From: Gemmiger sp. An194
Lineage (GTDB): Bacteria > Bacillota > Clostridia > Oscillospirales > Ruminococcaceae
DNA length: 64,000 nt
Assembly (NCBI RefSeq): GCF_002160145.1
Contig: NZ_NFKA01000001.1
Span: forward strand, 207,226-271,225
Direction of reading: 5' to 3'
Shown: positions 1 through 64,000 of the stretch, piece by piece
How the letters are laid out: each line of letters starts with the position of its first letter
Numbering within the stretch: the first letter of the stretch is position 1
Made by a program: the position numbers and the translations under genes
The notes under the pieces: generated by a model
Database searches by the model: none
What the model was told of the DNA's origin: nothing
Seen by the model: only the letters and a program-made list of their open reading frames with translations

Positions 1-1044
1 AAAAAGCTGGGCCGCTGCGCCCTGCTGGCGGTGCCCTACGGCCTGCTGGCGGCGGCAATTCTTATTTACAGCGCGGTGAACTACGCCTACTACGGTCTGT
101 TCGCGGTGAGTGATTTCTCCTCCGGTAGCTTTGCCGCGGCGGTGGGTGCCATGAGCCGGGTAAAAGCCGAGAAGTGGAAGCCTCTGTGCAGCGTGCCCAC
201 CGATGTACGCATGAAGCTGTACGAGGCGGTGCCCCAGCTCCAGCCCCTGGAATACTGGCTGGAGGAGGACGAGGACCTGCAGAACAGCTTCCGCAACCCG
301 GAGTTGGACGATTACCAGTCCGGCAGCTTCTACTGGGCGCTGCGCAAGGCTGCCTGGAACGAGGGCGTGTACGACAGCCCTCAGAAGGCGGAGGAATACT
401 GGCAGCAGCTGGCGGATGCCATCAACGCCCTGTGCGATTCCGGCCAGCTGGAAGCGAATGGCCCTGAGCGCAGCAGCACCACCCCGCCCATCCGGCTGGA
501 GTACGTGCCGGGTGTGCTCAGCGAGGGAATCAACAGCTTGTTCCATGCCCTCGCCTTTATGGACTGCTCTGCCTATTACCCGGACCAGCGCAGCCTGATT
601 TTGCCGGAGGATGAGGCCGTTTACGAGGCCTATCTGGGCCAGCAGGTGAACAGCGCGGCCCAGGCGGGCAGCGACCTGCCCTATTACAGCCCGCTGCAGA
701 AGCTGGTGTACACCGGCATGGAGGGTATCCGGCTGATTTATGAGATCGGAGTGCCCATCCTGTTTGTGGCGGCGGTCCTGCTGCAGGCAAAACAGGGCTT
801 TGCTCTCTTGCAGCTGCGCAAGCAAAAAGCCATTCAGCCCGGGCAGGCCCTGCTGTGGGTGCTGCTGCTGGGTCTGCTTGGAATGGCGCTGCTGCGCTGC
901 TTTATGATCGCGTTTGTGGAGGTGGCCTCCTTCAACATTGGCACCTCCACCATGTACCTTTCCACCGTGCATCCGCTGCTGCTGCTTTACAGCGGGGCCG
1001 GTATTCTGACCCTTTGGAGGAAAAATCAGTGGCAAACATCCTGA
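1..1044 (+). CDS. Polytopic membrane protein, 5' end missing
   Basis: The frame is open from base 1, so the true start lies left of the window; about 347 residues are visible. A hydrophobic segment lies at the visible N-terminus, followed by a roughly 200-residue, acidic, Trp/Tyr-rich extracytoplasmic stretch, then three membrane segments near the C-terminus with a basic loop (LRKQKA) between the first two. I do not recognise the family; it could be a transporter-associated or glycosyltransferase-like membrane protein, but no catalytic motif is visible. Its last 16 bases overlap the next gene, whose ribosome binding site (GGAGG, 1016-1020) lies inside this frame, so the two are probably co-transcribed and translationally coupled. 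Confidence 0.75.
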   Translation, partial: KKLGRCALLAVPYGLLAAAILIYSAVNYAYYGLFAVSDFSSGSFAAAVGAMSRVKAEKWKPLCSVPTDVRMKLYEAVPQLQPLEYWLEEDEDLQNSFRNPELDDYQSGSFYWALRKAAWNEGVYDSPQKAEEYWQQLADAINALCDSGQLEANGPERSSTTPPIRLEYVPGVLSEGINSLFHALAFMDCSAYYPDQRSLILPEDEAVYEAYLGQQVNSAAQAGSDLPYYSPLQKLVYTGMEGIRLIYEIGVPILFVAAVLLQAKQGFALLQLRKQKAIQPGQALLWVLLLGLLGMALLRCFMIAFVEVASFNIGTSTMYLSTVHPLLLLYSGAGILTLWRKNQWQTS

Positions 1045-2243
1045 TCGTGGGCGCGGGCGCGGCTGGTCTGATGGCCGCGGGCGCGGCCGTGCGGCTGGGC
1101 CATTCGGTTACTGTGCTGGAGCACACCGAAAAGCCCGGCCAGAAGCTGCTCATTACCGGCAAAGGCCGGTGCAATGTGACCAACAACTGCGACGAGAACA
1201 CCTTCTTGCAGAACGTGCGCACCAATCCTCGCTTTCTGTATTCCTCGCTCTACGCCTTTCCCCCGGCCAAGACCATGGAGCTGTTCGAGGAGCTGGGCGT
1301 TCCTTTGAAAACCGAGCGGGGCCGCCGGGTCTTCCCGGTGAGCGACCGGGCGGAGGACATCCGCCAGGCCCTTCTGCGCTATGCGGACGGGGCACAGATC
1401 TTATATGACGGGGCAAAAAAGCTGGTGATCGAGGAGGGCCGGGCCGTGGGCGTCGTGACCGAAAGCGGCCGACAGCTGAACGCGGACGCGGTGCTGGTGG
1501 CCACCGGCGGCGTGAGCTATCCGGTGACCGGCTCCACCGGCGACGGCTACCAGCTGGCCAAGCAGGCGGGCCACAAGATCGTGCCCACCGTGCCCAGTCT
1601 GTGCAGCCTGGTCTCGCCGGATGAGGACTGCCGGGCCATGATGGGCCTTTCGCTGAAAAACGTGACCCTCACCCTCTACCGGGACAAAAAGGCTGTGTTC
1701 ACCGAAATGGGTGAGATGCTGTTCACCCACTTCGGCATTTCCGGCCCGCTGACCCTGATGGCCTCCAGTTACATTAAGGATATGCAGAAGCATGCCTGGA
1801 AGGCGGTCATCGACCTGAAGCCTGCTCTGGACGAGGAGCAGCTGTATAAACGGGTCACCAACGACTTCGCCCTGCTGGCCAACAAGAGCGCCCAGGGCGC
1901 GCTGGTGAAGCTGCTGCCCGCCAGCATGCAGCCGGTGATGGTCAAACGCTGGGGCGTGGACCCGGCCACCCGGGCCAACCAGATCACCAAGGAGCAGAAG
2001 CGGGAGCTGGTGCGGCTGGTCAAGCACTGGGAGGTGCCCATCAGCAAGCGGGGCGACCTGGCCCACGCGGTGATCACCGCCGGCGGCGTGGACGTGAAGC
2101 AGGTGGACCCCAAAACCATGGAGTCCAAGCTCTGTCCGGGTCTTTACTTTGCCGGCGAGGTGCTGGACGTGGACGCCTACACCGGCGGCTACAATCTGCA
2201 GATCGCCTGGTGCACCGCCCAGGCCTTCGCTGCGAATTTGTGA
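1029..2243 (+). CDS. NAD(P)/FAD-dependent oxidoreductase, BaiN/HI0933 (YhiN) family
   Basis: A 404-residue flavoprotein. The N-terminus has the Rossmann dinucleotide motif (VGAGAAGLMAAG) a few residues in, then GKGRCNVTNN, typical of the HI0933/YhiN family. The C-terminus carries the second FAD-contacting block (GLYFAGEVLDVDAYTGGYNLQ). The GTG at 1029 was chosen because GGAGG sits 8 bases upstream and the Rossmann motif follows at once. Family members are soluble cytoplasmic flavoproteins; BaiN was linked to bile acid dehydroxylation in Clostridium scindens, but most homologues, including those beside cmk in clostridia as here, have no proven substrate. Housekeeping context argues against a bile-acid role. 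Confidence 0.88.
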   Translation: MANILIVGAGAAGLMAAGAAVRLGHSVTVLEHTEKPGQKLLITGKGRCNVTNNCDENTFLQNVRTNPRFLYSSLYAFPPAKTMELFEELGVPLKTERGRRVFPVSDRAEDIRQALLRYADGAQILYDGAKKLVIEEGRAVGVVTESGRQLNADAVLVATGGVSYPVTGSTGDGYQLAKQAGHKIVPTVPSLCSLVSPDEDCRAMMGLSLKNVTLTLYRDKKAVFTEMGEMLFTHFGISGPLTLMASSYIKDMQKHAWKAVIDLKPALDEEQLYKRVTNDFALLANKSAQGALVKLLPASMQPVMVKRWGVDPATRANQITKEQKRELVRLVKHWEVPISKRGDLAHAVITAGGVDVKQVDPKTMESKLCPGLYFAGEVLDVDAYTGGYNLQIAWCTAQAFAANL

Positions 2244-2272
2244 CACAGGCGGCGGGGCCGCTTTGCATAGAA

Positions 2273-2278
2273 TATAAT
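2273..2278 (+). promoter_or_regulatory. Candidate -10 box before cmk
   Basis: A perfect TATAAT lies 19 bases before the cmk start in an otherwise GC-rich gap. No convincing -35 hexamer stands 16-18 bases upstream, so this may only add to read-through from the preceding gene. Confidence 0.35.
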
Positions 2279-2297
2279 AGAAGGAAGTAAGGAAAAC

Positions 2298-2960
2298 ATG
2301 ATCTCTGTTGCCATCGACGGCCCCTCCGGGGCGGGAAAATCGACCCTTGCAAAACGCCTTGCCAAGGAGCTGGGCTACCTGTATGTGGACACCGGCGCCA
2401 TGTATCGTTCCATCGGCCTGTACGCCCTGCGCCAGGGCGTGGACCCCAGGGACGAGGCCGCGGTCACGGCTCTTCTGCCCCGGATTCAGATTGAGCTGCG
2501 CTATGTAAACGGCGCCCAGCGGGTGCTGCTGTGCGGCGAGGATGTGAGCGAGGCCATCCGGGCCGAGAACGTGGGCATGGCCACCAGTGCGGTGTCGGCT
2601 CATCCGCCGGTGCGCGCCTTCCTGCTGGAGCTGCAGCGGGGCATGGCCCGCACCCACGATATTCTGATGGACGGGCGGGACATCGGAACCGTGATTCTGC
2701 CCAACGCCACCGTGAAGATCTTCCTCACCGCCAGTGCAGAGGCCCGGGCTGACCGGCGCTTCAAGGAGCTGCAGGAGAAGGGCGTGGACACGGATTACCA
2801 GACCGTGCTGGAGGACATTCGCCGCCGGGATTATCAGGACAGTCACCGGGCCACCGCGCCGCTGCGTCAGGCCGAGGACGCCGTTCTGGTGGACACCAGC
2901 GAGCTGGATCTGGAACAGAGCTTCCAGGCCATGAAGAAGCTGATCCTGAGCCGGGTCTGA
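2298..2960 (+). CDS. cmk: Cytidylate kinase
   Basis: Phosphorylates CMP and dCMP with ATP to the diphosphates in pyrimidine nucleotide supply. The 220-residue protein has the usual length. It opens with the P-loop IDGPSGAGKSTLAKRLA (about residues 6-22), followed by the family signature YVDTGAMYR and the DGRDIGTVI block (about 126-134) that precedes the LID region with its RRR. A purine-rich ribosome site (GGAAGTAAGGA) precedes the ATG. It is followed after 43 bases by plsC and then ispH-rpsA, the order seen in many clostridia, which suggests a shared housekeeping transcript. Confidence 0.96.
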   Translation: MISVAIDGPSGAGKSTLAKRLAKELGYLYVDTGAMYRSIGLYALRQGVDPRDEAAVTALLPRIQIELRYVNGAQRVLLCGEDVSEAIRAENVGMATSAVSAHPPVRAFLLELQRGMARTHDILMDGRDIGTVILPNATVKIFLTASAEARADRRFKELQEKGVDTDYQTVLEDIRRRDYQDSHRATAPLRQAEDAVLVDTSELDLEQSFQAMKKLILSRV

Positions 2961-3003
2961 GCACCTGCAATCCAAGCAAAATCGAGAAAGGAAACAAGCG
3001 AGA

Positions 3004-3621
3004 ATGTTTTATGCGATTATGGTGACCGGCGCCTGGCTGATCTGGCATCTGGTCTTCCGCATCCGGGTGGTGGGCAAGGAGAACCTGCCCCGGGACGGCA
3101 AGGGCTTTGTACTGGCCCCCAATCATATCTCCGCCATCGACCCGGTGTTCGTGGTCATCGCCCGGTTCTGGGGCAAACGGATGCTGATCATGGCCAAGGA
3201 GGAACTGTTCGAGGTGAATCCGGTGCTGAGCTGGATGTTCCGCAATGTGGGCGTGTTCGGCGTGGAGCGGGGCAAGGGCGACACCGGCGCGGTGGAAGTG
3301 GCCGTTGATAAGGTGAAGAAGGGTCAGGGCCTTCTGATCTTCCCGGAGGGCACCCGCTCCAAGACCGGCGAGCCCGGCAAAATCAAGAGCGGCGCCTTTG
3401 TGGTGGCCAGTGCCGCCGGGGTGGATATGATCCCCTGCCGTATCATCTACCGGCACGGCCATATGAAGCTGTTCAGCGGGGTGAAGGTCTGCTTCGGCAA
3501 GCCCATCCCCGCCGCCGCGCTGGACATGGGCGAACACAAGTCTGCCGCAAAGCTGCGGGAGTGCAAGGCTATGCTGGCCGACGCCTGGGAAGAGCTGTAT
3601 CAGCAGAATAAGTTTGAATAA
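3004..3621 (+). CDS. plsC: 1-acyl-sn-glycerol-3-phosphate acyltransferase
   Basis: Transfers an acyl chain to lysophosphatidic acid, giving phosphatidic acid for membrane lipid synthesis at the inner leaflet. The 205 residues contain the acyltransferase boxes in order: NHISAIDP (the NHxxxxD catalytic block, about residues 39-46), an arginine-containing block around GVERGKGDTG, and FPEGTRS (about 114-120). A single hydrophobic N-terminal helix is the likely membrane anchor. Start: ATG preceded by GAAAGGAAAC. Lies between cmk and ispH-rpsA with short gaps, so probably in one transcript. Confidence 0.94.
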   Translation: MFYAIMVTGAWLIWHLVFRIRVVGKENLPRDGKGFVLAPNHISAIDPVFVVIARFWGKRMLIMAKEELFEVNPVLSWMFRNVGVFGVERGKGDTGAVEVAVDKVKKGQGLLIFPEGTRSKTGEPGKIKSGAFVVASAAGVDMIPCRIIYRHGHMKLFSGVKVCFGKPIPAAALDMGEHKSAAKLRECKAMLADAWEELYQQNKFE

Positions 3622-3660
3622 ACCCCGCCCAGGCGGGGCAGAATAAAGGGAGAAGCACCC

Positions 3661-5586
3661 ATGAAGATTTTGAAAGCCAAGACCGCCGGGTTCTGCTTTG
3701 GCGTGGATCGGGCAGTGAAGCTGACCTATCAGCTGGCCGAGGGAGGCCATAAGGTGGCCACCCTGGGCCCGCTGATCCACAACCCCCAGTGCGTGGCGGA
3801 CCTGGAGTCCAAGGGTGTGGTCACCGCCGCCGGGCTGGAGGATGTGCCCGACGGATACGAGGTGGTCATCCGCAGCCACGGCGTGGGCGCGGATGTGTAT
3901 GCCGCCATTGCCGAAAAGGGCCTGGTGCTGCACGACGCCACCTGCCCCTTTGTGGCCAAGATCCACCGCATTGCCAAGCGTGCCAGCGATGAGGGCAAAA
4001 CCCTGCTGGTGGCGGGTGACAAGGCCCATCCGGAGGTGCAGGGCATCGTTGGCCACACCAAAGGCGAGGTGTTTGTGTTCGCCGATTTGGATGAATTAAA
4101 GGCCTGGCAGGGCCCGAAAAATGGGCAAAATGGTATAATCGTGGTGGCACAGACCACATTTCAGGTAACAAAATGGTTAGAATGTACAAACTTTATAAAA
4201 AAAGACTATACAAACGCCGAGATTTTTGATACAATATGTAATGCGACGTGGACGAGGCAACAGGAGGCGGAAGACCTCAGCCGAAAATGCGACCTGATGG
4301 TCGTCATTGGAGGTCATCATTCTTCCAACACCCAAAAGCTTGTAAAAGTCGCTGAAAAACACACAAAGGCCGTTACGGTGGAGACCGCAAAGGAGCTTCT
4401 GCCGGAATGGTTTGAGGGTGTGGGCACAGTGGCCGTTACAGCCGGGGCTTCCACGCCATCGTCTATAATTGAGGAGGTACTTAACAGTATGAGTGAAGAA
4501 ATCCGTGAAGAGATGAGCTTTGCCGAGATGTTCGCAGAAAGCGAGGCTAATCTCAAGCCTGTTTTCGCAGGTAAGGTAGTGGAGGGCACTGTTACCAGCA
4601 TTACGCCCAACGAGGTGCAGGTTGATATCGGCACCAAACACACCGGTTTTGTGAAACTGAGTGAGCTTACCGACGACCCCGCAGCCCGTGCGGAGGATCT
4701 GGTCAAGGTTGGGGACAAGCTGGACCTCGTCGTTGAAAAAGTTAACGATCAGGAAGGCGTTGCCTACCTGTCCCGCAAGAAGCTGGAAGCCCGCAAGGGT
4801 CTGGAAGAGGTGGCCAAGGCCGCTGAGGAAGGCACCGTCATGGAAGGCGTTGTCACCGAGACCAACAAGGGCGGCGTGATCGTTCTGGTGAAGGGTGTGA
4901 AGGTATTCGTACCCCGCAGCCAGGCTACCATGCGCCGTGACGAGGACATCAACGCTCTGGTAAAGCAGAACGTGAAGCTGATCATCACCGAGTGCGCTGG
5001 CCGCAAGATCGTTGGTTCCATCAACAAGGTCACCGCCGAGGAGAACGCTGCCAAGCGTGAGGCCTTCTGGGCTGACGTTGAGGTTGGCAAGACCTACACC
5101 GGCGTTGTGAAGAGCCTGACCGCTTACGGTGCTTTCGTAGACATCGGCGGCGTGGACGGCCTGTGCCACATCAGCGAGCTGAGCTGGAACCGCATCAAGC
5201 ACCCCAGCGAGGTCGTTTCTGTGGGCGACACCATCGAGGTGTATGTGAAGGCTCTGGACCCCGAGAACCACAAGGTTTCCCTGGGCTACAAGAAGGCCGA
5301 GGACAACCCCTGGGAGAAGCTGAAGAACGAGTATCCCATCGGCAGCGAGTTCACCGCTCCCGTTGTGAGCATCACCAAGTTCGGTGCTTTCGTTCGCATC
5401 CTGCCCGGTGTGGACGGTCTGGTTCACATCTCCGAGATCAGCAACGAGCGCGTGGAGAAGGTTGGCGACGTGCTGAAGGTTGGCGATGAGGTCAACGTGA
5501 AGCTGCTGGATGTGGACTTCGACAAGAAGCGCATCAGCCTGTCCATGAAGGCTCTGCTGGACGACGAGGCCAGCGACGCCGAATAA
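3661..5586 (+). CDS. ispH-rpsA: Fused 4-hydroxy-3-methylbut-2-enyl diphosphate reductase (IspH) and ribosomal protein S1
   Basis: One 641-residue frame. Residues 1-276 are IspH, the 4Fe-4S enzyme making IPP and DMAPP in the last MEP-pathway step: cluster cysteines appear in GFCFGV, DATCPF and [10 protein letters not shown], and the part ends [14 protein letters not shown]. Residues from about 303 hold four S1 RNA-binding repeats starting near 303, 390, 475 and 560, the last two being the canonical high-affinity type. Such fusions are known in clostridia. A strong internal ribosome site and ATG (residue 277) sit exactly at the junction, so free S1 could also be made. The IspH C-terminal third is noticeably AT-rich with rare codons, unlike either flank. 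Confidence 0.95.
4131..4139 (+). promoter_or_regulatory. Candidate internal extended -10 within ispH
   Basis: TGGTATAAT, a perfect extended -10 element of the form used by most promoters in this window, lies inside the IspH coding part and at the left edge of an AT-rich stretch (about 4100-4500). It could drive a shorter transcript encoding mainly the S1 part. There is no good -35 box, so this is a suggestion only. Confidence 0.4.
4472..4491 (+). promoter_or_regulatory. Internal Shine-Dalgarno and start codon for S1 part
   Basis: AGGAGGT (4472-4478) followed after 10 bases by an in-frame ATG (4489). The site is as good as any gene start in the window and falls precisely between the IspH and S1 domains. 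It predicts a separate 365-residue S1 product. Confidence 0.6.
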
Positions 5587-5601
5587 TCAAATGGCTTAAA
5601 A

Positions 5602-5632
5602 GCCGCCCGGCAGCTGCCGGGCGGTTTTTTTG
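5602..5632 (+). terminator. Rho-independent terminator after ispH-rpsA
   Basis: A long GC-rich stem (GCCGCCCGGCA pairing with TGCCGGGCGGT) followed by seven T. Closes the cmk-plsC-ispH-rpsA unit. Confidence 0.92.
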
Positions 5633-5679
5633 TTTGCCCAGTATTTACATGTAACCTACTAGGAATCAGGGCGAAAACA

Positions 5680-5688
5680 TGCTATACT
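5680..5688 (+). promoter_or_regulatory. Extended -10 promoter for the small membrane peptide and deoC
   Basis: TGCTATACT with the TGn extension; no clear -35. The same nine bases recur before the gene at 6698. It lies about 90 bases upstream of the first start codon of the unit. Confidence 0.55.
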
Positions 5689-5776
5689 GGAACTATTCCA
5701 GAGCAGGGCGGGCGGCGCTGCCACCACCGGCAGGCTGTTTTGCCCGGCACCTCAGGGAAAGGAGATCGTTGAGTTT

Positions 5777-5917
5777 ATGAAAGCGTTTCGTTTGACCGGC
5801 CTGATCCTTGGGATCGTGGGCGTGATCCTGTCCGTAACGGCGATTGTGTTCAGCGCGGTGGGCATGTACAAGGCCCGTCAGTGCAAGCAGTGCAAATTGG
5901 GAGGAAAAATTAAGTAA
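5777..5917 (+). CDS. 46-residue single-span membrane peptide coupled to deoC
   Basis: A short frame starting MKAFRLTG, with one hydrophobic helix (about residues 7-29) and a basic C-terminal tail carrying a CKQC cysteine pair. AAAGGAG lies 12-13 bases upstream of the ATG. The stop codon overlaps the deoC start as TAATG, so deoC translation is probably coupled to it; the deoC ribosome site (GGGAGGAAAAA) is inside this frame. The overlap and a preceding promoter support real expression. I know no family for it; it might be a leader peptide or a small membrane protein. Confidence 0.6.
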   Translation: MKAFRLTGLILGIVGVILSVTAIVFSAVGMYKARQCKQCKLGGKIK

Positions 5918-6582
5918 TGGATAAAAAAGAGATTCTGGCAAAGGTTGACCATACTCTGCTGAAGGCCGACGCCACCTGGCCCGACATTCAGAAGATCTGC
6001 GACGAGGCAATGGAAAACCACACCGCCTCCATCTGCATCAATCCCGGCTATGTGAAGCAGGCCTGCGAATACATGAAGGGCGCGATCCCTGTGTGCACCG
6101 TGGTAGGCTTCCCTCTGGGCGCAACCGACACTGCCACCAAGGTGTTCGAGGCCAAGACCGCTATTGAGAACGGCGCCGAGGAAGTGGACATGGTCATCAA
6201 CATCGGCCGCCTGAAGAACGGCGAGTATGACTTTGTGCGCGACGAGATCGCCGCCATCAAGAAGGCCATCGGCGACAAGGTGCTGAAGGTCATCATCGAG
6301 ACCTGCCTGCTCACCGATGCCGAGAAGGAAAAGATGTGCGACATCGTGTGCGAGGCTGACGCGGACTTCATCAAGACCAGCACCGGCTTCTCCACCGGCG
6401 GCGCCACCTTTGCGGACATCGAGCTGTTTGCCCGCTGCTGCCGCGGCCGCTGTAAGATCAAGGCTGCGGGCGGCATCTCCACCATCGAGGACATCGAGAA
6501 GTTCCTGGAGCTGGGGGCTGATCGTCTGGGCACCAGCCGCGCAGTGAAGATTCTGCAGGGCCTGGAGTCCAGCGGATATTAA
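5917..6582 (+). CDS. deoC: Deoxyribose-phosphate aldolase
   Basis: Cleaves 2-deoxyribose 5-phosphate to acetaldehyde and glyceraldehyde 3-phosphate in deoxynucleoside catabolism. The 221-residue length matches short bacterial DeoC. Visible motifs: DHTLLKADAT at the N-terminus, EVDMVINIG, KVIIETCLLTD, and FIKTSTGFSTGGAT containing the Schiff-base lysine (about K153), then KAAGGI with the second active-site lysine. Its ATG overlaps the stop of a 46-residue membrane peptide. No other deo genes are nearby, so it appears to be a lone salvage gene. Confidence 0.96.
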   Translation: MDKKEILAKVDHTLLKADATWPDIQKICDEAMENHTASICINPGYVKQACEYMKGAIPVCTVVGFPLGATDTATKVFEAKTAIENGAEEVDMVINIGRLKNGEYDFVRDEIAAIKKAIGDKVLKVIIETCLLTDAEKEKMCDIVCEADADFIKTSTGFSTGGATFADIELFARCCRGRCKIKAAGGISTIEDIEKFLELGADRLGTSRAVKILQGLESSGY

Positions 6583-6598
6583 TTCAATTAAAATTTTG

Positions 6599-6636
6599 AG
6601 CGGGCCGCCGGGGTTTTCCAACGGCGGCCCGCTTTT
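6599..6636 (+). terminator. Terminator after deoC
   Basis: Perfect stem GCGGGCCGCCG with CGGCGGCCCGC around an eight-to-ten-base loop, then a short T run (TTTT). Confidence 0.8.
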
Positions 6637-6638
6637 GG

Positions 6639-6668
6639 TTGAAAACTGCCCCCGTGAGATGCTATACT
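6639..6668 (+). promoter_or_regulatory. Promoter of the small membrane protein genes
   Basis: TTGAAA, 18-base spacer, TATACT with TGC extension. It starts immediately after the deoC terminator, making 6698-7724 an independent unit. Confidence 0.7.
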
Positions 6669-6697
6669 CAAAGCAAATAGGGAAACGGGGTGGCGGT

Positions 6698-7219
6698 ATG
6701 GGCAAAAAAATCGGCTGTGCGCTGGCGGCTTTTGCGGTGCTGGCGGGGCTCTGCTTTGTGTTGGGCTACACCAGGCCCATGACCCTGGAGCAGCTCTGCC
6801 CGGGCATCCGGCTGGAGGAGTGCCGGGCAGTCCGGGCCAGCTTTCGGCGCGGGAATACAGGGGAGGAAATCCCGCTTACCCTGCAAAAGGACGACGCGGC
6901 CTTTGCGCAGGTGACCGAGCTGCTGGAAACAGCCTCCTTCCGGCGCAGCCTGCTCAGCCTGTTTCCGCTGGGTGGCAAAAGCCATGCCCTGCAGCCGGAG
7001 GACTTCAAATGGCTGCTGCTTCTGGAATTTGGCGACACCCAACTGCCGGACGGCACTCAGGGCAGCGGGGTGCTGGTAGAGATAAATGACTTTTACGGAA
7101 CGCTGGAAATTTCCTATGCGGACGAGACCTGGCGCTGCAGCGTACCCAATCAGGAGGAATGGCGCAGCGCGGTGATGGAATGCCTGGAAATGGCAAACAA
7201 GAAGGAGGGGAACGCATGA
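6698..7219 (+). CDS. Membrane-anchored protein of unknown function
   Basis: A 173-residue protein with one N-terminal hydrophobic helix (about residues 5-24) and a soluble remainder, presumably extracytoplasmic. No family was recognised. The ATG at 6698 was chosen because the promoter at 6639-6668 lies just upstream and a GGGG-rich ribosome site precedes it; longer readings would begin inside the deoC terminator. Its stop overlaps the next start as ATGA, so it is coupled to the following small membrane protein. Confidence 0.7.
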   Translation: MGKKIGCALAAFAVLAGLCFVLGYTRPMTLEQLCPGIRLEECRAVRASFRRGNTGEEIPLTLQKDDAAFAQVTELLETASFRRSLLSLFPLGGKSHALQPEDFKWLLLLEFGDTQLPDGTQGSGVLVEINDFYGTLEISYADETWRCSVPNQEEWRSAVMECLEMANKKEGNA

Positions 7220-7449
7220 GCAGAAAAATGGTTTTGGGGTTGGTCCTCATGTGTATGGGGTTTTTTGGCGGGATTTTGCTGATCGGCGCCATGGTACTGA
7301 GCCCCATGAATCCCTGGAGCTACAACGGAATTACCGGCTGGTACGGCTGCCTCCTGGGAATGCGTCTACAGCTTCCGTTGGGGGTCTGTATTGCTGTGAC
7401 ACTGGCCGGATTCGCGCTCAGTGTGATTGAAGCATTCCGGAAAGAATAA
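7216..7449 (+). CDS. Small membrane protein, 77 residues
   Basis: Two hydrophobic segments (about residues 5-29 and 53-72) joined by a short aromatic loop containing NPWSYNGITGWYG. AAGGAGGGG stands just upstream of the ATG, which overlaps the previous stop by four bases. No family was recognised. It belongs to the three-gene unit 6698-7724. Confidence 0.68.
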   Translation: MSRKMVLGLVLMCMGFFGGILLIGAMVLSPMNPWSYNGITGWYGCLLGMRLQLPLGVCIAVTLAGFALSVIEAFRKE

Positions 7450-7478
7450 TCCCCAAAAGAGGAAAGGACGGAACGGAT

Positions 7479-7724
7479 ATGAAGCCTGCATTGGCGGGGA
7501 TTTTGACCTTTGTGGTATTTTTCTTTGGCAACAGCTATTTTCTGGGCGGGCTGGGTCAGCTGTGTCTGATCGGGGGCGATGCCTTTGTGAATTCCTATTT
7601 TGCCCCTATCATGACCGGTCTGGCGCTGCTGGCGGGCCTGGTGGTGGGCTGCACGCTGGCGTTGCTGCAAAAGTTGGACGCAGTGCAGAAGGCCCTGAAT
7701 GACAGGAAGTCCCATGAACAATAA
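7479..7724 (+). CDS. Small membrane protein, 81 residues
   Basis: Two hydrophobic segments (about residues 5-30 and 42-64) and a charged C-terminal tail with coiled-coil-like character (LQKLDAVQKAL). GAGGAAAGGA precedes the ATG. No family recognised; the layout resembles small holin-like or accessory membrane proteins, but nothing supports a specific role. Last gene of its unit, before a strong terminator. Confidence 0.62.
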   Translation: MKPALAGILTFVVFFFGNSYFLGGLGQLCLIGGDAFVNSYFAPIMTGLALLAGLVVGCTLALLQKLDAVQKALNDRKSHEQ

Positions 7725-7753
7725 CACCGGCACGCAGCGCGGCAAAACTGAGA

Positions 7754-7797
7754 AAACAGGTCCCGGACCCGAGGAAAGGGTCCGGGGCCTGTTTTTT
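7754..7797 (+). terminator. Terminator after the small membrane protein genes
   Basis: Stem ACAGGTCCCGGACCC with GGGTCCGGGGCCTGT and a six-T tail. Confidence 0.9.
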
Positions 7798-7861
7798 CGT
7801 TGTGCCGTTTGCTATCATGGAGAAGAGCAGAACATTTTGTAACAACTCCGAAAGATAGCGC

Positions 7862-7870
7862 TGCTATCAT
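7862..7870 (+). promoter_or_regulatory. Extended -10 promoter of the two-component/lipoprotein operon
   Basis: TGCTATCAT lies 33 bases before the response regulator start. The same nonamer also occurs at 7810-7818, so two tandem starts are possible. No good -35 is visible, which would suit an activator-dependent or autoregulated promoter. Confidence 0.45.
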
Positions 7871-7903
7871 CAGGGTGGAAACGGAAAACAGGGGGCATGA
7901 AGC

Positions 7904-8563
7904 ATGAAGCCGATTCTGATCGTGGACGACGAGGTGGCCATCGCGCAGCTGATCGCCATGACGCTGGCCCGGATGGGCTATTCCTGCCAGATGGCTTTCG
8001 ACGGACTGAGGGCCGCCGAGCTGCTGGAGCAAAACGAGTATGATCTGGTACTGCTGGACATCATGCTCCCCGGGGCGGACGGCTACGAGCTGATCGACTT
8101 CATCCGGCCCACCGGCATCCCGGTGATCTTCATCAGCGCAAAGACCACTGTGGCCGACCGGGTGAAGGGGCTGCATCTGGGGGCCTGCGACTACATTGTG
8201 AAGCCCTTCGCCCCCGAGGAGCTGCTGGCCCGGGTGGAGAACGTGCTGCGGCTTTCCGGCCGGGGGCAGGCGCTGTTGAAGGCCGGGGATGTGACGGTGG
8301 ATGTGGCCACCCGTCAGGTAAAAAAGGCCGGGCAGGAGGTGGCACTTACCCCCACGGAATACCAGCTTTTGTTGGTGCTGCTGCACAACAAGAACATTGC
8401 GCTCTACCGGGACACCCTGTATGAGCGGGTCTGGGGGCGGGATGCCGAGCTGGACACCCGGACTCTGGACATTCACATCCACCGGCTGCGCAAAAAGCTG
8501 GGCTGGCAGCACATGATCCGTACCATTCCCCGGATAGGCTACCGATTGGAGGAAACGCCATGA
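7904..8563 (+). CDS. Response regulator, OmpR/PhoB family
   Basis: A 219-residue DNA-binding response regulator. Receiver domain at about residues 1-115: acidic pair DDE (8-10), phospho-acceptor D52 in LLDIMLPGADG, conserved S/K in FISAKT, and K in VKPF. Winged-helix output domain at about 125-217 with LTPTEYQLL and the RTIPRIGYRL end. Its stop overlaps the histidine kinase start as ATGA. Probably controls its own operon, which continues through three extracytoplasmic proteins. Confidence 0.93.
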   Translation: MKPILIVDDEVAIAQLIAMTLARMGYSCQMAFDGLRAAELLEQNEYDLVLLDIMLPGADGYELIDFIRPTGIPVIFISAKTTVADRVKGLHLGACDYIVKPFAPEELLARVENVLRLSGRGQALLKAGDVTVDVATRQVKKAGQEVALTPTEYQLLLVLLHNKNIALYRDTLYERVWGRDAELDTRTLDIHIHRLRKKLGWQHMIRTIPRIGYRLEETP

Positions 8564-9963
8564 AACTTGCGCCGAAACTGGTTCTGACTATTCTGCTGCT
8601 GCTGGGCATTCTGTTGGCGGCAGGCGGCGGCTGGCTGCTCAAAACAGATTTTGAGAGGAACTTCGACCAGGCCCGCACCCGGAATATTCTGGCCCACCGG
8701 CGGGATACCTACTCGCTGCAGAACGGTCTGCTGGTCAAGGTCAGTGACGGAATGCTGAGCAGGCAGGCCGTGGTGGATTACGGCGAAAGCCTGGGCCGGT
8801 ATGTGGGGCAGGAGGAAGGCGGCTTCGCGGTGTATCAGAACGAGGAGTCGCTGTATTCCAGCCTGCCCGGCGCGCTGGAGGAGCAGGAGGTGCTCCGGGC
8901 CATCGAGGCCGGAGAAGAGGCATTGCTGTTGCAAAAAGCGGGCGAGAGCAGCTATATGCTGATGGCCAGCGGAGTACAGGTGGCCGGTGAGGAATACTGG
9001 CTGGTGAGCGCCTACGATGTGACGGGCGTGTTCCGGGCCCGGGAAGACAAATTCCAAGAGCTGTTCCGGCTGGAGCTGGCGGCGCTGGCCCTCGCGGGCA
9101 CGGCGGCGGCTCTGGCGGTGAACTGGATGATCCGTCCGCTGAAAAAGCTGGAAAAGGCCAGCCGTGCGGTGGCGGCGGGGGATTATACTCTATCCACCGC
9201 CACCAAAAGCCGGGATGAGGTGGGCGCGCTCAGCCGCAGCTTTGACGCCATGACCGCCACCGTGCGGGACAAGGTGGACCAGATGGAGGACACCATCCAG
9301 CGGCAAAAGCAGTTTGTGGCTGCCTTTACCCACGAGCTGAAGACCCCCATGACCAGTATCCTGGGCTATTCCGACCTGCTGCGCAGCGGCGAGATGGACC
9401 CGGAGGACCAGCGGCAGGCGGTGCAGTACATCCACCGAGAGGCCCTGCGGCTGGAAATGTTGAGCGGCAAGTTGATGCAGCTGATGGGCCTGGTGGAACA
9501 GGAGGAGCTCACACTGGAGCCGGTGCGGCTTGCGCTGGTGCTGCGGGATACGGCGGCCAGCCTGCCCGAGCTTGCTCCCATGCTGGAGATCCGGTGTGAC
9601 CCGGCGCTCACGGTGCTGGCGGACCGGGACCTGCTGGCGGACCTGGTGCGCAATCTGGTGGTGAACGCGGCCCGGGCCCAGCCGAAGGACGACCGGGTGC
9701 ACATCACGGCGGGCCGCACCGAAAATGGCATCGTGCTGCGGGTGGCGGATCGGGGCCGGGGCATCCCGGAGGCGGACCTGCCCCACATCACCGAGCCCTT
9801 TTATATGGTGGACAAATCCCGCGCCCGGGCTCAGAACGGCAGCGGCATGGGTCTGGCCCTCTGCGCCCGCATTGCACGGCTCCACGGCAGTGAGCTGCAC
9901 TTTACCAGTAAGCTGGGCCAGGGCACGGTGGTGGAACTGAACCTGCAGGAGGGGACGGTATGA
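8560..9963 (+). CDS. Sensor histidine kinase
   Basis: A 467-residue membrane kinase partner of the upstream regulator. Topology: first membrane helix about residues 6-26, an extracytoplasmic sensor of about 140 residues, second helix about 168-188, HAMP to about 240, HisKA with the phospho-acceptor H258 in FTHELKTPMTSILGY, then the ATPase domain with N box (NLVVNAARA), G1 (DRGRGIP) and G2 (GSGMGLAL). Joined by ATGA overlaps to genes on both sides. The stimulus is unknown; the co-transcribed secreted proteins may be sensor accessories or targets. Confidence 0.93.
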   Translation: MKLAPKLVLTILLLLGILLAAGGGWLLKTDFERNFDQARTRNILAHRRDTYSLQNGLLVKVSDGMLSRQAVVDYGESLGRYVGQEEGGFAVYQNEESLYSSLPGALEEQEVLRAIEAGEEALLLQKAGESSYMLMASGVQVAGEEYWLVSAYDVTGVFRAREDKFQELFRLELAALALAGTAAALAVNWMIRPLKKLEKASRAVAAGDYTLSTATKSRDEVGALSRSFDAMTATVRDKVDQMEDTIQRQKQFVAAFTHELKTPMTSILGYSDLLRSGEMDPEDQRQAVQYIHREALRLEMLSGKLMQLMGLVEQEELTLEPVRLALVLRDTAASLPELAPMLEIRCDPALTVLADRDLLADLVRNLVVNAARAQPKDDRVHITAGRTENGIVLRVADRGRGIPEADLPHITEPFYMVDKSRARAQNGSGMGLALCARIARLHGSELHFTSKLGQGTVVELNLQEGTV

Positions 9964-10733
9964 AACAAAAGCTTTTCACAGCGGCGGCCTTTCTGGCAGT
10001 TTTCGCTTTTCTGGCCTTGGTGCTGGCCGCCCCGCTGCCCCTGATGGAGCGAAGCGACGAGGTGCTGTATACCCAGGTCATGCCCCGCCAGCTGGCGGCC
10101 GACGGGCAAAGTGCCGAGGCCCGAAGCATCGACTTTGCCCGCCAGCTTTACGACCGGGACCAGCTGCTGGGAATCAAAAACTACGCGGGGTCGATTTTGC
10201 GGCTGACTGACGAGGAAACTCTGGGCGACGCACCTTACCGGCTGTATGACTTTTTGGGCCAGATGGATTTCTGGGGCGAAGAGGAGCAGGCGGAACTGGA
10301 ACGACAAATAGCAAATGCACCCCCTCCCTGGCGTTCCGCTTCGGATAACGTGGGTTTTTCCGCATGGAACCTGAGCACCACATGGGACGGGGAACACTGG
10401 TTCTCTCTGCAATGGGAGCTGAGCGCCGAAGGGCAGCTGGTACGCATGCGGATGCGAACCCCGCTGGAATACACCGGGCAGGACCTGGAGCATCTGATGG
10501 ACGAATATCTGGCAGTCACCGGACTGGATGCGCTGGAGGACTGGCAGGCGCGGGAGGTAACCGTGCAGCTTGCCGTGGATGAGCAAAGCACCGCCGTGCT
10601 GCGAGCCCGGTATTCGACGGGGGCGAAGCTGTATCTGTACGCAAATTATGTGGACGGCACACTGGTGTTCGGGGTCTGCCCGCTGGAGAAGGAGGAGCTG
10701 GACCAGCTGGACGTGAGCCTGACGGAGAAATGA
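9960..10733 (+). CDS. Anchored extracytoplasmic protein of the two-component operon
   Basis: A 257-residue protein with an N-terminal hydrophobic helix (about residues 6-24) and a soluble domain rich in W, Y and D/E. Start overlaps the kinase stop as ATGA, so it belongs to the same operon. No family was recognised. Its position directly after the kinase and before two lipoproteins suggests a role in signal reception or an envelope response, but this is inference. Confidence 0.72.
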   Translation: MKQKLFTAAAFLAVFAFLALVLAAPLPLMERSDEVLYTQVMPRQLAADGQSAEARSIDFARQLYDRDQLLGIKNYAGSILRLTDEETLGDAPYRLYDFLGQMDFWGEEEQAELERQIANAPPPWRSASDNVGFSAWNLSTTWDGEHWFSLQWELSAEGQLVRMRMRTPLEYTGQDLEHLMDEYLAVTGLDALEDWQAREVTVQLAVDEQSTAVLRARYSTGAKLYLYANYVDGTLVFGVCPLEKEELDQLDVSLTEK

Positions 10734-10753
10734 AGCCGGAAGGAGGGGCCTGA

Positions 10754-11956
10754 ATGAAACGGAATCATTGGCTGTTGGCAGTTGCGCTGCCTCTGCTGCT
10801 TCTGGCGGGCTGTGGCGCAAAGGAGCAGGACCTGGGGGCAGGAGCCCCCACGCCAACGCCCGAAGTTCAGATCGAGGAGCCGCAGACCCAGGTGCTGCGC
10901 AGCACAGACAGTCGGAGCTATTACACGCAAAACATACGCTATGATCTGGAAACTATGACCGCCCGCGCCTGGAGACCAGAATTGCCCCGGGGATATCAGA
11001 TAACCGGCGAGGGCCCGGTCTCGGACGGCCAGGCGCTGTATTTCGTTCTGACCCGGCCGGGAGAGTCCGCCAGTGAGGCGCTGGCCCGGATGCCGCTGGA
11101 GGATGGAGCGGTACAGATCCTTTACGAATGCCGCGAGCATGAGCAGATCGGGATTGCCTATACCGACGGCGCGGGAGAATACTGCAAACGGCCCATCCTG
11201 CTGCGCAGCGGTGAACGGCGCTGCTTCCTTGTACACCAATGGACCGAGGAGGATGGGAATTCCACCTGGCTTTATGCGTGGGACCCGGCGTCCGGCAGCT
11301 GTGAGCCGGTGAAGCGGCTGGGCAGTCACCTGCGCTTCTGGGGCGAGTATCAGGGCCGGGCTGTGCTGGAGGATTCCTGGGAACCGGAAGCGGGGCTGTT
11401 TCAGCTGGATGCGGAGACCGGGGAGCTTGCCGTTCTTTTGAGCGGCGAAAACGCCGAGGCAGCCGACCTGTTTCTGGGGCCGCCGTTGCTGATCCGAGGA
11501 AAGTTCGTCTGCGCAGAAAGCTATGCCGCCGACAGTGCGGACGGCAAAAATCAAGTGAACTGCCTGAATCTGGAAACCGGAGATATCAAACAGCTTGCCA
11601 GCTCGGAGGAGGGGGAGCCCCTCGTCCGCATACAGGACATCTGGGACGGAAAACTGCGCGTTCGGGATACGGAAGGTGACGTGTGGTATGTGGACTGCGC
11701 CACCGGCCGGCGGGTGGAAAACGTGCTGGCGGATGAGAACGGCATGCTGCTGCACATCCGGGCGCAGATCGGGGAATATTACCTGATCGATGTGGGAAGC
11801 GACCGGTGGACGAAACAGCTGTGGATCAATGAAAAGGGGGAACCGGTGTATTCCTATGCGCCCCAAAACAGACTGGCCCTCATTGCCAAAGAGGATTACT
11901 GGGCGGGCAGGCCGGACTATCGGATTTTTAAACAGGAGGGGGAAGCGGCGGAATGA
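10754..11956 (+). CDS. Lipoprotein, possible beta-propeller, paralogue 1
   Basis: A 400-residue protein with a lipoprotein signal (lipobox LAGC, cysteine at about residue 19). The body has repeated blade-like units ending in D..TG or DP.SG turns (WDPASGSCEPV, LDAETGELAVL, LNLETGDIKQL, DCATGRRVENV), as in propeller proteins. It ends in EDYWAGRPDYRIF, closely matched by EDYWNNVPEYRPF in the next gene, and the two share length and layout, so they are tandem paralogues. Translation of the next gene overlaps its stop. Function unknown; likely surface-anchored and controlled by the upstream two-component system. Confidence 0.75.
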   Translation: MKRNHWLLAVALPLLLLAGCGAKEQDLGAGAPTPTPEVQIEEPQTQVLRSTDSRSYYTQNIRYDLETMTARAWRPELPRGYQITGEGPVSDGQALYFVLTRPGESASEALARMPLEDGAVQILYECREHEQIGIAYTDGAGEYCKRPILLRSGERRCFLVHQWTEEDGNSTWLYAWDPASGSCEPVKRLGSHLRFWGEYQGRAVLEDSWEPEAGLFQLDAETGELAVLLSGENAEAADLFLGPPLLIRGKFVCAESYAADSADGKNQVNCLNLETGDIKQLASSEEGEPLVRIQDIWDGKLRVRDTEGDVWYVDCATGRRVENVLADENGMLLHIRAQIGEYYLIDVGSDRWTKQLWINEKGEPVYSYAPQNRLALIAKEDYWAGRPDYRIFKQEGEAAE

Positions 11957-13149
11957 GAAGGGCAAAACAGTTGCTGGCATCGGCGCTGGTACTGCTGCTT
12001 ATAGCGGGCTGCGGGCAGCGGACCGAATCCGCGCCCCCTGTGGCTTCGGCAGAGCCGGAGCAGGCGGAAGAGACCCGGTTGGAGGGCTGGCTTTTTCCCT
12101 GGGATGGACAGCGGTATTACACCGGCCAAAATGAGGTGTGTGATACTGCCGATATGACCACCCGCCCCCTCTCCCTGACCATGGGGCCATGGGAACATCT
12201 GACCGGCTATCCGGTCGCCGACGGCAGATTTTTGTACTACTCCACCTCGGATACCCAGTATGCGCCTGACCTGAGCGAACAGGTGTGGCGCTGCAATCCG
12301 GACGGCAGCGGCGCAAAAATGATCTGGAAGAGCGAGACGGGCGGGGAGGGGCTGCTGGAAAATGCGCGCCTGGGCGGCCAGGTGACGGATGCAGCCCGCA
12401 TGGTGGCCTTTGCGCAGCAGGATGCGGTCTGGTTCTTTTACCGGGGAGACAATATCTTTTCCAGCCCGGAGGTGTACCGCTGCGGCGTGGAGGAAGCCTC
12501 TGCCCGCCGGGTGGAATACCCGGACTCGCTTCCCTGCGGCATATTCACCGGCGAAATGAACGGGCAGCCGGTGTTCTGTGGGCTGCGGAATGAGGACCGG
12601 GAGTACTTTTTCTGGCTGCTGGATCTTGCCACCGGTGAAACCCGCGAGCTTTTCACCCTGCCGGATACCACCGGGTATCTCAGTCTGGTTCAGGACGGCA
12701 TGCTGTATTTTCAGGATCAGGAATCGGCAAGCCTGTATGAAGTGGACCTGTCCATCGGAAAGCAGCGGCTGGTGTGGCAGCAGGAGCAAAAACCGGCGAC
12801 GATCGCCTGGGTGCAGTTCATCGGGGACGGGTACGCCCTTTTGGAAAACACCAGCCTTCCCATGCTGGCCTGTTCACTGGACCTGGCGGACGGCAGCATC
12901 ACTGAGGCAACACTGCGGGGAATGAATGAAAGCAGCGGCGAGGAGTATGTGCTGCATGCGCTGGCCCCGCTGGGAAACTGCTACGTGGTGGAGTGCCGGC
13001 ATCACACCGGTATTCGAGCTGGTATGAGCCTAGCGGGCGAACCGCAGCAGAAGCGGTATTTTTGGGGAGACTATGCTCTCATCGAGAAAGAGGACTACTG
13101 GAACAACGTGCCGGAATATCGCCCCTTTACCTGGGTAGATGATGGATGA
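11953..13149 (+). CDS. Lipoprotein, possible beta-propeller, paralogue 2
   Basis: A 398-residue lipoprotein with lipobox IAGC (cysteine about residue 19). Repeated units such as CNPDGSGAKMI, LDLATGETREL, VDLSIGKQRLV and LDLADGSITEA resemble propeller blades. The C-terminal EDYWNNVPEYRPF mirrors the end of the preceding lipoprotein. The start overlaps the previous stop as ATGA. It is the last gene of the two-component operon; no clear terminator follows before the next promoter. Substrate or partner unknown. Confidence 0.75.
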   Translation: MRRAKQLLASALVLLLIAGCGQRTESAPPVASAEPEQAEETRLEGWLFPWDGQRYYTGQNEVCDTADMTTRPLSLTMGPWEHLTGYPVADGRFLYYSTSDTQYAPDLSEQVWRCNPDGSGAKMIWKSETGGEGLLENARLGGQVTDAARMVAFAQQDAVWFFYRGDNIFSSPEVYRCGVEEASARRVEYPDSLPCGIFTGEMNGQPVFCGLRNEDREYFFWLLDLATGETRELFTLPDTTGYLSLVQDGMLYFQDQESASLYEVDLSIGKQRLVWQQEQKPATIAWVQFIGDGYALLENTSLPMLACSLDLADGSITEATLRGMNESSGEEYVLHALAPLGNCYVVECRHHTGIRAGMSLAGEPQQKRYFWGDYALIEKEDYWNNVPEYRPFTWVDDG

Positions 13150-13165
13150 ATTTTGCCCGCGGGCA

Positions 13166-13194
13166 TTGTTTTGCGTTCCCGGCTCTGCTACAAT
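13166..13194 (+). promoter_or_regulatory. Promoter of the SGNH hydrolase gene
   Basis: TTGTTT, 17-base spacer, TACAAT with a TGC extension, 38 bases before the start codon. Confidence 0.65.
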
Positions 13195-13232
13195 AGGGGC
13201 AGAAAACAACGGGAAAAGGCGGTCGAACATCC

Positions 13233-13883
13233 ATGAACAGAAAACACATTGTATGCTACGGCGATTCCAACACCTGGGGCTACTGCGCCGCCACCGGCGG
13301 CCGCTATGAGGACGACGTGCGCTGGACCCGTCTTTTGCAGGAGCAGCTGGGCGATGGGTATCTGGTGGCGGAGGAAGGGATGTGCGGCCGCACCACTGTG
13401 TTTGAGGACCCGCTGAACGAAGGCCTCTGCGGCTTTGCACACCTGGCCCCGGCGCTGAACGCTCACAGTCCGCTGGACCTCTTGGTGGTGATGCTGGGCA
13501 CCAACGACTGCAAGCAGCGTTATTCCGCCACTGCCCAGAACATTGCCGACGGGCTGGCCCGTCTGGTGACCCGGGCAAAGCAGCTGCCGGTGTGGGCAGG
13601 CGAACCCAGGGTGCTGATCGTGGCGCCCATCATGATCGATCCCCGGGTACATCAGGTGCCCCGCATAGGCCAGGAGATGGGCGAGGGCTGCGTGGAAAAA
13701 TCCCGCCTGCTGCCCGCTCTGATGGAGCAGACCGCCCGGGATACCGGCTGCGAATTCATGGACTGCAACCCCTACGTGCAGCCGGGCGAGGCGGACTGGA
13801 TGCACTTTGACGCGGCCAGCCAGGCCCGCTTTGCGCTGGCGCTGGAGGCCAAGATCCGGGTGCTGCTCAGCGGCCGGAGCTGA
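13233..13883 (+). CDS. SGNH/GDSL-type esterase
   Basis: A 216-residue cytoplasmic hydrolase without signal peptide. Block I CYGDSNTWG holds the catalytic serine (about S12), the glycine block lies near GMCGRTT, block III is LGTNDCK (oxyanion asparagine), and block V is DWMHFD with the catalytic D and H. This arrangement matches SGNH acyl-esterases that deacylate carbohydrates or short esters; the exact substrate cannot be read. Own promoter upstream; a long hairpin that could act as terminator follows and reaches into the leader of the ZIP gene. Confidence 0.9.
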   Translation: MNRKHIVCYGDSNTWGYCAATGGRYEDDVRWTRLLQEQLGDGYLVAEEGMCGRTTVFEDPLNEGLCGFAHLAPALNAHSPLDLLVVMLGTNDCKQRYSATAQNIADGLARLVTRAKQLPVWAGEPRVLIVAPIMIDPRVHQVPRIGQEMGEGCVEKSRLLPALMEQTARDTGCEFMDCNPYVQPGEADWMHFDAASQARFALALEAKIRVLLSGRS

Positions 13884-13908
13884 TTGCCCGTACGCATAGC
13901 GCTTTTTC

Positions 13909-13944
13909 ACACCCCATATCCTTGTACAAAAAGGATATGGGGTG
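13909..13944 (+). terminator. Perfect 15-bp inverted repeat between the esterase and ZIP genes
   Basis: ACACCCCATATCCTT pairs with AAGGATATGGGGTGT around a six-base loop. It lacks a proper T run (TGTTGTTG follows). It may terminate the esterase transcript weakly, and its right arm includes GGATATGGGG, the only purine-rich candidate ribosome site for the ZIP start at 13952, so it may instead control ZIP translation. Confidence 0.5.
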
Positions 13945-13951
13945 TTGTTGT

Positions 13952-14710
13952 ATGCTGCATGCGCTCACGTTGACAGTTCTGGCCGGGCTGAGTACCGGCA
14001 TCGGCGGTCTGGTGGCCGCGCTCTTTCGCCCCGGACGGCGGGCCATGGCGCTGTGCAGCGGCTTTGCGGCGGGGGTGATGCTGGCCGTGAGCCTGCTGGA
14101 CCTGCTGCCTCATGCGCTGGCGGGCTGGCGGGAGGCTATGGGTCCGGTGGGCGCGGGGCTGGCGGTGACCAGCCTTGCACTGCTGGGCATGGCTTCGGCG
14201 GCGCTGCTGGAGCAGCTTCTGCCCGAGGCAAAGCAACAGCAGGGCGGAGAAGGCAGGGCGGCTGCGTTTCGGGGCGCACTGGTCACCGGTCTGGCACTGC
14301 TGGCCCACAATCTTCCGGAGGGGGCACTCACCCTGTTCGCAGGGGTGGCAGACCCGGCGGCGGGGCTGCGGCTGAGCCTGGCGGTGGGGCTGCACAACCT
14401 GCCCGAGGGCCTGGCGGTGGCTGCGCCGCTGTATTACGCCACCAAAAGCCGGGCAAAGGCGGCGGGCGCGGCCTTTGCCAGCGGATTGGCCGAGCCGCTG
14501 GGGGCGGTGCTGGCCTTTGGGCTGCTGGGGTCTCTGCTCACTCCGGGCTTTCTGAACGGAATGCTGGCCGGAGTGGCCGGGGTGATGTGCTGGGCGGCGG
14601 CCTTTGAGCTGCTGCCCATGGCCTACCGGCTGGGTCCAGGGTCCCGGGCTGCGGCGGGCTTCGCGGCCGGGGTTTTGACGATGCTACTTGGAATCAGTTT
14701 ATTATCGTGA
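13952..14710 (+). CDS. ZIP-family metal transporter
   Basis: A 252-residue polytopic protein with about eight hydrophobic helices. The two metal-binding helix signatures are present: HNLPEGALT (helix IV) and LHNLPEGLAV (helix V), with the central His-rich loop nearly absent. Predicted to import Zn2+ or related divalent metal across the cytoplasmic membrane. The ATG at 13952 (MLHAL) fits family N-termini; earlier in-frame starts (13922, 13937) lie inside a hairpin and would add an odd YKKDMGCCC stretch. No Fur- or Zur-like operator was recognised. Confidence 0.88.
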   Translation: MLHALTLTVLAGLSTGIGGLVAALFRPGRRAMALCSGFAAGVMLAVSLLDLLPHALAGWREAMGPVGAGLAVTSLALLGMASAALLEQLLPEAKQQQGGEGRAAAFRGALVTGLALLAHNLPEGALTLFAGVADPAAGLRLSLAVGLHNLPEGLAVAAPLYYATKSRAKAAGAAFASGLAEPLGAVLAFGLLGSLLTPGFLNGMLAGVAGVMCWAAAFELLPMAYRLGPGSRAAAGFAAGVLTMLLGISLLS

Positions 14711-14716
14711 TATAAT
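14688..14716 (+). promoter_or_regulatory. Promoter of the second two-component region, embedded in the ZIP gene end
   Basis: TTGGAA, 17-base spacer, TATAAT with a TGA extension. The TGA of the extension is also the ZIP stop codon. Confidence 0.75.
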
Positions 14717-14779
14717 AAAGCAGATTATCTTTTTTGGCTCGGGGTACGAGATGCCGCGGGCAGGAAGGGGGCGACGGCC

Positions 14780-16063
14780 GTGAAACGAATGGCTTTGGCA
14801 GCGCTCACGCTGGCGGCATGCCTTTTGTGCGGCTGCACCGGCAGCATGAGCGGCGGGGTGGAGGAGCTTCTGCGTGCCCCTCAGCTGGCCGGTCCCCAGA
14901 CCAATGTGCAGCGGGCGATCACGGCCTATCTGGGCGAAGCGCCCCAGCTGAAATACCCCCAGAACGGCGATATCCTCTCCCCCTTTCTGTTCGGAGACTG
15001 GAACGGCGACGGCTCCATGGATGCGGCGGCGCTGTATGTGAGCTCCGGGATGCAGAACGTCTGCCTGGCAATTCTGGAGCAGAGCGGCGGCAGCTGGGTG
15101 GTGACCCAGGAAATCGAGGGCCTTTCCGCCGAGGTGGACAGCGTGAGCACCGCAGCCATGAGCGGTGACGGCGGGGTTCAGCTGCTGATTGGCTATGTGG
15201 GCACCAGCGGGGAAAAATATCTTTCGGTGTATGCCTATCAGGACCAGACCCTCACCCAGGTGATGGAGCAGGCTTATTCCCAGTATGAATTGCAGGACAT
15301 CACCGGAAGCGGCCTGAAGGACCTGATTTTGATCGGCCCCCAGACGGTTGACGGAATGAAGGTGCAGCTGCTCACGGCCATCCGGGGCGAATTTACCATG
15401 GCCCAGGAATTCTGGCTGAGCCCGGAACGTTTTTCCAGCTGCGAGGGCCTGCATCTGAGCAGCGGGTCGGACGGCGGCTATTATCTGGTGCTGGACGGCT
15501 ACGTGGGTTCCGGCTCGGCGCTGGCCAGCATCCTGCTCGGTTATAATGCGACCACCCAGCAGCTGGAGGAATATGTTCCGCTGCTGCCGGTGGATATCTA
15601 CACCGAAAGCATCCGTTATTCCAGCCTGCTCACCAGCAGGGACATCGACGGCGACGGAACGGTGGAGATTCCGGTGGAGCTGCCGGACGCCAACGGAAAC
15701 ATCTCGGTGAGCCGCCTGAGCTTTGTGGCCTGGATGGATTACACCAGCACCGACCCGGAGAAGAGCTTCGGTATTGTGGATCTGGAAAACGGCTTTTATC
15801 TGGAGCTGCCCCCCAGCTGGGAGGGCAAGATCCAGGTGAAGGAGGGCTCGCAGGAGGGCAGCTGGGCCATCCGCAGCCTGGAGGACGGCACCGGCTACCT
15901 GGAGGTCCGGGTGGTGGAGCCCAGCACCGAGGGCGGGTCCTATTTCCGCCTGGGGAACGTGGGCGGCAAAAAGGTACAGGCCAGGATTCTGGCTTCCCAT
16001 ATCGGCGAAAACGGCGAAAACCTGCAGCCGGCGGCAATGACCGGCTGCTTCCGGATGCTGTGA
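14780..16063 (+). CDS. Lipoprotein with FG-GAP/VCBS-like calcium loops
   Basis: A 427-residue lipoprotein; signal peptide with lipobox LCGC, cysteine about residue 16. Two acidic loops of the D-x-D/N-G-D-G type (DWNGDGSMDAA and DIDGDGTVEIP) sit in beta-rich repeats, as in FG-GAP or VCBS propeller proteins that bind Ca2+. The GTG at 14780 was chosen over the ATG at 14789 because AGGAAGGGGG is correctly spaced for it and the basic n-region is preserved. It has a strong promoter and precedes a two-component pair, suggesting an envelope sensor or scaffold; function unknown. Confidence 0.78.
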   Translation: MKRMALAALTLAACLLCGCTGSMSGGVEELLRAPQLAGPQTNVQRAITAYLGEAPQLKYPQNGDILSPFLFGDWNGDGSMDAAALYVSSGMQNVCLAILEQSGGSWVVTQEIEGLSAEVDSVSTAAMSGDGGVQLLIGYVGTSGEKYLSVYAYQDQTLTQVMEQAYSQYELQDITGSGLKDLILIGPQTVDGMKVQLLTAIRGEFTMAQEFWLSPERFSSCEGLHLSSGSDGGYYLVLDGYVGSGSALASILLGYNATTQQLEEYVPLLPVDIYTESIRYSSLLTSRDIDGDGTVEIPVELPDANGNISVSRLSFVAWMDYTSTDPEKSFGIVDLENGFYLELPPSWEGKIQVKEGSQEGSWAIRSLEDGTGYLEVRVVEPSTEGGSYFRLGNVGGKKVQARILASHIGENGENLQPAAMTGCFRML

Positions 16064-16108
16064 GCGGCTCAAAGCCGCCCGCCCCGTTTTTATAGGAGGT
16101 TTGATTGC

Positions 16109-16807
16109 ATGCGTAGAGTGTTAGTTGTGGAAGACGAGACCAGCATCCGCGAGCTGATCGCCTTGAATCTTCAGATGGCAGGCTATCAGGTGCTGGAGGC
16201 AGGCAGTGCCGAGCAGGGCCTGGCGCTGCTCAGCCAGGGCCAGAAGTGCGACGCTGCCGTGCTGGATGTGATGCTGCCCGGTATGAACGGCTTTTCCCTG
16301 TGCGAGACCATCCGCCGGGACGACCCGAACATCGGCATCATCATCCTGAGCGCCAAGAGCATGGAGCAGGATAAGATCCGGGGGCTGTCCATCGGAGCGG
16401 ATGATTATATGACCAAGCCCTTCAGCGTATCCGAGCTGCTGGCCCGCATCGAGGCGCTGTGCCGCCGGGTCAACCGGGGCGCGGCGGAGGCCCCTGTGCC
16501 GGACGAGACCCGCATGGTAAGCGGCCAGTTTATTCTGGACCAGAAAAGCCGGGTGCTGTACAAGGCGGGCAAGCCCATTGATCTGACCCAGGTTGAGTTC
16601 CAGATCATGGAGCTGTTCTTCCAGAACCCCGGCACCGCACTGGTGCGGGAAAAGATCCTGGAAGGGGTCTGGGGCGAGAATTACTACGGCGACGTGAAGA
16701 TCGTGGATGTGAACATCCGCCGCCTTCGCATGAAGGTGGAGGACGAGCCCTCCAGCCCCAAGCACATCCTCACCGTGTGGGGCTACGGCTACCGCTGGAA
16801 CGGATGA
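16109..16807 (+). CDS. Response regulator, OmpR/PhoB family
   Basis: A 232-residue regulator. Receiver: acidic EDE (8-10), phospho-acceptor D53 in VLDVMLPGMNG, ILSAKS and TKPF. DNA-binding winged helix: about 130-230, with DLTQVEFQIMELF and ILTVWGYGYRW. Strong ribosome site TAGGAGGT. A 15-base stem-loop (16064-16078) and a T run separate it loosely from the lipoprotein gene. Closest by eye to the PhoP/WalR type, but the target genes cannot be read from the window. Confidence 0.94.
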   Translation: MRRVLVVEDETSIRELIALNLQMAGYQVLEAGSAEQGLALLSQGQKCDAAVLDVMLPGMNGFSLCETIRRDDPNIGIIILSAKSMEQDKIRGLSIGADDYMTKPFSVSELLARIEALCRRVNRGAAEAPVPDETRMVSGQFILDQKSRVLYKAGKPIDLTQVEFQIMELFFQNPGTALVREKILEGVWGENYYGDVKIVDVNIRRLRMKVEDEPSSPKHILTVWGYGYRWNG

Positions 16808-16835
16808 CAGGCAGACACGCAGGAAGGGGGCTGCC

Positions 16836-18305
16836 ATGAACAGCATCACCAAACGATGGCTGCGCAGCAGCCTTCTGATCACCTTTTTGCTGGTGGCGGG
16901 TGCGGTGAGCATCTATATCTATACCCTGATCTCCGGCAGCTACAACGGGGTGCAGCAGGCTATGCTCAGCCGAATTTCCAGCATGGGCGGTCAGCTGAAG
17001 ATCACCACCGGCCAGAGCGCGGAGCAGACCTCCCAGAATCGGAGCAGCCTGCTGCGCCGGATGGTGGAGCAGTTCGACGAGAAGGACAAGTTCGAGTTCA
17101 TGCTGCTGGACAGCGAGGGTCAGGTGATTGCCACCTCCTCGGGCGGAACGCTGCGCTACGAAAAGGCCCCCGAGGATTTTCTCATGGCCATGGAATCCTC
17201 CAACAGCGGCGGCCGAAGCGTGTACACCAGCGTGACCGGCGAGCGGGTGATGGCCCTTACCGTAATGGTGCCCTACCCGGCGGAGGATGTGGCGGCCCTG
17301 CGTATGGTCACCAGCCTGACCATGGTGGACCAGATGATGGTGGAGCGGATACTGCTGGCTTTGGGCCTCGGTGCGGTGATTCTGCTGTTCAGCGTCTGGA
17401 GCGGCGTGTTTTTCATCCGTTCCATCGTGCGTCCGCTGGACGAGGTGGAGCAGACAGCGAATGCCATCGCCCGGGGCGATCTGAGCGCCCGCCTGCCCGA
17501 GGGCAGCGACGGCGACGAGATCGGGCGGCTGTGCAACACCATCAACCAGATGGCGGGGGAGCTTTCCAAGACCGAGCGGCTGCAGAACGAGTTTATCTCG
17601 TCGGTGAGCCACGAGCTGCGCACTCCGCTCACCAGCATCCGGGGCTGGGTGGAGACCATCGCCCATATCCGGGACCCGGAGGACGAAAACTACCGCAAGG
17701 GCCTGTCCATCATCGGGCGGGAGACCGACCGGCTGTATGATATGGTGGAGGAGCTGCTCAGCTTTTCCCGGCTGCAGAGCGGCGTGAAGCTGGAATGCCG
17801 GCCGCTGGATCTGGTGGCCGAACTCACCGATGCGGCCCTGTTCATGGAGGCGCGCATCCGCGCCGAGGGGCTGCGGCTGGTGTATGAGGAGCCGGAGCTG
17901 CCTTTGCCCATCTGGGCGGATGGGAGCCGACTGCGCCAGGTGTTCATCAATGTGATGGACAACGCGGTGAAGTATTCCTCGCCCGGCGGAGCCATCACCC
18001 TGGATCTTTTGCAGGACGGCGAGAATGTATACGTGCTGATCAAGGACGAGGGCCGGGGCATTGCGCCGGACGATCTGGAAAATGTGAAGCTGAAATTCTT
18101 CAAGGGCAAGGGCGCGGTGCGCGGCAGCGGCATCGGTCTTGCGGTGGTGGATGAGATCATGACCGCGCTGGACGGCTCGGCGGATATTGCCTCCGAGCTG
18201 GGCAAGGGCACCACTGTGACCCTGCGCCTGCCCATCTATCGGGGCAGCGGGGAAGCGCCCGCCTGGGCGGTGAACGACCCGGCGGAGAGCCCGGAAAAGG
18301 AGTAA
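16836..18305 (+). CDS. Sensor histidine kinase, PhoR/WalK-like
   Basis: A 489-residue kinase paired with the upstream regulator. First membrane helix about residues 11-31, extracytoplasmic sensor about 32-165, second helix about 170-192, HAMP (IVRPLDEVEQTANAIARGD), HisKA with H259 in SVSHELRTPLTSIRGW, then ATPase boxes N (VMDNAVKYS), G1 (DEGRGIA) and G2 (GSGIGLAV). The sensing loop is not recognisably PAS. The next gene starts four bases after the stop, so transcription probably continues. Confidence 0.94.
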   Translation: MNSITKRWLRSSLLITFLLVAGAVSIYIYTLISGSYNGVQQAMLSRISSMGGQLKITTGQSAEQTSQNRSSLLRRMVEQFDEKDKFEFMLLDSEGQVIATSSGGTLRYEKAPEDFLMAMESSNSGGRSVYTSVTGERVMALTVMVPYPAEDVAALRMVTSLTMVDQMMVERILLALGLGAVILLFSVWSGVFFIRSIVRPLDEVEQTANAIARGDLSARLPEGSDGDEIGRLCNTINQMAGELSKTERLQNEFISSVSHELRTPLTSIRGWVETIAHIRDPEDENYRKGLSIIGRETDRLYDMVEELLSFSRLQSGVKLECRPLDLVAELTDAALFMEARIRAEGLRLVYEEPELPLPIWADGSRLRQVFINVMDNAVKYSSPGGAITLDLLQDGENVYVLIKDEGRGIAPDDLENVKLKFFKGKGAVRGSGIGLAVVDEIMTALDGSADIASELGKGTTVTLRLPIYRGSGEAPAWAVNDPAESPEKE

Positions 18306-18309
18306 CCCT

Positions 18310-20163
18310 GTGACGATTTTGATTTTGCTCGTTCTGGCGGCGGCGCTGGCCCTGGCGCTGGAGCGGCCGATGGAACGCACGGTCCCGGCTGTTCTGGCCG
18401 GGGCCGCTCTTGTGACCTACTGCGCCACGCTGGCCGGGCAGAAAAGCACGGCGCTGCCGGTGATGGCAGTGTGCGCCGGTGTGGCTTTCCTTGCGGCGGT
18501 GGTTCGCTGCCGCAAAGCGGGCGCGGGCCGATGCACGGCGGTGCTTGTGCGGCCGGCCGTTTTGGCGTTGGTGCTGGCACTGGCTGCTGGCTGGCTGCTG
18601 ATGCGGCAGATCCGTTTCGTGATGCTGGACGACCTGCTCCACTGGGCGCTTTTCAGCAAGCAGATGTGCGGGCTGGAGGCCTTTCCCGACGGAGCGCAGC
18701 TGGCCAGCGCCTATGCGGACTATCCGCCCGGCGCCCAGATGCTGCTGGTGTTTTTGCAGATCGGGCAGCCCTTTTCCCATCCGCTGCTGTTCTGGGGCCA
18801 GCTGCTGTGGTACACCGGCCTGACGCTGCCCCTTCTGGAGAAAACAGGCGAGGGCGGTAGACTGCAACGAATCGCTGCCGCAGTGGGCGGCGCGGTGTTC
18901 CTGCTGCTGTTCCCGGCGGTGTTCAATCACTATTACAACGAGAGCCTTGTGGTGGAGCCTTTGATGGGCCTGATGCTGGGCTGCATGGCTTACACTGCCT
19001 GGCGCAGCCGCACCGGGCCGGATCTTCTGGACGGGCTGACCGTGAGCCTGCTGGCCTGCCTGCTGGTGCTGACCAAGAGCACCGGCATTCTGTATGCGGC
19101 GGCGGGGCTGCTGGCCGCGGCGATTTTGTGGCGGCGGGCGCTGTTTTGCAGCAAAGGCCGGGCCTGCAGACTTGCCTTTGCGGGTGTTGCCGTGGCGGCT
19201 GCCGCGGGTCTGTGGCAAAGCTGGCGCTGGCTGTGCGTGGAAAAGGGGTATGTTTCCTATTTCACCGAGGATGCGCCCCAGGCCTATACGCTGGAGAATC
19301 TGACCGCCTTTTTGAAGGGCGAGGGTCTGGCGGGGCAGGTGATCCCCTCCTTTTTGCGGGCGCTGGCGGTTCAGCCGCTGGCCAAGCGATGGGGGCTTTC
19401 CGCCCTGGCGATGCTGGCAGTGGTGTGGGCGCTGGCCTGCCTGCTGCCCCGGCTGCGCTGGACCGGACTGCGCCCGGTGCTGACAGTTTTTACATTGATT
19501 TTTGTTGTGTATGCGGCATCGGTGTGCTATTCTTATGTGTACCTGTTCCAGGAGGGCGAGGCGCTGACCCTTTCCGCCTTCAGCCGCTACATCGGCCCGC
19601 TGCCCACCGGAGCCCTTTATCTGGTGCTGGGGGCGGCGCTATGGCAGTATTGGGGAAGGAGAAAGCCTCTGGCCTGGTGCTGCACGGGCGCGGCCTTCCT
19701 TGCCTGCGTGAACTGGTATGCCCCGGCCCGCTGGCTGCCCGGCGCTTACCAGACGGTGTTTGAACAGTTCATGGGCGATCAGGCATCCGGAGTGGACGGC
19801 ATCCTGCAGGAGGCCGAGGCGCTGCACGGCTGCCTGGAACCCACGGACCGGGTGCTGGCGATCACCCAGACCTCCTCCATGGACCGGCTGGGCCAGCTGC
19901 TGCGCTATGCGCTGTTGCCCAATCAGGTGGAATACTGGTCCCCCACCGAGTGCGGCGATTCCCACGGGCTTTCGCTGCGGTGGAACGAGTATCTGGTGGA
20001 ACAGGGGTTTGAATATGTATACTGCGCGGCGGATGGCCAGCCCACCGCGGACCAGGAGCTGCTGACCGACCAGACCGGTGCGCCGGTGCGGTCAGGCTGG
20101 CTTTACCGGGTGAACACAGAGGACGGCTCCGCAAAGCTGGAGCCGGTGTGTCAGCCCGGCTGA
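18310..20163 (+). CDS. Large polytopic membrane protein, possibly GT-C-type glycosyltransferase
   Basis: A 617-residue protein with roughly eleven hydrophobic segments and an extracytoplasmic-type C-terminal domain from about residue 490. After the early helices there is a DD motif (VMLDDLLHW, about residues 109-117) on what would be the first outer loop, the place where GT-C lipid-linked sugar transferases keep their catalytic acid. This is suggestive, not proof. GTG start with AAAGGAG five to nine bases upstream, four bases after the kinase gene. Nothing else nearby is a cell-surface polysaccharide gene. Confidence 0.7.
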   Translation: MTILILLVLAAALALALERPMERTVPAVLAGAALVTYCATLAGQKSTALPVMAVCAGVAFLAAVVRCRKAGAGRCTAVLVRPAVLALVLALAAGWLLMRQIRFVMLDDLLHWALFSKQMCGLEAFPDGAQLASAYADYPPGAQMLLVFLQIGQPFSHPLLFWGQLLWYTGLTLPLLEKTGEGGRLQRIAAAVGGAVFLLLFPAVFNHYYNESLVVEPLMGLMLGCMAYTAWRSRTGPDLLDGLTVSLLACLLVLTKSTGILYAAAGLLAAAILWRRALFCSKGRACRLAFAGVAVAAAAGLWQSWRWLCVEKGYVSYFTEDAPQAYTLENLTAFLKGEGLAGQVIPSFLRALAVQPLAKRWGLSALAMLAVVWALACLLPRLRWTGLRPVLTVFTLIFVVYAASVCYSYVYLFQEGEALTLSAFSRYIGPLPTGALYLVLGAALWQYWGRRKPLAWCCTGAAFLACVNWYAPARWLPGAYQTVFEQFMGDQASGVDGILQEAEALHGCLEPTDRVLAITQTSSMDRLGQLLRYALLPNQVEYWSPTECGDSHGLSLRWNEYLVEQGFEYVYCAADGQPTADQELLTDQTGAPVRSGWLYRVNTEDGSAKLEPVCQPG

Positions 20164-20174
20164 AAGGAGAAAGA

Positions 20175-21107
20175 ATGGAAAAACCAAAGGAACGTTTTAA
20201 GACCAGCGTGGGCGGTCAGGCCCTGATGGAGGGCATCATGATGCGCGGCCCCAAAAAAATCTGCGTGGCCGTGCGCAAGCCGGACGGCGAGATCGACCTG
20301 ACCATGGAGGACGTGAAGCATCACAGTTGGCAGAAGATCCCCTTTGTACGGGGCGCCTGCGCCATGATTGAAAATCTGGTGCTGGGCTATCGGTACCTGA
20401 TGCACTCCGCCGAGGTGAGCATGACCGAGGAGGAGCAGGAGCAGCCCAGCAAGCTGGATCTGTGGCTGGAGGAGCACACCGGGCCCAAATTCCAGAGCTT
20501 TCTGATGGGGCTGGCCGCGGTGATCGGCGGCATGATGGCCATTGTGCTCTTTATGGTATTGCCCACCGCCATTGTAGGCGGTATCAACCACTTTGTACCC
20601 CTGGGTTGGGGCAAGGTTCTGCTGGAGGGCGTACTCAAGATTGCCATGTTCGTGATCTATCTGTTCCTGTGCACCCGCATGAAGGAGATCCACCGGGTAT
20701 TTGAGTACCACGGTGCGGAGCACAAGACCATCGCCTGCTATGAGGCGGGCGAGGAGCTGACGGTGGAGAACATCCGCCGCCACTGCCGGTTCCATCCTCG
20801 CTGCGGCACCAGCTTTATGATCCTGGTGCTGATCGTGAGCATCCTTCTGTTCAGCGTGCTGCCCTGGAACAGCACCGGCCTGCGGGTGGTGCTCAAGCTG
20901 CTTTTGCTGCCGGTGGTCATGGGCATCAGCTATGAGCTGATCAAGCTGGCGGGCCGATACGATAATCTGGCCACCCGCATCATCAGTGCACCGGGCCTCT
21001 GGCTGCAGCATCTGACCACCTTCGAGCCGGATGATTCCATGATCGAGGTGGCCATCGCCGCGGTGAAGCCGGTGCTGCCCGGCCGCCCGGAGGAGGGGCT
21101 GTGGTAA
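20175..21107 (+). CDS. DUF1385 membrane protein (YqhQ-like)
   Basis: A 310-residue protein with the DUF1385 hallmarks: SVGGQALMEGIMMRGP at the N-terminus, EYHGAEHKTIACYE in the middle and HPRCGTSFM further on, plus four to five membrane helices. Function is unknown for the family. ATG at 20175 has AAAGGAGAAAG directly upstream. It overlaps prmC by seven bases; this DUF1385-prmC pairing recurs in Firmicutes next to prfA and rpmE, so the pairing supports both calls. Confidence 0.93.
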   Translation: MEKPKERFKTSVGGQALMEGIMMRGPKKICVAVRKPDGEIDLTMEDVKHHSWQKIPFVRGACAMIENLVLGYRYLMHSAEVSMTEEEQEQPSKLDLWLEEHTGPKFQSFLMGLAAVIGGMMAIVLFMVLPTAIVGGINHFVPLGWGKVLLEGVLKIAMFVIYLFLCTRMKEIHRVFEYHGAEHKTIACYEAGEELTVENIRRHCRFHPRCGTSFMILVLIVSILLFSVLPWNSTGLRVVLKLLLLPVVMGISYELIKLAGRYDNLATRIISAPGLWLQHLTTFEPDDSMIEVAIAAVKPVLPGRPEEGLW

Positions 21108-21964
21108 GCGGTGCGCCCCGGGCCGCCCATGTCTGGGCGCGGGCCCGGCTGGAGGCGGCCGGTGTGGAGGATGCGGCTTTTGATGCGGCCTGCTTGATGG
21201 AGCTGGTGGCGGGCAAAAACTGGCGCTGGGCGGACGGTGAGCTGACCGAAGCGCAGAAGGAACGCCTGGAGCAGCTGACCGAAAAGCGGGCGCAGCGGTA
21301 TCCGCTGCAGTATCTGGCGGGGCGCTGGCCCTTCCTGGATTTTGAGCTGGAGGTGGGCCCCGGGGTGCTGATCCCTCGGGCGGACACCGAGCTGCTGTGC
21401 GAGACCGGCGCGGAGCTGCTGGCGGGCAAGACCGGCCCGCAGGTGCTGGATCTGTGCGCCGGAAGCGGCTGTGTGGGCCTGGGCGTCAAGCGGCTGGTTC
21501 CCGCCGCCCGGGTCACCTGCCTGGAAAAAAGCCCCGAGGCCTTTGCTTACCTGACCTGGAATGCTGCCGGAGCACTGCCCGGCTTCGATTCGGAGCGGCC
21601 CGCGGTGCAGCCGGTGGCAGGGGATGTATTCACCTACCAGAACGAACTGGAGCCGGAGAGCCTGGACCTCGTCCTCTCCAACCCGCCCTACGTGACCGGC
21701 GACGAGATGAAGACCCTGGAGCCGGAGCTGCGCTTTGAGCCGGAAATGGCCCTGGAGGCGGAGCACGAGGGGCTGGCCTTTTACGAGCACATTGCCCCCG
21801 GTTACTTTGCTGCGCTGCGGCGCGGCGGCTGGCTGGCGGTGGAGATCGGCTGGGCCCAGGGGGCGGCGGTGCGCGGCATTTTTGAGGCCGCGGGCTACCG
21901 GAATGTGGCCGTCCGGCAGGATCTGGCGGGCAAGGACCGGGTGGTTCTGGGCCAAAAGCCCTGA
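21101..21964 (+). CDS. prmC: Release factor glutamine N5-methyltransferase
   Basis: Methylates the GGQ glutamine of RF1/RF2 using SAM, raising termination efficiency. The 287-residue protein has an N-terminal helical domain (about 1-75), then the IPRADTELL block, SAM-binding motif VLDLCAGSGCVGL (about 116-128), and the catalytic NPPY (SNPPYVTG, about 188-195). GTG start overlaps the DUF1385 stop; the ribosome site GGAGGAGGGG lies inside the upstream frame. The last residues precede an inverted repeat that also carries the recA promoter. Confidence 0.95.
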   Translation: MVSGAPRAAHVWARARLEAAGVEDAAFDAACLMELVAGKNWRWADGELTEAQKERLEQLTEKRAQRYPLQYLAGRWPFLDFELEVGPGVLIPRADTELLCETGAELLAGKTGPQVLDLCAGSGCVGLGVKRLVPAARVTCLEKSPEAFAYLTWNAAGALPGFDSERPAVQPVAGDVFTYQNELEPESLDLVLSNPPYVTGDEMKTLEPELRFEPEMALEAEHEGLAFYEHIAPGYFAALRRGGWLAVEIGWAQGAAVRGIFEAAGYRNVAVRQDLAGKDRVVLGQKP

Positions 21965-22003
21965 AAAAAGGGAGAAAAGGTCCGATAAAACGGTCGATCA
22001 ACA

Positions 22004-22051
22004 AGAAACTTACAACTTGCAGTTGTAAGTTTCTTTTCTTTTGTGTATAAT
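22004..22051 (+). promoter_or_regulatory. recA promoter overlapping a perfect 14-bp inverted repeat
   Basis: AGAAACTTACAACT (22004-22017) and AGTTGTAAGTTTCT (22021-22034) form a perfect dyad with a three-base loop. The -35 TTGTAA (22023-22028) lies in the right arm, followed after 17 bases by TATAAT (22046-22051). The dyad followed by TTTCTTTT could terminate prmC, act as a repressor operator for recA, or both. It does not match the usual Firmicute LexA box (GAAC-N4-GTTC). Confidence 0.65.
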
Positions 22052-22145
22052 AAGAGCATGCGAAACAAAAGCCGCCCGGTCCGTTGGGCCTGTGGTGGAA
22101 AGTGATGAAAACGAATCCGATTTGAATAAAGGAGCAAGAAGCATT

Positions 22146-23312
22146 ATGGCAGACAAGAAACCTCTTCCTTCCCCCAGCAAAAAGGCGGCGGGAGACAAAA
22201 AGGCTGCGCTGGAAACCGCGCTGGCTCAGATCGAAAAACAGTTCGGCAAGGGCGCTGTGATGAAGCTGGGCAGCAACGTGTCCATGCAGGTGGATGCCAT
22301 TTCCACCGGCAGCCTGTCGCTGGACCTGGCGCTGGGTGTGGGCGGTATGCCCCGCGGCCGTGTAGTGGAGATCTACGGACCGGAATCCAGCGGTAAGACC
22401 ACCCTGGCACTGCATGTGCTGGCCGAGGCCCAGAAGGCCGGCGGCGAGGTGGCCTTCATCGACGTGGAGCACGCGCTGGACCCGGTGTATGCCCGCGCCC
22501 TGGGTGTGGACATCGACAGCCTGCTGGTGAGCCAGCCGGACACCGGCGAACAGGCGCTGGAGATCTGCGAGGCGCTGGTGCGCTCCGGCGCCATCGATGC
22601 CATCGTTATCGACTCGGTGGCCGCCATGGTGCCCCGCGCTGAGATCGAGGGTGAGATGGGCGACTCCCACGTGGGCCTGCAGGCCCGCCTGATGAGCCAG
22701 GCCCTGCGCAAGCTGACCGGTGTTATCGGCAAGACCAACACCGTGGCCATCTTCATTAACCAGCTGCGTGAAAAGGTGGGTGTGTCCTACGGCAACCCCG
22801 AGGTGACCGCCGGCGGCCGCGCGCTGAAATACTATTCCTCCGTGCGCATCGATGTGCGCCGCATTGAGGGCCTGAAGGATTCCACCGGCGCCTTCATCGG
22901 CAACCGCACCCGTGCCAAGGTGGTCAAGAACAAGGTGGCGCCTCCCTTTAAGGAGGCCGAGTTCGACATCATGTTCGGCGAGGGCATCAGCAAGACCGGC
23001 GAGATCCTGGATCTGGCGGTGACCCTGGGCATCGTGCAGAAGAGCGGCGCGTGGTTCAGCTATGGCGAGACCCGCCTGGGCCAGGGCCGCGACAACGTGA
23101 AGATCTATTTCAAGGAGCATCCCGAGCTGATGGCCGAGATCGAAGAGCTGGTGCGCCAGAACGCCGATAAGCTGGTGAAGGGCGGCAAGAAGGCAAAGGG
23201 CTCGGTGACCCCGGTGGTGGCTGCGCCTGCCCCCGCCGCAGCAGAGGCTCCCGCCAAGGAGCAGGCTGTATCGGTAAGCGAGGCCGACCTGGACATCATG
23301 GTCGAGGACTGA
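22146..23312 (+). CDS. recA: Recombinase RecA
   Basis: ATP-dependent DNA strand exchange protein and co-protease in the SOS response. The 388 residues show Walker [13 protein letters not shown], Walker B ([12 protein letters not shown]), loop L1 around [15 protein letters not shown], loop L2 ([27 protein letters not shown]) and an acidic C-terminus after an unusually Ala/Pro-rich linker. ATG at 22146 has AAAGGAG at a good distance and leads into the conserved N-terminal helix. Followed within five bases by recX. Confidence 0.98.
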
Positions 23313-23316
23313 GCCG

Positions 23317-23829
23317 GTGCTGTTTGAAGAGGAGGACAAGGCCTACCGCCGCGCGCTGGATAAGGCCATGGAATACCTCTCGCTGCGGGATCATTCCAGC
23401 GGCGAGCTGTACGATAAAGTGCGCAAAAAGCTGGAGGACGACCGGGCGGCCGCGGCAGCCGTGGCCCGCTGCGTGGAGCTGGGGCTGCTCAACGACGAGG
23501 CCTTTGCCCGCCACCGGGCAAAATACCTGCTGGCTCGGCACAAAAGCCCGGCCCAGATCCGGGCCCATCTGGCGGAAAAGGGCGTGGACCGGCAGATTGC
23601 CGCTCAGGTGCTGGAGGAGCTTTTTGAAGAGGAAAGCCCCGCCGACGCGGTTTACCAGCTGCTGTGCCGCAGCTACGGCCGCAAGCTGGCCGCGGGCAAA
23701 CGCCAGAACGTGATCGCCGCCATGGCACGCCGTGGCTTTTCTCTGGGAGACATCAAGGAGGCGCTGGCCCGCTGGGAGGAGGAAAACCCGCCCGAAGAGG
23801 ACCAGCCGGACTGGGAACCGGAGTTCTGA
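23317..23829 (+). CDS. recX: RecA regulator RecX
   Basis: A 170-residue protein made of three-helix repeats; LRDHSSGELYDKVRKK and LGLLNDEAFARHR are typical of the family. RecX inhibits RecA filament extension and is normally co-transcribed with recA, as here, where the GTG start follows recA by four bases. The last two repeats are less conserved, as usual. The C-terminal tail is rich in E, P and W. Confidence 0.92.
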   Translation: MLFEEEDKAYRRALDKAMEYLSLRDHSSGELYDKVRKKLEDDRAAAAAVARCVELGLLNDEAFARHRAKYLLARHKSPAQIRAHLAEKGVDRQIAAQVLEELFEEESPADAVYQLLCRSYGRKLAAGKRQNVIAAMARRGFSLGDIKEALARWEEENPPEEDQPDWEPEF

Positions 23830-23920
23830 ACGGCGAAAAGGGCGGGGGAAGGGCCGGATTTCCGCCAACTTCCACCCTGCAAAGCTGGACTTTACCTCTA
23901 GAAACATGATAGAATAAAAA

Positions 23921-23949
23921 GGCGAGGGAGGCTGCTCCCTCGCCTTTTC
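23921..23949 (+). terminator. Terminator after recA-recX
   Basis: Stem GGCGAGGGAG with CTCCCTCGCC around GCTG, then TTTT. Confidence 0.85.
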
Positions 23950-24022
23950 CTGTAATGACCGCCCGCCCGTGAATCGAGAGCGGCGCGGCGCAAACGAACC
24001 AGACAAAAAGGAGAATACTGCA

Positions 24023-25375
24023 TTGAATATCGCAATCATTTCGCTGGGCTGCCCCAAAAACCAGGTGGATGCCGACGTGATGTGCCACGGTCTCATCGCT
24101 GCCGGTCACACCACCACCGCCGACCTGAGCTTGGCGGATGTGATCATCGTGAACACCTGCGGCTTCATCGAGAGCGCCAAGACCGAGGCCATCGAGAATA
24201 TCCTGAACGCCTGCTCCTACAAGGAGCAGAACCCCAACCTGAAGGTGGTGGTCACCGGCTGCCTGGCCGAGCGCTACCAGCATGAGATCCGCACCGAGAT
24301 CCCTGAGGTGGACGCGGTGGTGGGCATCGGCTCCAACAAGGCCATTCCCCAGATCATCGACCGTCTGTGCGGCGGCGCGGAGGACCAGAACCGGGAATAC
24401 TACGGCCCCAAGACCGACCTGCCTCTGGGCGGCCGCCGGGTGATCTCCACCCCCCATCACTACGCCTATCTGAAAATTGCTGAGGGCTGCAACAACCGCT
24501 GCCACTACTGCGCCATCCCGCTGATCCGCGGTCCGCTGCGCAGCCGTCCCATGGAGGACTGCCTGGCCGAGGCCCGCTGGCTGGCCAACGAGGGCGTGAA
24601 GGAACTGGTGCTGGTTGCTCAGGACCCCACCGCCTACGGCGATGACTGGGGCAAGAACAGCATCTGCGAGCTGCTGGACGAGCTGAACAAGATCGAGGGC
24701 ATCCGCTGGATCCGCATCCTGTATGCCTACCCTGAGCGCATCACCGACGCCTTCATCGCGGCCATGGCCCGCAACGAGAAGGTGGTGCCCTATCTGGACC
24801 TGCCCATCCAGCATTGCAACAGCCGGGTGCTCAAGGCCATGAACCGCAAGGGCGATCGTCAGGTGGTGGAAAGCGCCATCCAGCGGCTGCGTCAGGCCAT
24901 TCCCGGCATCACCCTGCGCACCACTCTGATCGCGGGTTACCCCGGCGAGACCGAGGAGGAGTTCGAGGAGCTGTGTCAGTTCGTGAAGGACACCGCCTTT
25001 GAGCGGCTGGGCTGCTTTGCCTTCAGCCCCGAGGAGGACACTGTGGCTGCCTCCATGCCGGACCAGCTGCCGGAGGAGGAGAAGCAGCGCCGGGCCGATA
25101 TCATCATGCGCGCCCAGGCCAACATCAGCGCCGCCAAGCTGGAGGAGAAGGTGGGCAAGACCCTCACCGTGATCTGCGACGGCATCGACGAGGAGAGCGG
25201 CCTGTATCTGTGCCGCAGTGAGGCGGATGCCCCGGAGATCGACGGCAACGTGTGCGTTTCCAGCGAGGACCCGATGTATCCCGGCGAGTTCTATCAGGTG
25301 TACATCGAGGAAAGCGATATGTACGATCTGTACGGCTATGTAGTGGAGGATGAGAAGGATGAATCTGCCCAATAA
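24023..25375 (+). CDS. rimO: Ribosomal protein S12 methylthiotransferase
   Basis: Radical-SAM enzyme that adds a methylthio group to an aspartate of ribosomal protein S12. Domains: N-terminal UPF0004 with three cluster cysteines (SLGCPKN, NTCGF, TGCLAER), radical-SAM core with the CxxxCxxC in EGCNNRCHYCAIP, and a C-terminal TRAM. The 450-residue length is normal. The TTG at 24023 was preferred because AAAAAGGAG lies 9 bases before it and it gives MNIAIISLGC at once; an upstream GTG would add an unrelated arginine-rich tail. Overlaps pgsA. Confidence 0.93.
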   Translation: MNIAIISLGCPKNQVDADVMCHGLIAAGHTTTADLSLADVIIVNTCGFIESAKTEAIENILNACSYKEQNPNLKVVVTGCLAERYQHEIRTEIPEVDAVVGIGSNKAIPQIIDRLCGGAEDQNREYYGPKTDLPLGGRRVISTPHHYAYLKIAEGCNNRCHYCAIPLIRGPLRSRPMEDCLAEARWLANEGVKELVLVAQDPTAYGDDWGKNSICELLDELNKIEGIRWIRILYAYPERITDAFIAAMARNEKVVPYLDLPIQHCNSRVLKAMNRKGDRQVVESAIQRLRQAIPGITLRTTLIAGYPGETEEEFEELCQFVKDTAFERLGCFAFSPEEDTVAASMPDQLPEEEKQRRADIIMRAQANISAAKLEEKVGKTLTVICDGIDEESGLYLCRSEADAPEIDGNVCVSSEDPMYPGEFYQVYIEESDMYDLYGYVVEDEKDESAQ

Positions 25376-25934
25376 GCTTACCCTGGCCCGCATCGTGCTG
25401 GTGCCGGTGTTTATGGTACTGGCTCAGATGAGCCAGTACGGCACCTCCAGCTTTGACCCCGTCTGGTATCTGGCGGCGGGTGTGGTGTTCGCGGTGGCCA
25501 GCTTCACCGATTTTCTGGACGGCTACCTGGCCCGCAAGTGGAACCTGGTGACCGACTTCGGCAAATTTGCCGACCCCCTGGCCGACAAGCTGCTCACCAC
25601 TGTGGCCTTCCTGTACATGATGCGGGACGGCGTGTGCAGCATCTGGGTGGTGGCCATCATCCTGGCCCGGGAGTTTGCCGTGGCCGGTGTGCGCATGGTG
25701 GCGGCTTCCTCCAATCATGTGATCGCGGCCAACATGTGGGGCAAGGTGAAAACCGTGCTGCAGATGCTCACGATCCTGTTCTACTATTTTGCGGCGGCCT
25801 TCTCCAGCGGCGGCGATATCATGGCGGTAGGCCTGATCTCCATGGTGCTGTGCTGGGCGGTGGCGCTGGTGACCCTGCTTTCGGGTGGCATCTACCTGTG
25901 GCAGAACCGGGAATGCTTTATGAACGCCAAGTAA
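25359..25934 (+). CDS. pgsA: CDP-diacylglycerol-glycerol-3-phosphate 3-phosphatidyltransferase
   Basis: Makes phosphatidylglycerol phosphate from CDP-DAG and glycerol 3-phosphate in the cytoplasmic membrane. The 191 residues carry four to five hydrophobic helices and the CDP-alcohol phosphotransferase signature DG-x2-AR-x8-G-x3-D-x3-D (in DFLDGYLARKW...GKFADPLADK). The ATG at 25359 (MNLPNKLTLARI) was chosen because GGAGG at 25344 is 10 bases upstream; the ATG at 25350 is too close. It overlaps the rimO end by 17 bases, so translation is probably coupled. Confidence 0.95.
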   Translation: MNLPNKLTLARIVLVPVFMVLAQMSQYGTSSFDPVWYLAAGVVFAVASFTDFLDGYLARKWNLVTDFGKFADPLADKLLTTVAFLYMMRDGVCSIWVVAIILAREFAVAGVRMVAASSNHVIAANMWGKVKTVLQMLTILFYYFAAAFSSGGDIMAVGLISMVLCWAVALVTLLSGGIYLWQNRECFMNAK

Positions 25935-25958
25935 TTCCGCTGTTTTTATTGTAAAAAG

Positions 25959-26001
25959 AAAAAAGGACCCGCCTTCCTGCTGGAAGGCGGGTCCTTTTTT
26001 G
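25959..26001. terminator. Bidirectional terminator between pgsA and the RpiR regulator
   Basis: AAAAAAGGACCCGCCTTCC pairs with its complement across a short loop, with A run on one side and T run on the other, serving both converging genes. Confidence 0.93.
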
Positions 26002-26015
26002 TGGCAAAAACAGGA

Positions 26016-26870
26016 TTACAGATGGCGGATGGCCAGTGCGTTTGCGGTCAAGTCCTTGTTGCGCATGGTGGTGTCCATATCCCGGCGGCAGAACTCGTTC
26101 ACCAGCATATCCACCACGAACAGCATGGCCATCTTGGCTGCGATGCTACCGGTCTGCAGCGGACGCTCGTGCCCGCCGCACAGCAGCACCACATCCGCCA
26201 TACCGGCGGCGGGGGAGTCGGCGTAGTGGGTGATCAGCACGATCTTGGCACCCCGGGCTTTGGCGGGCCGGAGCACATCCTCCGCGTCCCGGGTGGAGCC
26301 GGAATAGGAGACGAACAGGATCACATCGTTTTCCTCCAGCAGGCTGGCGGCCATGATCTGCATGTGATTGTCCTCAATGACGAAGAACTTGGAGGTCACG
26401 GTGAGAAAGCGGCTCCAGGCCTCCCGCACGGTGGCCATACTGCCGCCGTAGCCCAGGCCCAGAATCTTGCCCGCGCCTGCCAGCAGATCGCCCGCTTTGA
26501 TGAGGGCTGCCTCGTCCAGCAGCGAAAGCGTCTGGTTCAGCGCCTGGATATTTGACTCGTACAGCCGGCGGCACATGGCCTCCACCGTGTTGTCCTCCGG
26601 GGTGAGTTCACCGTAGGCCGCGTAGGGGTTGGGCTGATTCAGTATACTGGATTTCGCCAATGCCAGCTTGAATTCGTTGTATCCCCCGAAACCCAGCTGC
26701 TTGCAGAACCGGAAGATGGTGGCTTCGGCTACTCCGCATTCATTGGCCAGCCCTGAGATGGAAAGATATTGCGCCTGGGCGCAGTGCTCAAGCAGATAGT
26801 CTGCGATCTTCCGGGAAGAGGGGGTGAACTGATCGTAGTGGGTATTGATTTGATACATAAGGTCTAACAT
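26016..26870 (-). CDS. RpiR/MurR-family transcriptional regulator of the sialic acid island
   Basis: A 284-residue regulator: N-terminal RpiR helix-turn-helix (about 1-77; VAEATIFRFCKQLGFGGYNEFK is the recognition part) and a C-terminal SIS domain (about 125-255) that in this family binds phosphorylated sugars such as ManNAc-6-P or GlcNAc-6-P. It is divergent from the first importer operon, and a palindrome close to the sites in the two importer promoters lies about 40 bases before its start, so it probably autoregulates and represses the island until a sialic-acid-derived sugar binds. The effector is not readable from sequence. Confidence 0.92.
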   Translation of the reverse strand: MLDLMYQINTHYDQFTPSSRKIADYLLEHCAQAQYLSISGLANECGVAEATIFRFCKQLGFGGYNEFKLALAKSSILNQPNPYAAYGELTPEDNTVEAMCRRLYESNIQALNQTLSLLDEAALIKAGDLLAGAGKILGLGYGGSMATVREAWSRFLTVTSKFFVIEDNHMQIMAASLLEENDVILFVSYSGSTRDAEDVLRPAKARGAKIVLITHYADSPAAGMADVVLLCGGHERPLQTGSIAAKMAMLFVVDMLVNEFCRRDMDTTMRNKDLTANALAIRHL

Positions 26871-26909
26871 AGGCGATACACTCCAGAAATGCTCCTCGCA
26901 GGTTTTGAA

Positions 26910-26924
26910 AGAAAAAATTTTTCA
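26910..26924. promoter_or_regulatory. Putative RpiR operator, site 1 (regulator side)
   Basis: AGAAAAAATTTTTCA, one mismatch from the perfect palindrome at 27105-27119, 40 bases upstream of the regulator start. The 340-base divergent region is otherwise very AT-rich; I found no unambiguous promoter for the regulator itself. Confidence 0.6.
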
Positions 26925-27103
26925 AACATGTTTTAGAAAGGAGAAAATGAGGATAATTTGTAACTTTATGTAATAATTACAAAATAGAATCAACGATAAC
27001 TATATTATAAGTCAAAAATGACGGAATCTCAAGGAAAAAAAGCCCAAAAATCCGTTGTGCAAGTTCACTGAATATTCACAGGAAAGATAGGTGGACTTCA
27101 CAA

Positions 27104-27132
27104 TTGAAAAAATTTTTCACGAATGCTAGAAT
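27104..27132 (+). promoter_or_regulatory. Promoter and operator of the CUT1 importer operon (site 2)
   Basis: -35 TTGAAA (27104-27109), 17-base spacer, -10 TAGAAT with TGC extension (27127-27132). The perfect palindrome TGAAAAAATTTTTCA (27105-27119) covers the -35 and spacer, so a bound repressor would block RNA polymerase. The 40 bases from 27093 match 32 of 40 positions in the promoter at 31431-31470. Confidence 0.8.
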
Positions 27133-27211
27133 TTTAGTAAAGCGAGACGGCGTGTTTTTCACGCCATGATCGGACCGAACAGACAGAAAATCCTTAAGGA
27201 GGAGATTTCAA

Positions 27212-28558
27212 ATGAAAAAAGCGTTAGCACTTGTTATGGCCGGCGCAATGGCGCTGTCCATGGTGGCTTGCGGCGGCAGCACCAGCACCAGCACCGCCAC
27301 CTCTGGTTCCACTGCAGCGAGCACCGGCACCAGCACCGCTTCCGGCGCTGCTACCGAGATCACCCTGTGGACCTATCCCATCGGCTCCTGGCAGAAGGAG
27401 GAGACCGTGAACGGCTTCATCGCCGAGTTCAACAAGCAGTACCCCGACATCAAGGTCAACGTGGAGTACCTGGACTACACCAACGGCGACGATAAGGTGA
27501 CCACCGCCATCGAAGCCAAGAACACCCCCGACATCATCTTCGAGGGTCCCGAGCGTCTGGTATCCAATTGGGGCGCCAAGGGCCTGATGGTTGATCTGAG
27601 CGACCTGTGGACCGAAGAGGCCACCGCCGACATCAGCAAGACCAGCGAGGCTGTTGTGAACGCCTGCAAGGGCGCCGACGGCAAGTACTATGAGTACCCC
27701 ATGTGCATGACCGCTCACAACATGGCCATCAACTACGAGCTGTTCGAGGAGACCGGCGCTCTGCAGTACATTGATCAGGAGACCCGTACCTGGACCACCG
27801 ATAACTTCGTGAAGGCTCTGGAGACCCTGCGCGACAGCGGCAAGGTTATGACCCCCGCCATCGTTTACTGCGGCGGCCAGGGCGGCGACCAGGGCACCCG
27901 CGCTCTGGTGAACAACCTGTACAGCGGCACCTACACCACCGCTGATCACACCGCTTACACTGCCAACAGCGCCGAGAACGTAAAGGCTCTGGAGCTGCTG
28001 CAGAAGCTGAACAGTGAGAAGGCTCTGACCTTCGACCCCGCTATGCAGGCTTCCGACGAGCTGCAGATGTTCGCCAACGGCACTGCTGCCATGACCTTCT
28101 GCTGGAACGCTTCCAACGAGGCTACCTACGCTGAGCAGGTCACCTTCACCCCCTACGCCATGAACTTCCCCACCGATGACGGCAAGGTTGAGCTGTGCGG
28201 CGGTATCTGGGGCTTCGGCATCTTCAACAACGGCGACGAGGCCAAGATCGAGGCTGCCAAGACCTTCATCAAGTTCATCTGTGACGACGCTACCCAGGGT
28301 CCCGCCAGCGTGCAGGCCACCGGCTTCTTCCCCGTTCGTGCTTCCTTCGGCAATGTTTACGCCGGCACCGAGAACGAGGAGCGCATGGCTACCTTCCAGA
28401 CCTTCCTGCCCAACATGGGTGACTACTACAACGTGACCGGCGGCTGGACCGAGCAGCGCACTGCTTGGTGGAACATGCTGCAGGAAGTTGGCAACGGCAG
28501 CGACGTTCAGGCTGCTGCTGACAAGTTCGTTGAGACCTCCAACGCCGCCATCGGCTAA
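27212..28558 (+). CDS. ABC importer solute-binding lipoprotein, CUT1 sugar type
   Basis: A 448-residue family-1 extracellular solute-binding protein. Lipoprotein signal with lipobox MVAC (cysteine about 21), then a Ser/Thr/Gly/Ala-rich linker to about residue 50, and the usual two-lobed fold beginning EITLWTYPIGSW. Very strong ribosome site AAGGAGGAG. Position beside a NanA-type lyase and an AGE-type epimerase under a shared operator makes sialic acid or a derivative (for example 2,7-anhydro-Neu5Ac) the likely ligand; compare the SAT2-type carriers of Streptococcus and Ruminococcus gnavus. Ligand is inference. Confidence 0.9.
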   Translation: MKKALALVMAGAMALSMVACGGSTSTSTATSGSTAASTGTSTASGAATEITLWTYPIGSWQKEETVNGFIAEFNKQYPDIKVNVEYLDYTNGDDKVTTAIEAKNTPDIIFEGPERLVSNWGAKGLMVDLSDLWTEEATADISKTSEAVVNACKGADGKYYEYPMCMTAHNMAINYELFEETGALQYIDQETRTWTTDNFVKALETLRDSGKVMTPAIVYCGGQGGDQGTRALVNNLYSGTYTTADHTAYTANSAENVKALELLQKLNSEKALTFDPAMQASDELQMFANGTAAMTFCWNASNEATYAEQVTFTPYAMNFPTDDGKVELCGGIWGFGIFNNGDEAKIEAAKTFIKFICDDATQGPASVQATGFFPVRASFGNVYAGTENEERMATFQTFLPNMGDYYNVTGGWTEQRTAWWNMLQEVGNGSDVQAAADKFVETSNAAIG

Positions 28559-28595
28559 GGAGCAGCCCTTCCAACTGATTCGTTAGAGCAGGGAC

Positions 28596-28647
28596 GCGCA
28601 CCTCTCTTTTTCGCCCGATGCGCAAAAAGAGAGGTGCGCTCTTTCTT
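28596..28647 (+). terminator. Stem-loop between binding protein and permease genes
   Basis: A 16-bp perfect stem (GCGCACCTCTCTTTTT with its complement) with a 12-base loop and a T-rich tail (TCTTTCTT). In binding-protein operons such hairpins usually allow partial read-through and stabilise the upstream mRNA, giving excess binding protein. A similar hairpin follows the second binding protein gene. Confidence 0.75.
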
Positions 28648-28721
28648 AAAAGACGTGAACATGATTCACCCGCTGTTCCGGCGTTAGAGGAACCTGTGAG
28701 AGATGAGAGGAGAGGATCCAT

Positions 28722-29666
28722 TTGACTACATCTGCCGCTAAGCAGCCTGTAAAAGGACCCAGCAAACGCTCCGGTCTTGGCATCAGCCGGGCGGAGGCAC
28801 GCCGCGAGACCCTTGCGGCCTACCTTTTCCTGCTGCCGTTTCTGATCGTTTTCGTTGGTTTTGTTCTGATCCCCATGGTCATGTGCCTGTGGACGAGCTT
28901 CTTCGATTCCACCATGGCCCGTGAGGACATTTTCGTTGGTTTTGGCAACTACATCAAGATGTTTCAGGACGAGATCTTCTGGAAGGCCTTGATGAATACC
29001 GCACTGATCGTGGTGGTGGCTGTGCCCACTGTTACCGCGTTCTCCCTGTGGGTGGCTTCGGCCATTTATAAAATGAAGTCGGCTTCGTGCTCCTTCTTCC
29101 GCTGCATCTTCTACCTGCCTGTTGTAACCGGTACCGTGGCCGTTACCGTGGTGTGGAAGTGGATGTTCAACAACTACTACGGCATCATCAACTATGTGGC
29201 CAAGGGCGTTGGCGTGATCGACAACAACGTGAACTGGCTGGGTAACACCCAGACCGCCATCTGGTGTATCATCCTGATCCTGTTCACCACCAGCATTGGC
29301 CAGCCCATCGTGCTGTACGTTTCCGCTCTGGGCAATGTGGATGCCAGCCTGACTGAGGCCGCGCAGGTGGACGGCGCCACCAAGCTGCAGACCTTCTGGA
29401 AGATCATGTGGCCCCAGATCACTCCCACCACCCTGTACATTCTGGTCATCACCACCATCAACAGCTTCCAGTGTTTCGCGCTGATCCAGCTGCTGACCAG
29501 CGGCGGACCCAACAACTCCACCAACACCATCATGTACTACATCTACTACAAGGCATTCAAGCTGTATGAATACGGCTACGGCAACGCCATGGGCGTGATT
29601 CTGGCCATCATCATCGCTTTGCTGTCTGCTTTGCAGTTCAAGGTAGCCGGCAAGGGCAACGATTAA
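28722..29666 (+). CDS. ABC importer permease, CUT1 type (UgpA/LacF-like)
   Basis: A 314-residue inner-membrane permease with six helices. N-terminus is cytoplasmic and basic; the EAA loop that contacts the ATPase reads EAAQVDGATKLQTFWKIMWP (about residues 208-227). TTG start at 28722 with a GAGAGGAGAGG ribosome site. Partner of the next gene; together they form the channel for the upstream binding protein. Confidence 0.93.
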   Translation: MTTSAAKQPVKGPSKRSGLGISRAEARRETLAAYLFLLPFLIVFVGFVLIPMVMCLWTSFFDSTMAREDIFVGFGNYIKMFQDEIFWKALMNTALIVVVAVPTVTAFSLWVASAIYKMKSASCSFFRCIFYLPVVTGTVAVTVVWKWMFNNYYGIINYVAKGVGVIDNNVNWLGNTQTAIWCIILILFTTSIGQPIVLYVSALGNVDASLTEAAQVDGATKLQTFWKIMWPQITPTTLYILVITTINSFQCFALIQLLTSGGPNNSTNTIMYYIYYKAFKLYEYGYGNAMGVILAIIIALLSALQFKVAGKGND

Positions 29667-29679
29667 GGAGGCATAGAAG

Positions 29680-30513
29680 ATGAAGACTGTGACTGGTAAA
29701 ATGACTCCTTACAAGGTCTTTTCCGGCATCATCCTTGCCGTTCTGACCGTGTTCCTGGTGTTTCCCCTGTACTGGATCTTCACCGGTTCTGTGAAGACTG
29801 CAGCGGACATCAACACCCCCACTCCCCAGTGGTTCCCCACCAACCCCACTCTGGCCAACTACGAGAAGCTGTTTGACAACCCGGCTCTGCTGTGGCTGTG
29901 GAACACCATCTTCATCGCTGTGGTCGCCATGATCCTGACCTGCATCACCGCCGCTATGGCCGGTTATGTTCTGGCCAAGAAGAAATTCTACGGCCGCACC
30001 GTGATCTTCAGCCTGATCGTCTGCGCCATGGCGCTGCCCAAGCAGGTTATCCTGATCCCCCTGCTGAAGGAGATGTCCTTCCTGGGCATCCACGATACTC
30101 TGTGGGCCGTGATTCTGCCCACCGTGGGCTGGCCCTTCGGCGTGTTCCTGATGAAGCAGTTCAGCGAAGGCATCCCCAACGAGATGCTGGAGGCCGCCCG
30201 CATTGACGGTGCCGGTGAAGTGCGTACCTTCGTGCAGATCATCCTGCCCATGGTCAAGCCCGGCATCGGCGCGCTGGCCATCTTCACCTTCATCACCGCC
30301 TGGAACGATTACTTCATGCAGTTGATCATGCTGACCAAGAACACCAGCCTGACCATCTCGCTGGGTATCGCGAACCTGCAGGCCGAAATGGCCACCGACT
30401 TCGGCCTGATCATGGCCGGTGCTGCGGTTGCCGCCATTCCCATCCTGGCCGTGTTCCTGATGTTCCAGAAGTACTTCACGCAGGGCATCACCATGGGTGC
30501 TGTGAAGGGCTGA
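29680..30513 (+). CDS. ABC importer permease, CUT1 type (UgpE/MalG-like)
   Basis: A 277-residue permease with six helices. EAA loop EAARIDGAGEVRTFVQIILP (about 169-188). GGAGG ribosome site, 13 bases after the first permease. No ATPase gene follows, so this carrier presumably uses a shared MsmX/UgpC-type ATPase encoded elsewhere, a known arrangement in Gram-positive CUT1 systems. Confidence 0.93.
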   Translation: MKTVTGKMTPYKVFSGIILAVLTVFLVFPLYWIFTGSVKTAADINTPTPQWFPTNPTLANYEKLFDNPALLWLWNTIFIAVVAMILTCITAAMAGYVLAKKKFYGRTVIFSLIVCAMALPKQVILIPLLKEMSFLGIHDTLWAVILPTVGWPFGVFLMKQFSEGIPNEMLEAARIDGAGEVRTFVQIILPMVKPGIGALAIFTFITAWNDYFMQLIMLTKNTSLTISLGIANLQAEMATDFGLIMAGAAVAAIPILAVFLMFQKYFTQGITMGAVKG

Positions 30514-30537
30514 TTTCTCAGACCCGATTGTTTATCG

Positions 30538-30571
30538 ATACCAGGTGGCTGCTGCCACCTGGTATTTTGTT
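30538..30571 (+). terminator. Stem-loop before the first DUF386 gene
   Basis: ATACCAGGTGG and its complement around a six-base loop, then TTTGTTTG. The T run is interrupted, so some read-through into the following DUF386 gene is expected. Confidence 0.7.
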
Positions 30572-30620
30572 TGTTTGAACCGGCTGCCCATAAATGGCGG
30601 CCGGAAAAGGAGGATGAACC

Positions 30621-31091
30621 ATGATTTATGATAATTTCAGCAATCTGAGCGCCTACAAGGGCCTTTCCAAGGGACTGGACAAGGTGATCGAATGGGCCAA
30701 GACCCATAAGGTGGAGGAGCTGCCCCTGGGCCGCACTGAGATCGACGGCAGCCGGGTATTTGTGAACGTGATGGAGGCGGATACCCGCCCGGAGGAGGGC
30801 GCACACTACGAGGTGCACCGCAAATACATTGACCTGCAGATGGATCTGGAGGGCAGCGAGGACATTCTGGTGTCCAGCTGCTACACCCCGGATGCAAACG
30901 GCTTTGATGACGCGGCGGACATCGGCTTCGGCGATGGCCCTCTGGGGAACCGGAGCCGTCTGGGAGATGGTATGTTCGCCTTGTTCCTGGCGGGTGAGTC
31001 CCACATGCCCACCGTGAGCAACGGCAGCTGCACCCATGTGAAGAAAGCTGTGTTCAAAATCTTGAGCAACGAATACTACGACGAAGTCTGA
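30621..31091 (+). CDS. YhcH/YjgK/YiaL (DUF386) protein, sialic acid mutarotase-like, copy 1
   Basis: A 156-residue cupin-fold protein of the DUF386 family. Family marks: ELPLGRTEIDG near residue 35, then HYEVHRKYIDLQ (metal-binding His/Glu region, about 62-73) and a C-terminal HVKKAVFKI. E. coli YhcH (NanQ) of this family opens or mutarotates sialic acid forms. It closes the first importer transcript and differs clearly in sequence from the second copy at 38925, suggesting each copy handles the sugar form delivered by its own transporter. AAAGGAGGA ribosome site. Confidence 0.88.
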   Translation: MIYDNFSNLSAYKGLSKGLDKVIEWAKTHKVEELPLGRTEIDGSRVFVNVMEADTRPEEGAHYEVHRKYIDLQMDLEGSEDILVSSCYTPDANGFDDAADIGFGDGPLGNRSRLGDGMFALFLAGESHMPTVSNGSCTHVKKAVFKILSNEYYDEV

Positions 31092-31102
31092 CCGGGAATC
31101 GT

Positions 31103-31146
31103 GCCCGGGCGCACCTGTTGAGTGAGGGTGCGCCCGGGCTTTTTTG
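31103..31146 (+). terminator. Terminator closing the first importer operon
   Basis: GCCCGGGCGCACC pairs with GGTGCGCCCGGGC around a loop of about 13 bases, then six T. Confidence 0.92.
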
Positions 31147-31220
31147 TGTTTGCAATCGTGCGGCGGAAAGCAGGGGAGAGATCGGTGGAAAAAGAGGATT
31201 ACGATAGAATCCTTTCAAAA

Positions 31221-31237
31221 TGAGAAAATTTTTTTCA
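31221..31237. promoter_or_regulatory. Possible auxiliary RpiR site in the second upstream region
   Basis: TGAGAAAATTTTTTTCA has TGA and TCA ends like the other sites but with one arm mismatch and two extra central bases. It lies about 220 bases upstream of the site at 31443. The rest of 31147-31430 is AT-rich with a weak six-bp hairpin (31363-31379) and no gene that I can support. Confidence 0.3.
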
Positions 31238-31441
31238 TTTTCCGCCCGAAAGGGGATCGATGCCCGGAAAAAAGAAGAAAGGAGAGTGTGGAGAAAATTG
31301 GAAAAAAGAGGCGGCAAAAGTAACAAAAAATAACAGAGCGCACTCTAAAAAATAGCACTATGAAGCCAAAAAATGGCTTTTTTAAAGATGACTTGTGCAA
31401 AGTGACAAATTTGACTCGGGCAGATTCGTAGGACTTTATAA

Positions 31442-31470
31442 TTGAAAAAAATTTTCATAAATGGTACCAT
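31442..31470 (+). promoter_or_regulatory. Promoter and operator of the second importer/catabolic operon (site 3)
   Basis: -35 TTGAAA (31442-31447), 17-base spacer, -10 TACCAT with TGG extension (31465-31470). TGAAAAAAATTTTCA (31443-31457) covers the -35 as in site 2. A second possible -10 (TATAAT, 31437-31442) abuts the same element. Confidence 0.78.
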
Positions 31471-31598
31471 AAGAGTACAGCAAGGGGTGCACGAAGGCAC
31501 ACCTTGTTCCAAGGGAAATGGAGCCCCTTGGCTCTGATGCATATGTGTTGTGAAGCGATCGGAGAAGGGACTCTCGATTTTTGAAGGAGGCAAAAAAC

Positions 31599-33197
31599 AT
31601 GAAGAAAGTTCTTGCACTTGTTCTCGCAGCTGCCATGGCACTTTCTATGGTAGCCTGCGGCGGTGGCTCGACCACCAGCGGTTCCACCGCCACCAGCGGT
31701 GCATCCAGCGCCGGCACTGCCGCTCCCGCAAGCGACGGCACCCTGAAGCTGGTCCTGTCCACCACCGACGGCAGCAGCACCGACGACAAGGTTCCCACCC
31801 CCTGGTACAACCGCACCCTGCCCACCAACCTGATGTTCCGCAGCCTGTTCATTGCGGACAGCACCCTGAACGAGGTAAGCCCTGACCTGGCCGAGAGCTA
31901 TGAGGTCAGCGAGGACGGCCTGACCTACACCATCACCCTGAAGGACGGCCTGAAGTGGAGCGATGGCGAGGCCCTGACCGCCGACGATGTGCTGTGGTCC
32001 ATCGACGCTGCCCTGCAGACCACCCAGGTGAACGCCATTTACACCTCCGCGTTCAAGAAGATCGCCGAGAAGAGCGCTGAAGGCAATGTGATCACCCTGA
32101 CCCTGAGCGAGCCCTACAGCTCCCTGCCTCAGATCCTGAGCCAGTTCGCCATCCTGCCCAAGCACAGCCTGGAGAACGTGGATGTTCTGAAGCTGGATGC
32201 CGACACCACCTTCTGGCAGAACCCCGTGACCAACGGCTATTACATGGTTGGCGAGTTCAACGTGGGCAACTACTTCACCATGGTTCCCAACCCCAACTAT
32301 GAAGGCACTCCTGCCAAGATCCAGAAGGTCACCGTTTCCTACGTGAACGACTACCTGACCGCTGCCCAGTCCGGCAATGCCGACTACCTGTACGGCAATG
32401 CCACCGACCTGGTAGAGGCCATGGAGGGCATGAGCAACTACACCTCTCACGAGGTTGACGTACTGTTCTACAAGTACTTCATCTTCAACATGAAGGGCAC
32501 CGACGGCACCGAGAACGCGGCCATGCAGAACGTTGAGGTCCGCAAGGCCATCATGGAAGCCATCGACCGCGCTACTCTGGCTACCCTGTATCCCAGCGCT
32601 ACCGTGCTGAACTCCGGCGTGCCCGATTCTCACCCCGCTTACAACGGCTTCAGCTACACCTTCGACGCTGAGAAGGCCAAGGCCGATATCGCCGCTTCCG
32701 GCTACGATATGAGCCGTCCCATCCGCATCTGCTACTACAACAACGATCAGACCAGCATCGACCTGATCAACACCATCGTTTACTACCTGGAGCAGGCTGG
32801 CCTGACTGTTGAGTCCACCCTGTCCAACGACGGCACCACCGATCTGTTCACCACCCGCCAGTACGACATCGGCTTCAAGGGCAAGAGCTCTTTCTCCCTG
32901 GACGAGTGGTACAGCGAGTACCTGAGCACCGACGCTCTGTTCCAGAACATCTGGGGCGGCGACACCGCCTTTGACGAGGCCATCGCCACCTACTCTGCCG
33001 CCACCACCGAGGAAGAGAAGAACGCTGCTCTGAAGACCCTGCAGGATCTGGAGCAGGAGAAGCTGTACAAGGTTCCCCTGTTCACCGTTGGTAACTACGT
33101 GTTCACCAGCAGCAACGTGAAGATTCCCGAGGGCGTTACCTTCTGCAACCCCCTGTACAGCTGCGATCTGGATTTCGCCAACTGGGAGATGGCCTGA
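31599..33197 (+). CDS. ABC importer solute-binding lipoprotein, peptide/nickel family 5
   Basis: A 532-residue family-5 binding protein (DppA/OppA fold). Lipoprotein signal with lipobox MVAC (cysteine about 21) and a Ser/Thr/Gly/Ala linker. Family hallmarks: LAESYEVSEDGLTYTITLKDGLKWSDGE region (about 90-117) and VRKAIMEAIDRATLA. ATG at 31599 follows GAAGGAGG; an in-frame TTG further up overlaps that ribosome site and is rejected. Operon context with nanA-like and epimerase genes suggests a sialic acid ligand, as for the peptide-type SatABCD carrier of Haemophilus ducreyi. Ligand is inference. Confidence 0.9.
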   Translation: MKKVLALVLAAAMALSMVACGGGSTTSGSTATSGASSAGTAAPASDGTLKLVLSTTDGSSTDDKVPTPWYNRTLPTNLMFRSLFIADSTLNEVSPDLAESYEVSEDGLTYTITLKDGLKWSDGEALTADDVLWSIDAALQTTQVNAIYTSAFKKIAEKSAEGNVITLTLSEPYSSLPQILSQFAILPKHSLENVDVLKLDADTTFWQNPVTNGYYMVGEFNVGNYFTMVPNPNYEGTPAKIQKVTVSYVNDYLTAAQSGNADYLYGNATDLVEAMEGMSNYTSHEVDVLFYKYFIFNMKGTDGTENAAMQNVEVRKAIMEAIDRATLATLYPSATVLNSGVPDSHPAYNGFSYTFDAEKAKADIAASGYDMSRPIRICYYNNDQTSIDLINTIVYYLEQAGLTVESTLSNDGTTDLFTTRQYDIGFKGKSSFSLDEWYSEYLSTDALFQNIWGGDTAFDEAIATYSAATTEEEKNAALKTLQDLEQEKLYKVPLFTVGNYVFTSSNVKIPEGVTFCNPLYSCDLDFANWEMA

Positions 33198-33240
33198 TCC
33201 GCTGGTATCGCTGCGATCCCTAGCATAATGTGATTGCTGG

Positions 33241-33288
33241 AAAGGGAGAGACGTTGGCCTTTGCCTTTCGTCTCTCCCTTTCTTTTTC
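33241..33288 (+). terminator. Stem-loop after the second binding protein gene
   Basis: AAAGGGAGAGACG with its perfect complement around a 15-base loop, then CTTTTTC. Counterpart of the hairpin at 28596-28647; likely a partial terminator and mRNA stabiliser. Confidence 0.75.
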
Positions 33289-33351
33289 GGCAGGCTCCTC
33301 CGGCGGGCCTGTGCTTCGCCCCATTTGAATCACCGAGATTGGAGTGAGAAC

Positions 33352-34314
33352 ATGCTAAAGTTCATTCTCAAAAAGCTTCTTCTGATGATCCCGATGCTGC
33401 TCGTCATCAGCCTGATCGTGTTCTTCGGCCTGCAGGCGACCGGCATCGACCCCATCAACTTCATGCTCAGCCCAGAACAGCTTTCCGCCAGCCCCGAGGT
33501 GGTGGAGCAGCTGCGTGAGGAGCTGGGCCTGAACGATCCCCTGATTGTTCAGTACTTCAACTGGCTGGGCAACATGCTGCACGGTGACTTCGGTTATTCC
33601 ATCACCGACGGTACCTCCATCGCCAGCACCCTGGCCGTCCGTATGCCTTACACCCTGGAGCTGGCCGGTTACTCTCTGGTGCTGTCCGCCATCATCGGTA
33701 TCGGCATCGGTATTATTTCCGCCATCCGCCAGAACGGCATCATCGACTACATCGGCCGCGTGCTGGCTGTTCTGGGCCAGGCGGTTCCCCAGTTCCTGGT
33801 TGGCATCATCCTGATCCAGATCTTCTCTATCAAGCTGGGCATCTTCCCGGCGGCGAACCGGGTGAGCCCGGACGCCACCAACGCCTTTGTGGACGCCTTC
33901 ATGCACCTGTTCCTGCCGGTGACCACCCTGACCATCGGCATGGTGGCGGTTCTGATGCGCTACGCCCGCAACACCATGCTGGACGTGCTGAACAGCGACT
34001 ACATCAAGACCGCCCGCAGCAAGGGCATCCCCGAGTGGAAGGTTTACTTAAAGCACGGCTTCCGCAACGCAATGAAGCCGGTTCTGGTTATCCTGATGTT
34101 CCGTATTCCCACCCTGATCGGCGGTTCCGTGGTTGTTGAGAGCGTGTTCTCTTACCCCGGCATCGGCATGACCATGACCAACGCCATCGTGGCCAACGAC
34201 TACAACGTGGTTATGGTCACCACCCTGATTATCGCCGCCACCATGCTAGTGTGCTCCTTCATGGTGGACGTGCTGAACGCCATCATGGACCCGCGCGTAC
34301 GCCTGGGCGAATAA
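33352..34314 (+). CDS. ABC importer permease, DppB/OppB type
   Basis: A 320-residue permease with six helices and the DppB-type periplasmic loop (ELGLNDPLIVQYFNWL). EAA-like loop near ARSKGIPEWKVYLKHGFRNA. ATG at 33352 is preceded by GGAGTGAGAA; an upstream in-frame TTG lacks a ribosome site. First of the two channel subunits of the peptide-type importer. Confidence 0.94.
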   Translation: MLKFILKKLLLMIPMLLVISLIVFFGLQATGIDPINFMLSPEQLSASPEVVEQLREELGLNDPLIVQYFNWLGNMLHGDFGYSITDGTSIASTLAVRMPYTLELAGYSLVLSAIIGIGIGIISAIRQNGIIDYIGRVLAVLGQAVPQFLVGIILIQIFSIKLGIFPAANRVSPDATNAFVDAFMHLFLPVTTLTIGMVAVLMRYARNTMLDVLNSDYIKTARSKGIPEWKVYLKHGFRNAMKPVLVILMFRIPTLIGGSVVVESVFSYPGIGMTMTNAIVANDYNVVMVTTLIIAATMLVCSFMVDVLNAIMDPRVRLGE

Positions 34315-34333
34315 GCGAGAGGAGGAGTAGAAT

Positions 34334-35227
34334 ATGAGCAATCCCAATGCAGCAAGCATCAAGGAACAAAACAAAAGCGCAGCCTCCTCGTTGCTGAAAA
34401 AGAATATCCGCAAATTTTTGAACAATAAGCTGGCTGTGTTCGGTCTGGTGGTCGTTGTTGTGATGACCCTGGCCTGCATCATCGGCGCCATTATGGGCGT
34501 GGACTACGCCACCCCCGACCTGACCAACATGAAGGCTGCCCCTGAGGCCGGTCACATCTTCGGCACCGACACCATCGGCCGTGACCTGCTGGCCCGCGTG
34601 CTGATCGGCGGCTGCTATTCCATCCTGATCGGCGTGTTCTGCGCCGTGCTCAGCAGTGTGATCGGCGCGGCGCTGGGCGCCATCGCCGGTTACTTCGGCG
34701 GCTGGGTGGACAGCGTGATCGTGCGTATCTCCGAGATCTTCCAGGCCTTCCCCCAGCTGGTTCTGGTCATGATGCTGGTGGCCATCCTCAACCAGCGCGG
34801 TCTGGGCAACCTGCTGTTCATCTTCGTGGTCACCGGCTGGATGACCACCTTCCGTATGGTGCGCAACGAGTTCATGAGCCTGAAGAACGAGACCTACGTT
34901 AAGGTCTGCGAGGCCTTCGGCATGAAGCGCAGCAACATCATGTTCAAGCAGATCCTGCCCAACGTGATGAGCCCCATCATCGTTTCCACCACCACCAACG
35001 TGGCGTTCTTCATCCTGCAGGAGGCCTCCCTGAGCTTCATCGGCCTGGGCGTTGCCGACAGCACCCCCACCTGGGGCAACATCCTGAACGCTGCAAAGTC
35101 TGTTTCCGTGGTTACCAACCAGTGGTGGATCTGGGTATTCCCCGGTCTTGCCATCAGCCTGTTCGTTCTGGCCATCAACTTCTTCGGCGACGGCCTGCGG
35201 GACGTTCTGGACCCGAAACAGCAGTAA
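34334..35227 (+). CDS. ABC importer permease, DppC/OppC type
   Basis: A 297-residue permease with the OppC N-terminal cytoplasmic tail, six helices, and the family blocks HIFGTDTIGRDLLARVL and QEASLSFIGLG. EAA loop near CEAFGMKRSNIMFKQILPNV. GAGGAGGAG ribosome site; 19 bases after the DppB-type gene. Second channel subunit. Confidence 0.95.
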   Translation: MSNPNAASIKEQNKSAASSLLKKNIRKFLNNKLAVFGLVVVVVMTLACIIGAIMGVDYATPDLTNMKAAPEAGHIFGTDTIGRDLLARVLIGGCYSILIGVFCAVLSSVIGAALGAIAGYFGGWVDSVIVRISEIFQAFPQLVLVMMLVAILNQRGLGNLLFIFVVTGWMTTFRMVRNEFMSLKNETYVKVCEAFGMKRSNIMFKQILPNVMSPIIVSTTTNVAFFILQEASLSFIGLGVADSTPTWGNILNAAKSVSVVTNQWWIWVFPGLAISLFVLAINFFGDGLRDVLDPKQQ

Positions 35228-35239
35228 GGAGGCGGCAGT

Positions 35240-36265
35240 ATGGATACAAAAGAGATCATCTTAGACGTAAAAAATCTGAATACCACCTTTATTTCCGACC
35301 GCAAGGAGATCCGGATCGTAAAGAACGTTTCCTTCCAGTTGAAGCGCGGCACCGCGCTGGCGGTTGTGGGTGAGTCCGGCTGCGGCAAGAGCGTGACCAT
35401 GAACTCCATCATGCGCTTCCTGGGCAAGAACGCCCGGGTCGAGGCGGACAGCATCCAGTACAACGCTTTGCGGGACGGCAAGGTGACCGAGTATCATCTG
35501 GAAAAGATCAAGGACCCCAACGGCCCTGAGATGCGCGCCCTGCGCGGCCCGGATATGTCCATGGTGTTCCAGGACCCCATGTCCAGCCTGAACCCGGTTT
35601 ACAAGGTGGGTGACCAGGTGGCTGAGGGCCTGATCCAGCACACCGGCATGAAGAAGAAGGAAGCCCGTGTGAAGGTTCTGGAGATGTTCCGCAAGCTGGG
35701 CATCCCCGATCCTGAGGAGCGCATCGACAGCTATCCCCATCAGTTCTCCGGCGGCATGAAGCAGCGCGTGGTCATCGCTATTGCCATGATCTGCAACCCG
35801 GAGCTGATCATCTGCGACGAGCCCACCACCGCGCTGGATGTGACCATCCAGGCGCAGATCATGGAGCTGCTCAAGGACCTGCAGGTGAAGGAAGGCAAGT
35901 CCATCGTGCTGATTACCCATAACATGGGCCTGGTGGCCGAGATGGCCGACGAGGTCTGCGTCATGTACATGGGCCGCGTGGTGGAATTCGGCAGCCTGGA
36001 GGATGTGTTCGACCGCACCTCCCACCCCTACACCAAGGCGCTGCTGCGCAGCGTGCCCGTGCTGGGCCTGGCCGACGGCCAGAAGCTGGAGACCATTCCC
36101 GGCTCCACTCCCAACCCGGCCAACCTGAAGCCCGGCTGTGAGTTCGCGGACCGCTGCCCCGAATGCACCGCCGCCTGCCGTGAAAAGGATATCCCGACCT
36201 TCGAGATCAGCCCCGGCCACCGGGTTCGCTGCTTGAAGTATAAGAACTTCCCGGAGGTGGACTGA
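35240..36265 (+). CDS. ABC importer ATPase, DppD/OppD type
   Basis: A 341-residue ATPase: Walker [11 protein letters not shown] (about residues 44-53), Q loop [12 protein letters not shown], signature FSGGMKQR, Walker [13 protein letters not shown], and the OppD-type C-terminal cysteine cluster ([14 protein letters not shown]) that binds iron-sulfur in some members. AAGGAGG ribosome site, 12 bases after the permease. Pairs with the next gene to power the importer. Confidence 0.95.
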
Positions 36266-36267
36266 TC

Positions 36268-37278
36268 ATGAGCGAAAATCGTGAAGTTATCTTTAAGATT
36301 GAAAACCTGAAGACCTGGTTCCCCATCACCAAGGGCGCCTTCAAGAAGGTCGTGGGCCATGTAAAGGCTGTGGACGACGTGAGCCTGGAGGTGTACAAGG
36401 GCGAGACCCTGGGCATCGTGGGTGAGTCCGGCTGCGGCAAGTCCACCTTCGGCAAGACCATCATGATGCTGGAGAAGCCCACCGGCGGCAAGGTGCTGTT
36501 CAACTACGGCGGCGAGTTCAAGGACGTGACCAAGTTCAACAAGGAGGAAATGTTCCAGTTCCGCCGCAAGGTGCAGATGGTGTTCCAGGACCCCTATTCC
36601 GCCCTGAACCCCCAGAAGAAGATCTACACCTCTTTCGAGGAGCCCCTGAAGGTCCATGGTGTAAAGAACGAGGCGGACCGGGAGGCCGTGATGCAGAAGG
36701 TGCTGAAGATGGTCAACATCCAGCCCGACTACCTGATGCGTTATCCCCACGAGTTCTCCGGCGGCCAGCGCCAGCGCCTGTGCATTGCCCGCGCGCTGGA
36801 GGTTATGCCCGAGGTTCTGGTGTGTGACGAGCCCGTTTCCGCACTGGACGTGTCCATTCAGGCCCAGGTTTTGAACCTGATGAAGGATATCCAGAAGGAA
36901 ATGAACCTGACCTACCTGTTCATCGCCCACGATCTGAGCGTTGTGCAGTACATGTCCGACCGCATCGTGGTTATGTACCTGGGCAAGATCGTGGAGATCG
37001 CCGACAGCCGCGCGCTGTACGACGAGCCCCTGCATCCCTACACCCAGGCGCTGCTGAGCGCCATTCCTGTGCCTGACATCCACAAGACCAAGAAGCGTCA
37101 GGTGCTGGAGGGCGAGGTGCCCAGCCCCATCCACAAGCCCAGCGGCTGTGCCTTCCACAACCGCTGCCCCAAGTGCATGGAGATCTGCAAGACCGTGGAC
37201 CCTGCTATGGTACACCACGGTGCAGAGGGCCACATGGTCGCCTGCCATCTGTACGACAAAGAGGCGGCGAAGGCCTGA
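36268..37278 (+). CDS. ABC importer ATPase, DppF/OppF type
   Basis: A 336-residue ATPase: Walker [12 protein letters not shown] loop [12 protein letters not shown], signature FSGGQRQR, Walker [13 protein letters not shown], and a C-terminal [14 protein letters not shown] cluster. Starts two bases after the previous stop. Completes a five-gene importer, unlike the first importer, which lacks an ATPase. Confidence 0.95.
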
Positions 37279-37280
37279 TT

Positions 37281-38918
37281 ATGCGGCTGGAATATACAAG
37301 GCACTGTGATGTGCTGGTGGCCGGCTCGGGAATTGCCGGGATCATGGCGGCCCTTGCCGCGGCAGGGGCCGGCCGCTCGGTGATCCTGGCAAGCAGCGGC
37401 CCGGTGTTTTCCGGTTCCAGCTTCTACCCTGGAACCTGGGGCCTCGGGCTGATCGGGCCGGAAAACGAAGCTGACCGGGAGGATCTGGTCCAGAGTATCC
37501 TGGAGGTGGGCTGCGGCATGGCGGACGAAACCATGGTCCGCGCCTTTGTGGCGGGCATCGGCCCGGCCATCGAGGGCGTAAAGGCCATGGGTGTTCAGCT
37601 GAAGGCTGCAGCCGACCAGAATCAAAAGGATTTCATCCCTTGTTTCGACCGCAAGCATCGCAGCTGGAACGGCCTGCTGTTCGACAGCATGCGTCAGGTC
37701 TTCTCCCGTAAAATGGAGGAGACCGGCGTACAGCAGCTGCCCGGCTGCGAGCTGCTGCAGCTGATCAAAACCGGCGAGCGGGTGAGCGGTGCGGTGATCT
37801 GCCAGAAAGGCGAATTGACCGCCATTCGGTGCGGCGCGCTGGTGCTGGCCACCGGCGGCTACGGCGGATTGTTCCGGGACCGGCTCACCACCGACGATGT
37901 GGCAGGCACCGGCCAGTGGCTGGCGCTGGAGGCTGGGGCGGAGCTGGTGAACCTGGAGTTTATGCAGATGATGCCCGGTTACCTGACTCCCTGCCGAAAA
38001 ACAATCTTTAACGAGAAGACCTTCCGCTATACCCGCTTGACAGGACCGGACGGAAGGGATATTCTGGAGAACGAACCGGACCGGCAGGCTCTTCTGGAGT
38101 GCCGGTCCACCCACGGCCCCTTCACCAACCGCCTTGCCTCCAAACGGGTGGATCTGGCCATGGTGAAGGCCACCCAGGCTGCGCCGGAGCAGGGGGTCAC
38201 CGTGACCTACGGACCCGAGATCCGGCAGGATACGCCGGAATTCGTGCGAACTTATTTCGACTGGCTCTGGGAGAAAAAGCATCTGACCATGGATGACCCG
38301 GTGCAGATCGCCCCCTTTGCCCATGCGGCAAACGGCGGTGTGCGCATCGATGCTTCCGGCTTTACCGGAGTGCCCGGGCTGTTTGCCTGCGGTGAGGTGA
38401 CCGGCGGCATGCATGGTGCAGACCGGATCGGCGGGCTTTCCACCGCCAACGGCCTGGTGTTCGGCAAAAAAGCAGGCGAGAGTGCCGCGGCCTTTGCGGC
38501 GGCTCAGCCTGCGGCCGAAACGGACGAGCCGGTGGAGTTCGAGGCACGGATCATTCCGGACCAGGCCGAGCGCCGCCGCCGGATGCAGGATGTGATGAGC
38601 GAATGCGGTATGGTGGTGCGCAGTGACGAGGCACTGGCCCGGGGCATCGAGCGTCTGGATCAGCTGACCGATGGCTGTGAATTTACCAGCGGCACCGACG
38701 CGGCACAGATCGCGGCCAGCCGCCGCCTGTGGGCCCAGCTGCATCTGGCCCGGGCGATCCTGAGCGTCCAGCGCATGCGCACCGAGAGCCGGGGTTCCCA
38801 TTATCGGGCGGATTACCCGGAACGGGACCCGGCGTTGGAAAAGCGCATTCTGGTGCGGATGCAGGGCGGTACGGCCCAGGCTGCTTTTGAGCAAAAACCT
38901 TGCAGAAAAGAGGTTTGA
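37281..38918 (+). CDS. FAD-binding oxidoreductase, fumarate reductase/aspartate oxidase fold, unknown substrate
   Basis: A 545-residue soluble flavoprotein. FAD contacts: GSGIAG (about 15-20), LATGGYGGLF in the middle, and GLFACGEVTGGMHGADRIGG plus LSTANGLVFGKKAG near the end. The overall order matches FrdA/NadB. However, the substrate motif QFHPT of those enzymes reads QMMPGY, and the arginine block after it is not conserved, while the later HYTxGG appears as HAANGG. It is therefore not a normal fumarate reductase or aspartate oxidase. It starts two bases after the ATPase stop and is followed at six bases by a DUF386 gene, so it is firmly part of the sialic acid transcript. Role unknown; perhaps oxidation or reduction of a sialic acid derivative. 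Confidence 0.85.
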   Translation: MRLEYTRHCDVLVAGSGIAGIMAALAAAGAGRSVILASSGPVFSGSSFYPGTWGLGLIGPENEADREDLVQSILEVGCGMADETMVRAFVAGIGPAIEGVKAMGVQLKAAADQNQKDFIPCFDRKHRSWNGLLFDSMRQVFSRKMEETGVQQLPGCELLQLIKTGERVSGAVICQKGELTAIRCGALVLATGGYGGLFRDRLTTDDVAGTGQWLALEAGAELVNLEFMQMMPGYLTPCRKTIFNEKTFRYTRLTGPDGRDILENEPDRQALLECRSTHGPFTNRLASKRVDLAMVKATQAAPEQGVTVTYGPEIRQDTPEFVRTYFDWLWEKKHLTMDDPVQIAPFAHAANGGVRIDASGFTGVPGLFACGEVTGGMHGADRIGGLSTANGLVFGKKAGESAAAFAAAQPAAETDEPVEFEARIIPDQAERRRRMQDVMSECGMVVRSDEALARGIERLDQLTDGCEFTSGTDAAQIAASRRLWAQLHLARAILSVQRMRTESRGSHYRADYPERDPALEKRILVRMQGGTAQAAFEQKPCRKEV

Positions 38919-38924
38919 AGTACA

Positions 38925-39374
38925 ATGATCTATACCAATTACCAGCAGATGGAGCGTTATCTGGGCGTGAGCGACGCGCTGGATACCGCCATCCACTATC
39001 TGAAAACGGCCGACCTGAGCCAGTTGCAGTTCGGCCGCAACGATGTGGACGGCGACAACGTTTACATCAACCGTTTTGATTACGACACGCTGCCGCTGGA
39101 CAAGGCCGCCTGGGAGGGACACGCCCAGTACGCCGACATCCACGTGCTGCTCAGCGGCGAGGAGAAGATCGGCGTGACCGATGTCTCCCGCCTGACGGCC
39201 ACCACCCGGGATGAGGCCACTGATTTCATTGGCTACGAGGGCCCGGTGGAGACCTGGTTCACCATGCACCCCGGCGATGTTCTGGTGGTTTTCCCCGAGG
39301 ACGTTCATATGGTGAAGGTGCAGCTGAACGGCGAGGCACATGTGCAGAAAGCTGTGTTTAAAGTGCGGGCTTAA
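38925..39374 (+). CDS. YhcH/YjgK/YiaL (DUF386) protein, sialic acid mutarotase-like, copy 2
   Basis: A 149-residue DUF386 protein: LQFGRNDVDGDNVYINRF, WEGHAQYADIHVLLSGEE (metal-binding His/Glu region) and a C-terminal VVFPEDVHMVKVQLNG...VQKAVFKV. It keeps the PEDVHM block that copy 1 lacks, so copy 2 is closer to the canonical YhcH/NanQ. Six bases after the flavoprotein. Proposed to interconvert or open sialic acid ring forms before the lyase. Confidence 0.9.
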   Translation: MIYTNYQQMERYLGVSDALDTAIHYLKTADLSQLQFGRNDVDGDNVYINRFDYDTLPLDKAAWEGHAQYADIHVLLSGEEKIGVTDVSRLTATTRDEATDFIGYEGPVETWFTMHPGDVLVVFPEDVHMVKVQLNGEAHVQKAVFKVRA

Positions 39375-39390
39375 ACCGCAGTTTAAATAA

Positions 39391-39485
39391 GGCAATGCCG
39401 CACAATTCCAGGTGGTGGAGCATGCCGGAAAATTTTGGCGTGAAACGCTGCCTGAGGCGTTCGCTGTGGATTGCGCAGTGTTGCC
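39391..39485. repeat. 95-bp element with imperfect terminal inverted repeats (MITE-like)
   Basis: Begins GGCAATGCCGCACAATTCC and ends GGATTGCGCAGTGTTGCC, imperfect inverted repeats of about 18 bases, flanked on both sides by ATAA (39387-39390, 39486-39489), which looks like a 4-base target duplication. It fills the gap between the DUF386 and lyase genes. No other copy was seen in this window, so it could instead be a folded intercistronic RNA. Confidence 0.45.
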
Positions 39486-39540
39486 ATAAGTCTTTGCGGA
39501 CGAATTTTTAGGTGTATTTCCAAAAAAGGAGAGGAAAAAC

Positions 39541-40458
39541 ATGAAAGACATTTCCAAGTACCAGGGCATTATTCCCGCGTTTTACGCTTGCTACGACGAC
39601 GAAGGCAACATCAGCGTGGAGCGCACCAAAGAACTGACCCGTTACTTTATCAAGAAGGGCGTTAAGGGCGTATACGTTTGCGGTTCCTCCGGCGAGTGCA
39701 TTTATCAGAGCAAGGAAGAACGCAAGCAGACCCTGGAGGCTGTGATGAGCGAGGCCAAGGGCAAGCTGACCGTGATCGCCCACGTTGCCTGCAACAACAC
39801 CGCCGACAGCATGGAGCTGGCTGCTCATGCCGAGAGCCTGGGCGTTGACGCCATCGCCTCCATTCCTCCCATCTACTTCAAGCTGCCCGAGCACGCCATC
39901 GCTCAGTACTGGAACGACATTTCCTCCGCCGCTCCCAACACCGATTTCGTGATCTACAACATCCCGCAGCTGGCCGGCGTGGCCCTGACCATGCCCCTGT
40001 TCCGCGAGATGCGCAAGAACCCCCGCGTTGCCGCTGTGAAGAACAGCAGCATGCCCGTACAGGACATCCAGATGTTCAAGATGGAAGGCGGCCCGGACTT
40101 CGTTGTATTCAACGGTCCCGACGAGCAGTTCATCTCTGGCCGTGCCATGGGCGCTGACGGCGGCATCGGCGGTACCTACGCTGTAATGCCCGAGCTGCTG
40201 CTGAAGGCTGACGAGCTGCTGAAGGCCGGCAAGGTCAAGGAAGCTGCCGCGGTTCAGTACGCCATCGACGCCATCATCTACGCCATGTGCGCCTGCAAGG
40301 GCAACCTGTACGCTGTGATGAAGGAGATTCTGCGCATCCGTGAGAATCTGGACATCGGCGGCGTTCGCAAGCCCCTGCCCAACCTGTTCCCCGAGGATAT
40401 GGAGCAGGTCAAGAAGTGCGCCAAGATGATCGACGAGGCCATTGCCAAGTTCTGCTGA
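39541..40458 (+). CDS. nanA: N-acetylneuraminate lyase (DapA superfamily)
   Basis: Cleaves N-acetylneuraminic acid to ManNAc and pyruvate through a Schiff base. The 305-residue TIM barrel has GSSGE (48-52), the catalytic tyrosine Y139 in IYNIP and the Schiff-base lysine K167 in AVKNSS, and a GGIGGTY block near residue 205 close to the NAL-type sugar-binding region. NAL rather than DapA is favoured by the YNIP and sugar-side residues and by the adjacent epimerase; some doubt remains because the superfamily is broad. AAAGGAGAGG ribosome site. Confidence 0.88.
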   Translation: MKDISKYQGIIPAFYACYDDEGNISVERTKELTRYFIKKGVKGVYVCGSSGECIYQSKEERKQTLEAVMSEAKGKLTVIAHVACNNTADSMELAAHAESLGVDAIASIPPIYFKLPEHAIAQYWNDISSAAPNTDFVIYNIPQLAGVALTMPLFREMRKNPRVAAVKNSSMPVQDIQMFKMEGGPDFVVFNGPDEQFISGRAMGADGGIGGTYAVMPELLLKADELLKAGKVKEAAAVQYAIDAIIYAMCACKGNLYAVMKEILRIRENLDIGGVRKPLPNLFPEDMEQVKKCAKMIDEAIAKFC

Positions 40459-40474
40459 TCGGAACGGAACATTC

Positions 40475-40508
40475 AGCCCGGACCCTGCGCTGGCAGGGCC
40501 CGGGCTTT
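40475..40508 (+). terminator. Stem-loop between nanA and the epimerase gene
   Basis: A near-perfect 13-bp GC-rich stem (GCCCGG.CCCTGC) with GCTG loop but only three T after it; probably an mRNA stabiliser or weak terminator. Confidence 0.55.
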
Positions 40509-40565
40509 CAGAGATTTTAACAAGCGGCCCTTTTGAGCCGCTTCGCACAAGGAGTTGTGATTATC

Positions 40566-41777
40566 ATGGATAAGCATGCAGAGCAATTGAAAGAGTATCA
40601 GAAGTGGGTTCGCGAGGAGCTGGAGCGCAGCGTGAACTTCTGGCTGAAGAACGGCATGGACCACGAGCACGGCGGCGTTTACACCTGCCTGGATCGTACC
40701 GGCAAGCTGTTCAGCACCGACAAGAGCGTCTGGTTCCAGGGCCGCTGCGCCTGGACCTTCTCCTACCTGTGCCACGTGTATGGCAAGAAGCAGGAGTGGC
40801 TGGACGCCGCCAAGAGCTGCCTGGACTTCATGGAGAAATACTGCATCAACCGGGAAGCCGGCGACCGCATGTACTTCACCGTGACCGCCGACGGCAAGCC
40901 CCTGCGTCAGCGCCGTTACTGCTTCTCCGAGGGCTTCTACGCCATCGCCAACGCCGAGTACTACGGCGTGACCGGTGAGAAGGAGTGCATCGAGCGCGCC
41001 CGCCGTGCCTACGAGCTGATCTATCAGCTGAACAACGGCCTGATTAAGGACCCCACCGGCATGGGCCCCAAGACCATTCCCGAGACCCGCACCGGCCGCG
41101 CTCTGGCCGATCCCATGATCTACCTGAACATCACCGCCGTGATGCGCCGCTGCGACCCCGAGAACACCGCGCTGTATGAAGCCCGTGCCAAGGAGTGCTG
41201 CGAGACCATCTTCAAGTACCACTTCAAGCCCGAGCTGAAGTGCACTCTGGAGAGTGTTGGCCCCAACGGCGAGCTGCAGATGGACTACACCGCCGGCCGT
41301 GTGGTCAACCCCGGCCATGACATCGAGTGCAGCTGGTTCGTGATGGAGCAGGCCAAGCACACCGGCGACGAGGAGCTGCGCAAGAAGGCCCAGACCCTGT
41401 TCGACTACGCCTACGAGGGCGGCTGGGACAAGGAGTACGGCGGCCTGCTGTACTTCATCGACTGCAAGGGCCTGCCCCCGGAGGCTTACGAGCATGACAT
41501 GAAGCTGTGGTGGCCTCACAACGAGCTGCTCATCGCCAGCATGATGATCTACCGCGACACCCAGGACGAGAAATACCTGAAGATCTTCGACGAGACCCTG
41601 GAGTACTGCAAGAAGGTGTTCAGCGATCCCGAGTACGGCGACTGGTACGGCTACCTGCGACGCGACGGCAAGCCCACCGAGCCTGCCTGCAAGGGCTCCA
41701 CCTTCAAGGGCCCCTTCCATCTGCCCCGCTGCCTGATGATGGTGGATCAGCTGATCGACGAGATCCTGGCCCGCTGA
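40566..41777 (+). CDS. N-acylglucosamine 2-epimerase (AGE family)
   Basis: Interconverts ManNAc and GlcNAc. The 403 residues have the (alpha/alpha)6-barrel family blocks: MDHEHGGVYTCLDRTGK, WFQGRCAWTFSYL, GHDIECSWFV and LWWPHNELLIA with the conserved histidines. ATG at 40566 is preceded by AAGGAGTTG. With the upstream lyase this gives the AGE-type route (as in Bacteroides NanLET) ending in GlcNAc, instead of the kinase-first NanK/NanE route; no kinase or NanE gene is present here. Last gene of the sialic acid transcript. Confidence 0.93.
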   Translation: MDKHAEQLKEYQKWVREELERSVNFWLKNGMDHEHGGVYTCLDRTGKLFSTDKSVWFQGRCAWTFSYLCHVYGKKQEWLDAAKSCLDFMEKYCINREAGDRMYFTVTADGKPLRQRRYCFSEGFYAIANAEYYGVTGEKECIERARRAYELIYQLNNGLIKDPTGMGPKTIPETRTGRALADPMIYLNITAVMRRCDPENTALYEARAKECCETIFKYHFKPELKCTLESVGPNGELQMDYTAGRVVNPGHDIECSWFVMEQAKHTGDEELRKKAQTLFDYAYEGGWDKEYGGLLYFIDCKGLPPEAYEHDMKLWWPHNELLIASMMIYRDTQDEKYLKIFDETLEYCKKVFSDPEYGDWYGYLRRDGKPTEPACKGSTFKGPFHLPRCLMMVDQLIDEILAR

Positions 41778-41815
41778 GCCTCGTCTGCCGACTGACAAAA
41801 TTACCAAACAAAGCC

Positions 41816-41853
41816 AACCCCTGTACCGGAATTGCCGGTACAGGGGTTCTTTT
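41816..41853 (+). terminator. Terminator closing the sialic acid island
   Basis: AACCCCTGTACCGG with its perfect complement, AATTG loop, then TTTTT. Confidence 0.92.
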
Positions 41854-41907
41854 TGTGGAAAAACATAGTGAGAAAATTGGAATTAACGCACATTTTACAG
41901 TTCTGCG

Positions 41908-41954
41908 TGTACAGGAGCAAAAATATTCTGTATACTAAAATAAGAACATGTTCT
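41908..41954 (+). promoter_or_regulatory. Upstream promoter-like region with a 12-bp palindrome
   Basis: TGTACA, 17-base spacer, TATACT (41931-41936), then the palindrome AGAACATGTTCT (41943-41954) where transcription would begin. A second TATACT follows 42 bases later (41973-41978). The next gene begins only at 42257, so this would give a leader of about 310 bases or an untranslated RNA. Apart from this and the glgB promoter, the 479-base gap holds only AT-rich sequence. Confidence 0.35.
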
Positions 41955-42182
41955 AAAGCGGGAAAATGTCCATATACTAAACACGCTTGTTCGCGGTGGA
42001 AACCAGTCTTTTGAAGGCGGTAAAGAATGCATAAAATAGCAGTAAAAAAGTAGGAAAAACCAAAACCGAAAGTGTTCGAAAAATCCGCCGCTTTGCCCAA
42101 CTAAGTGGAAAAAGCATTGTGCAAATATGCTAAAAGCAAAAAGAAGCAAAATAGTTTTTTGGCAGTATATGACATAAAATAC

Positions 42183-42210
42183 TTGAAAAATATCTTAAAA
42201 ATGGTATGAT
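42183..42210 (+). promoter_or_regulatory. glgB promoter
   Basis: TTGAAA, 16-base spacer, TATGAT with TGG extension, 46 bases before the chosen glgB start. Confidence 0.75.
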
Positions 42211-42256
42211 AAAGGTAACGTATTGGGGCGGGAATGCCCCAGGGAGGGAGACAGGC

Positions 42257-44335
42257 GTGAAGAAAGAACATAAACATGCGGAGCTGCCCGTATATTTGTT
42301 TAAGCAGGGCAACAATTTTGAGGCTTACCGGTTCTTCGGCGCTCATATGGAACGGCAGGGAGACCGGGAGGGGGTCGTGTTCCGCACCTGGGCCCCTCAC
42401 GCGAAAGCAGTATGCATCGTTGGCGATTTCAACAGCTGGGTGCCGGGCAGTCATCCCATGCAGCAGCTGGAGGACAGCGGCATCTGGGAAGCGTTTGTTC
42501 CGGGCATTCAGGAATACGATGTGTACAAGTACTGCATCACCACGCAGAGCGACGAGCTTCTGTTCAAGGCGGACCCGTATGCGTTCCATGCGGAGACCCG
42601 GCCGTCCAACGGCAGCAAGGTGTACAACCTGGAGGGCTACCAGTGGCAGGACGGTGAGTGGGAAGCCAAGCAGAAAAAGGCGGACCCCATCAACGCCCCC
42701 ATGAACATCTACGAGCTGCACGCCGGCAGCTGGAAGGTGAAGGAAAACGGTGATCCGTATAACTACTCCGAGCTGGCCGACCAGCTCATTCCGTACTTAC
42801 AGTACATGGGTTACACCCATGTGGAGCTGCTGCCGGTGACCGAGCATCCCTTCGACGGCAGCTGGGGCTACCAGGTGACTGGATACTTTGCCCCCACCAG
42901 CCGCTACGGCACCCCCAAGGACTTTATGAACTTTGTGGACAAGTGCCATCAGGCAGGCATCGCCGTGATCATGGACTGGGTGCCCGCCCACTTCCCGAAG
43001 GATGCCTTCGGCCTGTACATGTACGACGGCGCGCCCTGCTATGAGGACCCCAACCCCCGGCGGGGCGAGCACAAGGAATGGGGCACCATGGTCTTCAACT
43101 ACGGCATGCCCGAAGTGGAGAGTTTCCTGGTGTCCAGCGCACTGTTCTGGATCGAGCAGTACCACATCGACGGCCTGCGCGTGGACGCGGTGGCCTCGAT
43201 GCTGTATCTGGATTACAACCGGCGCGACGGGGAATGGGAGGCCAACATCCACGGCGGCAAGGAAAACCTGGAGGCCATTGCCTTCCTGCGCAAGCTGAAC
43301 AGCACCGTGCTGGGCCGTCATCCCCACAAGCTGATGATCGCCGAGGAATCCACTGCCTGGCCCATGGTATCCAAGCCGGCAGAGGACGGAGGCCTGGGCT
43401 TCAACTTCAAGTGGAACATGGGCTGGATGAACGACATGCTCAGCTACATGAGCACCGACCCGCTGTTCCGCGCAGGCAACCACAACAAGGTGACCTTCAG
43501 CTTCTTCTACGCCTTCAGCGAGAATTTTGTTCTGCCCATCAGTCACGATGAGGTGGTGCACGGCAAGGGCAGCCTGATCAACAAGATGCCCGGCGAATAT
43601 CAGGACAAGTTCGCCAACCTGCGCACCTTCTACGGCTATATGATGGCGCACCCCGGCAAGAAGCTGCTGTTCATGGGCCAGGAATTCGCCCAGTTCAGCG
43701 AGTGGAACGAGGCCAAGGGTCTGGACTGGATGCTGCTGGAATACGACAGCCACCGCCAGATGGAGGCCTATGTGCGGGATCTGAACCATTTCTACATCGA
43801 GCATCCCGAATTGTGGGAAGTGGATTACAGCTGGGAGGGCTTCCAGTGGATCGTGCCGGATGACAACCAGCAGTCTGTGATCGCCTTCCTGCGGCGGGAT
43901 GCCAAGGGCAAGATGATCATGGTGGTCTGCAACTTCAATCCCATCCAGCGCGTGGACTACCAGATGGGCGTGCCCAACCCCGGTACCTACAAGGAGCTGC
44001 TCAACAGCGACGATGTGAAGTACGGCGGCGGCGGGGTACACAACCCGGCCAAGCGCACCCGCAAAAAGCCCATGCATGGCTTCGATCAGAGCATCCAGCT
44101 TACGCTGCCGCCTCTGAGCACCGTGTATCTGGCCGTACCGGAAGCAAAGGCACAGCCCAAGAAGACCGCAGACAAGAAGACTGCGGAAAAGAAGGCCACC
44201 GGGAAAAAGCCCGCTGCCCAAAAGCCTGCCGCGAAGAAATCCGCCGCGGCCAAAACGGCAAAAACTGCAGCTGCGGGCACCAAACAAGCCAGGAAGCCTG
44301 CCGCCTCCAAAAAGGCGGCTCCCAAGGAGAAGTGA
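42257..44335 (+). CDS. glgB: 1,4-alpha-glucan branching enzyme with Lys/Ala-rich tail
   Basis: Forms alpha-1,6 branches in glycogen. N-terminal CBM48 (RTWAPHAKAVCIVGDFNSW), then a GH13 barrel with DWVPAHFPKD, GLRVDAVASMLYLDY (nucleophile Asp), IAEEST (acid/base Glu) and ISHDEVVHG, then the C-terminal beta domain. GTG at 42257 was chosen because GGGAGGGAG stands just before it and the upstream ATG lies within the -10 box. The 692-residue protein ends in about 65 residues made almost wholly of K, A, T and P, like histone H1 or AlgP tails, absent from ordinary GlgB. First gene of the glycogen set. Confidence 0.94.
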   Translation: MKKEHKHAELPVYLFKQGNNFEAYRFFGAHMERQGDREGVVFRTWAPHAKAVCIVGDFNSWVPGSHPMQQLEDSGIWEAFVPGIQEYDVYKYCITTQSDELLFKADPYAFHAETRPSNGSKVYNLEGYQWQDGEWEAKQKKADPINAPMNIYELHAGSWKVKENGDPYNYSELADQLIPYLQYMGYTHVELLPVTEHPFDGSWGYQVTGYFAPTSRYGTPKDFMNFVDKCHQAGIAVIMDWVPAHFPKDAFGLYMYDGAPCYEDPNPRRGEHKEWGTMVFNYGMPEVESFLVSSALFWIEQYHIDGLRVDAVASMLYLDYNRRDGEWEANIHGGKENLEAIAFLRKLNSTVLGRHPHKLMIAEESTAWPMVSKPAEDGGLGFNFKWNMGWMNDMLSYMSTDPLFRAGNHNKVTFSFFYAFSENFVLPISHDEVVHGKGSLINKMPGEYQDKFANLRTFYGYMMAHPGKKLLFMGQEFAQFSEWNEAKGLDWMLLEYDSHRQMEAYVRDLNHFYIEHPELWEVDYSWEGFQWIVPDDNQQSVIAFLRRDAKGKMIMVVCNFNPIQRVDYQMGVPNPGTYKELLNSDDVKYGGGGVHNPAKRTRKKPMHGFDQSIQLTLPPLSTVYLAVPEAKAQPKKTADKKTAEKKATGKKPAAQKPAAKKSAAAKTAKTAAAGTKQARKPAASKKAAPKEK

Positions 44336-44408
44336 ATGCTTCTTACTGGGCGCTTTGGAATAAAACAGCACATTAAGGCGGAAAACCGCCGATAAGGGGA
44401 GAAAAATT

Positions 44409-45623
44409 ATGAAAGAATGTATCGCAATGCTGCTGGCCGGCGGCCAGGGCTCACGGCTTTACGCCCTGACCCAACGGCTGGCAAAACCGGCTGTACCTTT
44501 TGGAGGAAAGTATCGTATCATCGACTTCCCCCTGTCCAACTGTGTGAACTCTGGTATCGACACGGTTGGCATCCTGACCCAGTACCAGCCTCTGGTGCTG
44601 AATGAGTACATCGGCAATGGCCAGCCCTGGGACCTGGACCGGCTGTACGGTGGTGTACATGTGCTGCCTCCGTACCAGACGGCCACCGGCTCTGACTGGT
44701 ACAAGGGCACTGCCAATGCCATTTATCAGAACATCAACTTCATCGATCGCTACAATCCCAACTATGTGGTGATCCTGTCCGGTGACCACATCTACAAGAT
44801 GGATTACGGCAAAATGCTGGACTTCCACAAGGAGAACGGCGCCGACTGCACCATCGCTGTTATGGAAGTGCCCTGGGAAGAGGCCAGCCGTTTCGGCATC
44901 ATGACCGCCGACGAGAACAACGTGATCACCAAGTTTGAAGAGAAGCCGAAGGAGCCCAAGAGCAATCTGGCCTCCATGGGTATCTACATCTTCACCTGGG
45001 AAAAGCTGCGCAAGTTCCTGATCGAGGACGAGGCCAACCCCGCTTCCGACAACGATTTTGGTAAGAACATCATCCCCAGCATGCTGGCCAGCAAGGAAAA
45101 GATGGTGGCCTACCACTTCGAAGGCTACTGGAAGGACGTTGGAACCATCAGCAGCCTGTGGGATGCCAACATGGACCTGCTGAACCCCAATGTTTCGCTG
45201 GATGTCTGGAGCGACGACTGGAAGATCTACTCCCGCAACTCCGGTATGCCCGGCCAGTGGATCGGCGCCAACGCGGTGATTGACAACTCCATGGTCACCG
45301 AGGGCTGCCGTGTGGAAGGCAAGCTGATCCAGAGCGTTCTGTTCGCCGGTGTTAAGGTGGGTGAGGGCGCCGTGGTGGAGGATTCCATCGTAATGCCCGG
45401 CGCAGTCATCGAGCCCGGTGCAACCGTAAAATATTCCATTATTGCCGAGAACGTGGTCGTGAAGAGCGGCGCGGTTGTTGGCGAGCGCCCGGAGGACATG
45501 GAGAATGTGGACGACTGGGGCGTGGCCGTTGTTGGTGAGGGTGTGACCATTGGCGCGAATGCCAAGGTGGGCCCCAAGGCAATGGTTGTTAAAGATGTTA
45601 AGGATGGTGAGGAGCAATGGTAA
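44409..45623 (+). CDS. glgC: Glucose-1-phosphate adenylyltransferase, catalytic subunit
   Basis: Makes ADP-glucose from glucose 1-phosphate and ATP, the committed step of glycogen synthesis. The 404 residues have the nucleotide-binding [23 protein letters not shown] start, the [10 protein letters not shown] metal site, FEEKPKEP with the sugar-phosphate lysine, and a C-terminal left-handed beta helix for allosteric control. AAGGGGAGAAAA ribosome site. Overlaps glgD by seven bases. Confidence 0.96.
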
Positions 45624-46741
45624 AATCGAACACTGACGCCCTGGGCGTAATTTTCCCTAACGCGCATGACTCCCTGGTGCCGGAGCTGGTGGCCGAGCGT
45701 ACCATGGCTTCCGTGCCTTTTGGCGGCCGTTACCGCCTGATCGACTTTGTGCTGTCCAGCATGGTGAATTCCGGCATCAGCAATGTGTCCATCGTGGTAA
45801 AGCAGAACTACCACTCCCTGATGGATCACCTGGGCTCCGGCCGTGAATGGGACCTGACCCGCAAGCGCGGCGGCCTGAACCTGGTTCCTCCCTATGCGGA
45901 GTCCAACGTGAAGCTGTATCGCGGCCGCGTGGAAGCACTGGCCAGCCTGGTGGAATTTTTGGAGGATCAGAAGGAAGAGTTCGTGATCATGAGCGATTCC
46001 GATGTGGCCTTCAACTTTGATTTCAACGAGCTGATCGCTGCGCATGTGGCCAGCCAGGCCGATGTGACCGTGATGTATCAGCGCAGCGTGATTCCTCAGG
46101 GCCTGAAAGAGGACAACTACACCCTGAAGCTGCAGGACGGCCGTGTGACCGAGCTGCTCACCAACGATTACCGTCCCGGCGTGCAGAACCTGTCCATGAA
46201 CGTGTACATCATCCAGCGTGAGAGCCTGATCGCCATGATCAAGGACGCCTCCATCCGCGGCCTGCTGTACTTCGAGAAGGACATCCTGGCCCGCAACCTG
46301 GAGCTGCTGAACGTGCAGGGCTTTGAATACACCGGCTACACTGCCCGCATTGCGGACCGCAAGAGCTTCTTTGAAGAGAATATGCGTCTGCTGGACCCCA
46401 AGAATCTGGATGCGTTGTTCCCGGAAAACAAGCCCGTTTACACCAAGGTGCATGACAATGCGCCCACCCGCTACGCCATGGACTGTCACGTGAAAAACAG
46501 CATGGTGGCCGACGGCTGCATCATCGAGGGCGAAGTGGAGAACTGCGTGCTGTTCCGCGGTGTCAAGGTCAAGAAGGGCGCGAAGGTGAAGAACTGCGTG
46601 CTGATGCAGAACACCGTTGTGGAAGCCGGTGCAGAAGTGGAGTACACTGTGACCGACAAGAACGTGAAGATCACTGCCGACAAGAAGCTGTCCGGTACAG
46701 ATACCTTCCCGGTATATGTGGCCAAGGGACACACGGTATAA
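45617..46741 (+). CDS. glgD: GlgD, non-catalytic ADP-glucose pyrophosphorylase partner
   Basis: A 374-residue GlgC homologue. The GGxGxRL nucleotide-binding motif is missing from the N-terminus ([17 protein letters not shown] instead), and the middle SGDH site reads MSDSD, so it is not expected to be active alone; in Firmicutes GlgD stimulates GlgC in a mixed tetramer. Ribosome site GGTGAGGAG lies in the glgC end. Two small hairpins follow before glgA. Confidence 0.93.
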
Positions 46742-46753
46742 ATAATCCTTGAA

Positions 46754-46819
46754 GGGAATCTGCGTATTCCCTGATCTCTCTCCCCGGGGCGGGAGCCGGG
46801 GATTCCACCGGCTCCCGCC
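46754..46819 (+). other. Two intercistronic hairpins between glgD and glgA
   Basis: GGGAAT...ATTCCC (46754-46771), then GGCGGGAGCCGG with its perfect complement around eight bases (46788-46819). No T run follows, so these look like RNA processing or stability elements, not terminators. Confidence 0.6.
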
Positions 46820-46856
46820 CTATCCCATATATACCCCATTGAAGGAGGAACAACAC

Positions 46857-48275
46857 ATGAATGTTCTTTTTTGCGCCAGCGAGGCCAATCCCTTTGCCGC
46901 CTCCGGCGGTCTGGGCGATGTGGCGGGCAGCCTGCCCAAGGCCCTTGTGAAAAACGGCGTGGATTGCCGGGTGGTCATGCCGCTGTACGGCGATTTGAAG
47001 TTCCGTGACCAGCTGACCTACGTGACCAACTTCAGCGTTCCGGTGGGCTGGCGCAGCCAGTATTGCGGCCTGTTCACCTGTCAGCGGGACGGTGTGACCT
47101 TCTATTTCCTGGACAACGAATACTACTTCCGCCGCAGCGGTCTGTATGGCTTCTATGACGATGGCGAGCGCTTCGCCTTCTTCAGCCGCGCCATTCTGGA
47201 GATGCTGTTCTACACCGACTTCGTGCCGGATGTGATCAATGCCAATGACTGGCAGACCGCGCTGGTGCCGGTGTTCCTGAACCTGTACTACCGTCATCTG
47301 GACAAGTTCAGCCGCATCAAGACCGTGTTTACCATCCACAACATCCAGTACCAGGGCAAGTACGGCCTGGATATTCTGGAGGATACCTGCGGCATCGGCC
47401 GCCGGGATGCCCACATTGTGGAGTACGACGGCTGCGCCAACTTCATGAAGGGCGCCATCGAGACCGCCGACAAGGTGAGCACCGTAAGCCCCACCTACGC
47501 GGGTGAGATTCTGGACCCCTGGTTCAGCCATGGTCTGGACGGCCTGCTGCGCCAGAAGCAGTACAAGCTGTGCGGCATTCTGAACGGCATCGATGTGGAT
47601 TCCTACAACCCAGAGAGCGACCCCAACATTGCCGCCCATTACAATGCCGACACCTTCGCAGAGGGCAAGGCTGCCTGCAAGAAAGCACTGCAGGAGGAGT
47701 TCAATCTGGATCAGGACGGCAGCCCCGTCATGGCCATGGTGACCCGTCTGGTGGGCCACAAGGGCGTGGATCTGGTGCGCAGTGTGGCCGAGGGCCTGCT
47801 GGAGCAGGGCATCGAGCTGGTGATCCTGGGCAACGGTGAACATGCCTATGAGGCTTTCTTCAGCGATCTGGCAGCCCGGCATCCCGGCCGGGTGGGCGTT
47901 TACATCGGCTTCGTGCCGCCGCTGGCCCGCCGCATTTATGCGGGCGCGGATATGTTCCTGATGCCCTCCAAGTCCGAGCCCTGTGGCCTGGCCCAGATGG
48001 TGGCCTGCCGTTACGGCACCATTCCCATCGTGCGGGAGACCGGCGGTCTGCGGGATTCCATCCATGACTCCGGTGACGGTTACGGCAACGGCTTCACCTT
48101 CAGTCAGTACAACGCCCACGACCTGTACGAGGCCTGCTGGCGTGCCAAGGAGGGCTACTGGCAGAAGGAGGGCTGGCCGGTGCTGGTGCGCCGCGCCATG
48201 TGCTGCGATTTCAGCTGGAACAGCTCGGCACAAAGCTACATCGATATGTACAATCAAGTGATTACACTTTGGTAA
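46857..48275 (+). CDS. glgA: Glycogen synthase (ADP-glucose)
   Basis: Elongates alpha-1,4-glucan from ADP-glucose; GT5 family with two Rossmann domains. 472 residues. The N-terminal ADP-glucose loop, usually KTGGL, reads AASGGLGDVAGSLP, so the catalytic-site lysine is replaced by alanine. The C-terminal domain keeps MPSKSEPCGLAQM with the conserved Glu and the RETGGLRDS loop. ATG at 46857 follows GAAGGAGG; longer readings run into the hairpins upstream. Last enzyme gene of the glycogen set. Confidence 0.94.
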   Translation: MNVLFCASEANPFAASGGLGDVAGSLPKALVKNGVDCRVVMPLYGDLKFRDQLTYVTNFSVPVGWRSQYCGLFTCQRDGVTFYFLDNEYYFRRSGLYGFYDDGERFAFFSRAILEMLFYTDFVPDVINANDWQTALVPVFLNLYYRHLDKFSRIKTVFTIHNIQYQGKYGLDILEDTCGIGRRDAHIVEYDGCANFMKGAIETADKVSTVSPTYAGEILDPWFSHGLDGLLRQKQYKLCGILNGIDVDSYNPESDPNIAAHYNADTFAEGKAACKKALQEEFNLDQDGSPVMAMVTRLVGHKGVDLVRSVAEGLLEQGIELVILGNGEHAYEAFFSDLAARHPGRVGVYIGFVPPLARRIYAGADMFLMPSKSEPCGLAQMVACRYGTIPIVRETGGLRDSIHDSGDGYGNGFTFSQYNAHDLYEACWRAKEGYWQKEGWPVLVRRAMCCDFSWNSSAQSYIDMYNQVITLW

Positions 48276-48350
48276 TTCGGCTAAAAGAATTCTTCTTGCT
48301 TTTTTGAATTTTGTATGATATTCTAAGGGCGAGGAGAGGAGGTAGGAACT

Positions 48351-48542
48351 ATGAATTATGGCCCCAATCAAATTCAGCAAGGGCTGAACGCCAAGCTGTA
48401 TAACGAGACAGAGGGCTTTTCTGCCGGCGCAAAGGATGCAGAAAAGGCAATGAAGGCTGCGGAAGCGGCCTACCGGAAGGAGCTTGGAATTTATAAGCCT
48501 ACCCTTCTGGAACGCCTGAAGGCGATGTTCCGCAGCGCGTAA
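48351..48542 (+). CDS. Small protein of a tandem three-copy family, copy 1
   Basis: A 63-residue soluble, helix-prone protein. The C-terminal half, AEKAMKAAEAAYRKELGIYK followed by PTLLERLKAMF, is shared with the two following genes: A-E/D-K-x-M-K/R-A-A-E-x-A-Y-x-K-E/Q-L-G-x-Y-x-P. GAGGAGGTAGG ribosome site. The N-terminal part (GPNQIQQGLNAKLYNETEG) is distinct. No family is known to me. Lies 75 bases after glgA, with a possible -10 (TATGAT, 48314-48319) in between. Confidence 0.75.
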   Translation: MNYGPNQIQQGLNAKLYNETEGFSAGAKDAEKAMKAAEAAYRKELGIYKPTLLERLKAMFRSA

Positions 48543-48555
48543 AGAGGGGGTACTC

Positions 48556-48756
48556 ATGAACACCAGAATCCCGCGCACAGCCGCGGAGATGCGGCAGTTT
48601 GATGAGACCGCGGCTTCCCGCCGGCAGAATGCCGGCCAGCGCGAAGCGGAAAAACAGATGAAAGCGGCCGAAGAGGCCTATCAGAAAGAGCTTGGAACTT
48701 ACCGGCCGGGAGTTGGCCGGCGGTTGCAGACCCTGCTGAAACGATTCTTCAAATGA
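48556..48756 (+). CDS. Small protein of a tandem three-copy family, copy 2
   Basis: A 66-residue basic protein with AEKQMKAAEEAYQKELGTYR (about residues 32-51) matching copies 1 and 3, followed by a strongly basic helix (GRRLQTLLKRFFK). GGGGG ribosome site, 13 bases after copy 1, so the two are co-transcribed. Begins MNTRIPRTAAEMRQFDETAA. A terminator follows its stop. Confidence 0.75.
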   Translation: MNTRIPRTAAEMRQFDETAASRRQNAGQREAEKQMKAAEEAYQKELGTYRPGVGRRLQTLLKRFFK

Positions 48757-48762
48757 AAAAGG

Positions 48763-48792
48763 CGGGGGATGCGGTTGCATTCCCCGTTTTTT
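48763..48792 (+). terminator. Terminator between small-protein copies 2 and 3
   Basis: CGGGGGATGC with GCATTCCCCG (one G-U pair), GGTT loop, six T. Confidence 0.85.
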
Positions 48793-48858
48793 CGCGCACA
48801 GCCACCGGGGTTTGTGCGCATGCTGGTACGAACGCTGTTGAAAGGAGATGCGCGTTTT

Positions 48859-49068
48859 ATGTTGTTTTTGATGCCTGCACAGTCTGGTCGGGTAAAGACC
48901 GAGATCGAGATCGATGTGAACAGCTACGGAATGGTGAACTACACCGCCGAGCAGCGCAAAGCGGATAAGGCAATGCGCGCTGCGGAAAAGGCATACCACA
49001 AGCAGTTGGGAACCTACGAGCCCACCTGGTGGGAGCGCATGAGCGACAACTGGAAGAAGGGTGCCTGA
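48859..49068 (+). CDS. Small protein of a tandem three-copy family, copy 3
   Basis: A 69-residue protein with ADKAMRAAEKAYHKQLGTYE (about residues 34-53), then PTWWERMSDNWKKGA, matching copies 1 and 2. The ATG at 48859 was chosen because AAAGGAG (48841-48847) is 11 bases upstream; an earlier in-frame start at 48769 lies inside the terminator of copy 2. Being behind a terminator and followed by its own, it may be transcribed mostly by read-through; no clear promoter was seen. Confidence 0.7.
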   Translation: MLFLMPAQSGRVKTEIEIDVNSYGMVNYTAEQRKADKAMRAAEKAYHKQLGTYEPTWWERMSDNWKKGA

Positions 49069-49090
49069 GGGGCGGACGTATCAGATGCAG

Positions 49091-49125
49091 AAAAAGCCAC
49101 GCCGGAAGTTCCGGCGTGGCTTTTT
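49091..49125. terminator. Terminator after the small-protein genes
   Basis: AAAAAGCCACGCCGG with its perfect complement around AAGTT, ending in TTTTT; symmetrical, so usable from both sides. Confidence 0.9.
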
Positions 49126-49157
49126 GCGTAAAGCAAGAAGTTGAAAAAATTGTGTAA

Positions 49158-49187
49158 TTGCTCTATTTAAAAAAATTGTAGTATAAT
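49158..49187 (+). promoter_or_regulatory. Promoter of the beta-lactamase-fold gene
   Basis: TTGCTC, 18-base spacer, TATAAT, about 100 bases before the start, in an AT-rich stretch. Confidence 0.6.
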
Positions 49188-49288
49188 AGAAAAAACCAGC
49201 CGGTCGATGTTCATATGGCCGGCGGTTTGCTTTTGGGGGAAAAGGGAGGAGCGCGCGGAGGTTTAAGCTTCTGCGCGTCAAAACGACA

Positions 49289-50260
49289 ATGAAAACACAA
49301 GCAAAAAAGACCCGCAAAAAGAAACACACCCGCTGGCCCTGGGTCGCGATGGCGGTGGTCATGGTCCTGGTGATCGTGGCGGCTGCCCGCTCAATGATGC
49401 GGCAGGCAGTGGGAGCGGCGGCCAGTACCTCTGCGAGCCAGAGTGTCAGCCAGGCGCATCCCGCACCGCAGCCGGAATCCGAGCCGGAGCCCACCGCCAC
49501 GCCACAGCCTACTGCCACACCTGAGCCGGAGCTGAGCAGTGAGAAGCCCATTACTGCGGCGGAAGCTGCTGAGATGGATACGCTGCTGGACAGCATGCCC
49601 GGCAGCATTTCGGTGTGGATTCAGGACATCGCTTCCGGTCAGACCTATACATACAAGCCGGACAACGGCTTTTACTGTGCCAGTACGCTGAAGGCACCCT
49701 ATGCCCTGTGGCTCTGCCAGCGGGATGAGGAAGGGATGATCGATCTGAATGCGGCGGTTGGCAGCAAGACCGGCTGGGAGCTGATCGACCCGATGATCGC
49801 CCACAGCAGCAATGGGGCGGCCCATGATCTGGGCCAGATGTGGCCCGGCAGCCTGGAGACTGGCTTCTCGGACTTTTTGGCGGAGCTGGGATTTGCCAGC
49901 CCGGAGGGCTGTGAAGTGGTGGAGGAAGGCATCCACGGCTGGGTCACCGGCGCGGACGGCGGACGGGCCATGCGGGCGCTGTATGATTATTTTGAGACCG
50001 GAAGCGAGAATGCGCTGAAATTGCAAGAGTCCTTCCTGGCGGCGGACCATGATCTGCTGTATTGCCCGGCCCCGGCGGCGAAAAAGTACGGCAGCTGGGA
50101 TCAGGCGCTGCACGATATGGCCATCGTTTATGCGGACCGGCCCTACATCATCTCCATGTTCACCGACTGGGGCGACGAGGATATCTCCTTCCCGGAGGAG
50201 GGGCGTGAGCGGATGCAGCAGGTTGGTAAACTGGCGGCGGAGATCATTCTGGATGACTGA
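49289..50260 (+). CDS. Class A beta-lactamase-fold serine hydrolase, membrane-anchored
   Basis: A 323-residue protein: basic N-terminus, one membrane helix (about residues 18-36), a Ser/Pro/Glu/Thr-rich wall-spanning linker to about 85, then a penicilloyl-serine-transferase fold. Active-site SxxK is STLK (CASTLKAPYA, about 130), the SDN equivalent is SSN (HSSNGAAHDL), and the third motif reads KYGS in place of KTG. Likely a D-Ala-D-Ala hydrolase or transpeptidase-like wall enzyme; true beta-lactamase activity is possible but the altered third motif makes it uncertain. Confidence 0.85.
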   Translation: MKTQAKKTRKKKHTRWPWVAMAVVMVLVIVAAARSMMRQAVGAAASTSASQSVSQAHPAPQPESEPEPTATPQPTATPEPELSSEKPITAAEAAEMDTLLDSMPGSISVWIQDIASGQTYTYKPDNGFYCASTLKAPYALWLCQRDEEGMIDLNAAVGSKTGWELIDPMIAHSSNGAAHDLGQMWPGSLETGFSDFLAELGFASPEGCEVVEEGIHGWVTGADGGRAMRALYDYFETGSENALKLQESFLAADHDLLYCPAPAAKKYGSWDQALHDMAIVYADRPYIISMFTDWGDEDISFPEEGRERMQQVGKLAAEIILDD

Positions 50261-50284
50261 GCGGCTTTTGGCGCGACAAAGAAT

Positions 50285-50336
50285 AAAAAAACGGTCCCGC
50301 GTACCTGGTTCAAGGTACGCGGGACCGTTTTTTTTA
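50285..50336. terminator. Bidirectional terminator between the beta-lactamase-fold gene and udk
   Basis: ACGGTCCCGCGTACC with its perfect complement around eight bases, A run on one side and T run on the other. Confidence 0.93.
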
Positions 50337-50340
50337 TCAC

Positions 50341-50958
50341 TTAGGCCTGGTTCAGATGGCTTTCCAGCCGGTGGATAAGCATTTCCAGAGCAACGGGATT
50401 CTTGCCGCCCTCGGGAATGATCAGATCCGCCCGGCGCTTGCTGGGCTCCACAAACTGCTCATGCATGGGCTTTACGGTGGTCAGATACTGAGAGACGACG
50501 CTGTCCAGCGTGCGGCCGCGTTTTTTCACGTCCCGCACGATGCGGCGCAGGATGCGCACATCGGCATCGGTGTCCACAAAGACCTTGATGTCCATCAGAT
50601 CGCACAGCTCCTGGCTGGCAAAGATCAGGATGCCCTCCACCAGGATCACCGGCGCGGGCTTGACCTCCAGCAGGTCATCCGAGCGGTTGTGCTCCGAGAA
50701 ATCATACACCGGGCAGTAGATGGTCTCGCCCCGCTTCAGCGCGGCCAGATGCTCCACCATCAGGTCGGTATCAAAGGCATCCGGGTGGTCGTAGTTGGTG
50801 CGGCAGCGCTCGTCGTAGGTCAGATGATCCTGACGCTTGTAGTAGTTGTCGTGGCTGATCACGCTGATCTGGTCGCCAAAGCGCTCCTTCAAACGTCGGG
50901 TCAACGTGGTTTTTCCGCTGCCGGTGCCGCCGGCCACGCCCAGTACCATAATATCCAT
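50341..50958 (-). CDS. udk: Uridine kinase
   Basis: Phosphorylates uridine and cytidine to the monophosphates in pyrimidine salvage. The 205 residues begin with the P-loop GVAGGTGSGKTTLTRRL, then ISHDNYYK and NYDHPDAFD with substrate-binding residues, and VILVEGILIF. AAGGAGG ribosome site nine bases upstream of the ATG. It has its own promoter and sits downstream of the ABC exporter genes in the same direction. Confidence 0.96.
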   Translation of the reverse strand: MDIMVLGVAGGTGSGKTTLTRRLKERFGDQISVISHDNYYKRQDHLTYDERCRTNYDHPDAFDTDLMVEHLAALKRGETIYCPVYDFSEHNRSDDLLEVKPAPVILVEGILIFASQELCDLMDIKVFVDTDADVRILRRIVRDVKKRGRTLDSVVSQYLTTVKPMHEQFVEPSKRRADLIIPEGGKNPVALEMLIHRLESHLNQA

Positions 50959-51040
50959 GCCAGATTGCCTCCTTGCACATCCCTAGAGCCCCCGGGCCGT
51001 GCGGTGAACCGCCTGCCTCGGCTGAATCGTTATTTTATAT

Positions 51041-51049
51041 ATTATATCA
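51041..51049 (-). promoter_or_regulatory. Extended -10 promoter of udk
   Basis: On the minus strand, TGATATAAT, in an AT-rich break between the exporter stop and udk. No good -35. The predicted leader is about 75 bases. Confidence 0.6.
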
Positions 51050-51108
51050 TATCTGTGCCCACAAGGGGAACAAAAAATGAGAATTTGGACGGGAAAAGGC
51101 GAGTTGTG

Positions 51109-52845
51109 TCACTGAATGGCGAACTGGCTGTTGTAAAGCCGGGCATAGAAGCCGCCCTTGGCCAGAAGCTCCCGGTGGGTGCCCTGTTCCACGATGTGGC
51201 CCGCATCCATGACCAGAATCTGGTCCGCCGTTTGGATGGTGGAAAGCCGGTGCGCCACCACAAAGCTGGTGCGGCCCTCCATCAGCTGCTCGAAGGCCTG
51301 CTGCACCAGCATCTCGGTGCGGGTGTCGATGTTGCTGGTGGCCTCGTCCAGAATGAGCATCTGGGGCCGGCACAGCAGAATGCGGGCGATGCACAGCAGC
51401 TGTTTTTGCCCGGCGGAAAGGTTGCCGCCGCCCGGGGCGATGAGGGTGTCGTAGCCCTGGGGCAGGCGCTGGATGAAGCCATGGGCATGGGCGGCCTTGG
51501 CGGCCTGGATGATCTGTTCCATGGTGGCGTCCGGCTTGCCGTAGGCGATGTTCTCCCGCACGGTGGCGTTTTTCAGCCAGGTTTCCTGCAGCACCATGCC
51601 GTACATACCCCGCAAAGCGCTGCGCTTGAGCTGCCGCGCCGGAACACCGTCCACCAGAATCCGCCCGCTGTCTACCTCGTAAAAGCGCATCAGCAGATTG
51701 ATGAGGGTGGTTTTGCCGCAGCCGGTGGGCCCCACGATGGCGATGCGCTGGCCCGGCTCCACCTTCAGGCAGAGATTTTGGATCAGCGGAACGTCCTTCC
51801 GGTAGGAAAAATCCACCCGGTCCAGCTCCACCCGGCCGCTGCAGCGCTCGGGTGCCAGCGCGCCGGGCGCATCCGCCGGTTCCGGCTTCAGATCAATGGT
51901 CTGGAACAGGCGCTGGGCGCTGGCCATGGCGGTCTGCAGCTGGGTGAGCACGCTGGTGACCTCATTGAAGGGTTTGGTGTACTGGTTGGCGTAGGTGAGA
52001 AAGGCGCTCAGGGTGCCCACACTCAGCGCGCCGCTCAGAGCGGCCAGACCGCCGAACACACCCACCGCGCCGTAAACGATGTTGTTCACAAAACGGGTGC
52101 CCGGGTTGGCTGCCGCCGAGTAGAACACCGCCCACAGGCTGGCGCTGCGCAGCTCCTCGTTGATCCGGTCGAAGGTTTCGCAGCACTGAGTCTCATGACT
52201 GAAGGCCTTCACCAGATCCTGGCCGTTCACCATCTCGTTCACATAAGCGGAAAGCTGGCCCTGGGCCGCGGCCTGCTTGCGGAACAGCGCATGGGTGCGG
52301 CTGGCCACAAAGCGGGCAAACAGGATGGACAGCGGGGTGACCAGCACCACCACCAGTGCGATGAAGGGGTTCAGATAAAACATGATGACCAGCACGCCCA
52401 GAATGGTGGCCGCGCCGGGCAGCAGCTGGGTAAGCCCCTGCAGCAGACCTTCGGACACTGCGTCCGTGTCGTTGACCAGGCGGCTGACCAGATCGCCGTG
52501 GGGCAGCTGGTCGATGGTAGAAATGGGGACCGCGTTCAGGGCGTTGAAGGCCTGCTGGCGCATGTCCTGTGCGGCAAGGGCGCTGATGCGGCGGATGCAC
52601 ACGTTCATCACCCACTGGAAACCTGCCGCCAACAGGATGCACAGGGCCATCGCTGCCAGCAGAACGGCCAGATGCCGGAACTGCACAAGCCCCGGGCCGA
52701 TCAGGCAGTCGATGGCGCGGCCGATGAGCACGGGCGTCATCAGGGTGAAGGCCACCTGCAGCACTGCGGAAATGCAGCCCAGCACAAGGCTGCCCCGGTA
52801 GGGCCGCAGGTAGGAAAAAATCCGTTTCAGAATCGAGCGCTTCAT
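51109..52845 (-). CDS. ABC exporter half-transporter, permease-ATPase, consensus-site subunit
   Basis: A 578-residue fused exporter: six membrane helices (about 20-300), then ATPase with Walker A GPTGCGKTTLINLL, signature LSAGQKQ, and Walker B LILDEATSNID with the catalytic Glu. Its ATG overlaps the stop of the upstream half-transporter by four bases, so the two make a heterodimer of the LmrCD/BmrCD or TM287/288 type. Substrate (drug, lipid or peptide) not readable. Confidence 0.93.
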   Translation of the reverse strand: MKRSILKRIFSYLRPYRGSLVLGCISAVLQVAFTLMTPVLIGRAIDCLIGPGLVQFRHLAVLLAAMALCILLAAGFQWVMNVCIRRISALAAQDMRQQAFNALNAVPISTIDQLPHGDLVSRLVNDTDAVSEGLLQGLTQLLPGAATILGVLVIMFYLNPFIALVVVLVTPLSILFARFVASRTHALFRKQAAAQGQLSAYVNEMVNGQDLVKAFSHETQCCETFDRINEELRSASLWAVFYSAAANPGTRFVNNIVYGAVGVFGGLAALSGALSVGTLSAFLTYANQYTKPFNEVTSVLTQLQTAMASAQRLFQTIDLKPEPADAPGALAPERCSGRVELDRVDFSYRKDVPLIQNLCLKVEPGQRIAIVGPTGCGKTTLINLLMRFYEVDSGRILVDGVPARQLKRSALRGMYGMVLQETWLKNATVRENIAYGKPDATMEQIIQAAKAAHAHGFIQRLPQGYDTLIAPGGGNLSAGQKQLLCIARILLCRPQMLILDEATSNIDTRTEMLVQQAFEQLMEGRTSFVVAHRLSTIQTADQILVMDAGHIVEQGTHRELLAKGGFYARLYNSQFAIQ

Positions 52846-54593
52846 CGGGCACTCACCTCACTTTCCGGGTTTGCTTGCGGCACCAGCTTCTGGGAAACGC
52901 AGATCTCCCGGTAGACCGGGCAGGTCTGCAGCAGCTCCTCATGGCTGCCCTGGCCCACGAGTCGGCCTTCGTCCATGACCAGGATGCGGTCCGCGTCCTT
53001 TACGGCCGAGGCACGCTGGCTGATGAGCAGCACCGTCATGCCGCCGGTATCCTGCTTCAGGGCACGGCGCAGCGCCGCGTCGGTGGCGAAATCCAGTGCG
53101 CTGGAGGAGTCGTCCAGAATCAGCAGTGAGGGCCGCTTTGCCAGAGCGCGGGCGATGGTCAGGCGCTGGCGCTGGCCACCGGAAAAGTTTTTGCCGCCCT
53201 CCTCCACCGGAGTGTCCAGGCCTTCCGGCTTCTGCTGTACAAAGTCCCGGGCCTGGGCGGTGGTAAGTGCTGCCCACAAGGCATCATCGTCCGCCTGGGG
53301 TGCACCCAGCTGCAGGTTGCTGCGAATGGTGCCGGAAAACAGCTTCACGTTCTGGGGCACATAGCCGATCTTTTCCCGCAGGGCTTCCAGCGGATAGCTG
53401 CGCAGGTCCTGGCCATCCAGCAGGATGCGGCCGCCGGTGACATCGTAAAACCGCAAAATCAGGTTGGCCAGAGTGGTCTTGCCGCAGCCGGTGCCGCCGA
53501 TCACGCCAATGGTCTGGCCCTGTTCGGCGGTGAAGCTCACTCCCTCCAGGGTGTTTTTGCCCGCGGGGCCTGTGTAGGAAAAATCCACCTGCTCAAAGGC
53601 CAAAAAGGCACCTTGCTCCCGGGTGAGGGGCATGCTCTCACCTCGGATGCTGCTCTCGGTGGCCAGCAGGGCACTCAGCCGTTTGGCGCTGGCTGCAGCG
53701 CGGGTGAACTGAACGATCAGGTTGGCCAGCACGATCAGCGCCAGAAGGGTCTGGGTCATGTAGTTGACCATGGCGAACACATCGCCGCTGAGGATCAGCC
53801 CCCGGTCCGCAAAGCGGGCGCCGTACCAGAGAATGGCCAGAATGGCAAAGTTGGCGATCACATAGGTGAGGGGATTCAGCGCGGCCGAAATGCGGCCCAC
53901 CTGGATGGTGAGGGCGCTGTGGGCATCGCTGGCAGCGGCGAAATCCTTCTTCTCGCTTTCCTGGCGGGAAAAGGCCCGGATGACCCGGGCGCCCTCCAGG
54001 TTCTGGCCGGTCAGGGTGCCCAGCGTCTCCTGCCGCTGCTGGATGCGGGCGTAGTCCGGCAGGGTGCGCTTCATCACCTGATAGAGCACCAATACGATCA
54101 GCGGGGTGGAGATCAGGAAGATCAGCGCGATGCGGGCGTTCAGCACAAAGGCCATCACGATGGAACCGATGGCCAGAAAGGGGGCGCGGGTGGCAAGGCG
54201 GATGAACATGTTCACGCCGTTCTGCACCTGGTTCACATCGTTGGTGATGTGAGTGATCAGACTGCCCGCGCCGATGGCATCGGTCTCATGGCCGGAAAGG
54301 CTGAGGATGTGGCGGAAGACCTGGCGGCGCAGGGAAGCGCCGAACCCGAAGGCGGCCACGCTGGCGAAGTACTGGCAGGTGGTAGCCGCCGCGACGCCCA
54401 GTACCGCCAGCAAAAGAAGAAAAAGACCCTGCCGCAGCACATAGGCCCGGTCTCCGCCGGCAATGCCCACATCAATGATGTTGGCCATGAGCAGAGGGAC
54501 CATGAGCTCCAGTACGGCTTCCAGCAATTTGAACAGGGGCCCGAGGATCAGCTGGGGGTAGTATCCCCGGAAATTGGTGCACAGTGCTTTCAA
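52842..54593 (-). CDS. ABC exporter half-transporter, permease-ATPase, degenerate-site subunit
   Basis: A 583-residue fused exporter with six helices and an ATPase: Walker A GGTGCGKTTLANLI, signature FSGGQRQR, and Walker B LLILDDSSSALD, where the catalytic Glu is Asp. This is the usual asymmetry of heterodimeric exporters, with one weak ATP site. TTG start at 54593 is supported by AAAGGAG nine bases upstream on this strand. First gene of the exporter pair. Confidence 0.92.
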   Translation of the reverse strand: MKALCTNFRGYYPQLILGPLFKLLEAVLELMVPLLMANIIDVGIAGGDRAYVLRQGLFLLLLAVLGVAAATTCQYFASVAAFGFGASLRRQVFRHILSLSGHETDAIGAGSLITHITNDVNQVQNGVNMFIRLATRAPFLAIGSIVMAFVLNARIALIFLISTPLIVLVLYQVMKRTLPDYARIQQRQETLGTLTGQNLEGARVIRAFSRQESEKKDFAAASDAHSALTIQVGRISAALNPLTYVIANFAILAILWYGARFADRGLILSGDVFAMVNYMTQTLLALIVLANLIVQFTRAAASAKRLSALLATESSIRGESMPLTREQGAFLAFEQVDFSYTGPAGKNTLEGVSFTAEQGQTIGVIGGTGCGKTTLANLILRFYDVTGGRILLDGQDLRSYPLEALREKIGYVPQNVKLFSGTIRSNLQLGAPQADDDALWAALTTAQARDFVQQKPEGLDTPVEEGGKNFSGGQRQRLTIARALAKRPSLLILDDSSSALDFATDAALRRALKQDTGGMTVLLISQRASAVKDADRILVMDEGRLVGQGSHEELLQTCPVYREICVSQKLVPQANPESEVSAR

Positions 54594-54617
54594 GCGATAC
54601 GCTCCTTTGCAATAAAA

Positions 54618-54653
54618 TAGGGCCGGGAAAAATCCGGCCTATCCTTTATTATA
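54618..54653 (-). promoter_or_regulatory. Exporter promoter -10 and leader hairpin
   Basis: On the minus strand TATAAT (54653-54648), then a hairpin (about 54641-54618, GGCCGG arms) that would lie at the very 5' end of the mRNA, followed by TATTTTATT. It may protect the mRNA or attenuate it. Confidence 0.5.
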
Positions 54654-54721
54654 TAAGAAGAAACAAGAAAAGAAAAGCGAAGCGTCCGGCGGGCGGCAAA
54701 ATGGATTCTCCGGCGGATTTG

Positions 54722-54730
54722 TGATAAAAT
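54722..54730 (+). promoter_or_regulatory. Extended -10 of the GNAT gene
   Basis: TGATAAAAT on the plus strand, 73 bases before the start codon, divergent from the exporter promoter. No clear -35. Confidence 0.4.
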
Positions 54731-54802
54731 TTGTGGTAGATACAAAAAAACGGGTCTTTTCCCGCAACAGAAAAGCGCCCGGAACGATAGGAGGAGAGCC
54801 GG

Positions 54803-55285
54803 ATGAATCAAACGCACGTATTTCGCTTTGCAGAGGAGGGGGATACTCCGCTGATTCTGCAATTTATCCGGGAGCTGGCCGACTACGAGGGCATGCTCAG
54901 TGAGGTGGTGGCAGATGAGGCCACGCTGAAAGAATGGATCTCCCGCAAGCAGAAGGCGGAGGTATTGTTTGTGCTGGCGGACGGCCGGGAGGTGGGCTTT
55001 GCGCTGTTCTTCCACAACTTTTCCACCTTCCTGGGCCGGGCCGGTTTATATCTGGAGGATCTGTATGTGAAGCCCGAGTACCGGGGCCGGGGCTACGGCA
55101 AGGCGATTCTGAAAAAGCTGGCGGCCATCGCGGTGGAGCGGGGATGTGGCCGCCTGGAATGGTGGTGCCTGGACTGGAACAGGCCAAGCATCGATTTTTA
55201 TCTCTCGCTGGGGGCGCAGCCCATGGAGGACTGGACGGTCTACCGCATCACCGGCGACACATTGACGAGTCTGGCCGGGGAATGA
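54803..55285 (+). CDS. GNAT acetyltransferase, diamine/spermidine N-acetyltransferase (SSAT)-like
   Basis: A 160-residue GNAT enzyme. Acetyl-CoA motif A is VKPEYRGRGYGKAILKKL (about 87-104), and the C-terminal block LDWNRPSIDFYLSLGAQ matches the WN-x-PSI-x-FY-x-x-GA of SSAT-type polyamine acetyltransferases. Polyamine or a related small amine is therefore the likely acceptor; this is by family resemblance only. GGAGGAGAG ribosome site. Confidence 0.85.
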   Translation: MNQTHVFRFAEEGDTPLILQFIRELADYEGMLSEVVADEATLKEWISRKQKAEVLFVLADGREVGFALFFHNFSTFLGRAGLYLEDLYVKPEYRGRGYGKAILKKLAAIAVERGCGRLEWWCLDWNRPSIDFYLSLGAQPMEDWTVYRITGDTLTSLAGE

Positions 55286-55357
55286 TTTGAACAAACAAAA
55301 ATATCGCGGAAGCCGAAGCCTCTGCGGTATCCAAAGAAAAAGCTGTACTACTTTTTG

Positions 55358-55397
55358 GTGAAAAGGGTGAAAAGTGAAGAGCGAAAAGTGAAGAAGT
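55358..55397. repeat. Degenerate GTGAAAAG/GTGAAGAG purine repeat
   Basis: About five imperfect units of GTGAAAAG or GTGAAGAG in tandem in a 150-base gap between the GNAT gene and the tRNA terminator. No gene is visible in 55286-55400. Confidence 0.55.
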
Positions 55398-55400
55398 AAA

Positions 55401-55434
55401 AATCGGCAAGCCCCTGACGGTGCTTGCCGATTTT
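55401..55434 (-). terminator. Terminator after tRNA-Pro
   Basis: On the minus strand AATCGGCAAGC pairs with GCTTGCCGATT around ten bases, then TTT. Confidence 0.75.
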
Positions 55435-55510
55435 TGGTCGGAGTGACGGGACTTGAACCCACGGCTTCCTGGTCCCGAACCAGGCGCGCTACCAACTGCG
55501 CTACACCCCG
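55435..55510 (-). tRNA. tRNA-Pro (anticodon CGG), CCA encoded
   Basis: 76 bases. Acceptor CGGGGTG pairs with CACTCCG (one G-U), then A and encoded CCA. Anticodon stem CCTGG/CCAGG around loop TTCGGGA gives CGG, reading CCG. T loop GTTCAAGTC is normal. Confidence 0.97.
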
Positions 55511-55514
55511 ATGT

Positions 55515-55546
55515 AAAAAATAGCAGCAGCGTGCGGGCTGCTGCTA
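55515..55546 (-). terminator. Hairpin between tRNA-Gln and tRNA-Pro
   Basis: On the minus strand TAGCAGCAGC with its complement and then six T: a full terminator shape between two tRNAs of one apparent transcript. Confidence 0.7.
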
Positions 55547-55550
55547 TTTC

Positions 55551-55624
55551 TGGTTGGAGAAGAAGGATTCGAACCCTCACAAACAGAGTCAGAGTCTGTC
55601 GTGCTACCCTTACACAATTCTCCA
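55551..55624 (-). tRNA. tRNA-Gln (anticodon CTG), CCA encoded
   Basis: 74 bases. Acceptor TGGAGAA/TTCTCCA with discriminator A and CCA. Anticodon stem ACAGA/TCTGT around CTCTGAC gives CTG, reading CAG. T arm GGGTTCGAATCC is canonical. Confidence 0.97.
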
Positions 55625-55663
55625 ATATTCATTTGCCGGAGCGTCTTGCCCCAACGATAACTT

Positions 55664-55691
55664 ATTATAGCACTGAACCGGAAAATGTCAA
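55664..55691 (-). promoter_or_regulatory. Consensus promoter of the tRNA genes
   Basis: On the minus strand TTGACA, 16-base spacer, TATAAT with TGC extension, 40 bases before tRNA-Gln; one of the strongest promoters in the window. Confidence 0.85.
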
Positions 55692-55735
55692 CCACTTTTT
55701 TCAATTTTTTTTACGGTTCTTTTTCCGCAAAAAGA

Positions 55736-55763
55736 TTGACAAACCACCAAAAAGGGCGATACT
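55736..55763 (+). promoter_or_regulatory. pfkA promoter
   Basis: TTGACA, 16-base spacer, GATACT, 90 bases before pfkA. Confidence 0.65.
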
Positions 55764-55852
55764 CTAAAAAAAGAAAATGCATGCAGTTTTTGACACAGAG
55801 TCAAAGGCTGATCCCGGCGGTTTGGCCGGGCTGAGAGGGAGGAATTGGAACT

Positions 55853-56929
55853 ATGAAAAAACGGATCGGTATCCTGACATCCGGCGGCGACTGCCCCGGC
55901 CTGAACGCCACCATTCGCGGCGTGGCAAAGGCGCTGTATCAGCGCATGGGCGACGATGTGCAGATCGTGGGCATCACCAACGGTTATTCCGGCCTGATCA
56001 ACGGCCAGTGGCGTGACATGGAGCCGGAGGAGTTTTCCGGTATCCTGACCATGGGCGGCACCATTCTGGGCACCAAGCGCACCCCCTTCAAGCTGATGCG
56101 GGTCATCGGCGAGGACCAGGTGGACAAGGTGGCCGCCATGAAGAAGAACTACGAGGAAATGAAGCTGGACTGCCTGCTCTGCCTGGGCGGCAACGGCACC
56201 CATAAGACTGCCAACCTGCTGGCTCAGGAGGGCCTGAACGTGATCGGCCTGCCCAAGACCATCGACAACGACATCTACGGCACCGATGTGACCTTCGGCT
56301 TCCACACCGCTGTGGACATCGCCACCGAGGTGATCGACCGCATCCACACCACCGCCTCCAGCCATCGCCGCTGCATGGTGGTGGAGCTGATGGGCAACAA
56401 GGCCGGCTGGCTGACCCTGTACGCGGGCGTGGCCGGCGGCGCGGACATCATCCTGATTCCCGAAATGCCCTATAACATTGATAATGTATGCGCCGCCGTG
56501 GAGCGCCGTGCCTCTCAGGGCAAGACCTTCTCCATCCTGGCGGTGGCCGAGGGTGCCTTCGACAACGAGGAAGCCCGCATGAAGAAGAAGGAGCGTGCCG
56601 CCCGCCGCAAGGAGCAGGGCTACACCACCGCCACCAACCGCATCGCAGCCCAGATCGAGAAGATGACCGGCTTCGAGACCCGCGTCTGCGTGCCCGGCCA
56701 CATGCAGCGGGGCGGTTCGCCTTCTGCCTACGACCGTGTGCTGGCCACCCAGTTCGGCACCTACGCCGCAAAGCTGGTGGAACACGAGAAGTACGGCGTG
56801 ACCGTTGCCATGCGCAACAATCATGTCACCGAGAACCCGCTGGACGAGATCGCCGGCAAGAGCCGACTGGTTCCGGACGGCCACGGCATGCTGGAGGTCG
56901 CCCGCCGCATGGGCATTTCTCTGGGCTGA
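55853..56929 (+). CDS. pfkA: 6-phosphofructokinase
   Basis: Phosphorylates fructose 6-phosphate in glycolysis. The 358 residues have GGDCPGLN at the N-terminus, GGNGTHKTA at the phosphoryl-donor site and GLPKTIDND with the catalytic Asp. The donor-site Gly of ATP enzymes is kept in GGNG, but Lys replaces Gly in PKTIDND, a residue typical of PPi-dependent and mixed-clade enzymes, so the donor (ATP or PPi) is not certain from sequence. GGAGGAATTGGA ribosome site. Confidence 0.93.
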   Translation: MKKRIGILTSGGDCPGLNATIRGVAKALYQRMGDDVQIVGITNGYSGLINGQWRDMEPEEFSGILTMGGTILGTKRTPFKLMRVIGEDQVDKVAAMKKNYEEMKLDCLLCLGGNGTHKTANLLAQEGLNVIGLPKTIDNDIYGTDVTFGFHTAVDIATEVIDRIHTTASSHRRCMVVELMGNKAGWLTLYAGVAGGADIILIPEMPYNIDNVCAAVERRASQGKTFSILAVAEGAFDNEEARMKKKERAARRKEQGYTTATNRIAAQIEKMTGFETRVCVPGHMQRGGSPSAYDRVLATQFGTYAAKLVEHEKYGVTVAMRNNHVTENPLDEIAGKSRLVPDGHGMLEVARRMGISLG

Positions 56930-56962
56930 CCGGGGGTCTGACCGGCTTTTGCGCTGCAGTGA

Positions 56963-56991
56963 TTGACGCGGCGGCCGGATGTTGCTATAAT
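56963..56991 (+). promoter_or_regulatory. valS promoter
   Basis: TTGACG, 17-base spacer, TATAAT with TGC extension, just before the T-box leader. Confidence 0.85.
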
Positions 56992-56999
56992 CATTATTA

Positions 57000-57260
57000 C
57001 AAATGCGCTGAAAAAGAGGGCGCGCGGCAATGCGTTTTGGAAAAGAGAGCCGGGGGCAGGTGAAAGCCCGGCAGAACGCGCCGGGTGCTGTCGCTTTTGA
57101 GCAGGCGGGGTGAACCTTCAGTAGCCTCTGCCCGTGCCGCCCGCGTTAAGGGCTCCGAGTGGCTGCCGGTTTTCGGCGGCAATTTGGGTGGTACCGCGGT
57201 ATTGTATTGTTTTGTACAGGCCGTCCCAAGTGTGAACACACGCCTGGGGCGGCCTTTTTG
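57000..57260 (+). promoter_or_regulatory. T-box leader controlling valS
   Basis: A leader of about 260 bases with the T-box core GGGTGGTACCGCG (57186-57198), a long stem I region with the AGAGAG element (about 57036-57048), and a terminator (57218-57260, AGGCCG stem, five T). Uncharged tRNA-Val would stabilise the antiterminator and allow valS transcription. A GTC at 57090-57092 before GCTTTTGAG is my candidate specifier codon. Confidence 0.92.
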
Positions 57261-57297
57261 TTTGCCCCGGCAGCAATCGAAACAGGAGGGAAAATCA

Positions 57298-59925
57298 ATG
57301 AAAGAACTGGAAAAATTGTATGATCCCGCCCGCGTGGAGGACGACATTTATGCCTTCTGGCTGAATGGCGGCTACTTCCACACCAAGGCGGATAAGAGCA
57401 AAAAGCCCTACACCATCGTGATGCCGCCGCCGAACGTGACTGGCCAGCTGCACATGGGCCATGCCATGGACGAGACCTGGCAGGACATCCTGATCCGCTA
57501 CAAGCGCATGCAGGGCTACGCCGCCCTGTGGGTGCCCGGCACCGACCACGCATCCATCGCCACCGAGGCCAAGGTTGTGGCCAAGATGAAGGAAGAGGGC
57601 CTGACCAAGGAGATGCTGGGCCGCGACGGCTTCCTGGAGCGCGCCTGGGCCTGGAAGAACCAGTACGGCAACCGCATCGTGAGCCAGCTGAAAAAGCTGG
57701 GCTGCTCCTGCGACTGGGACCGCGAGCGCTTCACCATGGACGAGGGCTGCAGCAAGGCGGTTCTGAAGGTCTTCAAGTATCTGTACGACAAGGACCTGAT
57801 CTACCGCGGCGAGCGCATCATCAACTGGTGCCCCCACTGCAAGACCAGCATCTCCGATGCCGAGGTGGAGTATGAGGACCAGGAGGGCAGCTTCTGGCAC
57901 CTGAAGTACCCCATCGCGGGCACCGACGAGTTCCTGATCCTGGCCACCACCCGTCCCGAGACCATGCTGGGCGATACCGCCGTGGCCATCCATCCGGACG
58001 ACGAGCGCTACAAGCACCTGCACGGCAAGAAGGTGCTGCTGCCCCTGCTGAACAAGGAGATCCCCATCGTCACCGATACCTATGTGGACATGGAGTTCGG
58101 TACCGGCGTGGTGAAGATCACCCCCGCTCACGACCCCAACGACTTCGAGGTGGGCCAGCGCCACAACCTGCCCATCGTGAAGGTGCTGGACGAGACCGCC
58201 CACATGACCGCCGACTGCGGCAAGTACGCCGGTATGGACCGCTACGAGGCCCGCAAGGCCATCGTGGCTGACCTGGAGGCGGGTGGCTATCTGGAGAAGA
58301 TCGAGCCCCACGCCCACAACGTTGGTACCTGCTACCGCTGCGGCACCACCATCGAGCCCATGGTTTCCAAGCAGTGGTTCGTGCGCATGGTGCCTCTGGC
58401 CGGTCCGGCCATCGACGCGGTGCGGGACGGCCGAATCAAGTTCGTGCCCGAGCGCTTTGACAAGCAGTACTACCACTGGATGGAGAACACCCGCGACTGG
58501 TGCATCAGCCGTCAGCTGTGGTGGGGCCATCGGATTCCCGCCTACTACTGCGACGCCTGCGGCGAGGTGCACGTGAGCGATGAGCCCATGACCACCTGCC
58601 CCAAGTGCGGCGGCGCGCTGCGTCAGGATGAGGACACCCTGGACACCTGGTTCTCCAGCGCCCTGTGGCCCTTCAGCACCCTGGGCTGGCCGGATAAGAC
58701 CGAGGACCTGGATTACTTCTATCCCACCAACACCCTGGTCACCGGCTACGACATCATCACCTTCTGGGTGAGTCGCATGATCTTCTCCGGTCTGGAATAC
58801 ACCGGCAAGGTGCCCTTTGACACCGTGCTGATCCATGGTCTGGTGCGCGATGCCCAGGGCCGCAAGATGTCCAAGAGCCTGGGCAACGGCATCGACCCGC
58901 TGGAGATCATTGCCCAGTACGGCGCCGACGCTCTGCGCCTGACCCTGGTTCTGGGCTCCACCCCCGGCAACGACATGCGCTTCTCCGATGAGAAGATCAA
59001 GGCCAGCCGGAACTTTGCCAACAAGCTGTGGAACGCCACCCGCTTCGTGATGATGAACCTGCCCGAGGACTTCCAGGCCGGTCTGCCCGCTGCGGACAAG
59101 CTGGATCTGAGCGACAAGTGGATTCTGTCCACCCTGAACAATCTGGCCCGCACCGTTACCGACAATCTGGACAAGTTCGAGCTGGGCCTGGCTGCCCAGA
59201 AGGTGCAGGACTTCATCTGGGAGGTTTACTGCGACTGGTACATCGAGATCGCCAAGGTTCGCCTGAACTCCACCGATCCCGAGGAGGCCGACAACGCCCG
59301 CAAGGTACTGGTATACGTGCTGACCCAGGCGCTGAAGCTGCTGCATCCCTTCATGCCCTTCATCACCGAGGAGATCTACCGTGCTCTGCCCGGCACCTCC
59401 GAGACCATCATGACCGAGCAGTGGCCTGTGTTCACCGAGGAGCTGAACTACGCTGCCGAGGAGGCCGACTTTGAGAAGCTGATGGACTACATCAAGGCGG
59501 TTCGTACCATCCGCGCCGAGATGAACGTGCACCCGGCCAAGCGCAGCAGCATGATCATCGAGACCAGCGAGACCGAGGCCTTCCGCCGCGGCGGCGACTA
59601 CCTGGCCAAGTTTGCCTTCGCCACCGACGTGACCCTCACCGAGAAGTACACCGGCGACACCGCCGGCATGGTGCAGGTTATCACCCATGCGGCCCGCGGT
59701 TTCATTCCCATGATGGAGCTGATCGACCGGGAGAAGGAACTGGCCCGTCTGAACAAGGAAAAGGCCGGCGCCGAGAAGGAGATCGGCATGTTCAGCCGTC
59801 AGCTGAGCAACGAGGGCTTTGTGAACAAGGCTCCCGCCAATGTGGTGGAGGAGATCCGCCAGAAGCTGGCCCGCGCCCAGGAAAAGCTGGTCCGCGTGGA
59901 GGAGTCCATCGCGGCTCTGGGCTGA
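57298..59925 (+). CDS. valS: Valyl-tRNA synthetase
   Basis: Class I synthetase charging tRNA-Val, 875 residues. HIGH motif appears as PPPNVTGQLHMGHAM (about 42-56), the editing domain (CP1) follows with TTRPETMLGDTAV, the KMSKS loop is GRKMSKSLGN (about 521-530), then an anticodon-binding helical domain and a C-terminal coiled coil (LARLNKEKAGAEKEI). A zinc-finger-like CDACGE...CPKCGG is inserted near 420. ATG at 57298 follows ACAGGAGGG. Controlled by the T-box leader. Confidence 0.98.
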   Translation: MKELEKLYDPARVEDDIYAFWLNGGYFHTKADKSKKPYTIVMPPPNVTGQLHMGHAMDETWQDILIRYKRMQGYAALWVPGTDHASIATEAKVVAKMKEEGLTKEMLGRDGFLERAWAWKNQYGNRIVSQLKKLGCSCDWDRERFTMDEGCSKAVLKVFKYLYDKDLIYRGERIINWCPHCKTSISDAEVEYEDQEGSFWHLKYPIAGTDEFLILATTRPETMLGDTAVAIHPDDERYKHLHGKKVLLPLLNKEIPIVTDTYVDMEFGTGVVKITPAHDPNDFEVGQRHNLPIVKVLDETAHMTADCGKYAGMDRYEARKAIVADLEAGGYLEKIEPHAHNVGTCYRCGTTIEPMVSKQWFVRMVPLAGPAIDAVRDGRIKFVPERFDKQYYHWMENTRDWCISRQLWWGHRIPAYYCDACGEVHVSDEPMTTCPKCGGALRQDEDTLDTWFSSALWPFSTLGWPDKTEDLDYFYPTNTLVTGYDIITFWVSRMIFSGLEYTGKVPFDTVLIHGLVRDAQGRKMSKSLGNGIDPLEIIAQYGADALRLTLVLGSTPGNDMRFSDEKIKASRNFANKLWNATRFVMMNLPEDFQAGLPAADKLDLSDKWILSTLNNLARTVTDNLDKFELGLAAQKVQDFIWEVYCDWYIEIAKVRLNSTDPEEADNARKVLVYVLTQALKLLHPFMPFITEEIYRALPGTSETIMTEQWPVFTEELNYAAEEADFEKLMDYIKAVRTIRAEMNVHPAKRSSMIIETSETEAFRRGGDYLAKFAFATDVTLTEKYTGDTAGMVQVITHAARGFIPMMELIDREKELARLNKEKAGAEKEIGMFSRQLSNEGFVNKAPANVVEEIRQKLARAQEKLVRVEESIAALG

Positions 59926-59963
59926 GAAATTCCCGGAATAATTGTAAAAAATTCATGAAAAAG

Positions 59964-59996
59964 GAGCCCGGTTTGCACAAAACCGGGCCCTTTTTT
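59964..59996 (+). terminator. Terminator after valS
   Basis: GCCCGGTTT with its complement around a short A-rich loop and six T. Confidence 0.88.
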
Positions 59997-60040
59997 CGTA
60001 TAACAGACAGGACCCGGGATATTCCAGGGTTTGACAGATG

Positions 60041-60049
60041 TGCTATAAT
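60041..60049 (+). promoter_or_regulatory. Extended -10 of the vanZ-like gene
   Basis: TGCTATAAT; a TTGACA lies only seven bases upstream of it, too close to act as its -35. Confidence 0.55.
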
Positions 60050-60107
60050 GGCGGAAGACACAAGGGAAAGTATTGTGTGCATCATATTCATTAGGAGGGA
60101 TGGATTT

Positions 60108-60878
60108 TTGTATCAGAAAAAACGTACGAGCCCGTTTACAATCTTTTTTCGGATTCTTTTCACTGCCTGTCTGATCTACAGCGTGGTGTTCATTTTTCAA
60201 AACTCTCTGCAGATCGCAGAGCAGTCCAGTCTGCGCAGCGAGCAGGTGCAGCAGGTGGTCAACGAGGTGGCCGGTACCGTGGGCCTTGGCCCCTTCAGCC
60301 TGCTTGTGGTCCGCAAGATGGCGCACTTTGCCGAATTTATGATGATGGGTTTTTGGTTCATGCTTTGCCTGCGGGTGTATACCCGCCACTTCATCAAGCA
60401 TGTGAGCTGGCCGTTGTTTCTGGGCCTTGGTACCGCGGTGACCGACGAGACCATCCAGCTGTTTGTGGATGGCCGCGGCTCCAGCGTGAAGGATGTATGG
60501 ATCGACTTTGCCGGTTTTCTGGTGGGTCTGTTCGTGGCGCTGGTGATTCTGATGTTCTGCCGCATGTGCGTGATTCTGTTCGTGCATCGGCACGATGATG
60601 AGGAACTGGTGCAGCCGGAGCCGCAGCCCCGCCCTGCAAAAGAGCGGCCTGCCCCCAGCCCGGCGCCCCAGCCTCAGGAGGAGTGGGACGAGGAGCCGGA
60701 AGAGGAATGGGAGGAGGAACCCCTGCCTCAGTACCAGCCGCCCGCACGCCCGGCCCGTCAGGCCGCCCGGCGCGCACCGGACCCTCAGCCCCGGTGGGAG
60801 CCGGTTCCCCAACAGGAGAAAGAGGAGGAAGAGGAGGAAGAGGAAAGCTATGACACCAGCATCGAGATCGAATACTGA
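60108..60878 (+). CDS. VanZ-like membrane protein with acidic tail
   Basis: A 256-residue protein with four membrane helices in the first 165 residues and VanZ-family marks (VRKMAHFAEFMMMG, DETIQLFVDGRGSSVKDVWIDFAG). VanZ-like proteins are linked to teicoplanin resistance in one case, but most are of unknown function. The C-terminal 85 residues form a Pro/Arg/Glu-rich cytoplasmic tail with a run of Glu. The TTG at 60108 has AGGAGGG eight bases upstream. The last 29 bases overlap folC, and the GA-rich codons of the Glu run double as the folC ribosome site. Confidence 0.88.
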   Translation: MYQKKRTSPFTIFFRILFTACLIYSVVFIFQNSLQIAEQSSLRSEQVQQVVNEVAGTVGLGPFSLLVVRKMAHFAEFMMMGFWFMLCLRVYTRHFIKHVSWPLFLGLGTAVTDETIQLFVDGRGSSVKDVWIDFAGFLVGLFVALVILMFCRMCVILFVHRHDDEELVQPEPQPRPAKERPAPSPAPQPQEEWDEEPEEEWEEEPLPQYQPPARPARQAARRAPDPQPRWEPVPQQEKEEEEEEEESYDTSIEIEY

Positions 60879-62127
60879 GTGGCTGCAAAGCCTGCCCCGT
60901 ACCAACGGAAAGCCCGGGATGGAGGGGATGCGCCAGCTGCTGGCCAAGCTGGGTGACCCGCAGAATTATCTGGATTTTGTACATGTGGCGGGTACCAATG
61001 GCAAGGGTACCGTGTCCACCCTGACGGCTAACATGTTAAAGGAAGCCGGGTATAAGACCGGGCTGACCATCTCTCCCTACGTGCTGGACTTCCGGGAGCG
61101 GATGCAGATCAACGGCGAGATGATCCCGGCGGATACGCTGGAACAGGTGGCGGGCCAGGTGCGCGCCGCCGCCGCGCAGCTGGACGAGGAGCCGGTGCAG
61201 TTCACCGCGGTCACCGCGGCGGCGCTGCTCTGGTTCTATCAGGAACAGTGCGATCTGGCGGTGCTGGAGACCGGCGTGGGCGGAAAAAATGATGCCAGCA
61301 ACGGGGTGGACAACACTCTGGTGGCGGCCATTACCCGCATCGACCTGGACCACACCGAGGTGCTGGGCGATACGCTGGAAGCCATCGCCCAGGAGAAAGC
61401 GGGCATCATCAAGCCCGGCTGCACCGTGGTTTGTTATCCGCTGCAGGACCCCGAGGCCCAGAAGGCCATCGTGGCGGAGTGCATCCGCCAGAAGGCGGAG
61501 CTGGTGCAGCCCCAGCCGGAGGATTTGGACCTGCCCGAAGAGCCCCAGCCGCTGACCAATCCCTTCTCCTACGGCGGCTACGAGGTGGAGCTGCCCTTCC
61601 TGGGCGCGCACCAGAGCTACAACGCGGCTATGGCGGTGGAGATCGCTCTGGCCCTGTGGCGCAAGGGTTACGAGATTCCCGATGAAGCCATTCTGAGCGG
61701 CCTGGAGACCGCCCGGTTCCCGGCCCGCATCGAGGTGCTGCGCAAGGATCCGCTGGTGATTCTGGACTGCTGCCACAACCCGGCGGGGGCCAAGGCCCTG
61801 GCGGGCGTGCTGCGCACCCATACCAAAAAGAAGCCGGCGGCAGTGCTGGGCGTTCTGGCGGATAAGGCGGCTGCTCAGATCCTGGAGGCGCTGGCCCCCT
61901 GCTTTGATACCATTTACACAGTGACGCCGCCCTGCCCCCGGGCCATGGAGGCCAAGGAGCTGGCGGATCTGGCCCGCACCGTGGCCCCCAAGGCCAAGGT
62001 GACCGCCTGCACGGATCTTGACCAGGCGTTGGATCAGGCGCTGGCCCATACAAATGGCGTGGTGGTGTGCGGCTCGCTGTATCTGGCGGCCCAGGCCCGG
62101 CCGGAGCTGCTGAAGCGGCTTTCCTGA
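60850..62127 (+). CDS. folC: Folylpolyglutamate synthase / dihydrofolate synthase
   Basis: Adds glutamate to folates (and possibly to dihydropteroate). The 425 residues contain the P-loop VAGTNGKGTVSTL (about 41-53), the LAVLETGVGGKNDASN block, DHTEVLGDT and a C-terminal HNPAGAKAL domain. ATG at 60850 was chosen for its position after GAGGAAGAGGAAAG; the true start may lie slightly up or down because the upstream region is purine-rich and overlaps the VanZ-like gene. Confidence 0.92.
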   Translation: MTPASRSNTEWLQSLPRTNGKPGMEGMRQLLAKLGDPQNYLDFVHVAGTNGKGTVSTLTANMLKEAGYKTGLTISPYVLDFRERMQINGEMIPADTLEQVAGQVRAAAAQLDEEPVQFTAVTAAALLWFYQEQCDLAVLETGVGGKNDASNGVDNTLVAAITRIDLDHTEVLGDTLEAIAQEKAGIIKPGCTVVCYPLQDPEAQKAIVAECIRQKAELVQPQPEDLDLPEEPQPLTNPFSYGGYEVELPFLGAHQSYNAAMAVEIALALWRKGYEIPDEAILSGLETARFPARIEVLRKDPLVILDCCHNPAGAKALAGVLRTHTKKKPAAVLGVLADKAAAQILEALAPCFDTIYTVTPPCPRAMEAKELADLARTVAPKAKVTACTDLDQALDQALAHTNGVVVCGSLYLAAQARPELLKRLS

Positions 62128-62187
62128 AAGGCGGTACTGTCCTGAAAAATTCACCGCAGCTGACCGGTTGCGGCAAAATATTCACCC

Positions 62188-62233
62188 AAGACCCCGTATA
62201 TTGGTAAGTGCCAAGAATACGGGGTCTTTTTTT
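62188..62233 (+). terminator. Terminator between folC and spoIIAA
   Basis: AAGACCCCGTAT with its complement around a 17-base loop and seven T. The spoIIA genes therefore need their own promoter; I found no clear sigma-H site in the 30 bases left before the ribosome site. Confidence 0.88.
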
Positions 62234-62264
62234 GCCCCCAAAAGGACGTGAAAGGAGAACGGAA

Positions 62265-62561
62265 ATGGCACAGGTGATGTTTACCAGCGCAGACGATGTG
62301 CTGGCGGCCTACTTAAGCGGCGAGATCGACCATCATTCCGCCCAGATGCTGCGCCAGCAGATCGACGCGGAGCTTTCGGCCCGGATGCCCGCCCGGCTGA
62401 TTCTGGATTTCGGCGGGGTGACCTTCATGGATTCCTCCGGTGTGGGGCTGATTCTGGGACGGGCCCGGCGGATGCAGGCCACTGAAGGGCAGCTGGTGGT
62501 GCAGCAGGCGCCGGACTCCATCAAGAAGATGCTGGATCTGGCCCGTGTGGAATATCAATAG
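62265..62561 (+). CDS. spoIIAA: Anti-sigma F factor antagonist SpoIIAA
   Basis: A 98-residue STAS protein. The phosphorylatable serine is in FMDSSGVGLILG (about residues 55-66). In forespores it binds SpoIIAB when dephosphorylated and frees sigma F. GAAAGGAGAACGGAA ribosome site before ATG 62265. First gene of the spoIIA operon. Confidence 0.93.
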   Translation: MAQVMFTSADDVLAAYLSGEIDHHSAQMLRQQIDAELSARMPARLILDFGGVTFMDSSGVGLILGRARRMQATEGQLVVQQAPDSIKKMLDLARVEYQ

Positions 62562-62577
62562 AAGAGGAGCGGCAAGT

Positions 62578-63012
62578 ATGAAAGCCTATAACCTGATGAA
62601 AATCAGCTTTTATTCCCGCAGCGTGAACGAGGGCTTTGCCCGGGGTGCGCTGGCGGCCTTTCTGGCCCAGGCGGACCCCACCGTGCCCGAGCTGGCGGAT
62701 ATGAAAACCGCGGTGAGCGAGGCGGTGACCAACTGCATCGTCCATGCCTACCCCCAGCAGGTGGGATTGGTCTATCTGACCGCGGCTTTGTATGAGGGCG
62801 GTCTGGTGAAAATTACGGTGACCGACCGGGGCGTGGGCATTCCGGATGTGGAAAAGGCCATGCAGCCCATGTTCACCACCGGCAACCCGGAGGAACGGGC
62901 CGGACTGGGCTTTGCGGTGATGCAGAGCTTTATGGATAAGGTGCGGGTGACCAGCACACCGGGCAAGGGTACCCGGGTGGTGATGAGCAAGACCCTGAGT
63001 ACCAAACAATGA
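62578..63012 (+). CDS. spoIIAB: Anti-sigma F factor / serine kinase SpoIIAB
   Basis: A 144-residue GHKL ATPase. N box EAVTNCIVHAY, G1 DRGVGIPD and G2 GLGFAVM are visible. Binds sigma F and phosphorylates SpoIIAA. Starts 16 bases after spoIIAA with AGAGGAG upstream. Confidence 0.95.
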   Translation: MKAYNLMKISFYSRSVNEGFARGALAAFLAQADPTVPELADMKTAVSEAVTNCIVHAYPQQVGLVYLTAALYEGGLVKITVTDRGVGIPDVEKAMQPMFTTGNPEERAGLGFAVMQSFMDKVRVTSTPGKGTRVVMSKTLSTKQ

Positions 63013-63051
63013 TCCCCCTTTTACATAAGAGATAGAAAGGGGAAGGAAAGC

Positions 63052-63726
63052 ATGCCCACAACACTTGGTCCACGGGAGGAGTTCATTGAAAACAATCTGG
63101 GGCTGGTCCACGCCTGTGCCGGCAGGTTCCGGGGCAGGGGCGTGGAATATGACGATCTGTATTCCGCGGGCTGCATGGGACTGATCAAGGCTTACGACGG
63201 ATTCGATCAGGAGCGAGGGGTGCAGTTTTCCACCTATGCGGTGCCGGTAATTCTGGGCGAGATCAAAAAGCTCTTCCGGGACGGGGGAACCGTCAAGGTG
63301 AGCCGGTCGCTCAAGGAGCTGGGTCTGCGGGTGAGTGCTGCCCGGGAACGGATGATCAAACAGAACGGCTGCGAGCCCAGCGTGAGCCAGCTGGCCCAGG
63401 CGGTGCAGGCAAAGCCGGAGCAGGTGGCCCTGGCCATCCGCGCCAGCCAGCCCGCGCTTTCGCTCACCCCGGCGGCAGAGGAGGAAGGCGGCCGGGAGGT
63501 GGACATCCCGGTGGAATCCCCGGAGGAGGAGCTGGCGGACCGCATCAGTTTGCAGGAGGTGCTGGCCACCCTGCCGCCCCAGGACCGGCAGCTGATCTTT
63601 CTGCGGTTTTTCTCCGGCAAGACCCAGAGCGAGACCGCAAAGGTACTGGGCACCACCCAGGTACAGATCTCCCGCAGGGAGCGCAAGATATTGCAGAATC
63701 TGCGGGGGCAGCTGCTGCAGGAATAA
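63052..63726 (+). CDS. sigF: RNA polymerase sigma factor sigma F
   Basis: A 224-residue group 3 sigma factor of the SigF/SigG type. Region 2 (YDDLYSAGCMGLIKAYDGFDQERGVQFSTYA), region 3 with KVSRSLKELG, and region 4 with LPPQDRQLIFLRFFSGKTQSETAKVLGTTQVQISRRE. Directs early forespore genes. Sporulation genes suggest at least ancestral sporulation ability. GAAAGGGGAAGGAAAG ribosome site. Confidence 0.95.
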   Translation: MPTTLGPREEFIENNLGLVHACAGRFRGRGVEYDDLYSAGCMGLIKAYDGFDQERGVQFSTYAVPVILGEIKKLFRDGGTVKVSRSLKELGLRVSAARERMIKQNGCEPSVSQLAQAVQAKPEQVALAIRASQPALSLTPAAEEEGGREVDIPVESPEEELADRISLQEVLATLPPQDRQLIFLRFFSGKTQSETAKVLGTTQVQISRRERKILQNLRGQLLQE

Positions 63727-63728
63727 GG

Positions 63729-63765
63729 ATTTCAGGAGGCTTTGGATGACCTCCTGAAATTTTTT
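63729..63765 (+). terminator. Terminator after the spoIIA operon
   Basis: ATTTCAGGAGG with its complement around a ten-base loop and a T run. Confidence 0.9.
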
Positions 63766-63786
63766 GAATTTTTTTGTCGAAAACGC

Positions 63787-63815
63787 TTGCGTTTTGAAAA
63801 CAGGTGTGGTATTAT
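63787..63815 (+). promoter_or_regulatory. rRNA operon promoter P1
   Basis: TTGCGT, 17-base spacer, TATTAT with TGG extension. Confidence 0.6.
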
Positions 63816-63878
63816 AACTGAGCCGTCAAAAACGGCAAGCCGCTCGAAAGAGCTTGAAAAAATATTTCAAAAAAGTGC

Positions 63879-63907
63879 TTGACAAACGAGACTTTGCGAG
63901 ATATAAT
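63879..63907 (+). promoter_or_regulatory. rRNA operon promoter P2
   Basis: Perfect consensus TTGACA, 17-base spacer, TATAAT, preceded by an A/T-rich upstream element (63855-63875). Confidence 0.88.
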
Positions 63908-64000
63908 AAACAAGCTGTCCCGCGAGGGAGAGCGGCACAGGACCTTGAAAATTGAACAATATCGAAGCTTGAACGGAACCTTATCGTGATGGAAAATCAC
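63908..64000 (+). other. rRNA operon leader, 16S gene beyond the window
   Basis: The stretch containing GACCTTGAAAATTGAACAAT (63941-63960) is the typical sequence just before 16S rRNA in Firmicutes. The 16S gene itself is not inside the window. Confidence 0.75.

Follow-up and report, generated by a model that had tools for sequence, protein, structure and literature searches.

The window, a stretch of 64 000 nt from Gemmiger sp. An194, holds a nan locus in which nanA, an AGE-type epimerase gene and a transporter lie in one cluster (Table 1). Inside the cluster we find a gene for a flavoprotein, here called FRD, placed between genes for an ATPase (ATPF) and a DUF386 protein. The coordinates agree with the gaps of 2 and 6 bases given in the original prediction, and the neighbours that it had claimed (an Opp-type transporter, two DUF386 genes, nanA and AGE) are present. 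An ORF of 823 aa on the minus strand (37098-39569) overlaps the whole FRD gene and was not treated as a gene.

Table 1. Features of the nan locus in the window
Feature	Position	Strand	Basis or remark
RpiR-type regulator ORF	26016-26870	-	divergent from the second transporter (27212-30513)
SBP1, family-1 solute-binding protein of the second transporter	27212-28558	+	Pfam
Two MalFG-type permease ORFs after SBP1	28722-29666, 29680-30513	+	type read by eye
Second DUF386/YhcH-like gene	30621-31091	+	N-acetylneuraminate anomerase model, 99.2 of 160 bits
SBP5, family-5 solute-binding protein	31596-33197	+	PF00496
permB, Opp-type permease	33352-34314	+	PF00528 and PF19300
permC, Opp-type permease	34334-35227	+	role from place in the set and sequence, no Pfam scan
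ATPD, Opp-type ABC ATPase	35240-36265	+	Pfam
ATPF, Opp-type ABC ATPase	36268-37278	+	Pfam; 2 bases upstream of FRD
FRD, flavoprotein	37281-38918	+	ATG start; 545-aa product
DUF386/YhcH-like gene	38925-39374	+	PF04074; N-acetylneuraminate anomerase model, 82.5 of 160 bits; 6 bases after FRD
nanA, N-acetylneuraminate lyase	39541-40458	+	472 bits to 6rab
AGE-type N-acylglucosamine 2-epimerase	40566-41777	+	300 bits to 8bry

The products of nanA and AGE both fall below the NCBIfam equivalog cut-offs; 6rab, the solved match of the former, is titled 'Putative N-acetylneuraminate lyase'. SBP1 scores 260-268 bits with six same-named PDB sequences (9rsi, 268 bits: 'Sugar ABC transporter, sugar-binding protein'). 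The regulator upstream of it is, judging from its sequence, presumably of the RpiR type. Searches of the window genome gave no match to NanOx or to a BNR_2 sialidase. About 23 kb from FRD, the plus-strand ORF 13233-13883 is 45% identical to a GDSL-type esterase that adjoins FRD in Lachnospiraceae loci; it has no NCBIfam match at 1e-10.

By its Pfam domains, FRD is a flavoprotein of the FrdA/SdhA/NadB superfamily, with matches to PF00890 (124.8 bits, residues 10-387) and PF02910 (50.2 bits, residues 432-525). It is a single chain: the FAD domain comes first, PF02910 last, and the Pfam matches include no FMN-bearing or cytochrome domain. The predicted model shows a full-length FrdA/NadB fold, and the nearest solved relative is NadB (115 bits, phmmer). 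The best 25 of 47 NCBIfam matches are models of NadB, FrdA/SdhA, TfrA and flavocytochrome c; among these 25 no cut-off was reached, the best score, with a NadB model, being 195.7 bits against 639 (NF005867); the NadB model TIGR00551 gave 162.1 against 452.75. Orthology to a characterised enzyme of another pathway, named earlier as an outcome that would speak against a role in this locus, was not indicated by any family cut-off among the NCBIfam matches listed. The translation has no His between residues 9 and 120, and thus no His-linked FAD in that stretch. No FrdB/SdhB-type gene was found among the neighbours of FRD in the window; in other parts of the genome PF13085 matches once above its cut-off (35 bits versus 27, model positions 21-90), inside an 860-aa open frame, and once below it.

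To compare active sites we used E. coli NadB, in which we take H244 (the His of QFHPT) and E121 to be substrate residues, R290 to be the catalytic arginine, and H351 with R386 to form a carboxylate clamp. In the phmmer alignment H244 faces M231 and T246 faces G233 of FRD, and in the MAFFT alignment E121 faces C121; the substrate block reads QMMPG(Y) in place of QFHPT, a change that the first reading of the sequence had already noted. It had also held that the following arginine block is lost, and this is wrong: R290, H351 and R386 face R284, H348 and R382 of FRD (phmmer). MAFFT shifts R290 by one residue, onto N283, because of a one-residue length difference. R284, H348 and R382 are identical in all 30 family rows, and H244 and E121 are replaced in all 30 (MAFFT); these rows represent 29 distinct genomes, L020 and L042 being one, and the pairs L026/L037 and L035/L036 are near-identical. 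Over the 30 rows 101 positions are invariant, among them C121, W129, M231, R275, R284, Y310, W328, H348 and R382. The C-terminal RxESRGxH motif is present, as in FrdA. Judged from these alignments, FRD would keep half of the fumarate site, namely one carboxylate clamp and the catalytic arginine. The expectation that FRD does not use fumarate or aspartate is still likely to hold, given the loss of H244 and E121, though not for the reason originally offered. On the residues and the NCBIfam cut-offs we reject FRD as a NadB or FrdA.

Five of the seven genomes of the genus have a match to FRD at E ≤ 1e-40; at E ≤ 1e-60 the counts are 5 of 197 genomes in the family, 5 of 394 in the order and 6 of 391 in the class (own genome included in each count), and two of the family's matches (36-37% identity) and four of the class's (32-37%) are distant relatives. 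We took 42% identity or more as defining the family proper. Among named genomes one scan found 25 loci with 42-94% identity, including loci from Oscillospiraceae, Lachnospiraceae, Clostridiaceae, one spirochaete metagenome-assembled genome and, with five loci, Eggerthellaceae; carriers include Fournierella massiliensis DSM 100451, Gemmiger sp. An50 and An87, and [Clostridium] citroniae WAL-17108.

Gene neighbourhoods were counted over 30 distinct loci (the window, L015-L041, L043 and L081; L042, a duplicate of L020, was left out). Synteny was counted by tblastn, as the ORF picker had in places taken antisense frames where a locus was GC-rich. Gene absences are weak at L026, L030, L031, L033, L037, L038 and L039 because contig ends cut their flanks. 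The complete SBP5-permB-permC-ATPD-ATPF set was found in 25 of the 30 loci and is absent from the five Eggerthellaceae loci (L026-L029 and L037). In these 25 loci the nearest same-strand gene found upstream of FRD is ATPF, or NanA following ATPF (L022, L025 and L081). Within ∼10 kb of FRD, NanA was seen in 18 of the 30 loci, DUF386 in 16, RpiR in 13, ROK in 12, NanE and SBP1 in 9 each, AXE1 in 8, GDSL in 7, AGE in 6, a Gfo/Idh gene of the L021 kind in 4, BD-FAE in 3 and NanOx in 1.

Local nanA is missing from seven of the transporter-linked loci (L019, L020, L021, L023, L035, L036 and L041); their genomes carry nanA elsewhere, at 70-73% identity (45% for L023). All 25 transporter-linked genomes therefore have nanA somewhere, while across the class it was found in 42 of 391 genomes (E ≤ 1e-40). 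A Fisher test of co-occurrence, with a background leaving out the own genome and G835, gives p ∼8e-23 (25/25 versus 40/389), or p ∼5e-18 with the five Eggerthellaceae included (25/30); the p-values are a rough guide only, since these loci, collected by similarity, are related to one another. In the five Eggerthellaceae genomes the best nanA-like matches are only 25-27% identical, and FRD activity is therefore not restricted to users of sialic acid. The FRD genes of these genomes (near 10001-11701 in L026-L029 and L037) keep all invariant residues of the family.

The survey of homologues that had been suggested as a check thus gave a divided answer: 25 of 30 loci have the Opp-type transporter and all 25 genomes have nanA, but the five Eggerthellaceae loci lack the transporter set and their genomes have no close nanA. 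The contrary outcome, homologues scattered without nan genes, was seen for those five loci only and not in full. We consider a pathway role of FRD in sialic acid loci to be well supported.

Some further neighbours bear on what the pathway handles. In Anaerobium acetethylicum (L023), the gene next after FRD (11771-12559) belongs to the glucosamine-6-phosphate isomerase family (PF01182), fitting amino-sugar catabolism. A Gfo/Idh gene follows FRD in four loci (L019, 13586-14710; L021, 13500-14624; L040, 14610-15722; L041, 7946-9055), that of L041 being closest to the glucuronide-3-dehydrogenase 8tdi (227 bits); a further redox step is possible there. Esterases (PF05448 (AXE1), GDSL and BD-FAE) often accompany FRD and suggest that the pathway handles O-acylated forms of sialic acid as well.

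FRD has not always travelled with the same partners. Trees of ATPF and permB show, besides outgroups, two groups on long branches, one of 10 rows, which include the duplicate pair L020/L042, and one of 16. In the FRD tree, for which a long-branch warning applies elsewhere in the tree, a clade with support 95/91 unites L043 and L041, of the first transporter group, with L019, L021 and L040, of the second. Sequence identities show the same mismatch: L041 and L040 share 67% in FRD with 29% in SBP5 and 52% in ATPF, while L041 and the window share 56% in FRD and 88% in ATPF. FRD and the transporter have thus been swapped against one another while remaining linked. Two NanA lineages accompany the family as well, that of the window and one passing the N-acetylneuraminate lyase model NF003164 (283 bits versus a cut-off of 281) and not TIGR00683.

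The wider relatives, at 31-37% identity, were found in mixed surroundings. The two represented by L044 and L045 lack R284; Opp genes are divergent at the former, and SGNH-like ORFs, read by eye, lie at the latter. Another relative (L083 with L088, contig 23 of G800) is near Opp genes, a DUF386-like gene and two aldolase-family genes. ORFs of the same cluster resemble, by eye, short-chain dehydrogenases and a BNR protein, with no NCBIfam match; the cluster is perhaps another sugar-acid pathway. At L085 the relative adjoins an HpaI-like aldolase gene scoring below its cut-off, and at L084 a weak Gfo/Idh match is nearby. No Opp, SGNH-like, DUF386-like, aldolase or Gfo/Idh gene was found at L082. 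From these surroundings we infer that sugar-acid catabolism seems to be the common thread, and this would fit the carboxylate clamp.

Our tentative proposal, which may well prove incorrect, is that the Opp-type transporter imports a dehydrated sialic acid, Neu5Ac2en being the most probable one, and that FRD turns it into Neu5Ac. Neu5Ac2en is the known form of sialic acid with a C=C bond conjugated to the carboxylate; reductases of the superfamily act on this very feature, and for that reason it is a candidate substrate. The transporter would bring in the modified sialic acid and FRD would act on it ahead of NanA. With the C1 carboxylate of the sugar seated in the H348/R382 clamp, C2 and C3 would lie under the flavin N5, and R284 may serve as proton donor or acceptor. 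We predict that the FAD is regenerated inside the active site, and the net step would be either a redox-neutral hydration, of the kind that NanOx/YjhC perform with NAD, or a reduction. Recycled FAD would need no partner, which fits an operon in which no redox partner gene was recognised. As a chemical model for a hydration of Neu5Ac2en we considered 2-haloacrylate hydratase, an FADH2-dependent hydratase. The broader picture, a second and flavin-based salvage in which an enzyme of FrdA fold with no redox partner turns Neu5Ac2en or an anhydro form into Neu5Ac, served by two Opp-type lineages and reaching from Bacillota to a spirochaete, is doubtful as well and is put forward with somewhat greater reserve.

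Several considerations speak against the formation of Neu5Ac. Applied to Neu5Ac2en, the straight chemistry of the superfamily would be a reduction, and its product, a 2-deoxy sugar acid, should not be a substrate for NanA. Production of Neu5Ac would seem useless in Eggerthellaceae, where FRD occurs with no close nanA. In seven of the 25 transporter-linked loci nanA is not close by. The esterases (AXE1 in 8 of 30 loci, GDSL in 7) point to O-acylated substrates, for which no flavin is needed. The main facts left unexplained by the Neu5Ac route are the Eggerthellaceae genes and the four genomes that have both FRD and NanOx.

An alternative that we rate as equally tentative is that FRD oxidises or reduces another modified sialic acid (an O-acylated, N-glycolyl or bacterial nonulosonic form) imported by the Opp-type transporter, the electrons passing to a soluble carrier. 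The linkage to the transporter and nan genes is evidence for it to the same extent, and it draws further on the esterases, on the Gfo/Idh gene that follows in 4 of 30 loci, and on the window itself, where the SBP1 and SBP5 transporters suggest two cargoes. Yet O-acyl forms pose no obvious redox need, and no redox partner gene was recognised among the annotated neighbours. If FRD were instead a cytosolic ene-reductase using Neu5Ac2en or another unsaturated sugar acid as electron sink, with a product not fed to NanA, the Eggerthellaceae genes with no close nanA would be accounted for, and the half-site does resemble that of urocanate reductase; the tight operon linkage with NanA and epimerases nevertheless argues for a feeding step, and the Pfam matches include no cytochrome or FMN domain, so we regard an electron sink as unlikely.

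Just as unlikely, in our judgement, is that FRD has a general sugar acid as its substrate, brought in by transporters of this family, with the sialic acid genes as one of several contexts. The distant relatives (31-37%) beside aldolases or Opp/DUF386-like genes (L085; L083 with L088) and the five Eggerthellaceae members with no nan genes nearby would suit such a breadth, but in the family proper nanA is present in all 25 transporter-linked genomes. Far less probable than any of these is an L-aspartate oxidase or fumarate reductase located here by chance: NadB is indeed the best match among solved structures, at 115 bits, but H244 and E121 are replaced in 30 of 30 rows, the scores are far under the NadB and FrdA cut-offs, and the nan linkage is conserved.

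Neither the fold of FRD nor its type of locus is new, but no description of its role was found in the literature searched. Among titles and abstracts of the open-licence literature no paper was found on a flavin step in sialic acid catabolism, and a word search of sialic-acid papers for FAD or flavin wording returned only the regulator fadR. The suggestion of an undescribed flavin step is supported at the level of the pathway, with a putative substrate. As 25 of 30 loci, in Bacillota and one spirochaete metagenome-assembled genome, tie the flavoprotein to the transporter, current maps may lack a pathway step or a form of sialic acid that these bacteria use. A redox-neutral reaction, if that is what FRD catalyses, would be unusual for a protein with the fold of fumarate reductase. 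For testing, the analysis supplies a named gene, named strains and precise residues.

Compared with known enzymes, FRD differs from NadB (1chu, 1knp, 5kxj) in the replacement of H244, T246 and E121, in scores below the cut-offs and in its nan linkage. With FrdA (1kf6, 5vpn) it has in common the fold, the carboxylate clamp, the catalytic arginine and the RxESRGxH motif. In FrdA and SdhA the FAD is linked to a His near the N-terminus; FRD lacks a His for FAD in its N-terminal region and an adjoining FrdB gene, and its second carboxylate site is changed. Urocanate reductase UrdA (6t86, 6t87) is similar in keeping the clamp and the arginine while replacing the His, a likeness drawn from the residues published for UrdA: there the carboxyl-binding residues and Arg411 are kept, the His for the C1 carboxylate is a Tyr, and the wild-type enzyme has no fumarate activity (PMC7921117). 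UrdA also has an FMN-bearing domain at its N-terminus and a signal peptide (PMC7921117), whereas FRD, with no FMN-bearing domain, starts at the FAD domain and has PF02910 at its end. As to transport, ST3 sialic acid ABC transporters of the SBP_bac_5 type are known in nan clusters (PMC8754123); the pairing of an ABC transporter with a family-5 binding protein, within nan loci, is common to both, but the Opp-type transporter of the window is directly followed by FRD, and its cargo is only putative.

A functional parallel is with NanOx/YjhC (6z3c, 6o15), with which FRD would share the recovery of Neu5Ac from dehydrated sialic acids in nan loci. In 26 FRD genomes, five have a NanOx match at E ≤ 1e-60, four at 65% identity or more and the fifth at 39%; a second search of nine FRD genomes, by contig coordinates five of them already counted (G025, G137, G418, G568 and G569) and four new, gave none. 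That second search lacked an internal positive, but its query had matched in the 26-genome search. NanOx at 65% identity or more is thus present in 4 of 30 FRD genomes and absent from 26. At L033 the NanOx orthologue scores 596 bits to 6z3c and lies next to a family-1 transporter that is separate. FRD as a simple substitute for NanOx is ruled out, since four FRD genomes have both, at L033 within one locus. In the tentative scheme of its authors, YjhC hydrates Neu5Ac2en via a 4-keto intermediate with recycled NAD (PMC7315737). The proposed job would thus be common to both, but NanOx and YjhC would do it with a Gfo/Idh fold and NAD, and FRD with a fold of the FrdA type.
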